Shown here one piece after another: positions 1-64,000 of a DNA stretch of 64,000 nucleotides. The stretch is from NCBI GenBank assembly GCA_963281255.1, contig OY725495.1, positions 1 to 64,000 of the forward strand, written 5' to 3'. The translations under genes and the position numbers were made by a program. Origin of the DNA: Aphrocallistes beatrix. Its lineage: Eukaryota > Porifera > Hexactinellida > Sceptrulophora > Aphrocallistidae. Position 1 is the first letter of the stretch. Every line of letters begins with the position of its first letter. Under the pieces are notes generated by a model. That model had not been told where the DNA came from and made no database searches. It was given only the letters and a program-made list of their open reading frames with translations.

Positions 1-3000
1 CAAAATGCCTCAAATCACTTTCAAATCAATCCGTTTCCTAACTCAAAATGCCTCAAATCACTTTCAAATCAATCCGTTTCCTAACTCAAAATGCCTCAAA
101 TCACTTTCAAATCAATCCGTTTCCTAACTCAAAATGCCTCAAATCACTTTCAAATCAATCCGTTTCCTAACTCAAAATGCCTCAAATCACTTTCAAATCA
201 ATCCGTTTCCTAACTCAAAATGCCTCAAATCACTTTCAAATCAATCCGTTTCCTAACTCAAAATGCCTCAAATCACTTTCAAATCAATCCGTTTCCTAAC
301 TCAAAATGCCTCAAATCACTTTCAAATCAATCCGTTTCCTAACTCAAAATGCCTCAAATCACTTTCAAATCAATCCGTTTCCTAACTCAAAATGCCTCAA
401 ATCACTTTCAAATCAATCCGTTTCCTAACTCAAAATGCCTCAAATCACTTTCAAATCAATCCGTTTCCTAACTCAAAATGCCTCAAATCACTTTCAAATC
501 AATCCGTTTCCTAACTCAAAATGCCTCAAATCACTTTCAAATCAATCCGTTTCCTAACTCAAAATGCCTCAAATCACTTTCAAATCAATCCGTTTCCTAA
601 CTCAAAATGCCTCAAATCACTTTCAAATCAATCCGTTTCCTAACTCAAAATGCCTCAAATCACTTTCAAATCAATCCGTTTCCTAACTCAAAATGCCTCA
701 AATCACTTTCAAATCAATCCGTTTCCTAACTCAAAATGCCTCAAATCACTTTCAAATCAATCCGTTTCCTAACTCAAAATGCCTCAAATCACTTTCAAAT
801 CAATCCGTTTCCTAACTCAAAATGCCTCAAATCACTTTCAAATCAATCCGTTTCCTAACTCAAAATGCCACAAATCACTTTCAAATCAATCCGTTTCCTA
901 ACTCAAAATGCCTCAAATCACTTTCAAATCAATCCGTTTCCTAACTCAAAATGCCTCAAATCACTTTCAAATCAATCCGTTTCCTAACTCAAAATGCCTC
1001 AAATCACTTTCAAATCAATCCGTTTCCTAACTCAAAATGCCTCAAATCACTTTCAAATCAATCCGTTTCCTAACTCAAAATGCCTCAAATCACTTTCAAA
1101 TCAATCCGTTTCCTAACTCAAAATGCCTCAAATCACTTTCAAATCAATCCGTTTCCTAACTCAAAATGCCTCAAATCACTTTCAAATCAATCCGTTTCCT
1201 AACTCAAAATGCCTCAAATCACTTTCAAATCAATCCGTTTCCTAACTCAAAATGCCTCAAATCACTTTCAAATCAATCCGTTTCCTAACTCAAAATGCCT
1301 CAAATCACTTTCAAATCAATCCGTTTCCTAACTCAAAATGCCTCAAATCACTTTCAAATCAATCCGTTTCCTAACTCAAAATGCCTCAAATCACTTTCAA
1401 ATCAATCCGTTTCCTAACTCAAAATGCCTCAAATCACTTTCAAATCAATCCGTTTCCTAACTCAAAATGCCACAAATCACTTTCAAATCAATCCGTTTCC
1501 TAACTCAAAATGCCTCAAATCACTTTCAAATCAATCCGTTTCCTAACTCAAAATGCCTCAAATCACTTTCAAATCAATCCGTTTCCTAACTCAAAATGCC
1601 TCAAATCACTTTCAAATCAATCCGTTTCCTAACTCAAAATGCCTCAAATCACTTTCAAATCAATCCGTTTCCTAACTCAAAATGCCTCAAATCACTTTCA
1701 AATCAATCCGTTTCCTAACTCAAAATGCCTCAAATCACTTTCAAATCAATCCGTTTCCTAACTCAAAATGCCTCAAATCACTTTCAAATCAATCCGTTTC
1801 CTAACTCAAAATGCCTCAAATCACTTTCAAATCAATCCGTTTCCTAACTCAAAATGCCTCAAATCACTTTCAAATCAATCCGTTTCCTAACTCAAAATGC
1901 CTCAAATCACTTTCAAATCAATCCGTTTCCTAACTCAAAATGCCTCAAATCACTTTCAAATCAATCCGTTTCCTAACTCAAAATGCCTCAAATCACTTTC
2001 AAATCAATCCGTTTCCTAACTCAAAATGCCTCAAATCACTTTCAAATCAATCCGTTTCCTAACTCAAAATGCCTCAAATCACTTTCAAATCAATCCGTTT
2101 CCTAACTCAAAATGCCTCAAATCACTTTCAAATCAATCCGTTTCCTAACTCAAAATGCCTCAAATCACTTTCAAATCAATCCGTTTCCTAACTCAAAATG
2201 CCTCAAATCACTTTCAAATCAATCCGTTTCCTAACTCAAAATGCCTCAAATCACTTTCAAATCAATCCGTTTCCTAACTCAAAATGCCTCAAATCACTTT
2301 CAAATCAATCCGTTTCCTAACTCAAAATGCCTCAAATCACTTTCAAATCAATCCGTTTCCTAACTCAAAATGCCTCAAATCACTTTCAAATCAATCCGTT
2401 TCCTAACTCAAAATGCCTCAAATCACTTTCAAATCAATCCGTTTCCTAACTCAAAATGCCTCAAATCACTTTCAAATCAATCCGTTTCCTAACTCAAAAT
2501 GCCTCAAATCACTTTCAAATCAATCCGTTTCCTAACTCAAAATGCCTCAAATCACTTTCAAATCAATCCGTTTCCTAACTCAAAATGCCTCAAATCACTT
2601 TCAAATCAATCCGTTTCCTAACTCAAAATGCCTCAAATCACTTTCAAATCAATCCGTTTCCTAACTCAAAATGCCTCAAATCACTTTCAAATCAATCCGT
2701 TTCCTAACTCAAAATGCCTCAAATCACTTTCAAATCAATCCGTTTCCTAACTCAAAATGCCTCAAATCACTTTCAAATCAATCCGTTTCCTAACTCAAAA
2801 TGCCTCAAATCACTTTCAAATCAATCCGTTTCCTAACTCAAAATGCCTCAAATCACTTTCAAATCAATCCGTTTCCTAACTCAAAATGCCTCAAATCACT
2901 TTCAAATCAATCCGTTTCCTAACTCAAAATGCCTCAAATCACTTTCAAATCAATCCGTTTCCTAACTCAAAATGCCTCAAATCACTTTCAAATCAATCCG

Positions 3001-6000
3001 TTTCCTAACTCAAAATGCCTCAAATCACTTTCAAATCAATCCGTTTCCTAACTCAAAATGCCTCAAATCACTTTCAAATCAATCCGTTTCCTAACTCAAA
3101 ATGCCTCAAATCACTTTCAAATCAATCCGTTTCCTAACTCAAAATGCCTCAAATCACTTTCAAATCAATCCGTTTCCTAACTCAAAATGCCTCAAATCAC
3201 TTTCAAATCAATCCGTTTCCTAACTCAAAATGCCTCAAATCACTTTCAAATCAATCCGTTTCCTAACTCAAAATGCCTCAAATCACTTTCAAATCAATCC
3301 GTTTCCTAACTCAAAATGCCTCAAATCACTTTCAAATCAATCCGTTTCCTAACTCAAAATGCCTCAAATCACTTTCAAATCAATCCGTTTCCTAACTCAA
3401 AATGCCTCAAATCACTTTCAAATCAATCCGTTTCCTAACTCAAAATGCCTCAAATCACTTTCAAATCAATCCGTTTCCTAACTCAAAATGCCTCAAATCA
3501 CTTTCAAATCAATCCGTTTCCTAACTCAAAATGCCTCAAATCACTTTCAAATCAATCCGTTTCCTAACTCAAAATGCCTCAAATCACTTTCAAATCAATC
3601 CGTTTCCTAACTCAAAATGCCTCAAATCACTTTCAAATCAATCCGTTTCCTAACTCAAAATGCCTCAAATCACTTTCAAATCAATCCGTTTCCTAACTCA
3701 AAATGCCTCAAATCACTTTCAAATCAATCCGTTTCCTAACTCAAAATGCCTCAAATCACTTTCAAATCAATCCGTTTCCTAACTCAAAATGCCTCAAATC
3801 ACTTTCAAATCAATCCGTTTCCTAACTCAAAATGCCTCAAATCACTTTCAAATCAATCCGTTTCCTAACTCAAAATGCCTCAAATCACTTTCAAATCAAT
3901 CCGTTTCCTAACTCAAAATGCCTCAAATCACTTTCAAATCAATCCGTTTCCTAACTCAAAATGCCTCAAATCACTTTCAAATCAATCCGTTTCCTAACTC
4001 AAAATGCCTCAAATCACTTTCAAATCAATCCGTTTCCTAACTCAAAATGCCTCAAATCACTTTCAAATCAATCCGTTTCCTAACTCAAAATGCCTCAAAT
4101 CACTTTCAAATCAATCCGTTTCCTAACTCAAAATGCCTCAAATCACTTTCAAATCAATCCGTTTCCTAACTCAAAATGCCTCAAATCACTTTCAAATCAA
4201 TCCGTTTCCTAACTCAAAATGCCTCAAATCACTTTCAAATCAATCCGTTTCCTAACTCAAAATGCCTCAAATCACTTTCAAATCAATCCGTTTCCTAACT
4301 CAAAATGCCTCAAATCACTTTCAAATCAATCCGTTTCCTAACTCAAAATGCCTCAAATCACTTTCAAATCAATCCGTTTCCTAACTCAAAATGCCTCAAA
4401 TCACTTTCAAATCAATCCGTTTCCTAACTCAAAATGCCTCAAATCACTTTCAAATCAATCCGTTTCCTAACTCAAAATGCCTCAAATCACTTTCAAATCA
4501 ATCCGTTTCCTAACTCAAAATGCCTCAAATCACTTTCAAATCAATCCGTTTCCTAACTCAAAATGCCTCAAATCACTTTCAAATCAATCCGTTTCCTAAC
4601 TCAAAATGCCTCAAATCACTTTCAAATCAATCCGTTTCCTAACTCAAAATGCCTCAAATCACTTTCAAATCAATCCGTTTCCTAACTCAAAATGCCTCAA
4701 ATCACTTTCAAATCAATCCGTTTCCTAACTCAAAATGCCACAAATCACTTTCAAATCAATCCGTTTCCTAACTCAAAATGCCTCAAATCACTTTCAAATC
4801 AATCCGTTTCCTAACTCAAAATGCCTCAAATCACTTTCAAATCAATCCGTTTCCTAACTCAAAATGCCTCAAATCACTTTCAAATCAATCCGTTTCCTAA
4901 CTCAAAATGCCTCAAATCACTTTCAAATCAATCCGTTTCCTAACTCAAAATGCCTCAAATCACTTTCAAATCAATCCGTTTCCTAACTCAAAATGCCTCA
5001 AATCACTTTCAAATCAATCCGTTTCCTAACTCAAAATGCCTCAAATCACTTTCAAATCAATCCGTTTCCTAACTCAAAATGCCTCAAATCACTTTCAAAT
5101 CAATCCGTTTCCTAACTCAAAATGCCTCAAATCACTTTCAAATCAATCCGTTTCCTAACTCAAAATGCCTCAAATCACTTTCAAATCAATCCGTTTCCTA
5201 ACTCAAAATGCCTCAAATCACTTTCAAATCAATCCGTTTCCTAACTCAAAATGCCTCAAATCACTTTCAAATCAATCCGTTTCCTAACTCAAAATGCCTC
5301 AAATCACTTTCAAATCAATCCGTTTCCTAACTCAAAATGCCTCAAATCACTTTCAAATCAATCCGTTTCCTAACTCAAAATGCCTCAAATCACTTTCAAA
5401 TCAATCCGTTTCCTAACTCAAAATGCCTCAAATCACTTTCAAATCAATCCGTTTCCTAACTCAAAATGCCTCAAATCACTTTCAAATCAATCCGTTTCCT
5501 AACTCAAAATGCCTCAAATCACTTTCAAATCAATCCGTTTCCTAACTCAAAATGCCTCAAATCACTTTCAAATCAATCCGTTTCCTAACTCAAAATGCCT
5601 CAAATCACTTTCAAATCAATCCGTTTCCTAACTCAAAATGCCTCAAATCACTTTCAAATCAATCCGTTTCCTAACTCAAAATGCCTCAAATCACTTTCAA
5701 ATCAATCCGTTTCCTAACTCAAAATGCCTCAAATCACTTTCAAATCAATCCGTTTCCTAACTCAAAATGCCTCAAATCACTTTCAAATCAATCCGTTTCC
5801 TAACTCAAAATGCCTCAAATCACTTTCAAATCAATCCGTTTCCTAACTCAAAATGCCTCAAATCACTTTCAAATCAATCCGTTTCCTAACTCAAAATGCC
5901 TCAAATCACTTTCAAATCAATCCGTTTCCTAACTCAAAATGCCTCAAATCACTTTCAAATCAATCCGTTTCCTAACTCAAAATGCCTCAAATCACTTTCA

Positions 6001-9000
6001 AATCAATCCGTTTCCTAACTCAAAATGCCTCAAATCACTTTCAAATCAATCCGTTTCCTAACTCAAAATGCCTCAAATCACTTTCAAATCAATCCGTTTC
6101 CTAACTCAAAATGCCTCAAATCACTTTCAAATCAATCCGTTTCCTAACTCAAAATGCCTCAAATCACTTTCAAATCAATCCGTTTCCTAACTCAAAATGC
6201 CTCAAATCACTTTCAAATCAATCCGTTTCCTAACTCAAAATGCCTCAAATCACTTTCAAATCAATCCGTTTCCTAACTCAAAATGCCTCAAATCACTTTC
6301 AAATCAATCCGTTTCCTAACTCAAAATGCCTCAAATCACTTTCAAATCAATCCGTTTCCTAACTCAAAATGCCTCAAATCACTTTCAAATCAATCCGTTT
6401 CCTAACTCAAAATGCCTCAAATCACTTTCAAATCAATCCGTTTCCTAACTCAAAATGCCTCAAATCACTTTCAAATCAATCCGTTTCCTAACTCAAAATG
6501 CCTCAAATCACTTTCAAATCAATCCGTTTCCTAACTCAAAATGCCTCAAATCACTTTCAAATCAATCCGTTTCCTAACTCAAAATGCCTCAAATCACTTT
6601 CAAATCAATCCGTTTCCTAACTCAAAATGCCTCAAATCACTTTCAAATCAATCCGTTTCCTAACTCAAAATGCCTCAAATCACTTTCAAATCAATCCGTT
6701 TCCTAACTCAAAATGCCTCAAATCACTTTCAAATCAATCCGTTTCCTAACTCAAAATGCCTCAAATCACTTTCAAATCAATCCGTTTCCTAACTCAAAAT
6801 GCCTCAAATCACTTTCAAATCAATCCGTTTCCTAACTCAAAATGCCTCAAATCACTTTCAAATCAATCCGTTTCCTAACTCAAAATGCCTCAAATCACTT
6901 TCAAATCAATCCGTTTCCTAACTCAAAATGCCTCAAATCACTTTCAAATCAATCCGTTTCCTAACTCAAAATGCCTCAAATCACTTTCAAATCAATCCGT
7001 TTCCTAACTCAAAATGCCTCAAATCACTTTCAAATCAATCCGTTTCCTAACTCAAAATGCCTCAAATCACTTTCAAATCAATCCGTTTCCTAACTCAAAA
7101 TGCCTCAAATCACTTTCAAATCAATCCGTTTCCTAACTCAAAATGCCTCAAATCACTTTCAAATCAATCCGTTTCCTAACTCAAAATGCCTCAAATCACT
7201 TTCAAATCAATCCGTTTCCTAACTCAAAATGCCTCAAATCACTTTCAAATCAATCCGTTTCCTAACTCAAAATGCCTCAAATCACTTTCAAATCAATCCG
7301 TTTCCTAACTCAAAATGCCTCAAATCACTTTCAAATCAATCCGTTTCCTAACTCAAAATGCCTCAAATCACTTTCAAATCAATCCGTTTCCTAACTCAAA
7401 ATGCCTCAAATCACTTTCAAATCAATCCGTTTCCTAACTCAAAATGCCTCAAATCACTTTCAAATCAATCCGTTTCCTAACTCAAAATGCCTCAAATCAC
7501 TTTCAAATCAATCCGTTTCCTAACTCAAAATGCCTCAAATCACTTTCAAATCAATCCGTTTCCTAACTCAAAATGCCTCAAATCACTTTCAAATCAATCC
7601 GTTTCCTAACTCAAAATGCCTCAAATCACTTTCAAATCAATCCGTTTCCTAACTCAAAATGCCTCAAATCACTTTCAAATCAATCCGTTTCCTAACTCAA
7701 AATGCCTCAAATCACTTTCAAATCAATCCGTTTCCTAACTCAAAATGCCTCAAATCACTTTCAAATCAATCCGTTTCCTAACTCAAAATGCCTCAAATCA
7801 CTTTCAAATCAATCCGTTTCCTAACTCAAAATGCCTCAAATCACTTTCAAATCAATCCGTTTCCTAACTCAAAATGCCTCAAATCACTTTCAAATCAATC
7901 CGTTTCCTAACTCAAAATGCCTCAAATCACTTTCAAATCAATCCGTTTCCTAACTCAAAATGCCTCAAATCACTTTCAAATCAATCCGTTTCCTAACTCA
8001 AAATGCCTCAAATCACTTTCAAATCAATCCGTTTCCTAACTCAAAATGCCTCAAATCACTTTCAAATCAATCCGTTTCCTAACTCAAAATGCCTCAAATC
8101 ACTTTCAAATCAATCCGTTTCCTAACTCAAAATGCCTCAAATCACTTTCAAATCAATCCGTTTCCTAACTCAAAATGCCTCAAATCACTTTCAAATCAAT
8201 CCGTTTCCTAACTCAAAATGCCTCAAATCACTTTCAAATCAATCCGTTTCCTAACTCAAAATGCCTCAAATCACTTTCAAATCAATCCGTTTCCTAACTC
8301 AAAATGCCTCAAATCACTTTCAAATCAATCCGTTTCCTAACTCAAAATGCCTCAAATCACTTTCAAATCAATCCGTTTCCTAACTCAAAATGCCTCAAAT
8401 CACTTTCAAATCAATCCGTTTCCTAACTCAAAATGCCTCAAATCACTTTCAAATCAATCCGTTTCCTAACTCAAAATGCCTCAAATCACTTTCAAATCAA
8501 TCCGTTTCCTAACTCAAAATGCCTCAAATCACTTTCAAATCAATCCGTTTCCTAACTCAAAATGCCTCAAATCACTTTCAAATCAATCCGTTTCCTAACT
8601 CAAAATGCCTCAAATCACTTTCAAATCAATCCGTTTCCTAACTCAAAATGCCTCAAATCACTTTCAAATCAATCCGTTTCCTAACTCAAAATGCCTCAAA
8701 TCACTTTCAAATCAATCCGTTTCCTAACTCAAAATGCCTCAAATCACTTTCAAATCAATCCGTTTCCTAACTCAAAATGCCTCAAATCACTTTCAAATCA
8801 ATCCGTTTCCTAACTCAAAATGCCTCAAATCACTTTCAAATCAATCCGTTTCCTAACTCAAAATGCCTCAAATCACTTTCAAATCAATCCGTTTCCTAAC
8901 TCAAAATGCCTCAAATCACTTTCAAATCAATCCGTTTCCTAACTCAAAATGCCTCAAATCACTTTCAAATCAATCCGTTTCCTAACTCAAAATGCCTCAA

Positions 9001-11309
9001 ATCACTTTCAAATCAATCCGTTTCCTAACTCAAAATGCCTCAAATCACTTTCAAATCAATCCGTTTCCTAACTCAAAATGCCTCAAATCACTTTCAAATC
9101 AATCCGTTTCCTAACTCAAAATGCCTCAAATCACTTTCAAATCAATCCGTTTCCTAACTCAAAATGCCTCAAATCACTTTCAAATCAATCCGTTTCCTAA
9201 CTCAAAATGCCTCAAATCACTTTCAAATCAATCCGTTTCCTAACTCAAAATGCCTCAAATCACTTTCAAATCAATCCGTTTCCTAACTCAAAATGCCTCA
9301 AATCACTTTCAAATCAATCCGTTTCCTAACTCAAAATGCCTCAAATCACTTTCAAATCAATCCGTTTCCTAACTCAAAATGCCTCAAATCACTTTCAAAT
9401 CAATCCGTTTCCTAACTCAAAATGCCTCAAATCACTTTCAAATCAATCCGTTTCCTAACTCAAAATGCCTCAAATCACTTTCAAATCAATCCGTTTCCTA
9501 ACTCAAAATGCCTCAAATCACTTTCAAATCAATCCGTTTCCTAACTCAAAATGCCTCAAATCACTTTCAAATCAATCCGTTTCCTAACTCAAAATGCCTC
9601 AAATCACTTTCAAATCAATCCGTTTCCTAACTCAAAATGCCTCAAATCACTTTCAAATCAATCCGTTTCCTAACTCAAAATGCCTCAAATCACTTTCAAA
9701 TCAATCCGTTTCCTAACTCAAAATGCCTCAAATCACTTTCAAATCAATCCGTTTCCTAACTCAAAATGCCTCAAATCACTTTCAAATCAATCCGTTTCCT
9801 AACTCAAAATGCCTCAAATCACTTTCAAATCAATCCGTTTCCTAACTCAAAATGCCTCAAATCACTTTCAAATCAATCCGTTTCCTAACTCAAAATGCCT
9901 CAAATCACTTTCAAATCAATCCGTTTCCTAACTCAAAATGCCTCAAATCACTTTCAAATCAATCCGTTTCCTAACTCAAAATGCCTCAAATCACTTTCAA
10001 ATCAATCCGTTTCCTAACTCAAAATGCCTCAAATCACTTTCAAATCAATCCGTTTCCTAACTCAAAATGCCTCAAATCACTTTCAAATCAATCCGTTTCC
10101 TAACTCAAAATGCCTCAAATCACTTTCAAATCAATCCGTTTCCTAACTCAAAATGCCTCAAATCACTTTCAAATCAATCCGTTTCCTAACTCAAAATGCC
10201 TCAAATCACTTTCAAATCAATCCGTTTCCTAACTCAAAATGCCTCAAATCACTTTCAAATCAATCCGTTTCCTAACTCAAAATGCCTCAAATCACTTTCA
10301 AATCAATCCGTTTCCTAACTCAAAATGCCTCAAATCACTTTCAAATCAATCCGTTTCCTAACTCAAAATGCCTCAAATCACTTTCAAATCAATCCGTTTC
10401 CTAACTCAAAATGCCTCAAATCACTTTCAAATCAATCCGTTTCCTAACTCAAAATGCCTCAAATCACTTTCAAATCAATCCGTTTCCTAACTCAAAATGC
10501 CTCAAATCACTTTCAAATCAATCCGTTTCCTAACTCAAAATGCCTCAAATCACTTTCAAATCAATCCGTTTCCTAACTCAAAATGCCTCAAATCACTTTC
10601 AAATCAATCCGTTTCCTAACTCAAAATGCCTCAAATCACTTTCAAATCAATCCGTTTCCTAACTCAAAATGCCTCAAATCACTTTCAAATCAATCCGTTT
10701 CCTAACTCAAAATGCCTCAAATCACTTTCAAATCAATCCGTTTCCTAACTCAAAATGCCTCAAATCACTTTCAAATCAATCCGTTTCCTAACTCAAAATG
10801 CCTCAAATCACTTTCAAATCAATCCGTTTCCTAACTCAAAATGCCACAAATCACTTTCAAATCAATCCGTTTCCTAACTCAAAATGCCTCAAATCACTTT
10901 CAAATCAATCCGTTTCCTAACTCAAAATGCCTCAAATCACTTTCAAATCAATCCGTTTCCTAACTCAAAATGCCTCAAATCACTTTCAAATCAATCCGTT
11001 TCCTAACTCAAAATGCCTCAAATCACTTTCAAATCAATCCGTTTCCTAACTCAAAATGCCTCAAATCACTTTCAAATCAATCCGTTTCCTAACTCAAAAT
11101 GCCTCAAATCACTTTCAAATCAATCCGTTTCCTAACTCAAAATGCCTCAAATCACTTTCAAATCAATCCGTTTCCTAACTCAAAATGCCTCAAATCACTT
11201 TCAAATCAATCCGTTTCCTAACTCAAAATGCCTCAAATCACTTTCAAATCAATCCGTTTCCTAACTCAAAATGCCTCAAATCACTTTCAAATCAATCCGT
11301 TTCCTAACT
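1..11309. repeat. 43-bp satellite array, 263 units
   Basis: Head-to-tail tandem repeat with a 43-bp period; 11309 bases is exactly 263 units counted from the window edge, so the array probably extends upstream. Each unit starts CAAAATGCCTCAAATCACTT and contains the octamer TCAAATCA twice, 11 bp apart. Units look identical apart from four that carry T to A at unit position 10 (bases 870, 1472, 4740, 10846; units 21, 35, 111, 253). The period is not a multiple of three and every frame meets stops, so it is not coding. The array ends cleanly at unit end, followed by GCCACGTTCC. I do not recognise the family. Confidence 0.97.
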
Positions 11310-11480
11310 GCCACGTTCCTTACAGAATTATAGATATTTTTAAAGTTCAATGTTCTTATTCATGATCCAAGAATGTTTCCGGTTTGAGATACATTCTGTA
11401 ATCAAATTATTGATAATTATGACCAATGTTACTCCCAGTTACTTCATTGTCACTTTAGTGCTTACTATTGTAGCGTTGAT

Positions 11481-11783
11481 TGAGATGGATTCTGCAATTG
11501 AATGTGCAGGTGAGACTCCACCCAGGAGCTACGCGATTCTTGTACTTTTGTTTGGATCCAGGAGAGAGAAATGCTAGTTTAGAACTTAGTGGTGTCCTCC
11601 TCTACTCTGACACAAAAGTAACGTGTCGTTTTCGAATTGAATTCATTCAGGGAGGTTTTTATGATTTATTTTCCCGAAAATATACTTTACTGCACGCTGT
11701 TCCACATTTAAGACGATTGCAAATGCTATTTGCTATTGCTTATGTTGCCAGGTTAGATCTCCTCAAATATGTATCGAAATTTT
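11481..11783. repeat. Direct repeat A (partner of B at 12189-12828)
   Basis: About 300 bp that recurs, diverged, 0.7 kb downstream. Shared landmarks in the same order are GGATTCTGCA, CAGGAGCTACGC, TTTGGATCCA, CTACTCTGACACAAAAGTAA, TTCATTCAGGGAGGTT, TATGTTGCCAGGTTAGAT and CTCAAATATGTATCGAAATT. The function is unknown; it could be an old local duplication or two copies of a dispersed element. Confidence 0.75.
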
Positions 11784-12188
11784 GTAAATTTTCAAGTGAT
11801 ATCGATTATAACAGTAAGACAGAAGTATTTAGAGCTGTTATCTAGCTTATAATTAATGTGCGGCCAGCCGCACAGCGCAAGCAAGCGAACCGCACTTGTA
11901 CGAATTAAATCTCTCAACTCATTTAGCAGTTTTAACGCTGCTTTTCTTTTCTAATGCTGGATTTTTTTCGTCGCTAAAGTTTAGAAAATAGGTCGTAAAG
12001 AAGTTGTTATAAGCTTGGAACTTAACCTTCATCACATTTATATTTATGATGTATCAATTGATTTAATACAAATGCTAGAAATTAATTTAGATCATTTATC
12101 CATGGTCCAACCACAGACGAGTAAAAATTTACACTATTTTCTGAAGTTATATGTTGTTAGCCATGGTTGAAGAATGATTTGGTTAATC

Positions 12189-12828
12189 GAGAGGGATTCT
12201 GCAGCTGAATGTGCTGGTGACACTCAAGGACAGTCTTTTAAGATTCCTGCGAAGCTCCATCCATCCAGGAGCTACGCCTTTCTTGTGCGTATGTTTGGAT
12301 CCAAGGGAGAGAAACATTCGTTTAGAACTGAGTGGTGTGGGAAGTACCACTGGCTTCACTACAATCTGTTGCACTCGTGGCCGGCTGTTCCGCAAGCCCG
12401 CAACAGACCCACAATACATACTACTCGTCAACTGTCAGATCAGTCAGGTTAGTCAATGATGAGATAACTCACCATCTCGTTAAGCCCATTCGGCCGCAGA
12501 TAATTTACATCAAAATCCTTTAAAATACAACTACGTATTTCACTTATGTTACTGGTTTACTTTGCTCTTATTCCAATTAATTCTTCGTTGTTTTCTTTGT
12601 TTTTCTCAATTATTAGATTAATGAAGTGGAAATAGATTTACTCTCCCCTTCTACTCTGACACAAAAGTAACGTGTTGTTTTTGAATTCATTCAGGGAGGT
12701 TGTTGATTTATTTCCCGAAAATTTACTTTAATTAATGCTCGCTGTTCTACATTTAAGACTATTGCAAATGCTATTTGGTATTGCTTATGTTGCCAGGTTA
12801 GATGTCCTCAAATATGTATCGAAATTTA
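12189..12828. repeat. Direct repeat B, interrupted by about 310 bp
   Basis: This is the second copy of repeat A. Relative to A it carries a short extra segment after GTGACACTCAAGG and about 310 bp (roughly 12338-12648) inserted between the GAGTGGTG landmark and the CTACTCTGACAC landmark. Alternatively A has lost these segments. No terminal inverted repeat or target duplication was obvious at the 310-bp block. Confidence 0.7.
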
Positions 12829-13087
12829 TATATTTATTTTCTTGTTTTATTCGTTTGAATTAAGACTCATAGTTGTCTACTTTCACAAGATATATTTACA
12901 TCATAGCTTTGGAATAGGAGGTTTTAACAATCACTAAATATATACTACTTATTCACCCTTTAATTTCTGATTTGTTTCTACCCCATATGACTAATTTAAT
13001 TGTTATTTCTATAAGTATAAGTTACAATAGCATACATCGTAACTAATTATGACATCAAACATTAATGTTCACTCTTGTAGATTGCGG

Positions 13088-13480
13088 CGTAGCTTTTCCG
13101 AGGATAACCTGGAGCTTTCGCTGAGATATGCTGTAGCTGTAACGTAGCTGTAACATAGCTTTCGCGGAGATATATGCTGTAGCTGTAACGTAGCTTTCCC
13201 GGAGATATCCTGTAGCTGTAACGTAGCTTTCCCAGAGATATGCTGTAGCTTAACGTAGCTTTCCCGGAGATATCCTGTAGCTGTAACGTAGCTTTCCCGG
13301 AGATATGCTGTAGCTGTAACGTAGCTGTAACGTAGCTGTAACGTAGCTTTCCCAGAGATATCCTGTAGCTGTAACGTAGCTATCGCGGAGATATCCTGTA
13401 GCTGTAACGTAGCTTTCCCGGAGATATGATGTGGTTGTGCTGTAGATGTGGCGTAGGTATCCAGTTACTGTCACGTAGCT
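13088..13480. repeat. 33-bp minisatellite, copy 1
   Basis: Imperfect tandem repeat; the core unit contains GTAGCTGTAACGTAGCTTTC followed by CCGGAGATATCCT. The period is 33 bp, or 11 codons, so the minus strand stays open over several units, reading a repeated ESYVTATGYLR. In this copy the frame is broken by a lost G near 13249 and by a GTAACGTAGCT triplication near 13315-13345. No start context or homology supports a protein. Confidence 0.85.
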
Positions 13481-13621
13481 AGCTATGATGAGTTGGAGAG
13501 AGAAGCCCATCAGATGAGTCGTTTGGAAGAGTGATGGAGAGCGAAAAGGATCTGTTGAAATTGTTCGAAACTGTGTTCATCACTTGTATATATACTCTAC
13601 ACCGTCCCATGTAGGAGCAGA

Positions 13622-13781
13622 CACCTGTCGCAACCTCCTGTCTATTGCAGTTATAATTAGGACTAACTCAGTACTAAACACTTGTCAGAGGCAACACCTG
13701 CTTCAAAGGTGTCCACACTCTAGTCTAGTCGACAGGTGTTTAGTCTTACAGGTGTCTACTCCAGATAATGATTGGCAGGTG
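13622..13781. promoter_or_regulatory. Cluster of five CACCTG/CAGGTG E-box sites, copy 1
   Basis: CACCTG or CAGGTG occurs at 13622, 13695, 13733, 13749 and 13776, five times in 160 bp, against roughly 0.08 expected at equal base frequencies. Most sit inside a longer AGGTGT context, so T-box-like factors are an alternative to Snail/ZEB/E-protein factors. The cluster lies just upstream of a TATA-like run and 2.5 kb upstream of the cadherin start codon. A regulatory role is inferred; copy 2 has the same cluster. Confidence 0.4.
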
Positions 13782-14284
13782 CCTACTGACAGATGCCGAC
13801 TGCTGTGTGGGACCGGGGAGAGTATATATATGGGTGAAGAAGCTGCAGAAACTATATTGCCGGCAATATTCGCTACCTTCTTCAACGCTACACCTCATCA
13901 CCCCCGGGGGCATCGCTACACAGCCAACTCTCCAGCAGGTCAGTACTATCCTACTCTTACACTTGACAAATAGACTTTACAAATAGACCGACCTGATCTT
14001 TTCTCTTTTAGAATTCTCACCGCCAGATTCAGGCTGAAGGACTTGGACCAGATCTTCTGACTGATGGACTATCAGATCTTCTGACTGAGGGACTATCAGA
14101 TCTTCTGACTGAGGGACTACCAGATCTTGAGACTGAGGGACTTCCAAACTGCCAGACCGTCGAGCTAAGGTATGTGTAAAATCTTAACGCCATCACTCAC
14201 TTCTTTCCCATTTCCAAACTAATCAACTCCCTCCTTCTTTCTAGGTGTGAGATGTCTCTAGCATCACTCCTCACTCATCGCTAA
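13768..14284 (+). CDS. Candidate small three-exon gene, copy 1 (unknown product)
   Basis: A spliced frame can be read as exon 1 13768-13938, exon 2 14012-14169 and exon 3 14245-14284, giving 122 residues from ATG 13768 to TAA. Both introns have GT-AG ends and good polypyrimidine tracts (CAG|GTCAGT...TTCTCTTTTAG and AAG|GTATGT...TTCTTTCTAG), and their 73-75 bp lengths match the small cadherin introns. Exon junctions keep frame (phase 0, then phase 2). Exon 2 encodes four 8-residue repeats of the LSDLLTEG type. Against it: no recognised domain, the TATA-like box lies downstream of this ATG, and copy 2 has a one-base indel that breaks the ATG frame. It may be a non-coding transcript. Confidence 0.35.
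13823..13830 (+). promoter_or_regulatory. TATA-like box (TATATATA), copy 1
   Basis: TATATATA followed by TGGGTGAAGAAG lies directly downstream of the CAGGTG cluster and about 110 bp upstream of a consensus splice donor at 13939. If used, transcription would start near 13850 and give a short first exon. This is inference from sequence only. Confidence 0.35.
14048..14143 (+). repeat. 24-bp tandem repeat (4 units) in candidate exon 2
   Basis: Four 24-bp units of the type TCAGATCTTCTGACTGAGGG plus ACTA. In the candidate gene's frame each unit is eight codons (SDLLTEGL and close variants). Confidence 0.85.
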
Positions 14285-14766
14285 TTTATTCATTTCCTGG
14301 GTAGTAGGGTACATTATTTTTCAGTTAGGTCAGTAGACTAGGTTAATAAGCTTTCAGTGCGCTTTATGAGGTATTCCAAATTATACCTCCCGTCTAGGTT
14401 CAGTTTATCGTTATCGTGCATACCCCTTAGAGGGGTATAGCTAAAAATTGTTGATTCTATTAGGTTTGAATTTTTGGGGGGGGGGGGGTTAATTATGAGC
14501 TTCAAAGTTGTCCTGTCCATGTGGTCTCATCAATACATTCGTTAAGATAGGTTAAGGTTCAGCTTAAGGTCGAATAAGAGAGTAACTCTTCGTTTTCGTT
14601 CACGTGTAAAGTTAGCTTATAAGGTCGAATTCGAATATCGTTCAAAATTAAGTTCAGTGTAGGTGTAAGTTCGAAACCTAGAAGGGGCACACACAGCAGG
14701 GGGGTCCACAGTTCGGCGACCGGAGAGGAAGGGATGGGGGTGGAGCCGGGGCGGACTAACACGGAC
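14285..14766. other. Copy-1 spacer, no gene
   Basis: Non-coding spacer. It contains a hairpin at 14420-14438 (ATACCCCT, loop TAG, AGGGGTAT), a poly-G run near 14476-14487 that is shorter in copy 2, and a junction near 14675 where copy 2 has about 352 extra bases. No coding signal was seen. Confidence 0.6.
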
Positions 14767-15004
14767 CGCGCCACTACACTGACGGAGGAGCTACACTGAC
14801 CGCGTCGCTACACTGATGGAGGAGATACACGGACAGCGTCGCTACACTGACGGAGGAGCTACACTGACCGCGTCGCTACACTGATGGAGGAGATACACGG
14901 ACAGCGTCGCTACACTGATGGGGGAGATACACGGACAGCGTCGCTACACTGATGGGGGAGATACACGGACCGCGTTACTACACTGATGGAGGAACCACAT
15001 TGAT
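14767..15004. repeat. 34-bp minisatellite, 7 units, copy 1
   Basis: Seven head-to-tail 34-bp units, each with a core CTACACTGATGGAGGAG and CGTCGCTACACTGA-like segments. The first and last units are the most diverged. Copy 2 has five units at the matching place, so this is a length-variable tandem repeat. Confidence 0.9.
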
Positions 15005-16265
15005 GAAGGAGCTGTTTAATGTCATTATATTATTCTTGTCATGTATACATATTCTCTATTCTGTTTTTGAACATAAATTGACTATTAAATTAGCTACAAA
15101 TTTAGTCTAATCTCATATTGAAATGCTGGGTAAATAATCAAAGAATTACAATCGAGGTTCCGGGATCAGAAAGCAATTAATTATAATGATATGCATATTT
15201 TAACTAATCTAATATAGCAACATAAGAAGCCCTACCTCATCAGCCTCCGTTTCATCTCTCTTAACTTAAATTGCTGGAATCAATATCAATTCGTCATAAC
15301 TATTTCATCATATTCATAATACCCATAATGCACATATTATATTTCACGTACCTGGCAACATAAACACTCTATCTGCCATCCTTCATGACGTAAAGTTGAT
15401 GATGATATTAAGTTTTTCTCGTAGGAAATTATCTCAATGTTTCCTCTCGGGACTCAATCTAAATGTACTGCATGTTAATTAATAATTATCCCTATATAGT
15501 GTTGCATCTCCATTCGTTGCTATATACTGCTTGTTCCCGCTTCATAGTGGTCCATATTAATTCGCGGGTATACTGCATGTTGACCTTCTATAGTGTTGTA
15601 TTTCGATTCTTTGTTTTCTATTTAATTCATTTAGATTGAATCTTCATAGTACGTCCAATCTAATCTTTGACGCTTGATCTTTGAGTGCAAGTTTTTAATT
15701 CATTTAGTTTGGGTCCTCAGAGCACGCATTGAGATAATTTACAGTAGCATCATGCATCTATTTGCTACGAGCCTTGTATCTTCCTATGTGCTACGTTATA
15801 CGGTTCTGTCGATCCCAGAGATATATTTGTTGATCAGTTAGCTCATTCCCGTTTAGTATAAACTGCAATAATTCCAAATTCCTCTCATAAATAATTGTTT
15901 GAATTGCTAATCGTATGGGGAAGCAGACTGCTGATGCCTTCCTCTTCACCTCACACGAAATGCGATTGCCCATTGTTCTATTTCGTAGCAACATAAGCAC
16001 CAGATGTGTCATTGGGGCAGTTCTGAGCTAACTTCTCGAAATTTAGATTTCTGATTCAATTGATCATAAAGATAGTTAACTTCCATTCAAAGCTCAGATT
16101 AGACTTAATTAGACTTGATTGCTAATTTATGAAATGTTTGCTATAAACAGTTCCTTAAAACTATATTTTGTTTTTTATGAATTGATTTTGCATATTCTTT
16201 GCTTGAACATTTTATACCTCTCTTCTTGTTATTAACTCGAACTCTTTTTAGCTAGATTTAATCAT
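15005..16265. other. Copy-1 sequence upstream of the cadherin start, no gene
   Basis: AT-rich sequence with weak local direct repeats (for example TATAGTGTTG near 15500 and 15590, and TTTAATTCATTTAG near 15627 and 15695). It probably holds the cadherin promoter and 5' UTR, but I see no clear TATA box or splice signals. Copy 2 carries a transposon pair in the matching region that is absent here. Confidence 0.55.
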
Positions 16266-19200
16266 ATGCTTCATCACGTGCGATGCCAGCGATGTGTGCA
16301 TCTCTTCATTCTTTTCCAATTACTAATTTCATATTCTATGGCTACACTCAACTTCGTGAATGCACCTTATAACTTCTCCATCCAAGAAAACAAGCCCATT
16401 GGAACTTTTTTAGGAAATATTTCTGCAATCTCTTCTGACCTCAACCCTGTCACTTACCACATTGCTAATCAGTCGATTGAGCGCACTTTCAGCCTCGAAC
16501 TGAATTCTGGAATACTTTGGACTAACTCTTCTCTAGATTTTGAGGCGCGGCCTTCCTATCAGTTGTCAATAGAGACACGGGCTGGCACACAAAGTGCTTT
16601 CACTACTGTCATTGTTTCTGTGAGTTATTCTGGAACAAAAATTTTTCGGTTTTGTGCCAAACATTATTTGTTTTTGATTAGGTTATCGACATTGATGATG
16701 TCAGTCCTGTTTGTGAGAGGTTTTCTTTTACAATTTACGTCTCAGAAAACTCATCCTACTCCCCTCCAAACACTCTCCTCTCGCTGCCCTGCACAGACGT
16801 TGATTCAAGTGTTATTTACTATGATTTCATTAGCGGGAACGGTAAGTACAAAGTTTTCTAGTGATACAAGTATTACCCAAATTCTACCACTTCCATTCTC
16901 CTTAGATCAAATGAAGTTTCAAATTATAAACTCTAGCTTCATTCTATTTGGGGCTTTGAACTACTCTGAAACATCTAATTACTCCATCTTAATTGCCGTT
17001 TCTGACAATTCCACTCCATCGCAGCATATTCGTGTCTTTGTGCAAGTGCTACCAAACTCTGGTCTGCCCCCCGTATTCACACAGGATGGAAGATACAATC
17101 TCCAACTGTCAGAGGATGCTCCAATTGGTCCCATCTATCAGGTATTTGGACTTTTTACTAAAATCTGAGCTTTCAATCAAATTAACCTTGCTTACTTCCC
17201 CAATAGATCGCCCTGACAAACGACTATGCTGACTCCGCAGAAGTTTTTGCCTACTCTATAGTGTCTGGAGACGGTTCCAGACATTTCTCAATCAATTCTT
17301 CTTCTGGCATTCTCTCCCTCCATTCCAGTCTAGACCGCGAGAGCATTCCGCTCTACTCTCTCTTTATCTTGGCATTCGATCAGTCAGTCTACCCTCTCAT
17401 GCTACGCACTGCCGTGGCTAATGTTAACATTACTGTGTTGGATGTCAATGACAATGCACCAACATTCAACTCTGTCAACCTCTCTGCATTCATCTCGAAG
17501 GACTCCCCTCCCTCCACTCACGTCGTTACTCTTTCTTGCACTGACGCAGACAGTGGCAGCAACGGAACCATCGCCTCCTACTCGCTGGATTCCCCCTATT
17601 TCAGGATCGACTCTTTTCGAGGTGATGTCTACCTCAACGCATCTTTACCTGCCTTCTCTGCCCCTCAACTCAGTTTCCACTCCTCAGTTTCCTGCACTGA
17701 TTCAGGGTCTCCACCTCTCTCGCGGCTAGACACATTGGTGATTTCGGTACGTCAGTCCAACCTCTATGCTCCAAACTTCACTGCCGTTTCTGCGACGTTT
17801 GATGTGCTGGAGAATATTTATCTTCCTGGAATGCCCTTATTCGAGGTTTGTTACTTAGAACTACGTACGGTAGAACCTCCATAATCCGACATCGTTTTCT
17901 ACCATAATTGGCGCTGGACGGTAGAAATTGACTGTATAATCCGACAGTTTTTTCGTTTCTCGAAGGGTGTCGGATTATGCAGCTTCGACTGTACATTATA
18001 CTTTACGCAGTGTGTGTAATGCGTTGCGCTACCCTCACACATAAACCCCACCCTGTAGTTCCTTATAGTGTCTTAGCCTCTTTCTATTCTCACTTTATAT
18101 GTCATGTTATTGTGAACGTAATATAAGACTACGCATTCCTTCCACCGCCATCTGTTCAGACATTTGCAAGGATTTATTTTGTGTTCATGGCTTCAAATTC
18201 TTTGTTGTGCGACCTGTAGGAGTTAAGATTTTCCGATCTCTTAGCAATTCTGCACGCAATTTATCCTCGGTTGGTTGGAAGCCACATTATATTGGCTCGA
18301 GATCGCCTTACAATTATCTAAGACTATAAATTACTCCAATTTATCCTTTAATAACAATTATGTAATATTCAGTGATCCAATGTGAAAGGATAATCTAGTG
18401 CACATGAATAAATTTGAAATGATTTAACTTACACATGACTCAACGTTCCTTCTTATCCTCTCTCTATAAATGTATATCTTTATAAATTTAAGGATATAAT
18501 CTATTTCGTACATTTCTAATCCTGACATTGATAGTTAACTGTATTATCACATCAAATATGTCGGCTGGCAAAAGAGTATCTTTCAAACCTAAATCAGCAG
18601 AAACTGTCAAAGTTCCTGATTTAATAATCAACACTCACTCCTCCGGCTATGAAACGACACATTCTTCCAGTCCAATCGACCATCAAATGCAAGAACCACT
18701 CATCAAGCGTCCCCCGCCACCAGGGGATGAGCCACGCCCGTCAAATTGGAGGAGGAATTCGTCTGTGATAGGGAAATCTCTGCAATTCTGCTGCGCTGGA
18801 TTAAAGCTGAATTCTTCTCAGGAAAGTTCCCCGGCAGAATCTCCCACAACACAGCCAAACGAGATCGAGAAGATGCGACAGGAGTTGAAGTTTCATTTCA
18901 TGAATCCTTTCGAAAAGATGAAATATAGAGAGCGACGGAGAATGCCTTGGAAGCTGATTTTTCAGATCCTCCAAGTCCTGGTCATCACTGTCCAGCTGTA
19001 CACCTTCTCTCAGGCCAAATTCAGCGTCACTTCCTTCCTCTCGCAGAACAGCGCCACCTTCAAGCGCTACTTCATCAAAGACTACTCTTCGGACCCGGAA
19101 GACTACGCCATCTACACTGTGGACGACCTTCAAGATTCTCTCAGCTTTGCGATAGGCCGCTACTACTGCATTCAGAACAAGAGCCTCGGCCCGTACGACT

Positions 19201-22200
19201 ATTCCCTCCCGAACGGCTCTGTGCCGCTCATCAAGCTCTGTCTGAACAAGTACAAATCCGGAGCTATTTACTCTTTCAACCAATCCTACGACTTCGATTC
19301 TGAGACGGAAGACGTTTGCTACCAAATACCACAGAGTAATATATCGCAATCTTTGGCTAAGTATATCAACCACGACAACTTGGACAGTCTCATCAAGACG
19401 AGTCTAGTATTTTCTCTCAGCTCTGTTTATCTCAAAGCTTGGCCGACTCCTGACTGCGTGATTTTCTATATACAAATCCTATACGATCACTCTGATCACG
19501 ACGGACTCGTGCCAGTAAGAGTGCACCACACTTACAACACCAAAGACTGCTTCAATTTGAGAATCGGTCGCACGGGGAATCAGCGCTTTGTCACTCCCAA
19601 CCCTCTCAACCAATACGGCCTCTTCGACTCCCTCATCATCCTAATATGCGCTGTCACCAGCTTCCTCTGCCTGCGCTCTCTCCTGAGAACTCTGATGAAG
19701 GCTTTGCGCGTCAAGCGCTTCTTCGTCAAGCACTCCTCTCGCACGCTGACAGTTGGAGAGCTCTGGCCCATGTTTAATCTCTGGTTCATCAGTCTCCTAT
19801 TTGGAAACATTTTCACTATCCTCGGGTCGATTTGGAAGATATTAATCGAGCACAAATTGCTTGAAACGGAACAATTCGACTGGTGCAGTCTGATGCTGGG
19901 AATTGGCATTTTGTTTGGTTGGTGCTCGATGCTTCGCTTCTTTTCGTACTTTGAAAAGTACAACATTTTACTGCTAACACTAAGACTCGCCATCCCCAAC
20001 GTCATCCGATTCATAATCTGTATTCTGATCGTCTACATCTCCTGCTGCCTCGTCGGCTGGGTGATTCTGGGTCCTTATCACTCGAAGTTCAGAGACTTCC
20101 TCACCACGAGCGAATGTCTCTTTTCCCTTCTCAACGGAGACGATATGTACAACACTTTCCAGGAGCTGCGACATGCTTCTGTCCCGATCCGAGTTTTCTG
20201 TGAGATCTATCTCTACGTCTTCATCTCCCTCTTCATCTACGTCGTGCTCAGCCTCTTCATTTCCCTCATCTCGGAGACCTATGAGAACCTCAAGCATGGC
20301 GGGCGGATATTCTCTTACTGTCTGCTGGAGCAGTTCGCATACTGTAACGACGAGAGTCAAATGTACATCGGAGGACAGCGCAGTGCATCTCCCGCCGGCC
20401 CCCACCCTCACCAACACTGTGGGACTCAGCACCTGAACAACCTCGCACCTACTTCCTACCAATCTGGGAATATGATGGCATCCAACTCCTACCTTCCTGT
20501 GCCATCTGCCCATGCGAACATGGAGAGCGTGCACCTCAACAGTTACAGCTTCGTTAAGGAGTACCGCCCTGAGCCTCACCCCAAAGTCCTCTAGCATCCT
20601 CCCCGCACTCTACATCCAATTTATGAACGTATTTAGTTTTAACATTAATTTGGTGGACTCACCTTTGCAGTACTGTCTTATACTTGAATTGCATAGGCAT
20701 GTGTACGTACTTGTATATGTTGTATAGTTGTATAGCATTATTACTACCACGATGTGATATTTTGAATGGAAGAGTTACGTTTATTGTTATTCCAAAATTA
20801 TAAACTGTTTTTATTCGTTGTGGGTACCTCGACGAACCTAACAATATAAAATTCTACGTGAGTATCATGGGGACCGATCTAAGTGGGGGAGATGCGAAAT
20901 GTGATGCTATTTTATTGTTTAATAACCTATTTTTCTTCAGGTAACGGCCACAGATTCGGATTCGGATTCCGAGGGGGACATAGTCTATGCAGTGACAGGA
21001 GGAGCTGATAGTAACGACTTCTTCTTTCCTGTCCCGTCCATCGGACACGTGCATACTTCTCTAACGCATTTCGATAGGGAATCTAGAGCTGAATACAAGT
21101 TTGAAGCCACAGCGACCGACAGAGCTCTGCAAGGATTCAGGAAATCCTCTGCGCTCCTCGTCACTGTGCTGGTGCGTGACGAGAACGACAACTCGCCTGT
21201 CTTCTCACAGCACAGCTATTTCACTTCGATCCACGACAACAACACGATGGGTCTGCCTCTCCCTGCAGTCTCGTGCTCTGACTCTGACTCGGGAATGAAC
21301 GGAATAATCGAGTATTCTCTCACGTTCGATCCCTTTCCTGTCCTCTCCATCGACTCTAGCACTGGAGCACTGCAGCTCAGCTCTGCTATCAGACTCGAGT
21401 CTGACTCCACTCGGATAATCACGTCCTACATCTTGTGTAGAGATGGCGGAGTCCCTCCAAGAAGTGACATTGCCTCCTACAACCTGCAGGTCGTTCCCGT
21501 TAACGAACACCCTCCAATGTTCCCGCAGGACAACTACACTGCAGACATCTTGCCTGAGGACAGCCCCCCCGAGACCTTCGTCATTCAGGTCACGGCTCTC
21601 GATCAGGATGCTTCCTCTGCGGGTCGCCAGCTGGAATACTCAATTCGCAGCTCGTTAGGATCCGATTTCTTCGCGATTGGCAGCAGCAGTGGGAACATCA
21701 CAGTCAGTTCCCGTCTGAATGCCACCCAGTTCCCGACGTACGAACTGATCGTGAAGGCCACTGGCGCCAAAAACTTGAGCGATGAGACCACTGTGTACAT
21801 TCCCATCTTCAATGTCAATGAGGACGCACCCGTCTTGCACCGAGTCTCGTTTATCAATCAGAACCAGACTGTGCAGGAGAACTCTCCCCCCGGCCTCCCT
21901 GTAGCGCGTATCCAATGCCTAGACATGGATGATATCCTCCCTGACAAGATCTCGTATCGCCTGGATCCCAACTCTCTCATGACGCAGGAGTTCGTCGTAA
22001 CCTCGGATGGACTGGTGACCACAGGTCCTGACCCCACTGACTGTGAGACGATGGATCGCTACGACATCGTCATTATCTGTTCTGACAACGAGTCTCCTCC
22101 TCGGACAGCACAAGCCAGCATTCGCATCATGATTGGAGGAGTGAATGAAATAGCGCCTCATTTTGTTAATGGGGAAACTTTTATCTTTAGAGCTATTGCA

Positions 22201-25200
22201 GAAAACGTTCCTTTATACACTGAAATTGTCAGAATAAATGCAGTTGACGAGGATTGTGGGTCTGATGGCGAAATCTTATCCTACAGGCTAACCAATGACC
22301 CTCTATACGACGACATTATCGGACCTTGGTTTAATATTACGGATGGCGGTATGGTGTACACAATAGACTATCTGGATGGAGAACTTGTACCAAACAATGT
22401 ACTGATATTGACCTTGGAAGTGGAAGCGATTGATAACGGAAATCCGCCACTGACCTCTCGCGATCAAACAGAAGTAGGTGCCAGTGTAGTTTCCATCATT
22501 TCTGTGGTCATCATAAATATCAATGACAAACCTCCAGAATTTAATGAAAGCAATCCCATTACAATAATAATCAACGAGAATACTTCTCCTAACATTCCAA
22601 TCCACCAAGTTGAATGTACTGATCCTGACAGAAAGGATGATGTGTTTATTGTTCCTAGAGGGAGCTCTGAGCCTTTCTCTGTTTCGAACGGAAACATTTC
22701 GGTGGCTTCTGGACATGTCATCGACTACGAGATGTCCCAGCAACACACATTCTATCTCAGTTGCTCAGATTCTATTTTCACCACAGACATTCAAGTCAAT
22801 GTTCTCGTGCGACCGCTCAATGACAACCCAGTTCAGTTCCAGTCCAACTTCTACCAATTCAATCTGAGTCGTACCGCTACTCCCGGAGAGACGATCGGGG
22901 TTGCTGTCATCGTGGATGCAGACATCGATGAGTTGACTCTTCCTGTCGTAAGTGTTTTGAACTTCACAGGTCCCTTCAATCCTCTCACAGTAAACTCCGC
23001 CGGAGTCCTGACCCTCTCCTCTCTCATCTCGCCGAACCTGAACGATTCGTTCTATCTAGAGCTCCGAGTTGATGACGGGTTTTCCCGTGATAGCACTCTT
23101 GTCAAGATACAACTCGTTGAAGGAAACTTGAACTCGCCTGAGTTCTCTCAGGACCTGTACGTCGTAGGCCCTATCTCCGCTTCCGCAGGGGTGGATTCCT
23201 CGCTGTTTAAGCTCATGTGCACGGACAGAGATTACGGATCGAATGGAGAGGTGGATTTCCGCATAACCCATTCATTTCCTCAAGAAGACTTCTCTATCAG
23301 ATCGGACGGAGTTCTGAGAGTGCTGAATCCTCTCAACGCGAGTCTCAACTCGGATTACAATCTGCTGGTCACTTGTTTCGACCACGGATCTCCTGTCAGA
23401 TTCAACACTACAGTTGTGTCAGTTACTGTTTCCGGTGGAAATAACTGCCCACCCGTCTTCATTCTCACTGACACGTATTTTAACAGCATTTCTGAGGACG
23501 TACAATCCGGTGCGATGGTAGGTCAAGTGTTCACGACAGACTGCGACGTGGAAATGCACTCAAATCCTACTTACGTCACACTCTCACACCCCAGCCAGTT
23601 CTACATCGACCCTGTCGATGGAAAGATATTTGTCAAAGGGAACTTGGACCGAGAAACAGAAGAAGTGATAGACTTGCTTATCAGAGCTGACAACGATAAC
23701 TTCGAACCGACCCACACATTCAGGATTACTCTGCTCGATGTGAATGACAACGCTCCGAGGTGCAGCCCTCGTGAATACTTCGTCCGGGTTGCAGAAAATG
23801 CGAGAGATGGAGAGTTCATTCTCACTCTGGACTGCTCTGATCCAGACCTCGGTTTAAACAGCGAGTTGACCTTCTCACCACTCACCTCTCCCTCCCCATT
23901 CTCTCTTCTTGCGAACGGGTCCGTCTACCTAAACTCTGCCGCCCTCCTCAACGCCGCATTAGAGCACGAGTTCCGTTTGATGGTGCAGGACAGAGGCACT
24001 CCTCCTCTCAATTCTACCGCGATAGTATATGTGTCAGTGGCTCCCGCCAATCTCTTCGCGCCTGAATTTCAAGGAAGTTCACAAAATCCTGGAATCGTGA
24101 TTATTTCCGAGGTGACTCCTCTCGGTTCTCACCTCTTCACTTTCGTAGCCACTGATAATGATGTAGGATCGGCGGAGAGTTCAGTTCGTTACGCGATTGC
24201 TTCTGGGAATCTGGGGACCACCTTCCAGATACATCCGGAAGAGGGCAGACTGACACTAAACCTTCCTCCTGACTTCTCCAGGACTTCTCAGTACATTCTC
24301 AGCATCAGTGCTAGGGACCTCGCAGCTCTCAACCCCAAGACAGCCTACACCACAATCAGCATATACGTAACGACGGTGAACCGGTTTCTCCCAGCGTGTA
24401 GCGACCCTCAATATTCGCTGTTTGTAGAAGAGAGTCGTGTCGGACCTTTCTTGGCCCTGGAATGCTCAGACGCTGACGGCACTCCTGTTTTCTTCTCTTT
24501 GGATTCAGGAGATACGTCACTCTTCCAAATAAATAGCTCTTCTGGCTCTCTCTCCCTCATCTCCACACTCGACTTCGAGTCTACAGCGGTCCACAGCTTG
24601 GCAGTGCGGGTGTCAGACGGAGAAGCGCACGTCCTGGTCCCGATACAAGTCTTAGTAGCGCCAATCAACGAATTCCCTCCTCGCTTCCCCTCGGCTCGCT
24701 TTTCCGTGGAGATTGCTGAGGACTCGTCAGTTCCTTTTGAGATAATACCTCTTACTGCTTCAGATTCCGATACAGATAACATCACCACGAAACACGGACA
24801 AGTTCAATATCAAATTATTGCTGGAAACGATGACGAAATGTTCACTATCGGAAATTCCAATGGAGTTCTGTATCTGGTGCAGATACTAGACTTTGAATCT
24901 ATTTCCTTTTACAATCTGACCGTCATGGCTTCAGATCCTGACTTCTCTGACACCTCCACGGTTCAGATCTCAGTCCTCAACGTTAACGATGTTACTCCTT
25001 ATTTTGGAGAAAGTCTCTACGTGTTCTCCATTAACACTTCTTACTCCACATCTTCCACGGTGGGCACCGTCAGGTGCTTCGATACAGACTTTTCTAATGC
25101 TCTAAATCGCTCAATCCTCTCCATAGCAACTCCGAACGTTCCATTCTCTATTGACAGAGAGTCTGGCCTCCTTTCGCTCTCCCTCAACGCATCTCTCACC

Positions 25201-28200
25201 TCCCAGTCTCTTCACGACTTCACTGTGTCGTGCTCGGATGGAAAACTGGTCGGATCCTCTCAGGTCCTCGTCTCAATCGAGGCAGATTCGGTAGAGTTGA
25301 CTTTCGTGTCTGGAATATACCGATTCTTAGTCAGTGAGTCTCTCCCCATTGGCAGGGAAATAGGTCAGGTCGCGATTGCGAACATCTCTGCTGCTCTCAT
25401 CTCGTTCAGACTGTCGGACCTTTCCTCTCCTTTCAGCATCAACTCGACAGGAGCGATCGCTCTCTCTCGCTCTCTCGACTTCGAATCTCAGTCCTCCTAC
25501 GCATTCTCTGTGGAGGCGTCGGCCGACTCTTTCAGCACAGTCTCTGCTGCCATCGTAATTGTGACAGTAACAGATTCGAATGACAACTCTCCCTACTTCA
25601 TCACAGCCCCCATTTCCCTCTCAATGGAAGAGTCCGCGCCGAAGGGGAGCGTCCTGTTGCAGATAACCTGTCAAGACTCCGATGCTGGCCAAAACGGTCA
25701 AACCTCTGTGAGGATCAGTGGAGGGAATGGAAATGGTTTCTTCAGCCTAACACCCAGTGGCAGTTTCCAACTGAACTCTAGCATTGACTACGAGTCTCTG
25801 TCTACGGATCCAACCATCCAATTAGAACTCACGTGTTCTGATGGAGGTTCTCCTCCTAACTCGGTCACTACCAATCTCACCTACTATGTCCTCCCAACCA
25901 ACGAGCGCGGCCCTGTCTTCCAGAACCTTCCCTATCAGTTCTCAGTGCGAGAGAGCGCGCAGACTGGAGTGAGTCTGTTCAGAGTGCAGGCACACGATCC
26001 CGATTTGGGCGAGGACCACAATCTGATCTTCTTTGAGATTCTGCCCCCTGGGTCTGGCGGAAATCCGTTTCTCATAACTTCCAATGGAGATATCCTGCTG
26101 GCCAGCAGTCTGGACCACGAGTCGGTCGGCAGCTACTTGCTGGTCGTGAGGGCAGTGGATCGGGAGCGCCGAGATGCGGGCGAACCGAATCTTGACCGCT
26201 TCACTGACACTGCGAATATCGCTGTAACTGTGACGGACGTTAACGAGTTTAGTCCAGAGTTTTCTAGCTTGTTCTATCTGACTGAAATCGATTCGGGAGT
26301 TCTGCCCAACACTTTTGTGTACTCTGTTAATTGCACTGACAGAGATGAGGGCGCCCTTTTCTCTCCCATCTATGCTCTTTCCGGTCCTCTCTCTACCTCT
26401 TTCTCCATCCTCCCCTCCGGCCTTATTCTCACCAACGCCACCATTCTCCACCAGACGGCGTCCTCTTACCTCCTCACCGTATCCTGCGCAGACCAGGGGA
26501 TCCCTGTACGCAGTGCTGAGACTAACCTCTTCATAAGCATCCGAGACCTCAACCTGCTCTGTCCCCAGTTCAGCCAGACCTCCTACAGTGTCCAGCTGTC
26601 AGAGTCTGTTCCCATCGGCACTTCCACCACAAGACTGAACGCCAGCAGTCTTAGCGGGGCCAGTGACATCTCCTACAGTCTCCTTAACCCTATGCTGCCG
26701 TTCCGCGTCAACCAGAGCAGCGGAGAGGTGTCCACTGCTTCTCAGCTCGACTTTGAGTCAGACAGATTCTTCGCTCTACTCGTGCTTGCTACTGATACAA
26801 GTTCCAACACCTCCTGTAACAGCACTGCCACGGTGCTAGTGGGGCTCTTCAACGTCAACGAACACTCTCCTCTCTTCTCTCAGTCCTCATTCTCCGCTCG
26901 AATCAGCGAGAGATTCACGGTGGGCAGGAACATCCTCCTGCTCTCTTGTTCCGACAGAGACGACCTAGCTGAGGGCACTGCCCCTCTTCTACGGATAGAG
27001 TCCGGAGATCCAGAAAATAAGTTCTCCATTCAAAGTCAGAATCTCGTCCTGATGTCTAGTCTTGACATAGAGTCCCAGCAGAACTACACACTGATGATCT
27101 CCTGCACTGATACCGGACCAGGCAGCCTCCTCTCCGCCTCCTCTCTGGTGTACCTCTCTCTCCTCTCGGCCAACGAGTTCGCGCCTCTCTTCGAGAACGA
27201 CAGCTACCAAGTGTCTGTATCTGAAAGTGCTGCTGTCGACACTGAGATACTGGCGCTCGTCGCCACAGACAGAGATCAATTCGGGCACAACAGCATTTCC
27301 TATTCTATCCTCTCTGGCAACGATGGATTCAGATTTCTGCTCAGATCGAATAAACTGATCGTGTCTGATCTCCTCGACTTCGAGACTTCTCCCACCTACC
27401 TCCTCAACATCAGCGCCTCAGATAGCTCAGACCCGAGAGAGGCCCTTGTCTCCTTCTCGACTGTGCTCATACGACTGCTCGACGAGAATGACAATCCTCC
27501 GATTCTCCTTCCTCCGATCGCGTTCCTCTCCGTAGAGAACAGCACCACTGCAGGAACAGCTGTGTTGCAACTGAGCTGTACTGACGCAGACCTGTTTCAG
27601 AACGGCAGTCTCCTGCTGGACATAGACTCAGGTAAGTGCGCAGGATCTGGATCTAGTGCGGTTCTGCACTGATGTATATTATGTCCACTCACTAGGAAAC
27701 CTTGAGGGCAGTTTCGCGCTCACTCGCGATGGAAAACTATTGGTAAACAAGCCCTTCAACTTAACGACCAACTCTCTCTACACACTCACCATCACATGTC
27801 GAGAGAACGCTACAGATCCCAAGCGAGACACGAGCACCGTGGTGGTGAGCGTAATAAGATCATCTGAAGAGCTCCAATTCCTGGACACGCCCTACTCCAT
27901 CTCGATTGCTGACACCGCTCCAGTGGAAAGCACTGTCCTCTCCGTCTCTGCTTTGGATCCTGAGTCAGCGACGAGTGACCATCTACAGTTCTCCATATTC
28001 AGCCTGGAACAAGTCCCGTTCGTCGTAAACTCGAACTCTGGAAATGTTCTGACAGCGAAACCGCTGCTTTCGTACTCAGGACAAAGCTTCACTTTCCAAG
28101 TGCAAGTTACGGACAGTAATATGCCAACGAGGACCAAGTTCGAGCCTGTTTCGATCTTCATCAATCGCACCTCTAACTTGGCCCCTGCCTTCCAGAGAGA

Positions 28201-28255
28201 TAACTTCTTCCTGAACGCATCGGAACTGTCGTCTCCGTCCACACAGTTAGCGATT
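16266..28255 (+). CDS. Giant cadherin, copy 1 (5' part, cut by assembly gap)
   Basis: Exons are 16266-16619, 16682-16841, 16906-17141, 17207-17845, 20941-27631 and 27696-28255 (then N); all junctions are GT-AG and in frame, giving 2,880 codons. ATG 16266 opens a hydrophobic signal-peptide-like stretch (HLFILFQLLISYS). Cadherin EC repeats follow, recognised from A-x-D-x-D (or C-S-D-x-D), LDRE/LDFE and DVNDNAP motifs: EC1 to the start of EC28. Such repeats bind calcium between domains and mediate cell adhesion outside the cell. Intron 4 (17846-20940) holds the TRPML gene. The reading frame is intact up to the gap, so truncation is an assembly effect, not a mutation. Exon 5 differs from copy 2 at about 22 of 2,230 residues and has no indel. 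Confidence 0.93.
17868..17991. mobile_element. pogo/Tigger-like MITE in cadherin intron 4, copy 1
   Basis: A 124-bp element flanked by TA on both sides (17866-17867 and 17992-17993), with imperfect terminal inverted repeats: the ends match at 22 of 26 positions including the TA, with a perfect inner arm ATAATCCGACA / TGTCGGATTAT. The left-end motif (CGGTAGAA...ATAATCCGACA) recurs inside the element. There is no coding capacity. The family assignment rests on the TA target and end style. Copy 2 has it too, so it predates the split of the two copies. Confidence 0.65.
17994..18557 (+). promoter_or_regulatory. TRPML upstream region with TATA-like box, copy 1
   Basis: Sequence between the MITE and the TRPML start codon. 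A TATAAA lies at 18465-18470 and another at 18481-18486, about 70-90 bp before ATG 18558, a plausible core promoter for a nested gene. No splice-site pair leading into the TRPML frame was recognised, so the 5' UTR may be unspliced. Confidence 0.35.
18558..20594 (+). CDS. TRPML (mucolipin) cation channel, intronless, nested in cadherin intron, copy 1
   Basis: 678 residues from ATG 18558 to TAG; the frame opens slightly upstream only at a TTG, so ATG (MSAGKR) is the start. TRPML channels release calcium and other cations from endolysosomes and are gated by PI(3,5)P2. Visible hallmarks: a basic N-terminal stretch KMKYRERRRMPWKL (about 120-133) where the family binds phosphoinositide; TM1 about 131-150; a large luminal loop (about 150-350) with NxS/T sites near 207, 219, 241 and 261 and paired cysteines; TM2-TM6 about 355-572; and the family pore signature NGDDM at 526-530 followed by TM6 ending ISLISETYENLKH. 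The C-tail is His/Pro-rich. Length fits the family (about 550-650). No intron is present. The protein looks identical in both copies. Confidence 0.95.
   Translation: MSAGKRVSFKPKSAETVKVPDLIINTHSSGYETTHSSSPIDHQMQEPLIKRPPPPGDEPRPSNWRRNSSVIGKSLQFCCAGLKLNSSQESSPAESPTTQPNEIEKMRQELKFHFMNPFEKMKYRERRRMPWKLIFQILQVLVITVQLYTFSQAKFSVTSFLSQNSATFKRYFIKDYSSDPEDYAIYTVDDLQDSLSFAIGRYYCIQNKSLGPYDYSLPNGSVPLIKLCLNKYKSGAIYSFNQSYDFDSETEDVCYQIPQSNISQSLAKYINHDNLDSLIKTSLVFSLSSVYLKAWPTPDCVIFYIQILYDHSDHDGLVPVRVHHTYNTKDCFNLRIGRTGNQRFVTPNPLNQYGLFDSLIILICAVTSFLCLRSLLRTLMKALRVKRFFVKHSSRTLTVGELWPMFNLWFISLLFGNIFTILGSIWKILIEHKLLETEQFDWCSLMLGIGILFGWCSMLRFFSYFEKYNILLLTLRLAIPNVIRFIICILIVYISCCLVGWVILGPYHSKFRDFLTTSECLFSLLNGDDMYNTFQELRHASVPIRVFCEIYLYVFISLFIYVVLSLFISLISETYENLKHGGRIFSYCLLEQFAYCNDESQMYIGGQRSASPAGPHPHQHCGTQHLNNLAPTSYQSGNMMASNSYLPVPSAHANMESVHLNSYSFVKEYRPEPHPKVL
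20595..20940 (+). other. TRPML 3' flank inside the host intron, copy 1
   Basis: AT-rich sequence between the TRPML stop and cadherin exon 5. No canonical AATAAA is seen on the plus strand; AATATAAA near 20842 is the nearest polyadenylation-like signal. It ends with the cadherin acceptor TTTTTCTTCAG. No A-tract or target duplication was recognised that would mark retroposition. Confidence 0.5.
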
Positions 28256-28455
28256 NNNNNNNNNNNNNNNNNNNNNNNNNNNNNNNNNNNNNNNNNNNNN
28301 NNNNNNNNNNNNNNNNNNNNNNNNNNNNNNNNNNNNNNNNNNNNNNNNNNNNNNNNNNNNNNNNNNNNNNNNNNNNNNNNNNNNNNNNNNNNNNNNNNNN
28401 NNNNNNNNNNNNNNNNNNNNNNNNNNNNNNNNNNNNNNNNNNNNNNNNNNNNNNN
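28256..28455. other. Assembly gap, exactly 200 N
   Basis: A run of 200 unknown bases. It follows copy-1 cadherin exon 6 in mid-reading-frame and is followed directly by satellite repeat. A round 200-N length is typical of a scaffolder's placeholder of unknown true size. Confidence 0.99.
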
Positions 28456-31400
28456 TCAAATCACTTTCAAATCAATCCGTTTCCTAACTCAAAATGCCTC
28501 AAATCACTTTCAAATCAATCCGTTTCCTAACTCAAAATGCCTCAAATCACTTTCAAATCAATCCGTTTCCTAACTCAAAATGCTCAATCACTTTCAAATC
28601 AATCCGTTTCCTAACTCAAAATGCCTCAATGCACTTTCAAATCAATCCGTTTCCTAACTCAAAATGCCTCAAATCACTTTCAAATCAATCCGTTTCCTAA
28701 CTCAAAATGCCTCAAATCACTTTCAAATCAATCCGTTTCCTAACTCAAAATGCCTCAAATCACTTTCAAATCAATCCGTTTCCTAACTCAAAATGCCTCA
28801 AATCACTTTCAAATCAATCCGTTTCCTAACTCAAAATGCCTCAAATCACTTTCAAATCAATCCGTTTCCTAACTCAAAATGCCTCAAATCACTTTCAAAT
28901 CAATCCGTTTCCTAACTCAAAATGCCTCAAATCACTTTCAAATCAATCCGTTTCCTAACTCAAAATGCCTCAAATCACTTTCAAATCAATCCGTTTCCTA
29001 ACTCAAAATGCCTCAAATCACTTTCAAATCAATCCGTTTCCTAACTCAAAATGCCTCAAATCACTTTCAAATCAATCCGTTTCCTAACTCAAAATGCCTC
29101 AAATCACTTTCAAATCAATCCGTTTCCTAACTCAAAATGCCTCAAATCACTTTCAAATCAATCCGTTTCCTAACTCAAAATGCCTCAAATCACTTTCAAA
29201 TCAATCCGTTTCCTAACTCAAAATGCCTCAAATCACTTTCAAATCAATCCGTTTCCTAACTCAAAATGCCTCAAATCACTTTCAAATCAATCCGTTTCCT
29301 AACTCAAAATGCCTCAAATCACTTTCAAATCAATCCGTTTCCTAACTCAAAATGCCTCAAATCACTTTCAAATCAATCCGTTTCCTAACTCAAAATGCCT
29401 CAAATCACTTTCAAATCAATCCGTTTCCTAACTCAAAATGCCTCAAATCACTTTCAAATCAATCCGTTTCCTAACTCAAAATGCCTCAAATCACTTTCAA
29501 ATCAATCCGTTTCCTAACTCAAAATGCCTCAAATCACTTTCAAATCAATCCGTTTCCTAACTCAAAATGCCTCAAATCACTTTCAAATCAATCCGTTTCC
29601 TAACTCAAAATGCCTCAAATCACTTTCAAATCAATCCGTTTCCTAACTCAAAATGCCTCAAATCACTTTCAAATCAATCCGTTTCCTAACTCAAAATGCC
29701 TCAAATCACTTTCAAATCAATCCGTTTCCTAACTCAAAATGCCTCAAATCACTTTCAAATCAATCCGTTTCCTAACTCAAAATGCCTCAAATCACTTTCA
29801 AATCAATCCGTTTCCTAACTCAAAATGCCTCAAATCACTTTCAAATCAATCCGTTTCCTAACTCAAAATGCCTCAAATCACTTTCAAATCAATCCGTTTC
29901 CTAACTCAAAATGCCTCAAATCACTTTCAAATCAATCCGTTTCCTAACTCAAAATGCCTCAAATCACTTTCAAATCAATCCGTTTCCTAACTCAAAATGC
30001 CTCAAATCACTTTCAAATCAATCCGTTTCCTAACTCAAAATGCCTCAAATCACTTTCAAATCAATCCGTTTCCTAACTCAAAATGCCTCAAATCACTTTC
30101 AAATCAATCCGTTTCCTAACTCAAAATGCCTCAAATCACTTTCAAATCAATCCGTTTCCTAACTCAAAATGCCTCAAATCACTTTCAAATCAATCCGTTT
30201 CCTAACTCAAAATGCCTCAAATCACTTTCAAATCAATCCGTTTCCTAACTCAAAATGCCTCAAATCACTTTCAAATCAATCCGTTTCCTAACTCAAAATG
30301 CCTCAAATCACTTTCAAATCAATCCGTTTCCTAACTCAAAATGCCTCAAATCACTTTCAAATCAATCCGTTTCCTAACTCAAAATGCCTCAAATCACTTT
30401 CAAATCAATCCGTTTCCTAACTCAAAATGCCTCAAATCACTTTCAAATCAATCCGTTTCCTAACTCAAAATGCCTCAAATCACTTTCAAATCAATCCGTT
30501 TCCTAACTCAAAATGCCTCAAATCACTTTCAAATCAATCCGTTTCCTAACTCAAAATGCCTCAAATCACTTTCAAATCAATCCGTTTCCTAACTCAAAAT
30601 GCCTCAAATCACTTTCAAATCAATCCGTTTCCTAACTCAAAATGCCTCAAATCACTTTCAAATCAATCCGTTTCCTAACTCAAAATGCCTCAAATCACTT
30701 TCAAATCAATCCGTTTCCTAACTCAAAATGCCTCAAATCACTTTCAAATCAATCCGTTTCCTAACTCAAAATGCCTCAAATCACTTTCAAATCAATCCGT
30801 TTCCTAACTCAAAATGCCTCAAATCACTTTCAAATCAATCCGTTTCCTAACTCAAAATGCCTCAAATCACTTTCAAATCAATCCGTTTCCTAACTCAAAA
30901 TGCCTCAAATCACTTTCAAATCAATCCGTTTCCTAACTCAAAATGCCTCAAATCACTTTCAAATCAATCCGTTTCCTAACTCAAAATGCCTCAAATCACT
31001 TTCAAATCAATCCGTTTCCTAACTCAAAATGCCTCAAATCACTTTCAAATCAATCCGTTTCCTAACTCAAAATGCCTCAAATCACTTTCAAATCAATCCG
31101 TTTCCTAACTCAAAATGCCTCAAATCACTTTCAAATCAATCCGTTTCCTAACTCAAAATGCCTCAAATCACTTTCAAATCAATCCGTTTCCTAACTCAAA
31201 ATGCCTCAAATCACTTTCAAATCAATCCGTTTCCTAACTCAAAATGCCTCAAATCACTTTCAAATCAATCCGTTTCCTAACTCAAAATGCCTCAAATCAC
31301 TTTCAAATCAATCCGTTTCCTAACTCAAAATGCCTCAAATCACTTTCAAATCAATCCGTTTCCTAACTCAAAATGCCTCAAATCACTTTCAAATCAATCC

Positions 31401-34400
31401 GTTTCCTAACTCAAAATGCCTCAAATCACTTTCAAATCAATCCGTTTCCTAACTCAAAATGCCTCAAATCACTTTCAAATCAATCCGTTTCCTAACTCAA
31501 AATGCCTCAAATCACTTTCAAATCAATCCGTTTCCTAACTCAAAATGCCTCAAATCACTTTCAAATCAATCCGTTTCCTAACTCAAAATGCCTCAAATCA
31601 CTTTCAAATCAATCCGTTTCCTAACTCAAAATGCCTCAAATCACTTTCAAATCAATCCGTTTCCTAACTCAAAATGCCTCAAATCACTTTCAAATCAATC
31701 CGTTTCCTAACTCAAAATGCCTCAAATCACTTTCAAATCAATCCGTTTCCTAACTCAAAATGCCTCAAATCACTTTCAAATCAATCCGTTTCCTAACTCA
31801 AAATGCCTCAAATCACTTTCAAATCAATCCGTTTCCTAACTCAAAATGCCTCAAATCACTTTCAAATCAATCCGTTTCCTAACTCAAAATGCCTCAAATC
31901 ACTTTCAAATCAATCCGTTTCCTAACTCAAAATGCCTCAAATCACTTTCAAATCAATCCGTTTCCTAACTCAAAATGCCTCAAATCACTTTCAAATCAAT
32001 CCGTTTCCTAACTCAAAATGCCTCAAATCACTTTCAAATCAATCCGTTTCCTAACTCAAAATGCCTCAAATCACTTTCAAATCAATCCGTTTCCTAACTC
32101 AAAATGCCTCAAATCACTTTCAAATCAATCCGTTTCCTAACTCAAAATGCCTCAAATCACTTTCAAATCAATCCGTTTCCTAACTCAAAATGCCTCAAAT
32201 CACTTTCAAATCAATCCGTTTCCTAACTCAAAATGCCTCAAATCACTTTCAAATCAATCCGTTTCCTAACTCAAAATGCCTCAAATCACTTTCAAATCAA
32301 TCCGTTTCCTAACTCAAAATGCCTCAAATCACTTTCAAATCAATCCGTTTCCTAACTCAAAATGCCTCAAATCACTTTCAAATCAATCCGTTTCCTAACT
32401 CAAAATGCCTCAAATCACTTTCAAATCAATCCGTTTCCTAACTCAAAATGCCTCAAATCACTTTCAAATCAATCCGTTTCCTAACTCAAAATGCCTCAAA
32501 TCACTTTCAAATCAATCCGTTTCCTAACTCAAAATGCCTCAAATCACTTTCAAATCAATCCGTTTCCTAACTCAAAATGCCTCAAATCACTTTCAAATCA
32601 ATCCGTTTCCTAACTCAAAATGCCTCAAATCACTTTCAAATCAATCCGTTTCCTAACTCAAAATGCCTCAAATCACTTTCAAATCAATCCGTTTCCTAAC
32701 TCAAAATGCCTCAAATCACTTTCAAATCAATCCGTTTCCTAACTCAAAATGCCTCAAATCACTTTCAAATCAATCCGTTTCCTAACTCAAAATGCCTCAA
32801 ATCACTTTCAAATCAATCCGTTTCCTAACTCAAAATGCCTCAAATCACTTTCAAATCAATCCGTTTCCTAACTCAAAATGCCTCAAATCACTTTCAAATC
32901 AATCCGTTTCCTAACTCAAAATGCCTCAAATCACTTTCAAATCAATCCGTTTCCTAACTCAAAATGCCTCAAATCACTTTCAAATCAATCCGTTTCCTAA
33001 CTCAAAATGCCTCAAATCACTTTCAAATCAATCCGTTTCCTAACTCAAAATGCCTCAAATCACTTTCAAATCAATCCGTTTCCTAACTCAAAATGCCTCA
33101 AATCACTTTCAAATCAATCCGTTTCCTAACTCAAAATGCCTCAAATCACTTTCAAATCAATCCGTTTCCTAACTCAAAATGCCTCAAATCACTTTCAAAT
33201 CAATCCGTTTCCTAACTCAAAATGCCTCAAATCACTTTCAAATCAATCCGTTTCCTAACTCAAAATGCCTCAAATCACTTTCAAATCAATCCGTTTCCTA
33301 ACTCAAAATGCCTCAAATCACTTTCAAATCAATCCGTTTCCTAACTCAAAATGCCTCAAATCACTTTCAAATCAATCCGTTTCCTAACTCAAAATGCCTC
33401 AAATCACTTTCAAATCAATCCGTTTCCTAACTCAAAATGCCTCAAATCACTTTCAAATCAATCCGTTTCCTAACTCAAAATGCCTCAAATCACTTTCAAA
33501 TCAATCCGTTTCCTAACTCAAAATGCCTCAAATCACTTTCAAATCAATCCGTTTCCTAACTCAAAATGCCTCAAATCACTTTCAAATCAATCCGTTTCCT
33601 AACTCAAAATGCCTCAAATCACTTTCAAATCAATCCGTTTCCTAACTCAAAATGCCTCAAATCACTTTCAAATCAATCCGTTTCCTAACTCAAAATGCCT
33701 CAAATCACTTTCAAATCAATCCGTTTCCTAACTCAAAATGCCTCAAATCACTTTCAAATCAATCCGTTTCCTAACTCAAAATGCCTCAAATCACTTTCAA
33801 ATCAATCCGTTTCCTAACTCAAAATGCCTCAAATCACTTTCAAATCAATCCGTTTCCTAACTCAAAATGCCTCAAATCACTTTCAAATCAATCCGTTTCC
33901 TAACTCAAAATGCCTCAAATCACTTTCAAATCAATCCGTTTCCTAACTCAAAATGCCTCAAATCACTTTCAAATCAATCCGTTTCCTAACTCAAAATGCC
34001 TCAAATCACTTTCAAATCAATCCGTTTCCTAACTCAAAATGCCTCAAATCACTTTCAAATCAATCCGTTTCCTAACTCAAAATGCCTCAAATCACTTTCA
34101 AATCAATCCGTTTCCTAACTCAAAATGCCTCAAATCACTTTCAAATCAATCCGTTTCCTAACTCAAAATGCCTCAAATCACTTTCAAATCAATCCGTTTC
34201 CTAACTCAAAATGCCTCAAATCACTTTCAAATCAATCCGTTTCCTAACTCAAAATGCCTCAAATCACTTTCAAATCAATCCGTTTCCTAACTCAAAATGC
34301 CTCAAATCACTTTCAAATCAATCCGTTTCCTAACTCAAAATGCCTCAAATCACTTTCAAATCAATCCGTTTCCTAACTCAAAATGCCTCAAATCACTTTC

Positions 34401-35151
34401 AAATCAATCCGTTTCCTAACTCAAAATGCCTCAAATCACTTTCAAATCAATCCGTTTCCTAACTCAAAATGCCTCAAATCACTTTCAAATCAATCCGTTT
34501 CCTAACTCAAAATGCCTCAAATCACTTTCAAATCAATCCGTTTCCTAACTCAAAATGCCTCAAATCACTTTCAAATCAATCCGTTTCCTAACTCAAAATG
34601 CCTCAAATCACTTTCAAATCAATCCGTTTCCTAACTCAAAATGCCTCAAATCACTTTCAAATCAATCCGTTTCCTAACTCAAAATGCCTCAAATCACTTT
34701 CAAATCAATCCGTTTCCTAACTCAAAATGCCTCAAATCACTTTCAAATCAATCCGTTTCCTAACTCAAAATGCCTCAAATCACTTTCAAATCAATCCGTT
34801 TCCTAACTCAAAATGCCTCAAATCACTTTCAAATCAATCCGTTTCCTAACTCAAAATGCCTCAAATCACTTTCAAATCAATCCGTTTCCTAACTCAAAAT
34901 GCCTCAAATCACTTTCAAATCAATCCGTTTCCTAACTCAAAATGCCTCAAATCACTTTCAAATCAATCCGTTTCCTAACTCAAAATGCCTCAAATCACTT
35001 TCAAATCAATCCGTTTCCTAACTCAAAATGCCTCAAATCACTTTCAAATCAATCCGTTTCCTAACTCAAAATGCCTCAAATCACTTTCAAATCAATCCGT
35101 TTCCTAACTCAAAATGCCTCAAATCACTTTCAAATCAATCCGTTTCCAACT
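28456..35151. repeat. 43-bp satellite array, second block (about 156 units)
   Basis: Same repeat and orientation as 1-11309, about 155 units plus a 34-base partial unit. Units next to the gap carry irregularities not seen elsewhere: a 2-base loss near 28583 and a two-base change near 28629. The last unit has lost one T before AACTGCCACG. I saw no unit with the T10A variant of the first block. Its 3' junction sits at the same base as the first block's junction with copy 1. Confidence 0.97.
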
Positions 35152-36930
35152 GCCACGTTCCTTACAGAATTATTGATATTTTTAAAGTTCAATGTTCTTA
35201 TTCATGATCCAAGAATGTTTCCGGTTTGAGATACATTCTGTAATCAAATTATTGATAATTATGACCAATGTTACTCCCAGTTACTTCATTGTCACTTTAG
35301 TGCTTACTATTGTAGCGTTGATTGAGATGGATTCTGCAATTGAATGTGCAGGTGAGACTCCACCCAGGAGCTACGCGATTCTTGTACTTTTGTTTGGATC
35401 CAGGAGAGAGAAATGCTAGTTTAGAACTTAGTGGTGTCCTCCTCTACTCTGACACGAAAGTAACGTGTCGTTTTCGAATTGAATTCATTCAGGGAGGTTT
35501 TTATGATTTATTTTCCCGAAAATATACTTTACTGCACGCTGTTCCACATTTAAGACGATTGCAAATGCTATTTGCTATTGCTTATGTTGCCAGGTTAGAT
35601 CTCCTCAAATATGTATCGAAATTTTGTAAATTTTCAAGTGATATCGATTATAACAGTAAGACAGAAGTATTTAGAGCTGTTATCTAGCTTATAATTAATG
35701 TGCGGCCAGCCGCGCAGCGCAAGCAAGCGAACCGCACTTGTACGAATTAAATCTCTCAACTCATTTAGCAGTTTTAACGCTGCTTTTCTTTTCTAATGCT
35801 GGATTTTTTTCGTCGCTAAAGTTTAGAAAATAGGTCGTAAAGAAGTTGTTATAAGCTTGGAACTTAACCTTCATCACATTTATATTTATGATAAATCAAT
35901 TGATTTAATACAAATGCTAGAAATTAATTTAGATCATTTATCCATGGTCCAACCACAGACGAGTAAAAATTTACACTATTTTCTGAAGTTATATGTTGTT
36001 ATCCATGGTTGAAGAATGATTTGGTTAATCGAGAGGGATTCTGCAGCTGAATGTGCTGGTGACACTCAAGGACAGTCTTTTAAGATTCCTGCGAAGCTCC
36101 ATCCATCCAGGAGCTACGCGTTTCTTGTGCGTATGTTTGGATCCAAGGGAGAGAAACATTCGTTTAGAACTGAGTGGTGTGGGAAGTACCACTGGCTTCA
36201 CTACAATCTGTTGCACTCGTGGCCGGCTGTTCCGCAAGCCCGCAACAGACCCACAATACATACTACTCGTCAACTGTCAGATCAGTCAGGTTAGTCAATG
36301 ATGAGATAACTCACCATCTCGTTAAGACCATTCGGCCGCAGATAATTTACATCAAAATCCTTTAAAATACAACTACGTATTTCACTTATGTTACTGGTTT
36401 ACTTTGCTCTTATTCCAATTAATTCTTCGTTGTTTTCTTTGTTTTTCTCAATTATTAGATTGATGAAGTGGAAATAGATTTACTCTCCCCTTCTACTCTG
36501 ACACAAAAGTAACGTGTTGTTTTTGAATTCATTCAGGGAGGTTGTTGATTTATTTTCCCGAAAATTTACTTTAATTAATGCTCGCTGTTCTACATTTAAG
36601 ACTATTGCAAATGCTATTTGGTATTGCTTATGTTGCCAGGTTAGATGTCCTCAAATATGTATCGAAATTTATATATTTATTTTCTTGTTTTATTCGTTTG
36701 AATTAAGACTCATAGTTGCCTACTTTCACAAGATATATTTACATCATAGCTTTGGAATAGGAGGTTTTAACAATCACTAAATATATACTACTTATTCACC
36801 CTTTAATTTCTGATTTGTTTCTACCCCATATGACTAATTTAATTGTTATTTCTATAAGTATAAGTTACAATAGCATACATCGTAACTAATTATGACATCA
36901 AACATTAATGTTCACTCTTGTAGATTGCGG
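35152..36930. other. Copy-2 5' flank, no gene recognised
   Basis: Counterpart of 11310-13087 with scattered SNPs. It carries the same internal direct duplication, A at about 35323-35626 and B at about 36030-36670. No gene is called for the same reasons as in copy 1. Confidence 0.6.
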
Positions 36931-37302
36931 CGTAGCTTTTCCGAGGATAACCTGGAGCTTTCGCTGAGATATGCTGTAGCTGTAACGTAGCTGTAACATA
37001 GCTTTCGCGGAGATATATGCTGTAGCTGTAACGTAGCTTTCCCGGAGATATCCTGTAGCTGTAACGTAGCTTTCCCGGAGATATCCTGTCCCTGTAACGT
37101 AGCTTTCCCGGAGATATGCTGTAGCTGTAACGTAGCTTCCCCAGAGATATCCTGTAGCTGTAACGTAGCTTTCCCAGAGATATCCTGTAGCTGTAACGTA
37201 GCTATCGCGGAGATATCCTGTAGCTGTAACGTAGCTTTCCTGGAGATATGATGTGGTTGTGCTGTAGATGTGGCGTTGGTATCCAGTTGCTGTCACGTAG
37301 CT
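36931..37302. repeat. 33-bp minisatellite, copy 2
   Basis: Counterpart of 13088-13480 with a different unit arrangement. Here the minus strand stays open across nearly the whole block (about 36898-37332, 144 codons) with repeated ESYVTATGYLR-type 11-mers, because this copy lacks the frame-breaking changes. Openness follows from the multiple-of-three period and is weak evidence for a protein. Confidence 0.85.
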
Positions 37303-37443
37303 AGCTATGATGAGTTGGAGAGAGAAGCCCATCAGATGAGTCGTTTGGAAGAGTGATGGAGAGCGAAAAGGATCTGTTGAAATTGTTCGAAACTGTGTTC
37401 ATCACTTGTATATATACTCTACACCGTCCCATGCAGGAGCAGA

Positions 37444-37603
37444 CACCTGTCGCAACCTCCTGTCTATTGCAGTTATAATTAGAACTAACTCAGTACTAAA
37501 CACTTGTCAGAGGCAACACCTGCTTCAAAGGTGTCCACACTCTAGTCTAGTCGACAGGTGTTTAGTCTTACAGGTGTCTACTCCAGATAATGATTGGCAG
37601 GTG
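37444..37603. promoter_or_regulatory. Cluster of five CACCTG/CAGGTG sites, copy 2
   Basis: Same sites, order and spacing as in copy 1, from CACCTG at 37444 to CAGGTG at 37598. A TATATATA lies downstream at 37644-37651. The role is inferred from density only. Confidence 0.4.
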
Positions 37604-38105
37604 CCTACTGACAGATGCCGACTGCTGTGTGGGACCGGGGAGGTATATATATGGGTGAAGAAGCTGCAGAAACTATATTGCCGGCAATATTCGCTACCTT
37701 CTTCAACGCTTCACCTCATCACCCCCGGGGGCATCGCTACACAGCCAACTCTCCAGCAGGTCAGTATTATCCTACTCTTACACTTGACAAATAGACTTTA
37801 CAAATAGACCGACCTGATCTCTTCTCTTTTAGAATTCTCACCGCCAGATTCAGGCTGAAGGACTTGGACCAGATCTTCTGACTGATGGACTATCAGATCT
37901 TCTGACTGAGGGACTATCAGATCTTCTGACTGAGGGACTACCAGATCTTCAGACTGAGGGACTTCCAAACTGCCAGACCGTCGAGCTAAGGTATGTGTAA
38001 AATCTTAACGCCATCACTCACTTCTTTCCCATTTCCAAACTAATCAACTCCCTCCTTCTTTCTAGGTATGAGATGTCTCTAGCCTCACTCCTCACTCATC
38101 GCTAA
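37590..38105 (+). pseudogene. Candidate three-exon gene, copy 2 (ATG frame broken)
   Basis: Splice sites match copy 1: exon 1 ends 37759, exon 2 is 37833-37990, exon 3 begins 38066 with TAA at 38103-38105. A one-base difference just before the TATATATA (GGGGAGG here, GGGGAGAG in copy 1) puts the ATG at 37590 out of frame, with a stop after 22 codons. The exon 2 and 3 frame instead joins a long upstream open frame (from about 37340) that has no ATG. Either the allele is defective, the true start lies elsewhere, or the transcript is non-coding. Confidence 0.25.
37869..37964 (+). repeat. 24-bp tandem repeat (4 units), copy 2
   Basis: Counterpart of 14048-14143, with one difference in the last unit (CTTCAGACTG against CTTGAGACTG). 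The period preserves the reading frame of candidate exon 2. Confidence 0.85.
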
Positions 38106-38493
38106 TTTATTCATTTCCTGGGTAGTAGGGTACATTATTTTTCAGTTAGGTCAGTAGACTAGGTTAATAAGCTTTCAGTGCGCTTTATGAGGTATTCCAA
38201 ATTATACCTCCCGTCTAGGTTCAGTTTATCGTTATCGTGCATACCCCTTAGAGGGGTATAGCTAAAAATTGTTGATTCTATTAGGTTTGAATTTTTTGGG
38301 GGGGGGTTAATTATGAGCTTCAAATTTGTCCTGTCCATGTGGTCTCATCAATACATTCGTTAAGATAGGTTAAGGTTCAGCTTAAGGTCGAATAAGAGAG
38401 TAACTCTTCGTTTTCGTTCACGTGTAAAGTTAGCTTATAAGGTCGAATTCGAATATCGTTCAAAATTAAGTTCAGTGTAGGTGTAAGTTCGAA

Positions 38494-38845
38494 TACCCTC
38501 GTATCGTTTAAAGTTCAGTTAAGTTAAGTTTAAATTAATGTCCGATTTAGTCATAATTTTACATCCAAAATTCAATCGTACTCATTGTTGCATCCTAAGG
38601 GTATTGGGAGGTCCTTAAATGGTGTCAAGGTATAAGTATAGGTATAGTAAGTATACAGTTAGGTTACATAATGAGGGGTCTCTCAATTCGGAGGGGCTCC
38701 GGCCTTGACACCCTCCAATTCTAGCTCAGGTTGGGGAAAGGTACATGAATGCGTCCCAAGTGCATTCACAGTTAGCCACAAAACGGCTGCTGGAACCCTG
38801 AGGGGTCAACCTGAGTAATTAACTATAGGAACGGGCGGCAGGGAA
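38494..38845. other. 352-bp block present only in copy 2
   Basis: Copy 1 lacks this block; its junction shows GAA microhomology at the break. The block begins with a diverged repeat of its own left flank (TATCGTTTAAAGTTCAG against TATCGTTCAAAATTAAGTTCAG), which suggests it is ancestral and was deleted from copy 1. There is no inverted-repeat end or coding signal, so it does not look like a transposon. Confidence 0.7.
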
Positions 38846-38936
38846 ACATAGAAGGGGCATACACAGCAGGGGGGTCCACAGTTCGGCGACCGGAGAGGAA
38901 GGGATGGGGGTGGAGCCGGGGCGGACTAACACGGAC

Positions 38937-39106
38937 CGCGCCACTACACTGACGGAGGAGCTACACTGACCGCGTCGCTACACTGATGGAGGAGCTACAC
39001 GGACAGCGTCGCTACACTGATGGAGGAGCTACACGGACAGCGTCGCTACACTGATCGGGGAGATACACGGACCGCGTTACTACACTGATGGAGGAACCAC
39101 ATTGAT
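38937..39106. repeat. 34-bp minisatellite, 5 units, copy 2
   Basis: Counterpart of 14767-15004 with two fewer units; the first and last units are the same as in copy 1, so the copy-number change lies in the middle. Confidence 0.9.
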
Positions 39107-39443
39107 GAAGGAGCTGTTTAATGTCATTATATTATTCTTGTCATGTATACATATTCTCTATTCTGTTTTTGAACACAAATTGACTATTAAATTAGCTACA
39201 AATTTAGTCTACTAATTTCATATTGAAATGCTGGGTAAATAATCAAAGAATTACAATCGAGGTTCCGGGATCAGAAAGCATTTAATTATAATGATACGCA
39301 TATTTTAACTAATCTAATATAGCAATATAAGAAGCCCTACCTCATCAGCCTCCGTTTCATCTCTCTTAACTTAAATTGCTGGAATCAATATCAATTCGTC
39401 ATAACTATTTCATCATATTCATAATACCCATAATGTACATACA

Positions 39444-39630
39444 CAGTGGCGTTGCTAGGGGGGGGCGAGGGGGGCGGGCCGCCCCGGGCGGCGCTTAATA
39501 GGGGGCGGCACTTGACCTTGTGTTTCATAAAATATATATTGGTAAACTCAGAATTTTTCCAGAAATATGTGTTGAGGGGCGGCATGAAATACATCCGCCC
39601 CGGGCGACATAGGTGTAAGCTACGCCTCTG
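39444..39630. mobile_element. hAT-like MITE, copy 2 only
   Basis: A 187-bp GC-rich element with ends CAGTGGCGTTGCTAGG and, in reverse complement, CAGAGGCGTAGCTTAC, which resembles the common hAT end style CAGTGGCGTAGC. It is flanked by a near-perfect 8-bp target duplication, TACATACA (39436-39443) and CACATACA (39631-39638); 8 bp is the hAT hallmark. Internal GGGCGGC / CCGCCCCGGGCG segments extend the inverted symmetry. There is no transposase, so it is non-autonomous. Its right-hand target copy includes the first two bases of the adjacent pogo-like element, so it inserted after that element. Confidence 0.8.
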
Positions 39631-39636
39631 CACATA

Positions 39637-39824
39637 CAGTCGACTCCGCTTAATAGGGCCACTGTTTAATCGGGTCAGCCGCTTAATCGGGCCACTTTTG
39701 GCAGGACCGGAATAGCTCTCACACATAGAAGCTAATACAAAATATTTTCGGTTAATAGGGTCCTCCGCTTAATCGGGGCAAAATGTCCTCTGACCGATGT
39801 GGCCCTATTAAGCGGAGTCGACTG
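39637..39824. mobile_element. pogo/Tigger-like MITE, copy 2 only
   Basis: A 188-bp element with perfect terminal inverted repeats of at least 25 bp, beginning CAGTCGACTCCGCTTAATAG and ending in the reverse complement. It is flanked by TA (39635-39636 and 39825-39826), the target of the Tc1/mariner-pogo superfamily. Internal CCGCTTAATCGGG motifs repeat the end sequence. There is no coding capacity. Copy 1 has the intact empty site (GCACATATTATATT near 15330), so this is a filled/empty polymorphism. Confidence 0.85.
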
Positions 39825-40742
39825 TATTATATTTCACGTACCTGGAACATAAGCACTCTATCTGCCATCCTTCATGACGTAAAGTTGATGATGATATTAA
39901 CTTTTTCTTGTGGAAATTATCTCAATGTTTCCTCTCGGGACTCAATCTAAATGTACTGCATGTTAAACCCTATATAGTGTTGCATCTCCATTCGTTGCTA
40001 TATACTGCTTGTTCCCGCTTCATAGTGGTCCATATCAATTCGCAGGTATACTGCATGTTGACCTTCTATAGTGTTGTATTTCGATTCTTTGTTTTCTATT
40101 TAATTCATTTAGATTGAATCTTCATAGTACGTCCAATCTAATCTTTGACGCTTGATCTTTGAGTGCAAGTTTTTAATTCATTTAGTTTGGGTCCTCAGAG
40201 CACGCATTGAGATAATTTACAGTAGCATCATGCATCTATTTGCTACGAGCCTTGTATCTTCCTATGTGCTACGTTATACGGTTCTGTCGATCCCAGAGAT
40301 ATATTTGTTGATCAGTTAGCTCATTCCCGTTTAGTACAAACTGCAATAATTCCAAATTCCTCTCATAAATAATTGTTTGAATTGCTAATCGTATGGGGAA
40401 GCAGACTGCTGATGCCTTCCTCTTCACCTCACACGAAATGCGATTGCCCATTGTTCTATTTCGTAGCAACATAAGCACCAGATGTGTCATTGGGGCAGTT
40501 CTGAGCTAACTTCTCGAAATTTAGATTTCTGATTCAATTGATCATAAAGATAGTTAACTTCCATTCAAAGCTCAGATTAGACTTAATTAGACTTCATTGC
40601 TAATTTATGAAATGTTTGCTATAAACAGTTCCTTAAAACTATATTTTGTTTTTATAAATTGATTTTACATATTCTTTGCTTGAACATTTTATACCTCTCT
40701 TCTTGTCATTAACTCGAACTCTTTTTAGCTAGATTTAATCAT

Positions 40743-42323
40743 ATGCTTCATCACGTGCGATGCCAGCGATGTGTGCATCTCTTCATTCTTTTCCAATTAC
40801 TAAGTTCATATTCTATGGCTACACTCAACTTCGTGAATGCACCTTATAACTTCTCCATCCAAGAAAACGAGCCCATTGGAACTTTTTTAGGAAATATTTC
40901 TGCAATCTCTTCTGGCCTCAACCCTGTCACTTACCACATTGCTAATCAGTCGATTGAGCGCACTTTCAGCCTCGAACTGAATTCTGGAATACTTTGGACT
41001 AACTCTTCTCTAGATTTTGAGGCGCGGCCTTCCTATCAGTTGTCAATAGAGGCACGGGCTGGCACACAAAGTGCTTTCACTACTGTCATTGTTTCTGTGA
41101 GTTATTCTGGAACAAAAATTTTTCGCTTTTGTGCCAAACATTATTTGTTTATGGTTAGGTTATCGACATTGATGATGTCAGTCCTGTTTGTGAGAGGTTT
41201 TCTTTTACAATTTACGTCTCAGAAAACTCATCCTACTCCCCTCCAAACACTCTCCTCTCGCTGCCCTGCACAGACGTTGATTCAAGTGTTATTTACTATG
41301 ATTTCATTAGCGGGAACGGTAAGTACAAAGTTTTCTAGTGATACAAGTATTACCCAGATTCTACCACTTATATTCTCCTTAGATCAAATGAAATTTCAAA
41401 TTCTAAACTCTAGCTTCATTCTATTTGGGGCTTTGAACTACTCTGAAACATCTAATTACTCCATCTTAATTGCCGTTTCTGACAATTCCACTCCATCGCT
41501 GCATATTCGTGTCTTTGTGCAAGTGCTACCAAACTCTGATCTGCCCCCCGTATTCACACAGGATGGAAAATACAATCTCCAACTGTCAGAGGATGCTCCA
41601 ATTGGTCCCATCTATCAGGTATTTTAAACTTTTTACTAAAATCACAGGTTTCAATCAAATTAACCTTGCTTACTTCCCCAATAGATCGCCCTGACAAACG
41701 ACTATGCTGACTCCGCAGAAGTTATTGCCTACTCTATAGTGTCTGGAGACGGTTCCAGACATTTCTCAATCAATTCTTCCTCTGGCATTCTCTCCCTCCA
41801 CTCCAGCCTAGACCGCGAGAGCATTCCGCTCTACTCTCTCTTTATCTTGGCATTCGATCAGTCAGTCTACCCTCTCATGCTACGCACTGCCGTGGCTAAT
41901 GTTAACATTACTGTGTTGGATGTCAATGACAATGCACCAACATTCAACTCTGTCAACCTCTCTGCATTCATCTCGAAGGACTCCCCTCCCTCCACTCACG
42001 TCGTTACTCTTTCTTGCACTGACGCAGACAGTGGCAGCAACGGAACCATCGCCTCCTACTCGCTGGATTCCCCCTATTTCAGGATCGACTCTTTTCGAGG
42101 TGATGTCTACCTCAACGCATCTTTACCTGCCTTCTCGGCCCCTCAACTCAGTTTCCACTCCTCAGTTTCCTGCACTGATTCAGGGTCTCCACCTCTCTCG
42201 CGGCTAGACACATTGGTGATCTCGGTACGTCAGTCCAACCTCTATGCTCCAAACTTCACTGCCGTTTCTGCGACGTTTGATGTGCTGGAGAATATTTATC
42301 TTCCTGGAATGCCCTTATTCGAG
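40743..42323 (+). other. Cadherin exons 1-4 (signal peptide, EC1 to EC5), copy 2
   Basis: ATG 40743 begins MLHHVRCQRCVHLFILF, a basic then hydrophobic leader. A second in-frame ATG 24 codons later (MATLNF) would lose it, so I keep the first. Introns 1-3 are 62, 64 and 66 bp with phases 0, 1 and 0. EC1 has LDFE and DIDDVSP; EC2 has PCTDVD; EC3 has LDRE and DVNDNAP; EC4 has both cysteine motifs (SCTDADSG, SCTDSGSPP). The frame passes from EC5 PLFE into exon 5 VTATD. Confidence 0.9.
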
Positions 42324-45300
42324 GTTTGTTACTTAGAACTACGTACGGTAGAACCTCTAATCCGACATCGTTTTCTACCATAATTGGCGTTGGACGGTAG
42401 AAATTGACTGTATAATCCGACAGTTTTTTCGTTTCCCAAAGGGTGTCGGATTATGCAGCTTCGACTGTACATTATACTTTACGCAGTGTGTGTAATGCGT
42501 TGCGCTACCCTCTCACATAAACCCCACCCTGTAATTCATTATAGTGTCTTAGCCTCTTTCTATTCTCACTTTATATGTCATGTTATTGTGAACGTAATAT
42601 TACGACTACGCATTCCTTCCACCGCCATCTGTTCAGACATTTGCAAGGATTTATTTTGTGTTCATGGCTTCAAATTCTTTGTTTTGCGACCTGTAGGAGT
42701 TAAGATTTTCCGATCTCTTAGCAATTCTGCACGCAATTTATCCTCGGTTGGTTGGAAGCCACATTATATTGGCTCGAGATCGCCTTACAATTATCTAAGA
42801 CTATAAATTACTCCAATTTATCCTTTAATAACAATTATGTAATATTCAGTGGTCCAATGTGAAAGGATAATCTAGTGCACATGAATAAATTTGAAATGAT
42901 TTAACTTACACATGACTCAACGTTCCTTCTTATCCTCTCTCTATAAATGTATATCTTTATAAATTTAAGGATATAATCTATTTCGTACATTTCTAATCCT
43001 GACATTAATAGTTAACTGTATTATCACATCAAATATGTCGGCTGGCAAAAGAGTATCTTTCAAACCTAAATCAGCAGAAACTGTCAAAGTTCCTGATTTA
43101 ATAATCAACACTCACTCCTCCGGCTATGAAACGACACATTCTTCCAGTCCAATCGATCATCAAATGCAAGAACCACTCATCAAGCGTCCCCCGCCACCAG
43201 GGGATGAGCCACGCCCGTCAAATTGGAGGAGGAATTCGTCTGTGATAGGGAAATCTCTGCAATTCTGCTGCGCTGGATTAAAGCTGAATTCTTCTCAGGA
43301 AAGTTCCCCGGCAGAATCTCCCACAACACAGCCAAACGAAATCGAGAAGATGCGACAGGAGTTGAAGTTTCATTTCATGAATCCTTTCGAAAAGATGAAA
43401 TATAGAGAGCGACGGAGAATGCCTTGGAAGCTGATTTTTCAGATCCTCCAAGTCCTGGTCATCACTGTCCAGCTGTACACCTTCTCTCAGGCCAAATTCA
43501 GCGTCACTTCCTTCCTCTCGCAGAACAGCGCCACCTTCAAGCGCTACTTCATCAAAGACTACTCTTCGGACCCGGAAGACTACGCCATCTACACTGTGGA
43601 CGACCTTCAAGATTCTCTCAGCTTTGCGATAGGCCGCTACTACTGCATTCAGAACAAGAGCCTCGGCCCGTACGACTATTCCCTCCCGAACGGCTCTGTG
43701 CCGCTCATCAAGCTCTGTCTGAACAAGTACAAATCCGGAGCTATTTACTCTTTCAACCAATCCTACGACTTCGATTCTGAGACGGAAGACGTTTGCTACC
43801 AAATACCACAGAGTAATATATCGCAATCTTTGGCTAAGTATATCAACCACGACAACTTGGACAGTCTCATCAAGACGAGTCTAGTATTTTCTCTCAGCTC
43901 TGTTTATCTCAAGGCTTGGCCGACTCCTGACTGCGTGATTTTCTATATACAAATCCTATACGATCACTCTGATCACGACGGACTCGTGCCAGTAAGAGTG
44001 CACCACACTTACAACACCAAAGACTGCTTCAATCTGAGAATTGGTCGCACGGGGAATCAGCGCTTTGTCACTCCCAATCCTCTCAACCAATACGGCCTCT
44101 TCGACTCCCTCATCATCCTAATATGCGCTGTCACCAGCTTCCTCTGCCTGCGCTCTCTCCTGAGAACTCTGATGAAGGCTTTGCGCGTCAAGCGCTTCTT
44201 CGTCAAGCACTCCTCTCGCACGCTGACAGTTGGAGAGCTCTGGCCCATGTTTAATCTCTGGTTCATCAGTCTCCTATTTGGAAACATTTTCACTATCCTC
44301 GGGTCGATTTGGAAGATATTAATCGAGCACAAATTGCTTGAAACGGAACAATTCGACTGGTGCAGTCTGATGCTGGGAATTGGCATTTTGTTTGGTTGGT
44401 GCTCGATGCTTCGCTTCTTTTCGTACTTTGAAAAGTACAACATTTTACTGCTAACACTAAGACTCGCCATCCCCAACGTCATCCGATTCATAATCTGTAT
44501 TCTGATCGTCTACATCTCCTGCTGCCTCGTCGGCTGGGTGATTCTGGGTCCTTATCACTCGAAGTTCAGAGACTTCCTCACCACGAGCGAATGTCTCTTT
44601 TCCCTTCTCAACGGAGACGATATGTACAACACTTTCCAGGAGCTGCGACATGCTTCTGTCCCGATCCGAGTTTTCTGTGAGATCTATCTCTACGTCTTCA
44701 TCTCCCTCTTCATCTACGTCGTGCTCAGCCTCTTCATTTCCCTCATCTCGGAGACCTATGAGAACCTCAAGCATGGCGGGCGGATATTCTCTTACTGTCT
44801 GCTGGAGCAGTTCGCATACTGTAACGACGAAAGTCAGATGTACATCGGAGGGCAGCGCAGTGCATCCCCCGCCGGCCCCCACCCTCACCAACACTGTGGG
44901 ACTCAGCACCTGAACAACCTCGCACCTACTTCCTACCAATCTGGGAATATGATGGCATCCAACTCCTATCTTCCTGTGCCATCTGCCCATGCGAACATGG
45001 AGAGCGTGCACCTCAACAGTTACAGCTTCGTTAAGGAGTACCGCCCTGAGCCTCACCCCAAAGTCCTCTAGCATCCTACCCGCACTCTACATCCAATTTA
45101 TGAACGTACTTAGTTTTAACATTAATTTGGTGGACTCACCTTTGCAGTACTTTCTTATACTTGAATTGCATAGGCATGTGCACGTACTTGTATATGTTGT
45201 ATAGTTGTATAGCATTATTACTACCACGATGTGATATTTTGAATGGAAGAGTTACGTTTATTGTTATTCCAAAATTATAAACTGTTTTTATTCGTTGTGG

Positions 45301-48300
45301 GTACCTCGACGAACCTAACAATATAAAATTCTACGTGAGTATCATGGGGACCGATCTAAGTGGGGGAGATGCGAAATGTGACGCTATTTTATTGCTTAAT
45401 AACCTATTTTTCTTCAGGTAACGGCCACAGATTTGGATTCGGATTCCGAGGGGGACGTAGTCTATGCAGTGACAGGAGGAGATGATAGTAACGACTTCTT
45501 CTTTCCTGTCTCGTCCATCGGACACGTGCATACTTCTCTAACGCATTTCGATAGGGAATCTAGAGCTGAATACAAGTTTGAAGCCACAGCGACCGACAGA
45601 GCTCTGCAAGGATTCAGGAAATCCTCTGCGCTCCTCGTCACTGTGCTGGTGCGTGACGAGAACGACAACTCGCCTGTCTTCTCACAGCACAGCTATTTCA
45701 CTTCGATCCACGACAACAACACGATGGGTCTGCCTCTCCCTGCAGTCTCGTGCTCTGACTCTGACTCGGGAATGAACGGAAGAATCGAGTATTCTCTCAC
45801 GTTCGATCCCTTTCCTGTCCTCTCCATCGACTCTAGCACTGGAGCACTGCAGCTCAGCTCTGCTATCAGACTCGAGTCTGACTCCACTCGGATAATCACG
45901 TCCTACATCTTGTGTAGAGATGGCGGAGTCCCTCCAAGAAGTGACATTGCCTCCTACAACCTGCAGGTCGTTCCCGTTAACGAACACCCTCCAATGTTCC
46001 CGCAGGACAACTACACTGCAGACATCTTGCCTGAGGACAGCCCCCCCGAGACCTTCGTCATTCAAGTCACGGCTCTCGATCAGGATGCTTCCTCTGCGGG
46101 TCGCCAGCTGGAATACTCAATTCGTAGCTCGTTAGGATCCGATTTTTTCGCGATTGGCAGCAGCAGTGGGAACATCACAGTCAGTTCCCGTCTGAATGCC
46201 ACCCAGTTCCCGACGTACGAACTGATCGTGAAGGCCACTGGCGCCAAAAACTTGAGCGATGAGACCACTGTGTACATTCCCATCTTCAATGTCAATGAGG
46301 ACGCACCCGTCTTGCACCGAGTCTCGTTTATCAATCAGAACCAGACTGTGCAGGAGAACTCTCCCCCCGGCCTCCCTGTAGCGCGTATCCAATGCCTAGA
46401 CATGGATGATATCCTCCCTGACAAGATCTCGTATCGCTTGGATCCCAACTCTCTCATGACGCAGGAGTTCGTCGTAACCTCGGATGGACTGGTGACCACA
46501 GGTCCTGACCCCACTGACTGTGAGACGATGGATCGCTACGACATCGTCATTATCTGTTCTGACAACGAGTCTCCTCCTCGGACAGCGCAAGCCAGCATTC
46601 GCATCATGATTGGAGGAGTGAATGAAATAGCGCCTCATTTTGTTAATGGAGAAACTTTTATCTTTAGAGCTGTTGCAGAAAACGTTCCTTTATACACTGA
46701 AATTGTCAGAATAAATGCAGTTGACGAGGATTGTGGGTCTGATGGCGAAATCTTATCCTACAGGCTAACCAATGACCCTCTATACGACGACATTATCGGA
46801 CCTTGGTTTAATATTACGGATGGCGGTATGGTGTACACAATAGACTATCTGGATGGAGAACTTGTACCAAATAATATACTGATATTGACCTTGGAAGTGG
46901 AAGCGATTGATAACGGAAATCCGCCACTGACCTCTCGCGATCAAACAGAAGTAGGTGCCAGTGTAGTTTCCATAATTTCTGTGCTCATCATAAATATCAA
47001 TGACAAACCTCCAGAATTTAATGAAAGCAATCCCATTACAATAATAATCAACGAGAATACTTCTCCTAACATTCCAATCCACCAAGTTGAATGTACTGAT
47101 CCTGACAGAAAGGATGATGTGTTTATTGTTCCTAGAGGGAGCTCTGAGCCTTTCTCTGTTTCGAACGGAAACATTTCGGTGGCTTCTGGACATGTCATCG
47201 ACTACGAGATGTCCCAGCAACACACATTCTATCTCAGTTGCTCAGATTCTATTTTCACCACAGACATTCAAGTCAATGTTCTCGTGCGACCGCTCAATGA
47301 CAACCCAGTTCAGTTCCAGTCCAACTTCTACCAATTCAATCTGAGTCGTACCGCTACTCCCGGAGAGACGATCGGGGTTGCTGTCATCGTGGATGCAGAC
47401 ATCGATGAGTTGACTCTTCCTGTCGTAAGTGTTTTGAACTTCACAGGTCCCTTCAATCCTCTCACAGTAAACTCCGCCGGAGTCCTGACCCTCTCCTCTC
47501 TCATCTCGCCGAACCTGAACGATTCGTTCTATCTAGAGCTCCGAGTTGATGACGGGTTTTCCCGTGATAGCACTCTTGTCAAGATACAACTCGTTGAAGG
47601 AAACTTGAACTCGCCTGAGTTCTCTCAGGACCTGTACGTCGTAGGCCCTATCTCCGCTTCCGCAGGGGTGGATTCCTCGCTGTATAAGCTCATGTGCACG
47701 GACAGAGATTACGGATCGAATGGAGAGGTGGATTTCCGTATAACCCATTCGTTTCCTCAAGAAGACTTCTCTATCAGATCGGACGGAGTTCTGAGAGTGC
47801 TGAATCCTCTCAACGCGAGTCTCAACTCGGATTACAATCTGCTGGTCACTTGTTTCGATCACGGATCTCCTGTCAGATTCAACACTACAGTTGTGTCAGT
47901 TACTGTTTCCGGTGGAAATAACTGCCCACCCGTCTTCATTCTCACTGACACGTATTTTAACAGCATTTCTGAGGACGTACAATCCGGTGCGATGGTAGGT
48001 CAAGTGTTCACGACAGACTGCGACGTGGAAATGCACTCAAATCCTACTTACGTCACACTCTCACACCCCAGCCAGTTCTACATCGACCCTGTCGATGGAA
48101 AGATATTTGTCAAAGGGAACTTGGACCGAGAAACAGAAGAAGTGATAGACTTGCTTATCAGAGCTGACAACGATGACTTCGAACCGACCCACACATTCAG
48201 GATTACTCTGCTCGATGTGAATGACAACGCTCCGAGGTGCAGCCCTCGTGAATACTTCGTCCGGGTTGCAGAAAATGCGAGAGATGGAGAGTTCATTCTC

Positions 48301-51300
48301 ACTCTGGACTGCTCTGATCCAGACCTCGGTTTAAACAGCGAGTTGACCTTCTCACCACTCACCTCTCCCTCCCCATTCTCTCTTCTTGCGAACGGGTCCG
48401 TCTACCTAAACTCTGCCGCCCTCCTCAACGCCGCATTAGAGCACGAGTTCCGTTTGATGGTGCAGGACAGAGGCACTCCTCCTCTCAATTCTACCGCGAT
48501 AGTATATGTGTCAGTGGCTCCCGCCAATCTCTTCGCGCCTGAATTCCAAGGAAGTTCACAAAATCCTGGAATCGTGATTATTTCCGAGGTGACTCCTCTC
48601 GGTTCTCACCTCTTCACTTTCGTAGCCACTGACAATGATGTAGGATCGGCGGAGAGTTCAGTTCGTTACGCGATTGCTTCTGGGAATCTGGGGACCACCT
48701 TCCAGATACATCCGGAAGAGGGCAGACTGACACTAAACCTTCCTCCTGACTTCTCCAGGACTTCTCAGTACATTCTCAGCATCAGTGCTAGGGACCTCGC
48801 AGCTCTCAACCCCAAGACAGCCTACACCACAATCAGCATATACGTAACGACGGTGAACCGGTTTCTTCCGGCGTGTAGCGACCCTCAATATTCGCTGTTT
48901 GTAGAAGAGAGTCGTGTCGGACCTTTCTTGGCCCTGGAATGCTCAGACGGTGACGGCACTCCTGTTTTCTTCTCTTTGGATTCAGGAGATACGTCACTCT
49001 TCCAAATAAATAGCTCTTCTGGCTCTCTCTCCCTCATCTCCACACTCGACTTCGAGTCTACAGCGGTCCACAGCTTGGCAGTGCGGGTGTCAGACGGAGA
49101 AGCGCACGTCCTGGTCCCGATACAAGTCTTAGTAGCGCCAATCAACGAATTCCCTCCTCGCTTCCCCTCGGCTCGCTTTTCCGTGGAGATTGCTGAGGAC
49201 TCGTCAGTTCCTTTTGAGATAATACCTCTTACTGCTTCAGATTCCGATACAGATAACATCACCACGAAACACGGACAAGTTCAATATCAAATTATTGCTG
49301 GAAACGATGACGAAATGTTCACTATCGGAAATTCCAATGGAGTTCTGTATCTGGTGCAGATACTAGACTTTGAAACTATTTCCTTTTACAATCTGACCGT
49401 CATGGCTTCAGATCCTGACTTCTCTGACATCTCCACGGTTCAGATCTCAGTCCTCAACGTTAACGATGTTACTCCTTATTTTGGAGAAAGTCTCTACGTG
49501 TTCTCCATTAACACTTCTTACTCCACATCTTCCACGGTGGGCACCGTCAGGTGCTTCGATACAGACTTTTCTAATGCTCTAAATCGCTCAATCCTCTCCA
49601 TAGCAACTCCGAACGTTCCATTCTCTATTGACAGAGAGTCTGGCCTCCTTTCGCTCTCCCTCAACGCATCTCTCACCTCCCAGTCTCTTCACGACTTCAC
49701 TGTGTCGTGCTCGGATGGAAAACTGGTCGGATCCTCTCAGGTCCTCGTCTCAATCGAGGCAGATTCGGTAGAGTTGACTTTCGTGTCTGGAATATACCGA
49801 TTCTTAGTCAGTGAGTCCCTCCCCATTGGCAGGGAAATAGGTCAGGTCGCGATTGCGAACATCTCTGCTGCTCTCATCTCGTTCAGACTGTCGGACCTTT
49901 CCTCTCCTTTCAGCATCAACTCGACAGGAGCGATCGCTCTCTCTCGCTCTCTCGACTTCGAATCTCAGTCCTCCTACGCATTCTCTGTGGAGGCGTCGAC
50001 CGACTCTTTCAGCACAGTCTCTGCTGCCATCGTAATTGTGACAGTAACAGATTCGAATGACAACTCTCCCTACTTCATCACAGCCCCCATTTCCCTCTCA
50101 ATGGAAGAGTCCGCGCCGAAGGGGAGCGTCCTGTTGCAGATAACCTGTCAAGACGCCGATGCTGGCCAAAACGGTCAAACCTCTGTGAGGATCAGTGGAG
50201 GGAACGGAAATGGTTTCTTCAGCCTAACACCGAGTGGCAGTTTCCAACTTAACTCTAGCATTGACTACGAGTCTCTGTCTACGGATCCAACCATCCAATT
50301 AGAACTCACGTGTTCTGATGGAGGTTCTCCTCCTAACTCGGTCACTACCAATCTCACCTACTATGTCCTCCCAACCAACGAGCGCGGCCCTGTCTTCCAG
50401 AACCTTCCCTATCAGTTCCCAGTGCGAGAGAGCGCGCAGACTGGAGTGAGTCTGTTCAGAGTGCAGGCACACGATCCCGATTTGGGCGAGGACCACAATC
50501 TGATCTTCTTTGAGATTCTGCCCCCTGGGTCTGGCGGAAATCCGTTTCTCATAACTTCCAATGGAGATATCCTGCTGGCCAGCAGTCTGGACCACGAGTC
50601 GGTCGGCAGCTACTCGCTGGTCGTGAGGGCAGTGGATCGGGAGCGCCGAGACGCGGGCGAACCGAATCTTGACCGCTTCACTGACACTGCGAATATCGCT
50701 GTAACTGTGACGGACGTTAACGAGTTTAGTCCAGAGTTTTCTAGCTTGTTCTATCTGACTGAAATCGATTCAGGAGTTCTGCCCAACACTTTTGTGTACT
50801 CTGTTAATTGCACTGACAGAGATGAGGGCGCCCTTTTCTCTCCCATCTATGCTCTTTCCGGTCCTCTCTCTACCTCTTTCTCCATCCTCCCCTCCGGCCT
50901 TATTCTCACCAACGCCACCATTCTCCACCAGACGGCGTCCTCTTACCTCCTCACCGTATCCTGCGCAGACCAGGGGATCCCTGTACGCAGTGCTGAGACT
51001 AACCTCTTCATAAGCATCCGAGACCTCAACCTGCTCTGTCCCCAGTTCAGCCAGACCTCCTACAGTGTCCAGCTGTCAGAGTCTGTTCCCATCGGCACTT
51101 CCACCACACGACTGAACGCCAGCAGTCTTAGCGGGGCCAGTGACATCTCCTACAGTCTCCTTAACCCCGTGCTGCCGTTCCTCATCAACCAGAGCAGCGG
51201 AGAGGTGTCCACTGCTTCTCAGCTCGACTTTGAGTCAGACAGATTCTTCGCTCTACTCGTGCTTGCTACTGATACAAGTTCCAACACTTCCTGTAACAGC

Positions 51301-54300
51301 ACTGCCACGGTGCTGGTGGGGCTCTTCAACGTCAACGAACACTCTCCTCTCTTCTCTCAGTCCTCATTCTCCGCTCGAATCAGCGAGGGATTCACGGTGG
51401 GCAGGAACATCCTCCTGCTCTCTTGTTCCGACAGAGACGACCTAGCTGAGGGCACTGCCCCTCTTCTACGGATAGAGTCCGGAGATCCAGAAAATAAGTT
51501 CTCCATTCAAAGTCAGAATCTCGTCCTGATGTCTAGTCTTGACATAGAGTCCCAGCAGAACTACACACTGATGATCTCCTGCACTGATACCGGACCAGGC
51601 AGCCTCCTCTCCGCCTCCTCTCTGGTGTACCTCTCTCTCCTCTCGGCCAACGAGTTCGCGCCTCTCTTCGAGAACGACAGCTACCAAGTGTCAGTATCTG
51701 AAAGTGCTGCTGTCGACACTGAGATACTGGCGCTCGTCGCCACAGACAGAGATCAATTCGGGCACAACAGCATTTCCTATTCTATCCTCTCTGGCAACGA
51801 TGGATTCAGATTTCTGCTCAGATCGAATAAACTGATCGTGTCTGATCTCCTCGACTTCGAGACTTCTCCCACCTACCTCCTCAACATCAGCGCCTCAGAT
51901 AGCTCAGACCCGAGAGAGGCCCTTGTCTCCTTCTCGACTGTGCTCATACGACTGCTCGACGAGAATGACAATCCTCCGATTCTCCTTCCTCCGATCGCGT
52001 TCCTCTCCGTAGAGAACAGCACCACTGCAGGAACAGCTGTGTTGCAACTGAGCTGTACTGACGCAGACCTGTTTCAGAACGGCAGTCTCCTGCTGGACAT
52101 AGACTCAGGTAAGTGCGCAGGATCTGGATCTAGTGCGGTTCTGCACTGATGTATATTATGTCCACTCACTAGGAAACCTTGAGGGCAGTTTCGCGCTCAC
52201 TCGCGATGGAAAACTATTGGTAAACAAGCCCTTCAACTTAACGACCAACTCTCTCTACACACTCACCATCACATGTCGAGAGAACGCTACAGATCCCAAG
52301 CGAGACACGAGCACCGTGGTGGTGAGCGTAATAAGATCATCTGAAGAGCTCCAATTCCTGGACACGCCCTACTCCATCTCGATTGCTGACACCGCTCCAG
52401 TGGAAAGCACTGTCCTCTCCGTCTCTGCTTTGGATCCTGAGTCAGCGACGAGTGACCATCTACAGTTCTCCATATTCAGCCTGGAACAAGTCCCGTTCGT
52501 CGTAAACTCGAACTCTGGAAATGTTCTGACAGCGAAACCGCTGCTTTCGTACTCAGGACAAAGCTTCACTTTCCAAGTGCAAGTTACGGACAGTAATATG
52601 CCAACGAGGACCAAGTTCGAGCCTGTTTCGATCTTCATCAATCGCACCTCTAACTTGGCCCCTGCCTTCCAGAGAGATAACTTCTTCCTGAACGCATCGG
52701 AACTGTCGTCTCCGTCCACACAGTTAGCGATTCTCAACTGCTCCGATGGGGACAATGACCTTATCCGATACACCATTGAGGATGGAAATGAAAACGGTAC
52801 TTTTGCCATCTCGGAACAAACCGGGAGATTGGTGGTGGGCAGGTCTCTGGACTTCGAGTCTAGAGATTCCTACTCACTCACCGTCTCATGTCAGGACAAC
52901 GGAGTTCCTCCTCTCTCCGCCACCGCTGCTGTGCACATCAGCGTCACCGCCGAGAACGAATTCACTCCTCTGTTTCCGAGCGGAGGCTACCCGCCCGTCT
53001 CTCTGAACGAGGACGTCCTTCCTGGCGCAGAGCTCCTCGCGGTGAAAGCTGTTGACGCGGACTCTGGGTCTGACGGAGCGGTCAGCTACCAGATCATCGA
53101 AGGTTTGCCCTCGGAGGAATATCCTAGCTTGTAACTGAGTTTCATCATCCACTCTTTAGGTGACGTGAACAGCAATTTCGTTATTGGAAGAATAAGCGGG
53201 AGAATTCAGGTGTCGCAGCTCCTCGACTTCGAACAGAGAGCTACATTCCAACTGAGAGTAGAAGCCAGAGACTCTTCAGCTCTCAATCCTAGATCCAGCA
53301 GCGTCTTGCTCGACGTTCGGTTGGTGGATGTTAACGACAACTGTCCCCAGTTCTCGGGAGAGCCTTACTTCGCTCTTCTCCCTTCCTCCGCTGCCCCCGG
53401 CCACACAGTCGCTAGACTCGTGTGCTCGGACGCCGACTCCGGACAGCTGGGCCGAGTGAACTACTCTCTCGGAGGAGACCCGCAACTGCTCCAATACTTC
53501 CACGCAGATTCTGATGGAATAGTTTCCTTGATTCGCAATCTTCCCAGCGACTCTACTCAGGTCAGTTCAGTAATGAAGCATTGAACTCAGACGTGTTCGT
53601 ATATAATACTTGTACGTCTATCCAACAGGTCTACTCTCTTATCTCCATCTGCTCCGACAACGCTCCTTCTCCTTGCTCCGTCAGCTCTTCTCTAACCGTG
53701 ACTCAGTCCGATGGGAACACCTCCCCTCCCCTCTTCTCCCCCTCTTCCTCCTCTCTCTCACTCAGCGAGTCATTCCCACTCCTGACCCCGTTCTTCACTG
53801 CCAACGCCACAGACCCTGACTCAGGGACGAATGGACAAATTTCCTACTCCGTAGAATCTAGTGCTATGGCAATGTTCTCAGTAAATGCAGGTACACTCAC
53901 CAATTCATCCACTACGTCTTTGTAGTTTGAGCTGTTGTATTGTAGTCAATCTACTTGTTTTAACAGGGAGTGGAGAGGTCTTTTTATTGACACCTCTCGA
54001 CTTCGAGTTGTCTCGCTCTCACAACTTGACCATTCGAGCGACTGACGGTACCCCATTCAGTTCTAACCGGAAGTCCTCAGCCACCACCCTCCTTCTCCAA
54101 GTCACAAACGTCAATGACAATCGCCCTTTCTGCGGAGGACAGTCCTTCACTGCTTTCTTTACAGACACGGCCGCTGCTGGTTTTGAAGTTTTCAGTCTTA
54201 ACTGCTCCGATCCAGACACTGGTCCCGCTGGAATTAGCTTTGCGATAGTGCAAGGCGATGTGGACGGTATTTTTAATATTTCTAATATCGGAGTTCTAAA

Positions 54301-57300
54301 AATTGCCTCGACTAACCCAGTTCAGACCAACTCCTCCTACGCACTCAAGGTAGGATAGGCTTATTATCTGTGTTGTTCTTCATTAATCTAATCTTACTTC
54401 AGATAGAGGTATCGGACAATTTCGTTGGGGGACTAGTTCAGAGGACGAGTGTGTGCGTGCAGGTCTATCACGCCAGCAGCAATGACTTCTGTCCTCAGTT
54501 TTCTATGTCCGCCTTCTCCACCGAAGTGAGAGAGGACGCCGCTGTGGGGAGCACCCTCCTCTCAGTGATGGCTACGGACGAGGACAGAGGTCTGCAGGGA
54601 CTTGTCTCCTACGCCCTTACAGGTCAGATTGTCTCTTCTACTCTACTCATTCCTAAGAGTCATTAATCGTTGAGAACGCCTTTAGGTGGTGCTAGTTCTC
54701 CCCTGCAGTTCTCAGTCGTTCCATCGACAGGAGACATCATTCTCCTCTCCAGGCTAGACAGAGAGTCAGTGAGTCACCACTCCTTCTCGCTCCAGGCCTC
54801 TGATGGAGATGCTTCGAGTGCTTGTGTCAATCAAACCGTTGTTTCGATAAGAGTCACAGACGCCAACGACATAAGGCCCTGTCTACCTGAGCAGTTCTAC
54901 TCTCGAACCATCTCTCAGCGCTCTCCGATCAACTCTCTTATCTCATCGGCGCTAGCAATGGATGAAGATTTAGGAGCAAACGGCTCTGTTATCTATTCTC
55001 TCATTCCTATCGACTCCCCTTCTTCTTTTCAAATAGATCCAACTAACGGTAGCATATCCCTCGTAGAAGTGCTAACCGACTACCATCCTCGCACTCTCTA
55101 TCAGTACTTCATTCAGGCGGTGGATAGAGGTACCCCTGCCCTCTCCTGCTCTTCACACCTCTCCATCTACACCACTCAGCATAACACCTACCCTCCAGTC
55201 TTTCCGTCGCCTAGCTACAGCGTGTCGGTGTCAGAAGGAACGCCGCACCCTCACACCCTCCTCCAACTCAACGCAACTGACAGAGACAGCGAGTACGTCT
55301 CCTACCACATCGTCAGTGGGAATGAAGACTTGTTATTCTACGTGGACTCCGTGACAGGTGTACTGTCGTTACGGCAGAGACTAGACTTTGAGAACAGCCG
55401 CGAGCACCGTCTAGTGGTGGAGGCTAGAGATGTAGTGCTGCGTGAAGGGAATCCATTGGTTGATACAGCCGAAGTAGTTATCTCAGTCTCTAACGTTAAC
55501 GACAACTCTCCAAGGCTTGATAAGCAATATTACTCCGCGGTTGTTAACTCATCTGCTCCTGTCGGTACTCAGGTGTTAGAAGTGGTCTGCACAGACTTGG
55601 ACTTGGCACCTCATAACAGCACCATGCTCTCCATAGTGAGTGGAGACGCCAATGGACTGTTTGGCCTAGCACCGAATGGGTCTCTCTCTATTATCAAGAG
55701 TCTGAACACCCTCGCATATAGTCGAGTTGAGATGGCTGTCTCCTGTTCTGACGGTCAATGGACCGACAGTGCTATTGCAGTCGTGATCATAACGCCTCGC
55801 AATTTCACTGGGCCCGTTTTCTCGCGCGAGACTTATTCATGGAATATTCCAGAGCACTCATCGCTTGGCACTTCTTTCTCAGAAGTGAGTGCATCGCCAC
55901 CAAACACTTCCGCTGCAGTAGTCTTCAGTATTGAAAGCGGGAATGAGCTTGAGAGGTTTGGAATTGATCCACAGGAGGGCAGCCTATACGTGATAGATCG
56001 ACTAGATCGTGAGCTAGTGTCTGAACACCTACTCACTCTATCCGCGGTGAGTGAGGGAGTGACAGCTCTAGCATTGCTCCGCGTCATTCTAACTGACATC
56101 AATGAACATCGTCCCCTCATCTCCCTCCAATCCCAGATCTCTTATGTGTACACACACTCCCCTCCCGGAACCCTTATCACCTCCATCGCTTGCTCTGATG
56201 GAGACCAGGATAGCAATGCTGGCACGCGTGTCTCCATAGCAGCAGGAGATAGCGACAGCTTCTTCTCTATAACTCCTGGCGGAATTATAGCCCTCAGAAA
56301 GTCTCTGACTCCGAATTCAGTCCACACTCTGACCATTTCTTGTTCTGACTCAGGCGCCCCCTCACTCTCCGCCACTGCTCTTCTCACCATAGAGTCCGCA
56401 CAGCTCAACCGGTTCCGCCCTGAATTCGTGCACGCGGAGTTTGTGGTGGATGTGCTCGAAAACATCGCCGTAGCGTCCAAACTTGTCAATGTCACTGCGA
56501 TAGACTTGGACCAGGGATTACTCGGGTCTGTGACCTACGTCATAACCTCCGGCAATGAACTGAACCTATTTTCCATCGACCCGATCACTGCTCTCATTTC
56601 CTTGAATTCACAGCTAGACTTTGAGTCCACTCATTCTCACCGATTGACCGTGAGAGCTACAAATGGAGGCGACGGTCTGAATAGCATCAGGTCTTCCACG
56701 GCGTATGTCACTGTCAATGTGTACGACGTTAACGATAACGCGCCGGTATTCCAATATGTTCGTTACTCTGCACACGTCCCACTTAACGCCAGCATTGGCA
56801 GTGAGTTGGTACGTGCTGTCTGCACTGACGCAGACAGTTTAGAGAACGGAGAAGTATCTTATAGCTTTACAGCCAACTCCAGCCCTTTCTCGGTGTATAA
56901 CGGCTCCGTATCACTGGCTGAGCCTCTCTCCGCTTCCACTCCTGGCAGGATATCCCTGGTCCTGCAGTGCAGAGACCATGGTTCTCCTAATCTCGTCACG
57001 ACGGCCTACCTCGACGTGTTTGTGCGTAAAGATGCACTCTCGCCTCTGTTCTCCCAGTCTGTCTACCGAGCAGTCGCGTCTGAGTACGCTCAGGTGGGCT
57101 ATCAGTTGCCTGTCAATATTTCTGCTGAGGATATGGACGCGGGGAATAACGGAGTTGTGCTGTACGAGATTTTGCAATGTGAAGTTCCATGTCCATTTAG
57201 CATCCATCGCACGACAGGCGTAGTTAGTGTGATTGGCACTCTCGACTTCGAGTCCAGTTCTTCTCACCTCCTCTTCGTGCAGGCGGTGGATGACGGCACT

Positions 57301-60300
57301 TTCTCTCACGTGTCTGTTGCTACTCTCCGTGTAGACATTCTCAACGAGAACGATAACACGCCCAGGTTCAATCAGGATATATTTAGTGTCCGAGTCCCCG
57401 AGGATGCGCCAATCAACTCTGCTCTGGTGTCAGTCCAATGCACAGACCTAGACTCCGACCTTCCGACTTATAGCATAACCGATGGGCTGCTGGGGAGTGA
57501 ATTTACGGTTTCAGAGAGGGGCGTGCTCTTAGTTTCAGCTGAACTGGACTATGAGACCAGATCTTCCTATGTCCTAACTGTGCATTGCTTAGACTCAGTA
57601 TTTCCAGTTAGGACAGACTCCGCAGTCATTCATATCTCGATATCCAACTCGAATGAGTTCGCTCCTACATTCAACCAGTCTACTTACAACGTGTCCGCTT
57701 CCGAATCTCTACAGTTCGGTTCTCACGTATTCTCATTGAAAGCTGCTGACGGAGACGCGGGGTCGCTGGGGGAGATAACCTACAGCATAGTCGGGGGCAA
57801 CGTGCTGCAGACCTTCAGCATAGCGAGTACGGATGGAATGGTATTCCTTACAGGCACTCTCGACTATGAGAGAACGCCCTCCTACTTCCTCACCGTGTAC
57901 GCTACGGACGGAGGAGGACTGGTCGGGAGAGCGTACGTGTTCCTCTTTGTTGAGAATGTCAATGACAACGCACCGCAATTCACTCAATCCCTTTACTCTC
58001 GCACTCTATCCATCAGTGAGCCCGTGGGAAGGAACGTCGTGGAGGTGAGATGTTCCGATAGGGACGGTACTTCGGTTAGCTACGCGATTGAATCTGGTAA
58101 CACTGGGAGTTATTTCAACATCTCAGCACTGACAGGCTTAGTTGCCGTGTCTCGCGATCTGTCAGGCAGCAGTCTCGTAACAATCCTCACCTTGACCTGT
58201 TCCGATATCGACACTCACCCCCCCGCACGAGCAGTCGTCTCCTTCAACATTCTGCGAGATTCCAGCTGTCCCATTCAGTTCTCACAACCTCGTTACCAGT
58301 CACAGGTGCCAGAAGACGCTCCCCTTTCCCAGTCCGTCCTCACGCTGACAGTGACTGGCTCTTCTAGCGACATCTCCTACAGGCTACTCCCCACCAGTCT
58401 CCCCTTCTTCATCGACCCCGCAGGACTCCTCTCTCTCACAGCGTCATTGGATGCAGAGACACAGAGTCAATACACTTTCAATGTGGAGGCCGTTCCTAAC
58501 GATATTGCCTGTGCGGATCCGCCTCAAGTCAGTGTCACTATTCTAGTTGAAGACGTGAATGAATTTGCTCCGCTCATCTCCCCCTCAGTCCTCACCGTCC
58601 TCTTACAGGAGAACTCCGTCACGTCCAGTCCCATCGCTCAGTTCAGCTGCGAGGACCCGGACGCTTCCAACGGGACAGTCTTCTTCATCGGCTCCATCGA
58701 ATCCTCAGGGTCTGGATTAGAAATAAACCCTATAACCGGACAGGTCAGGCTACTGATGCAGCTTGACTATGAATCAGAGACGCTACACACGTTCACCATC
58801 AGGTGCACGGAGTCCGGACCCTCTCCCATGATAGGATCTGCAACGCTGCACGTCAGAGTCGGTCCAGAGAACGAGTTCCCGCCTCAGTTCCCCTTCCCCT
58901 CCTATCAGCTCAACGCATCCGAGTCCTTGCTCCCTGGTGCCTCTGTAGCCCGCATTGAGGCTTCAGATGGAGACAGCCCGCTGTCTGCTGACGGACAGCT
59001 CCAGTACTCCCTTCTCGGGACCAGTCTCTTCTCCGTCAGTTCTGGCGGAGACATCTCCGTGCGGAGTCTGCTGGACAGAGAGACGGAGCCGGTTCTCAAC
59101 TTCACGCTTCTAGCCACTGACGGAGGAAACTCCTCACTAACCGCGTCCGCTGCAGTGACTGTATCACTGCTGGATGTAAATGACAGCCCTCCTCAGTTCC
59201 ACCCCCTCACCTACTCCATCAGTCTGGACAGTTCACACCTCCTCTCAGACCCTGTGGCTAGCATCCGTTGCACAGACCCGGATCAAGGCGTTAATTCTCT
59301 GCTAGCTCTGTCTTTGCAGGGATCCAATCTTTCCTACGAACTTCACAACGTTACGGGGGGACAGGGGGAGACCAATGCGACCCTACTAGCTAGCGCCCCT
59401 CCTTCCGACGGCCTCACGAGCATTCAAGTTGTCTGTACCGACTCTGGAGTTCCTGCTCTCTCCTCCTCGGCGCAGATTAGCATCTTTGTAGCTTCAGATT
59501 GCGCCACGCCCTCCTTCCTACCCACTCACTACACTGTCACTCTTCCGGAGGATTTCGGTACGAATGCTATCCTCATCAACACCACTGCGACCTATGACGC
59601 CAGGTGTCCGCACCAGTTCCACATCTTGTCAGGAGCAGCGAACACCTTCGAGATACACGAGAGGCTGGGCTACATCTACACGATCAACTCGCTCGACTTT
59701 GAAGCGGTATCCTCATACCTCTTGACCTTATCCGTGGTCTCTCTCACCGCCACTGGAGCCAAGTCCTCCACTGCCACTGCTGCCGTATCTGTCAGTAACT
59801 CCAACGACAACCTCCCCGAACTGCGCCCTGCCAGGCTGACAATCACGCGTGCAGAAGACTCTCCCACCAATCAAGAGGTCGCTACCTTCTCCTGCACCGA
59901 CCTGGACCCAGGAGAGACCGTGACACTGAGCATTCAGTCCGGAGACGACCTCATCAACAGGTTTTCCATAAGTCAGCAAGGAGTGGTGAGTCTGCTCAAC
60001 TCCCTGGACTTTGAGGTCACTCGGGTCTACGACCTCGTGGTAACGTGCTCTGAGGCGGTCGCTGTCCCTCCTCGCACAGTCACAGCCCTGCTCACAGTGC
60101 TGGTGGCCGCAGTTAACGATCACGACCCTATGTTCTCTCCCTCCGCCTACTCCAGCTCACTGCCGGAGGACGCTTCTATCGGCACTACGGTGCTGACTCT
60201 GTCTGCATCAGATGGAGACTTCTCAGCTCTGCACAACAAGGTACCTATCCTACTTTGCTCATAATACATAATTATGCTTACAGTTACAGGCTCTTTTGAT

Positions 60301-63222
60301 GGAAATCTCTGTAGACTCTGTTCGCTCTATCAGGACCCAATTCCAATCTGTTCCGCGTGACGTCAGAGGGTAGCGTCATAAGCGCGGACCTCCTGGATGC
60401 TGAGGTCAACTCTCTGGGGCTGTACCAGTTCTCTGCGCTGGCGTTCAACGAAGCCGCGGGAGCTAACACAGCCACTGCTACCGTCTCCATCTCGCTCACA
60501 GACGTGAATGAGAGTCCGCCCGCTTGTGGAGGCGGACTTATTAACTTGGAGCTGCAACCAAGGTCCTACTCGAACGAGGTACAGCACATCCATTACTCTC
60601 TCTTGTACATATTCCATATGCACAGCTGATATCTCTGTTCTGTGTAGGCTGTAGGCGGTACGATTGTGTGTACAGACGCGGACATATCTATACCTGTATT
60701 CAGTGCCAGTCTCACGCCTGGAACTGCTAATGACGCAGCACTGCAGCTAGCATATAGCATCTCCGGCAGTTCTCTCTCGCTCGCTCTCACCGGCACCGTC
60801 GCTTACCCCGCACACGTCACGCCCAATCAGTACACACTGCGAGTGTCAGACGGAGGCTCCCCCGTCCTGTCGGCGGACACTCTCATTTATCTGAGAGTCA
60901 TCCCTCCTCCTGGCGCCCTCATCTTCTCTCCTAGCTCCGTCACTCGCGCCGTTCCAGAGAACTTCCCCATCAGCGACCTGCTGATAGACGTGAGTCCACT
61001 TCTCTTGGGCACGGATAGAGACAGTGCGGTCTTCTCTGCAACTTCGCCTCTCTCCATCAACTCGGCGGGAGAAGTCAGACTGGCGACCTCTCTGGACTAT
61101 GAATCCGTCCTCCAGCACTCAGTGCAAGTATCCGCATCAGTGGGGACAGAGGTAGCTAGCTTATCTCTCCTCATCCACGTGGAGGATGTGAATGACAACA
61201 GTCCTCAGTTTACTGAAGGTACAACTACTCAGTAACTGCGGTACTATCGTATTGACTGAGATCTCTTTTAGGAAACATCATTACGAGATCTGTCAGTGAG
61301 AGCACATCTCCACCTGCCACCATTCTCTTCCTACGAGCAGCCGATGCAGACTCAGGCCTCAATGGAGTGGTCACATTCTCTCTGGAGTCCAGCAGCTCTA
61401 CGTTCGGACTCTTCACTCTCAGCTCCTCAGGGGCCATCTCCTTGGTCGGGGCTCTAGACAGGGAGCACACGCCGAGCTACAGCCTGCAGGTACTTAGCTG
61501 GGAGCTATAAATAGCTGTAGACTGCAGTTCTTGCGATGACTCGACTAATCCTGCTTAGGTGCAAGCTTCAGATCGAGGCTCTCCTCCCAGATCCGCTGTT
61601 GCCGTGGTGATCATCCAAGTGACTGATGTCAACGACAATCCCCCTCGGTTCCAATCGGACACTCTCTCCCTCTTCATCTCACACACCCTCCAGATTGGGA
61701 CAGCATTTCACACCTTCCAAGTCTCAGACCCAGACCTCAATCCCGTGCTTTCTTTCTCCATCATAGGACCGTCATCATCTAGAGGTAACGCAGCTACCTA
61801 CGTTCCATTTCTCCGTGCGAGGCAGACGCTAACATTGCTTTATCTCACTAGAAGCGTTCGGGGTGAACTCAAATGGAGAGATGAGCCTCAGTGAAGACCT
61901 CATCAACATCCCCAGCCAGACGTTTGAGTTCGACGTAGAGGTGAGTGACCGGCTCTTCACAGACTCGATCAGTGTTCAGATCTCCGTCATCAACCTGAAT
62001 GCAGACGTGGAGCTGACTCTCAGAGAGAACTCTCCCATTGGGTCCATTGTCTGGGACGCCACGAGCTACGTCAGCGGGAACTACACGCCCTCTGCCTCTG
62101 CCACCTACGCTCTCTCGGTCGGGAACTTCGCAGGGAAGTTCGACATAGGTCTAAGCACGGGGCTACTCACGACGGCTGGTGATATCGACTATGAGGGAGA
62201 GTTCGTGTTCACATTCGTGATTCAAATCACCGACCCGGCTAACTCTGTCACTACAGCTCCCAGACTGCTCGTCTACTTGCTGGTTCTGGATGAGAACGAC
62301 AACGATCCCGTATTCAACCATTCTCTGTGAGTTTACGCTAATTACTAGTACCTAGCTTTGCTGATAATCGTTCACTACTACACTCTCCACAGCGCGCCCG
62401 TCCAGCTGTTGGAAGGACAGTACATACAACCGTACGAGCTGGCACGAGCCCTCGTGACGGACAGAGACTCAGGGGTCTACGCTCAGCTCAGCTTCCAGTT
62501 GGTGCACGCCAGCTCGGGGCGCGAGGCCACTGAGCTGCCGTTCCACTTCATATTCGACGGGAGGCTGTTCGCACAGGGCGAGGTGGATAGAGAGGCGTTC
62601 CCTGTGCTGGACTTGCTCGTTCTTGTTAGAGACGCGAGTAGCGAGCCGAGAAACGCCACGGCTCCCATTTCCATCTCCATCCTCGACGTGAATGACAATC
62701 CTCCCAGCTTCTTCAACCTCACTTCTCCCATCGACCTCACGAGCGACCGTCCGACAGGCGACAGCTTCTTCAGTTTCTTCCTCTCAGACCCGGACCAGGG
62801 ATCGAATGGCACTGTCGTTTTCAGCCTGGAGCAAGTGCGTATTGAGATTAGCACTAACAATCCGAGATGAAGGAATACTGATCTCCTCCTGTTCTAGACC
62901 TCCCCTGGTACCCCCCAATACTTCGACTCCACAGCTGTCAGCACTGACAATGGACTCAGAATCAGTCTCGTCGTGGCAGAGATTCTGCTGGGATTGCCAG
63001 AGGAGGTGTTCAACATAGAATTGAGGTTGACTGCGTCCGACCAGGGCTCTCCTCCTCTCAGCAGTTCCCGTGACGTCACCGTCTCCGTGGTAGCCGCAGA
63101 CCTGATGCCTCGCTTCCGCTCTGACTTCTACTGGATCGACGTGCACTTCTCTACCTCGGCGGGCTCCGAACTGCTGACTGTGGGGCTGGAACGGAGTTTG
63201 CCTACCATAGTCTTCTCTATAG
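40743..63222 (+). CDS. Giant cadherin, copy 2 (5' complete, 3' end beyond window)
   Basis: Eighteen in-frame exons: 40743-41096, 41159-41318, 41383-41618, 41685-42323, 45418-52108, 52173-53102, 53160-53560, 53629-53890, 53967-54349, 54403-54622, 54686-60240, 60315-60578, 60648-61218, 61272-61489, 61559-61784, 61852-62326, 62393-62834 and 62898-63222. Together they are 18,352 bp, or 6,117 residues, with no stop. A signal peptide is followed, by my count, by 58 complete EC repeats and a partial 59th. No EGF, laminin-G, membrane or catenin-binding region is seen, so the C-terminus lies beyond the window and the class (FAT-, Dachsous- or other) cannot be set. Repeats 1-52 alternate between canonical and cysteine-bearing types. 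Human FAT1 has 34 EC repeats. It presumably acts as a very long calcium-dependent cell-surface adhesion protein. Confidence 0.93.
42346..42467. mobile_element. pogo/Tigger-like MITE in intron 4, copy 2
   Basis: A 122-bp counterpart of 17868-17991, with TA flanks and the same inner arm ATAATCCGACA / TGTCGGATTAT; two bases are missing near the left end (CCTCTAATCC against CCTCCATAATCC). Confidence 0.65.
43035..45071 (+). CDS. TRPML (mucolipin) cation channel, intronless, nested, copy 2
   Basis: 678 residues from ATG 43035 to TAG, on the same strand as the host cadherin. The basic linker RERRR before TM1, the luminal loop between TM1 and TM2, the pore motif LLNGDDMYNTF and the TM6 end ETYENLKH all match copy 1. 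Nucleotide differences from copy 1 are scattered (for example near 43158, 43340, 43912 and 44032) yet I find no amino-acid change, which fits a functional gene under purifying selection. TATAAA lies about 90 bp upstream. Being intronless among intron-containing neighbours suggests origin by retroposition, which I infer but cannot prove. Confidence 0.95.
   Translation: MSAGKRVSFKPKSAETVKVPDLIINTHSSGYETTHSSSPIDHQMQEPLIKRPPPPGDEPRPSNWRRNSSVIGKSLQFCCAGLKLNSSQESSPAESPTTQPNEIEKMRQELKFHFMNPFEKMKYRERRRMPWKLIFQILQVLVITVQLYTFSQAKFSVTSFLSQNSATFKRYFIKDYSSDPEDYAIYTVDDLQDSLSFAIGRYYCIQNKSLGPYDYSLPNGSVPLIKLCLNKYKSGAIYSFNQSYDFDSETEDVCYQIPQSNISQSLAKYINHDNLDSLIKTSLVFSLSSVYLKAWPTPDCVIFYIQILYDHSDHDGLVPVRVHHTYNTKDCFNLRIGRTGNQRFVTPNPLNQYGLFDSLIILICAVTSFLCLRSLLRTLMKALRVKRFFVKHSSRTLTVGELWPMFNLWFISLLFGNIFTILGSIWKILIEHKLLETEQFDWCSLMLGIGILFGWCSMLRFFSYFEKYNILLLTLRLAIPNVIRFIICILIVYISCCLVGWVILGPYHSKFRDFLTTSECLFSLLNGDDMYNTFQELRHASVPIRVFCEIYLYVFISLFIYVVLSLFISLISETYENLKHGGRIFSYCLLEQFAYCNDESQMYIGGQRSASPAGPHPHQHCGTQHLNNLAPTSYQSGNMMASNSYLPVPSAHANMESVHLNSYSFVKEYRPEPHPKVL
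45418..52108 (+). other. Cadherin exon 5 (6,691 bp, EC5 to EC26), copy 2
   Basis: A single uninterrupted exon encoding the second half of EC5 through the first half of EC26, about 21 repeats. It starts after TTTTTCTTCAG (phase 0) and ends GACTCAG|GTAAGT (phase 1). Same length as in copy 1. Even repeats carry C-S/T-D-x-D and mostly a second C-x-D; odd repeats carry LDFE/LDRE and NDN/NE linkers. Confidence 0.93.
52173..54622 (+). other. Cadherin exons 6-10 (EC26 to EC33), copy 2
   Basis: Five exons (930, 401, 262, 383 and 220 bp) separated by introns of 57, 68, 76 and 53 bp. Splice phases alternate 1, 0, 1, 0, 1. Intron positions recur within the EC fold: phase 1 after a Y-S-I-x-x-G-type turn (EG|D, AG|S, TG|G) and phase 0 just before the F-strand (TQ|V, LK|I). 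Confidence 0.9.
54686..60240 (+). other. Cadherin exon 11 (5,555 bp, EC33 to EC51), copy 2 only
   Basis: Second giant exon, about 18 repeats without an intron. The acceptor is GCCTTTAG (phase 1) and the donor AACAAG|GTACCT (phase 0). The next exon is joined at CTCTGTAG|ACTCTG (60315), which restores the EC51 frame as HNK|TLFALSGPNSNLFRV; nearer AG dinucleotides lead to stops. Confidence 0.92.
60315..63222 (+). other. Cadherin exons 12-18 (EC51 to partial EC59), copy 2
   Basis: Seven exons of 218-571 bp with introns of 69, 53, 69, 67, 66 and 63 bp. Phases are 0, 1, 0, 1, 2, 0 and, at the last donor (ATAG|GTGAGT at 63223), 1. From EC53 on the repeats lose the strict odd/even cysteine alternation. 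The last exon ends in EC59 at the recurrent phase-1 position (VFSI-G), so more exons must follow. Confidence 0.88.
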
Positions 63223-63467
63223 GTGAGTTCTCTCTATACATTACGTATGAGATAAGTGCGAATATAATTAACTTTGTGTATCTGTTACTTCATGTCATGC
63301 TACGAGGTTTTCAAGTGCTGCTCAACTCGCTGAGAGCTCATGCTCTTCCAGATTACGGATTCAGTAGTTAGCATCAGTAGAAGGCATCATCGAGTCTATT
63401 TCTAACGATTGAGATATATAATGCGGCATTCTACTGTTTCTATAAAGTTACAACTTCCAAATAAGTA
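63223..63467 (+). other. Start of cadherin intron 18, or intergenic
   Basis: 245 bp between the last recognised cadherin donor and the transporter ATG. An AG at 63351 (GCTCTTCCAG) would lead to DYGFSS and a stop, ending the cadherin inside EC59. I regard this as unlikely. No TATA box is clear; AGATATATAATG near 63412-63423 is a weak candidate for the transporter promoter. Confidence 0.5.
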
Positions 63468-64000
63468 ATGGGAAAAGAGAGTAAGAGTGCTGAGACGCTG
63501 GGGTACATCTTCGGGTTCTTTTACTCTTTTAATTACTTGATTGGAGGATTCTTCGTCTCCATCCCGTACGTATTCTACCATAGCGGCCTGCTAGCCACGC
63601 TGATCACCTTTCTTGTGCTGGGAGGCATAGTTGCCATAACGAACAGCTACGTCCTGGAAACGATGGGGAGAGTGAGGGCCCTGGAGGAGTGGAGAACAGG
63701 TTCGTTCTATGAGGAGGTGGCAGAACTCGGCAGTAAGCATTCCGAGCTAGATAGGAGAAGAAGTGTGTTCCGTCTCCCGACCCATCGGAAGTACGAACTC
63801 AACGAGTTGGCAGGAGTGCTGTTCGGGAAGGTCGGGAACTTCTCGATAATGGCTTTTGCAGTCGTGACTCTCTTCTTCACAGAGTGGAACTACTCCATTC
63901 AGGCTGGCACCTCCTTCGCTGCCAATGTTCCCATCAACACCAGTACCTTCTGCACCTGCAAAGAGAGCGAATTCCGCGAGACAGGCCTCCCTTCCGGTCC
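63468..64000 (+). CDS. Amino-acid/auxin permease (Aa_trans) family transporter, N-terminal part
   Basis: ATG 63468 opens a frame with no stop to the window edge (177 residues seen; full family length is about 450-550). Proteins of this family (SLC32/36/38-like) are multi-pass symporters of amino acids at the plasma membrane, lysosome or vesicles. The N-terminus is short and polar (MGKESKSAET). TM1 contains FNYLIGGFFVSIPYVF, matching the family pattern N-x-I-G-x-x-x-x-x-x-P-y-x-F followed by H-S-G. TM2 is about residues 42-62, and a third helix lies at about 126-150 (FSIMAFAVVTLFF). No intron is seen so far. It is on the same strand as the cadherin and starts 245 bp after the cadherin's last visible donor, so it may be nested in a cadherin intron. 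Substrate and subfamily cannot be set from this part. Confidence 0.8.
   Translation, partial: MGKESKSAETLGYIFGFFYSFNYLIGGFFVSIPYVFYHSGLLATLITFLVLGGIVAITNSYVLETMGRVRALEEWRTGSFYEEVAELGSKHSELDRRRSVFRLPTHRKYELNELAGVLFGKVGNFSIMAFAVVTLFFTEWNYSIQAGTSFAANVPINTSTFCTCKESEFRETGLPSG

Follow-up and report, generated by a model that had tools for sequence, protein, structure and literature searches.

A giant cadherin gene of the sponge Aphrocallistes beatrix with alternating cysteine-bearing and conventional EC repeats and alternating calcium motifs

The locus raises the question of how a giant cadherin may be organised when cysteines recur at fixed positions of every second EC repeat, and of where these cysteines stand in relation to the calcium motifs at the joints between repeats. 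The window, i.e. the whole stretch of 64,000 nucleotides that was analysed, opens contig C9; the genome has 100.5 Mb in 28 contigs. The reading preferred here, which we regard as probable, is that of a giant cadherin anchored in the membrane and working in pairs of EC repeats, calcium-rigid inside the pair and hinged between pairs, with one core disulfide in each even repeat.

The gene was built by three-frame translation and splice-site joining, with its last part taken from the contig continuation; splice sites rest on consensus scores, reading frame and agreement with the EC consensus, not on transcripts. The model has 20 exons at 40743-65933 on the forward strand, the final ~1.9 kb lying past the window end (Table 1). 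Its product of 6370 residues has 59 EC repeats by profile, one membrane helix and a short tail. The N-terminus is hydrophobic and signal-peptide-like by eye, and is probably a signal peptide. The juxtamembrane region of ~120 residues has its own Cys pair at residues 6257 and 6272, and is followed by the membrane anchor, a hydrophobic helix around residue 6293 (mean hydropathy 3.87 over 19 residues), and by a cytoplasmic tail of 52 residues. The interval of 43142..60578 given for the cadherin in the preliminary description has to be replaced: EC1-EC52 span 40845-60902 within the longer gene model, and 43142-45071, the first ~1.9 kb of the old interval, belongs not to the cadherin but to a separate, mucolipin-like gene in an intron.

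Table 1. Positions of the cadherin gene, its repeats and associated features (window coordinates unless a contig is named)
Feature	Position	Strand	Basis or remark
Copy 1: first part of cadherin with 5' flank and nested mucolipin frame	11310..28255	+	ends at 200-N gap
Exons 1-4: signal peptide (probable), EC1-EC4, start of EC5	40743..42323	+	GT-AG junctions keeping EC frame; profile repeats
Exons 1, 2, 3, 4 singly	40743-41096, 41159-41318, 41383-41618, 41685-42323	+	
Mucolipin (TRPML)-like TRP channel gene, single open frame, in cadherin intron 4 (42324-45417)	43035..45071	+	Pfam MCLN_ECD E 5.5e-26
Exon 5: remainder of EC5 to part of EC26	45418..52108	+	open frame 45403-52146, junctions, EC profile
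Exons 6-10: remainder of EC26 to part of EC33	52173..54622	+	junctions, EC profile
Exons 6, 7, 8, 9, 10 singly	52173-53102, 53160-53560, 53629-53890, 53967-54349, 54403-54622	+	
Exon 11: remainder of EC33 to part of EC51	54686..60240	+	open frame, junctions, EC profile
Exons 12-18: remainder of EC51 to part of EC59	60315..63222	+	junctions, EC profile
Exons 12-15 singly	60315-60578, 60648-61218, 61272-61489, 61559-61784	+	
Exons 16-18 singly	61852-62326, 62393-62834, 62898-63222	+	
Exons 19-20: juxtamembrane region, membrane helix, tail	contig 65109-65580, 65645-65933	+	outside window
EC1-EC52: strict alternation	40845..60902	+	odd conventional, even Cys-bearing
EC53 to part of EC59: membrane-proximal	60948..63222	+	without Cys
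EC8-EC9	46345..46953	+	third EC8 Cys in LDxE site (TDCE), sole EC9 Cys in BC loop
EC16, A-B type	48889..49152	+	Cys 1616 in the linker just before the repeat; Cys 1638 where strand B ends
EC18, B-F type	49495..49755	+	Cys 1842 where strand B ends; Cys 1894 in strand F
C7 locus	contig C7 1729001-1740000	minus	1040-residue frame, 10 ECs
C18 locus	contig C18 3490001-3502000	minus	2353-residue frame, 22 ECs

The window holds a second, truncated version of the first part of the gene. The blocks 11310-28255 (copy 1) and 35152-52732 are 98-99% identical over two main stretches and 95-97% identical in two short ones, both are preceded by an identical 43-bp satellite, and copy 1 breaks off within a cadherin exon, at a 200-N gap. 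Copy 1 is probably the other haplotype, left uncollapsed and joined in line during scaffolding; a true tandem gene duplication was set aside as first choice because a haplotype, which is not thereby proven, accounts more simply for the shared satellite, the 98-99% identity and the cut at the gap. Over exon 5 the copies show 26 synonymous and 21 nonsynonymous differences (pN/pS 0.26). The satellite arrays, at 1-11309 (the very contig start) and 28456-35151, have units matching at 99% and are strongly C-over-G on the forward strand. A frame matching the nested mucolipin-like gene is found in copy 1 at ~18528-20594, and a second nested gene on the same strand lies in the last but one cadherin intron at 63465-65012 (window part 63465-64000); it is amino-acid-transporter-like, its first 178 residues matching PF01490 weakly at E 7.6e-5, which falls short of the cut-off.

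When all 59 repeats were aligned to the EC profile, the cysteine counts first made by eye were reproduced exactly. A B-strand Cys occupies a single column in 25/26 even repeats (the exception being EC34) and in 0/26 odd ones, and an F-strand Cys, likewise in a single column, is present in 20/26 even and 0/26 odd repeats of EC1-52 (Fisher p = 1e-13 for the B column and 4e-9 for the F column). Chance as the source of the alternation is ruled out by the former value, and misalignment of the cysteines by their equivalent columns, a point for which the preliminary description had called for this very check. Ala mostly fills the same two columns in odd repeats (21/26 for B, 23/26 for F), and EC53-59, the repeats nearest the membrane, have no Cys. 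The earlier counts of [LIFV]DxE (22/26 odd, 8/26 even) and of an exact NDN (after 12/26 odd repeats and, at EC10, 1/26 even ones) were also matched, and the alternation of two kinds of repeat is upheld by the profile alignment and parity counts together.

The calcium motifs alternate along the same chain. Each joint was scored out of five for XEX, DRE/LDxE and the linker, contributed by the upper repeat, and for DXD and XDX, contributed by the lower one (names as in PMC5120219). Odd-to-even joints score a mean of 4.42/5, with five of five at 16/26, whereas even-to-odd joints score 2.20/5, with five of five at 1/25 (p = 8e-7), so that the proposed alternation of calcium-complete and calcium-poor joints holds as a motif-based statement. 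The linker [DN]xN[DE] follows 21/26 odd repeats and 1/26 even ones, while a laxer pattern, N[DE]..P, follows 21/26 and 10/26, and the joint contrast is thus partly dependent on the linker pattern used. Even repeats are without XEX in 15/26 cases and without LDxE in 18/26; odd repeats have DXD in 18/26 and XDX in 17/26. The B and F cysteines stand two residues ahead of DXD and XDX, at the top of each even repeat, and are therefore located at the calcium-rich odd-to-even end and not at the calcium-poor base. The idea that the disulfide replaces calcium is accordingly altered: the B-F pair sits at the well-equipped joint rather than where calcium motifs are missing, and it is the other Cys pairs at some even-to-odd joints that are candidates for such a role.

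Such extra pairs are found at 6/25 even-to-odd joints vs 1/26 odd-to-even joints (p = 0.05, a weak and post hoc test), and these six joints score below the other 19 (one-sided p = 0.03, also weak and post hoc). Linker cysteines occur together with an FG or G-strand Cys in EC23, 30, 33 and 45, and with a BC-loop Cys in EC13 and EC49. The cysteines of EC8 and EC9 lie on facing ends of one joint and probably form an interdomain disulfide; since the EC8 Cys is the x of TDCE and both acidic residues remain, this is no plain swap of a calcium ligand for Cys.

Hinges between the units are not the sole way to read these joints. The cysteines may be intradomain stabilisers in a chain whose between-unit joints are still calcium-bound or otherwise stiff, with no alternating hinges, an explanation that we think improbable though it retains real weight. 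It draws on the 7/25 even-to-odd joints that score 4 or 5 (six at 4, one at 5), on the DXD and XDX kept by most odd repeats, on the lax linker pattern kept in ten even repeats, and on the fact that a missing motif is not a measured absence of calcium. It has to contend with the loss of [DN]xN[DE] after 25/26 even repeats and the missing XEX and LDxE counted above, and with PCDH15 EC9-10, whose motifs are replaced and whose linker, in the solved structure, holds no calcium and bends by ~90 degrees (PMC5120219).

The even repeats apparently do not all close their disulfide in the same way. In all five of those that have a B but no F cysteine (EC2, 14, 16, 32 and 52) a Cys is found at the start of strand A, where the 'PxF' of the linker normally has an aromatic residue, and this Cys is present in 0/20 of the repeats of the window gene that have both B and F (chance match probability 1.9e-5). 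Over the three loci in which the alternation was found, the A-start Cys accompanies 14/14 B-only vs 0/24 B+F repeats (Fisher 1e-10), a count from manual reading of the cysteine tables that leaves out EC34 of the window gene and EC15 of C18 (F only, no A-start) as well as EC10 of C7 (A-start present, F column unaligned), and in which the Cys of C7 EC6 is at the A-start place without a preceding proline. EC34, which has neither the B nor the F cysteine, has an A-start and a G-strand Cys. In the predicted structure of EC16, Cys 1616 and Cys 1638 each fall in a two-residue beta segment.

Cysteine numbers point the same way. With linker cysteines assigned to the following repeat, 30/33 Cys-bearing repeats of the window protein have an even number, the exceptions being EC8, EC9 and EC32. 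These three odd-numbered domains compare with 17.8 expected when the 24 cysteines outside the B and F columns are scattered at random over the 52 repeats, and 0 of 200,000 such simulations gave a number as low. The G-strand Cys of EC32 (near 54152-54489), residue 3370, has no evident partner; every other EC cysteine of the window protein could be assigned one. Partner switching and the even numbers in 30/33 repeats together make a strong, if indirect, case for disulfides, and the even repeats probably hold an intradomain bond of B-F or A-B type. The B-F bridge first proposed thus survives as a probable intradomain disulfide between equivalent columns, with the amendment that five even repeats use the A-start Cys instead of F and that EC34 has its cysteines at the A-start and G-strand positions.

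The alternation might also be a passive relic of the duplication of a two-domain unit, the cysteines merely helping folding, without mechanical role; we give this explanation a minor but appreciable chance. Outside the motif columns the repeats share ~20% identity. Masked identity is 0.222 at lag-2 vs 0.205 at lag-1, and same-parity repeats are slightly more similar than different-parity ones (0.2051 vs 0.1970, a difference of 0.008 reached in 8 of 5000 permutations). Leave-one-out classification on non-motif residues assigned 37/52 repeats to the odd or even class correctly, vs a maximum of 36 in 300 shuffles, so that residues outside the motifs appear to separate the classes weakly. In a tree of 81 repeats the two classes stayed mixed, with 24 changes, a number that 35 of 300 shuffles equalled or undercut; for the window gene's repeats alone 73 of 300 shuffles did so. 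Trained on that gene, a classifier failed on the repeats of C18 and C7 (16/29, p = 0.24). With the tree and the classifier giving these results, a common ancestral two-repeat unit is plausible and not demonstrated across genes. What counts against a passive relic is that the B-Cys was retained in 25/26 even repeats while other positions drifted, and that an A-start Cys offsets each of the five losses of the F-Cys; these features argue that a single disulfide is actively maintained in each even repeat. The calcium polarity, moreover, is unexplained by a relic alone.

Other cadherin loci of the same genome served as a control. In the family search 150 of 510 candidates were scored, and 17 other cadherin loci gave 249 EC hits with both columns aligned; two further loci were added. 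At 15 of the 17 there was in total one B-Cys and one F-Cys and no pair, which rules out that such cysteines are common in all cadherins of the genome. At the two further loci the pattern was absent on the strand and frames carrying the EC repeats; one of them (L034) has a 76-residue minus-strand fragment with one B-column Cys, which looks spurious. The alternation is present at two other loci, C7 and C18, each read as one large open frame, not a full gene, with further exon hits omitted. Partial repeats set aside (the first of C7; the first and last of C18), the B-Cys is found at 5/5 alternate positions and 0/4 others in C7, and at 9/10 alternate positions and 0/10 others in C18. The A-start Cys is present in 6/6 B-only repeats of C18 and 3/3 of C7, and in 0/3 and 0/1, respectively, of the B+F repeats. 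The observation is real, and its strength is somewhat greater than first noted: the window cadherin is a structural variant of the cadherin superfamily, with replicated switching of Cys partners.

The two loci differ in their details. From EC5 on, C18 has a super-period of four repeats, in which A-B repeats alternate with Cys-rich ones bearing B, F, a further two internal cysteines and another at the LDxE site; two of these are missing in EC15. The LDxE-site Cys is in column 61 (column 63 in EC7) and is always followed by a BC-loop Cys in the next repeat (EC7/8, 11/12, 15/16 and 19/20). Together with EC8/9 of the window protein the two positions co-occur in 5/5 cases, four of which belong to one super-repeat and are non-independent; those of C18 are probably interdomain pairs. 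An odd number of cysteines is found in 8/15 Cys-bearing repeats of C18 and in 1/5 of C7, so the even-number rule fails in C18 unless cross-joint pairs are assumed. The calcium polarity of C18 is that of the window gene, with counts in conventional and Cys-type repeats (10 each) of 9 and 3 for the base E, 8 and 3 for DxE, 7 and 10 for DXD, and 9 and 8 for XDX. In C7 the Cys-type repeats have the base E in 4/5, DxE in 4/5, DXD in 2/5 and XDX in 1/5, and the conventional ones 2/4, 1/4, 4/4 and 4/4; on these small numbers the polarity looks reversed, and the link of the cysteines to the calcium-rich end is consequently not general.

The odd cysteine numbers of C18, the unpaired Cys of EC32 and a local CxxxC pair in EC41 might be taken to mean that the cysteines bind metal or form disulfides between molecules and so cross-link cadherin strands lying in parallel; we hold this to be very unlikely, since the even numbers in 30 of the 33 domains and the strict switching of partners within domains fit intradomain pairs, and the B and F positions are mostly Ala in the odd repeats. 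That the alternation is an artefact of assembly or gene model is hardly credible, for although the gene has satellite DNA, a nearly identical copy that is cut short and a 200-N gap next to it, and its splice sites were score-chosen rather than transcript-based, copies 1 and 2 agree gap-free over exon 5, both giant exons are single open frames and the alternation recurs on two other contigs.

From these sequences we infer disulfide formation, bending of joints and a mechanical role, as follows. The odd repeat, a conventional one, would give the base calcium ligands XEX, LDxE and DxN[DE], and the even repeat intact top ligands DXD and XDX; by combining these the joint within each pair would be calcium-rigid. 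The even repeat would be pinned just below its top ligands by one core disulfide, B-F or A-start-to-B. Most between-pair joints, without a full calcium site, would act as hinges, and some may be tied by extra disulfides. Outside the cell, the chain would then run as a long filament of stiff two-domain rods linked by hinges, and the disulfides may keep the even domains folded under load despite the lack of a calcium clamp at their lower ends. A wider proposal is offered tentatively, at less than even odds: that this is a giant-cadherin subfamily, undescribed in the literature searched, in which calcium clamps alternate joints, a switchable B-F/A-B disulfide holds alternate domains and extra disulfides, including interdomain ones, replace calcium at several poor joints, to give a partly calcium-independent mechanical filament.

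The stiffness of cadherins is usually attributed to calcium at the joints. A chain with alternate calcium-rich and calcium-poor joints and a probable disulfide in every second domain could serve as a natural experiment on stiffness, hinging and load sharing. The B-F/A-B switch, kept amid ~20% identity, shows with unusual clarity what looks like selection acting on a disulfide and not on particular residues, and the alternation can readily be sought in other early-branching animals.

The tandem repeats with EC fold, the inter-repeat calcium motifs and the membrane anchor place the protein in the cadherin superfamily (Pfam PF00028). In a Pfam scan of the two end pieces the Cadherin model was reported and an Ig model, EGF, LamG and GPS were not, the repeats between being assigned by EC profile alone; EC1 matches Cadherin_FAT4_N weakly, below the cut-off (25.3 vs 35 bits). 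No catenin-binding cytoplasmic domain was found by Pfam in the last 666 residues, which include the 52-residue tail, and for the juxtamembrane region and tail PDB sequence matches reached E 0.28 at best. The prokaryote collection yielded one bacterial cadherin, with no Cys at the B and F columns, and the viral collection no relatives. In the genome itself, family searches gave 5 TGF-beta and 19 homeodomain matches, as expected of an animal; a Wnt search, which carries no weight as a negative, gave none. The bacterial relative (L032, from an Ectothiorhodospiraceae MAG) has cadherin-like repeats followed by what is by eye a leucine-rich-repeat-like region. Among the open-access papers listed, none described the alternating-Cys arrangement, and a term search of PMC5968619, PMC4265756 and PMC6820919 found no mention of cysteine or disulfide.

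The closest solved fold match is CELSR1 EC4-7, which differs in having no Cys at the B and F columns among the domain alignments listed. Disulfides are known in individual cadherin domains: in CDHR5 EC1 the C5-C73 bond joins strands A and F, with PCDH15 EC1 similar (PMC8691648), and an F-G intradomain disulfide is solved in PCDH24 EC2. The F-strand Cys of PCDH15 EC1 is at the matching V-x-V-x-C position, in agreement with the profile alignment at a weak score of 4.6 bits. However, these are single domains near the tip, whereas in the giant cadherin B-F and A-B pairs occur in every second repeat. Calcium-free, bent linkers are likewise described for PCDH15 EC9-10, Drosophila N-cadherin EC2-3 and, through work cited there, Fat/Dachsous (PMC5120219 and PMC8325961). 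They are isolated joints, unlike the nearly every second joint over 52 repeats seen here.

Immunoglobulin-fold domains have a canonical B-F disulfide, and this is an analogous core bridge; the giant cadherin differs in that its profiles are cadherin and one class of its pairs is A-B. Fat, Dachsous and cadherin-23 are giant cadherins with very many EC repeats and one membrane helix, and the present protein is like them in both respects. In Fat, EGF and LamG domains adjoin the membrane, whereas the last 666 residues here give Cadherin alone over the cut-off, with neither EGF nor LamG. Dachsous and cadherin-23 have a conserved cytoplasmic or membrane-adjacent domain. As against all three, the sponge protein has its own alternating cysteines, 59 EC repeats and its 52-residue tail.
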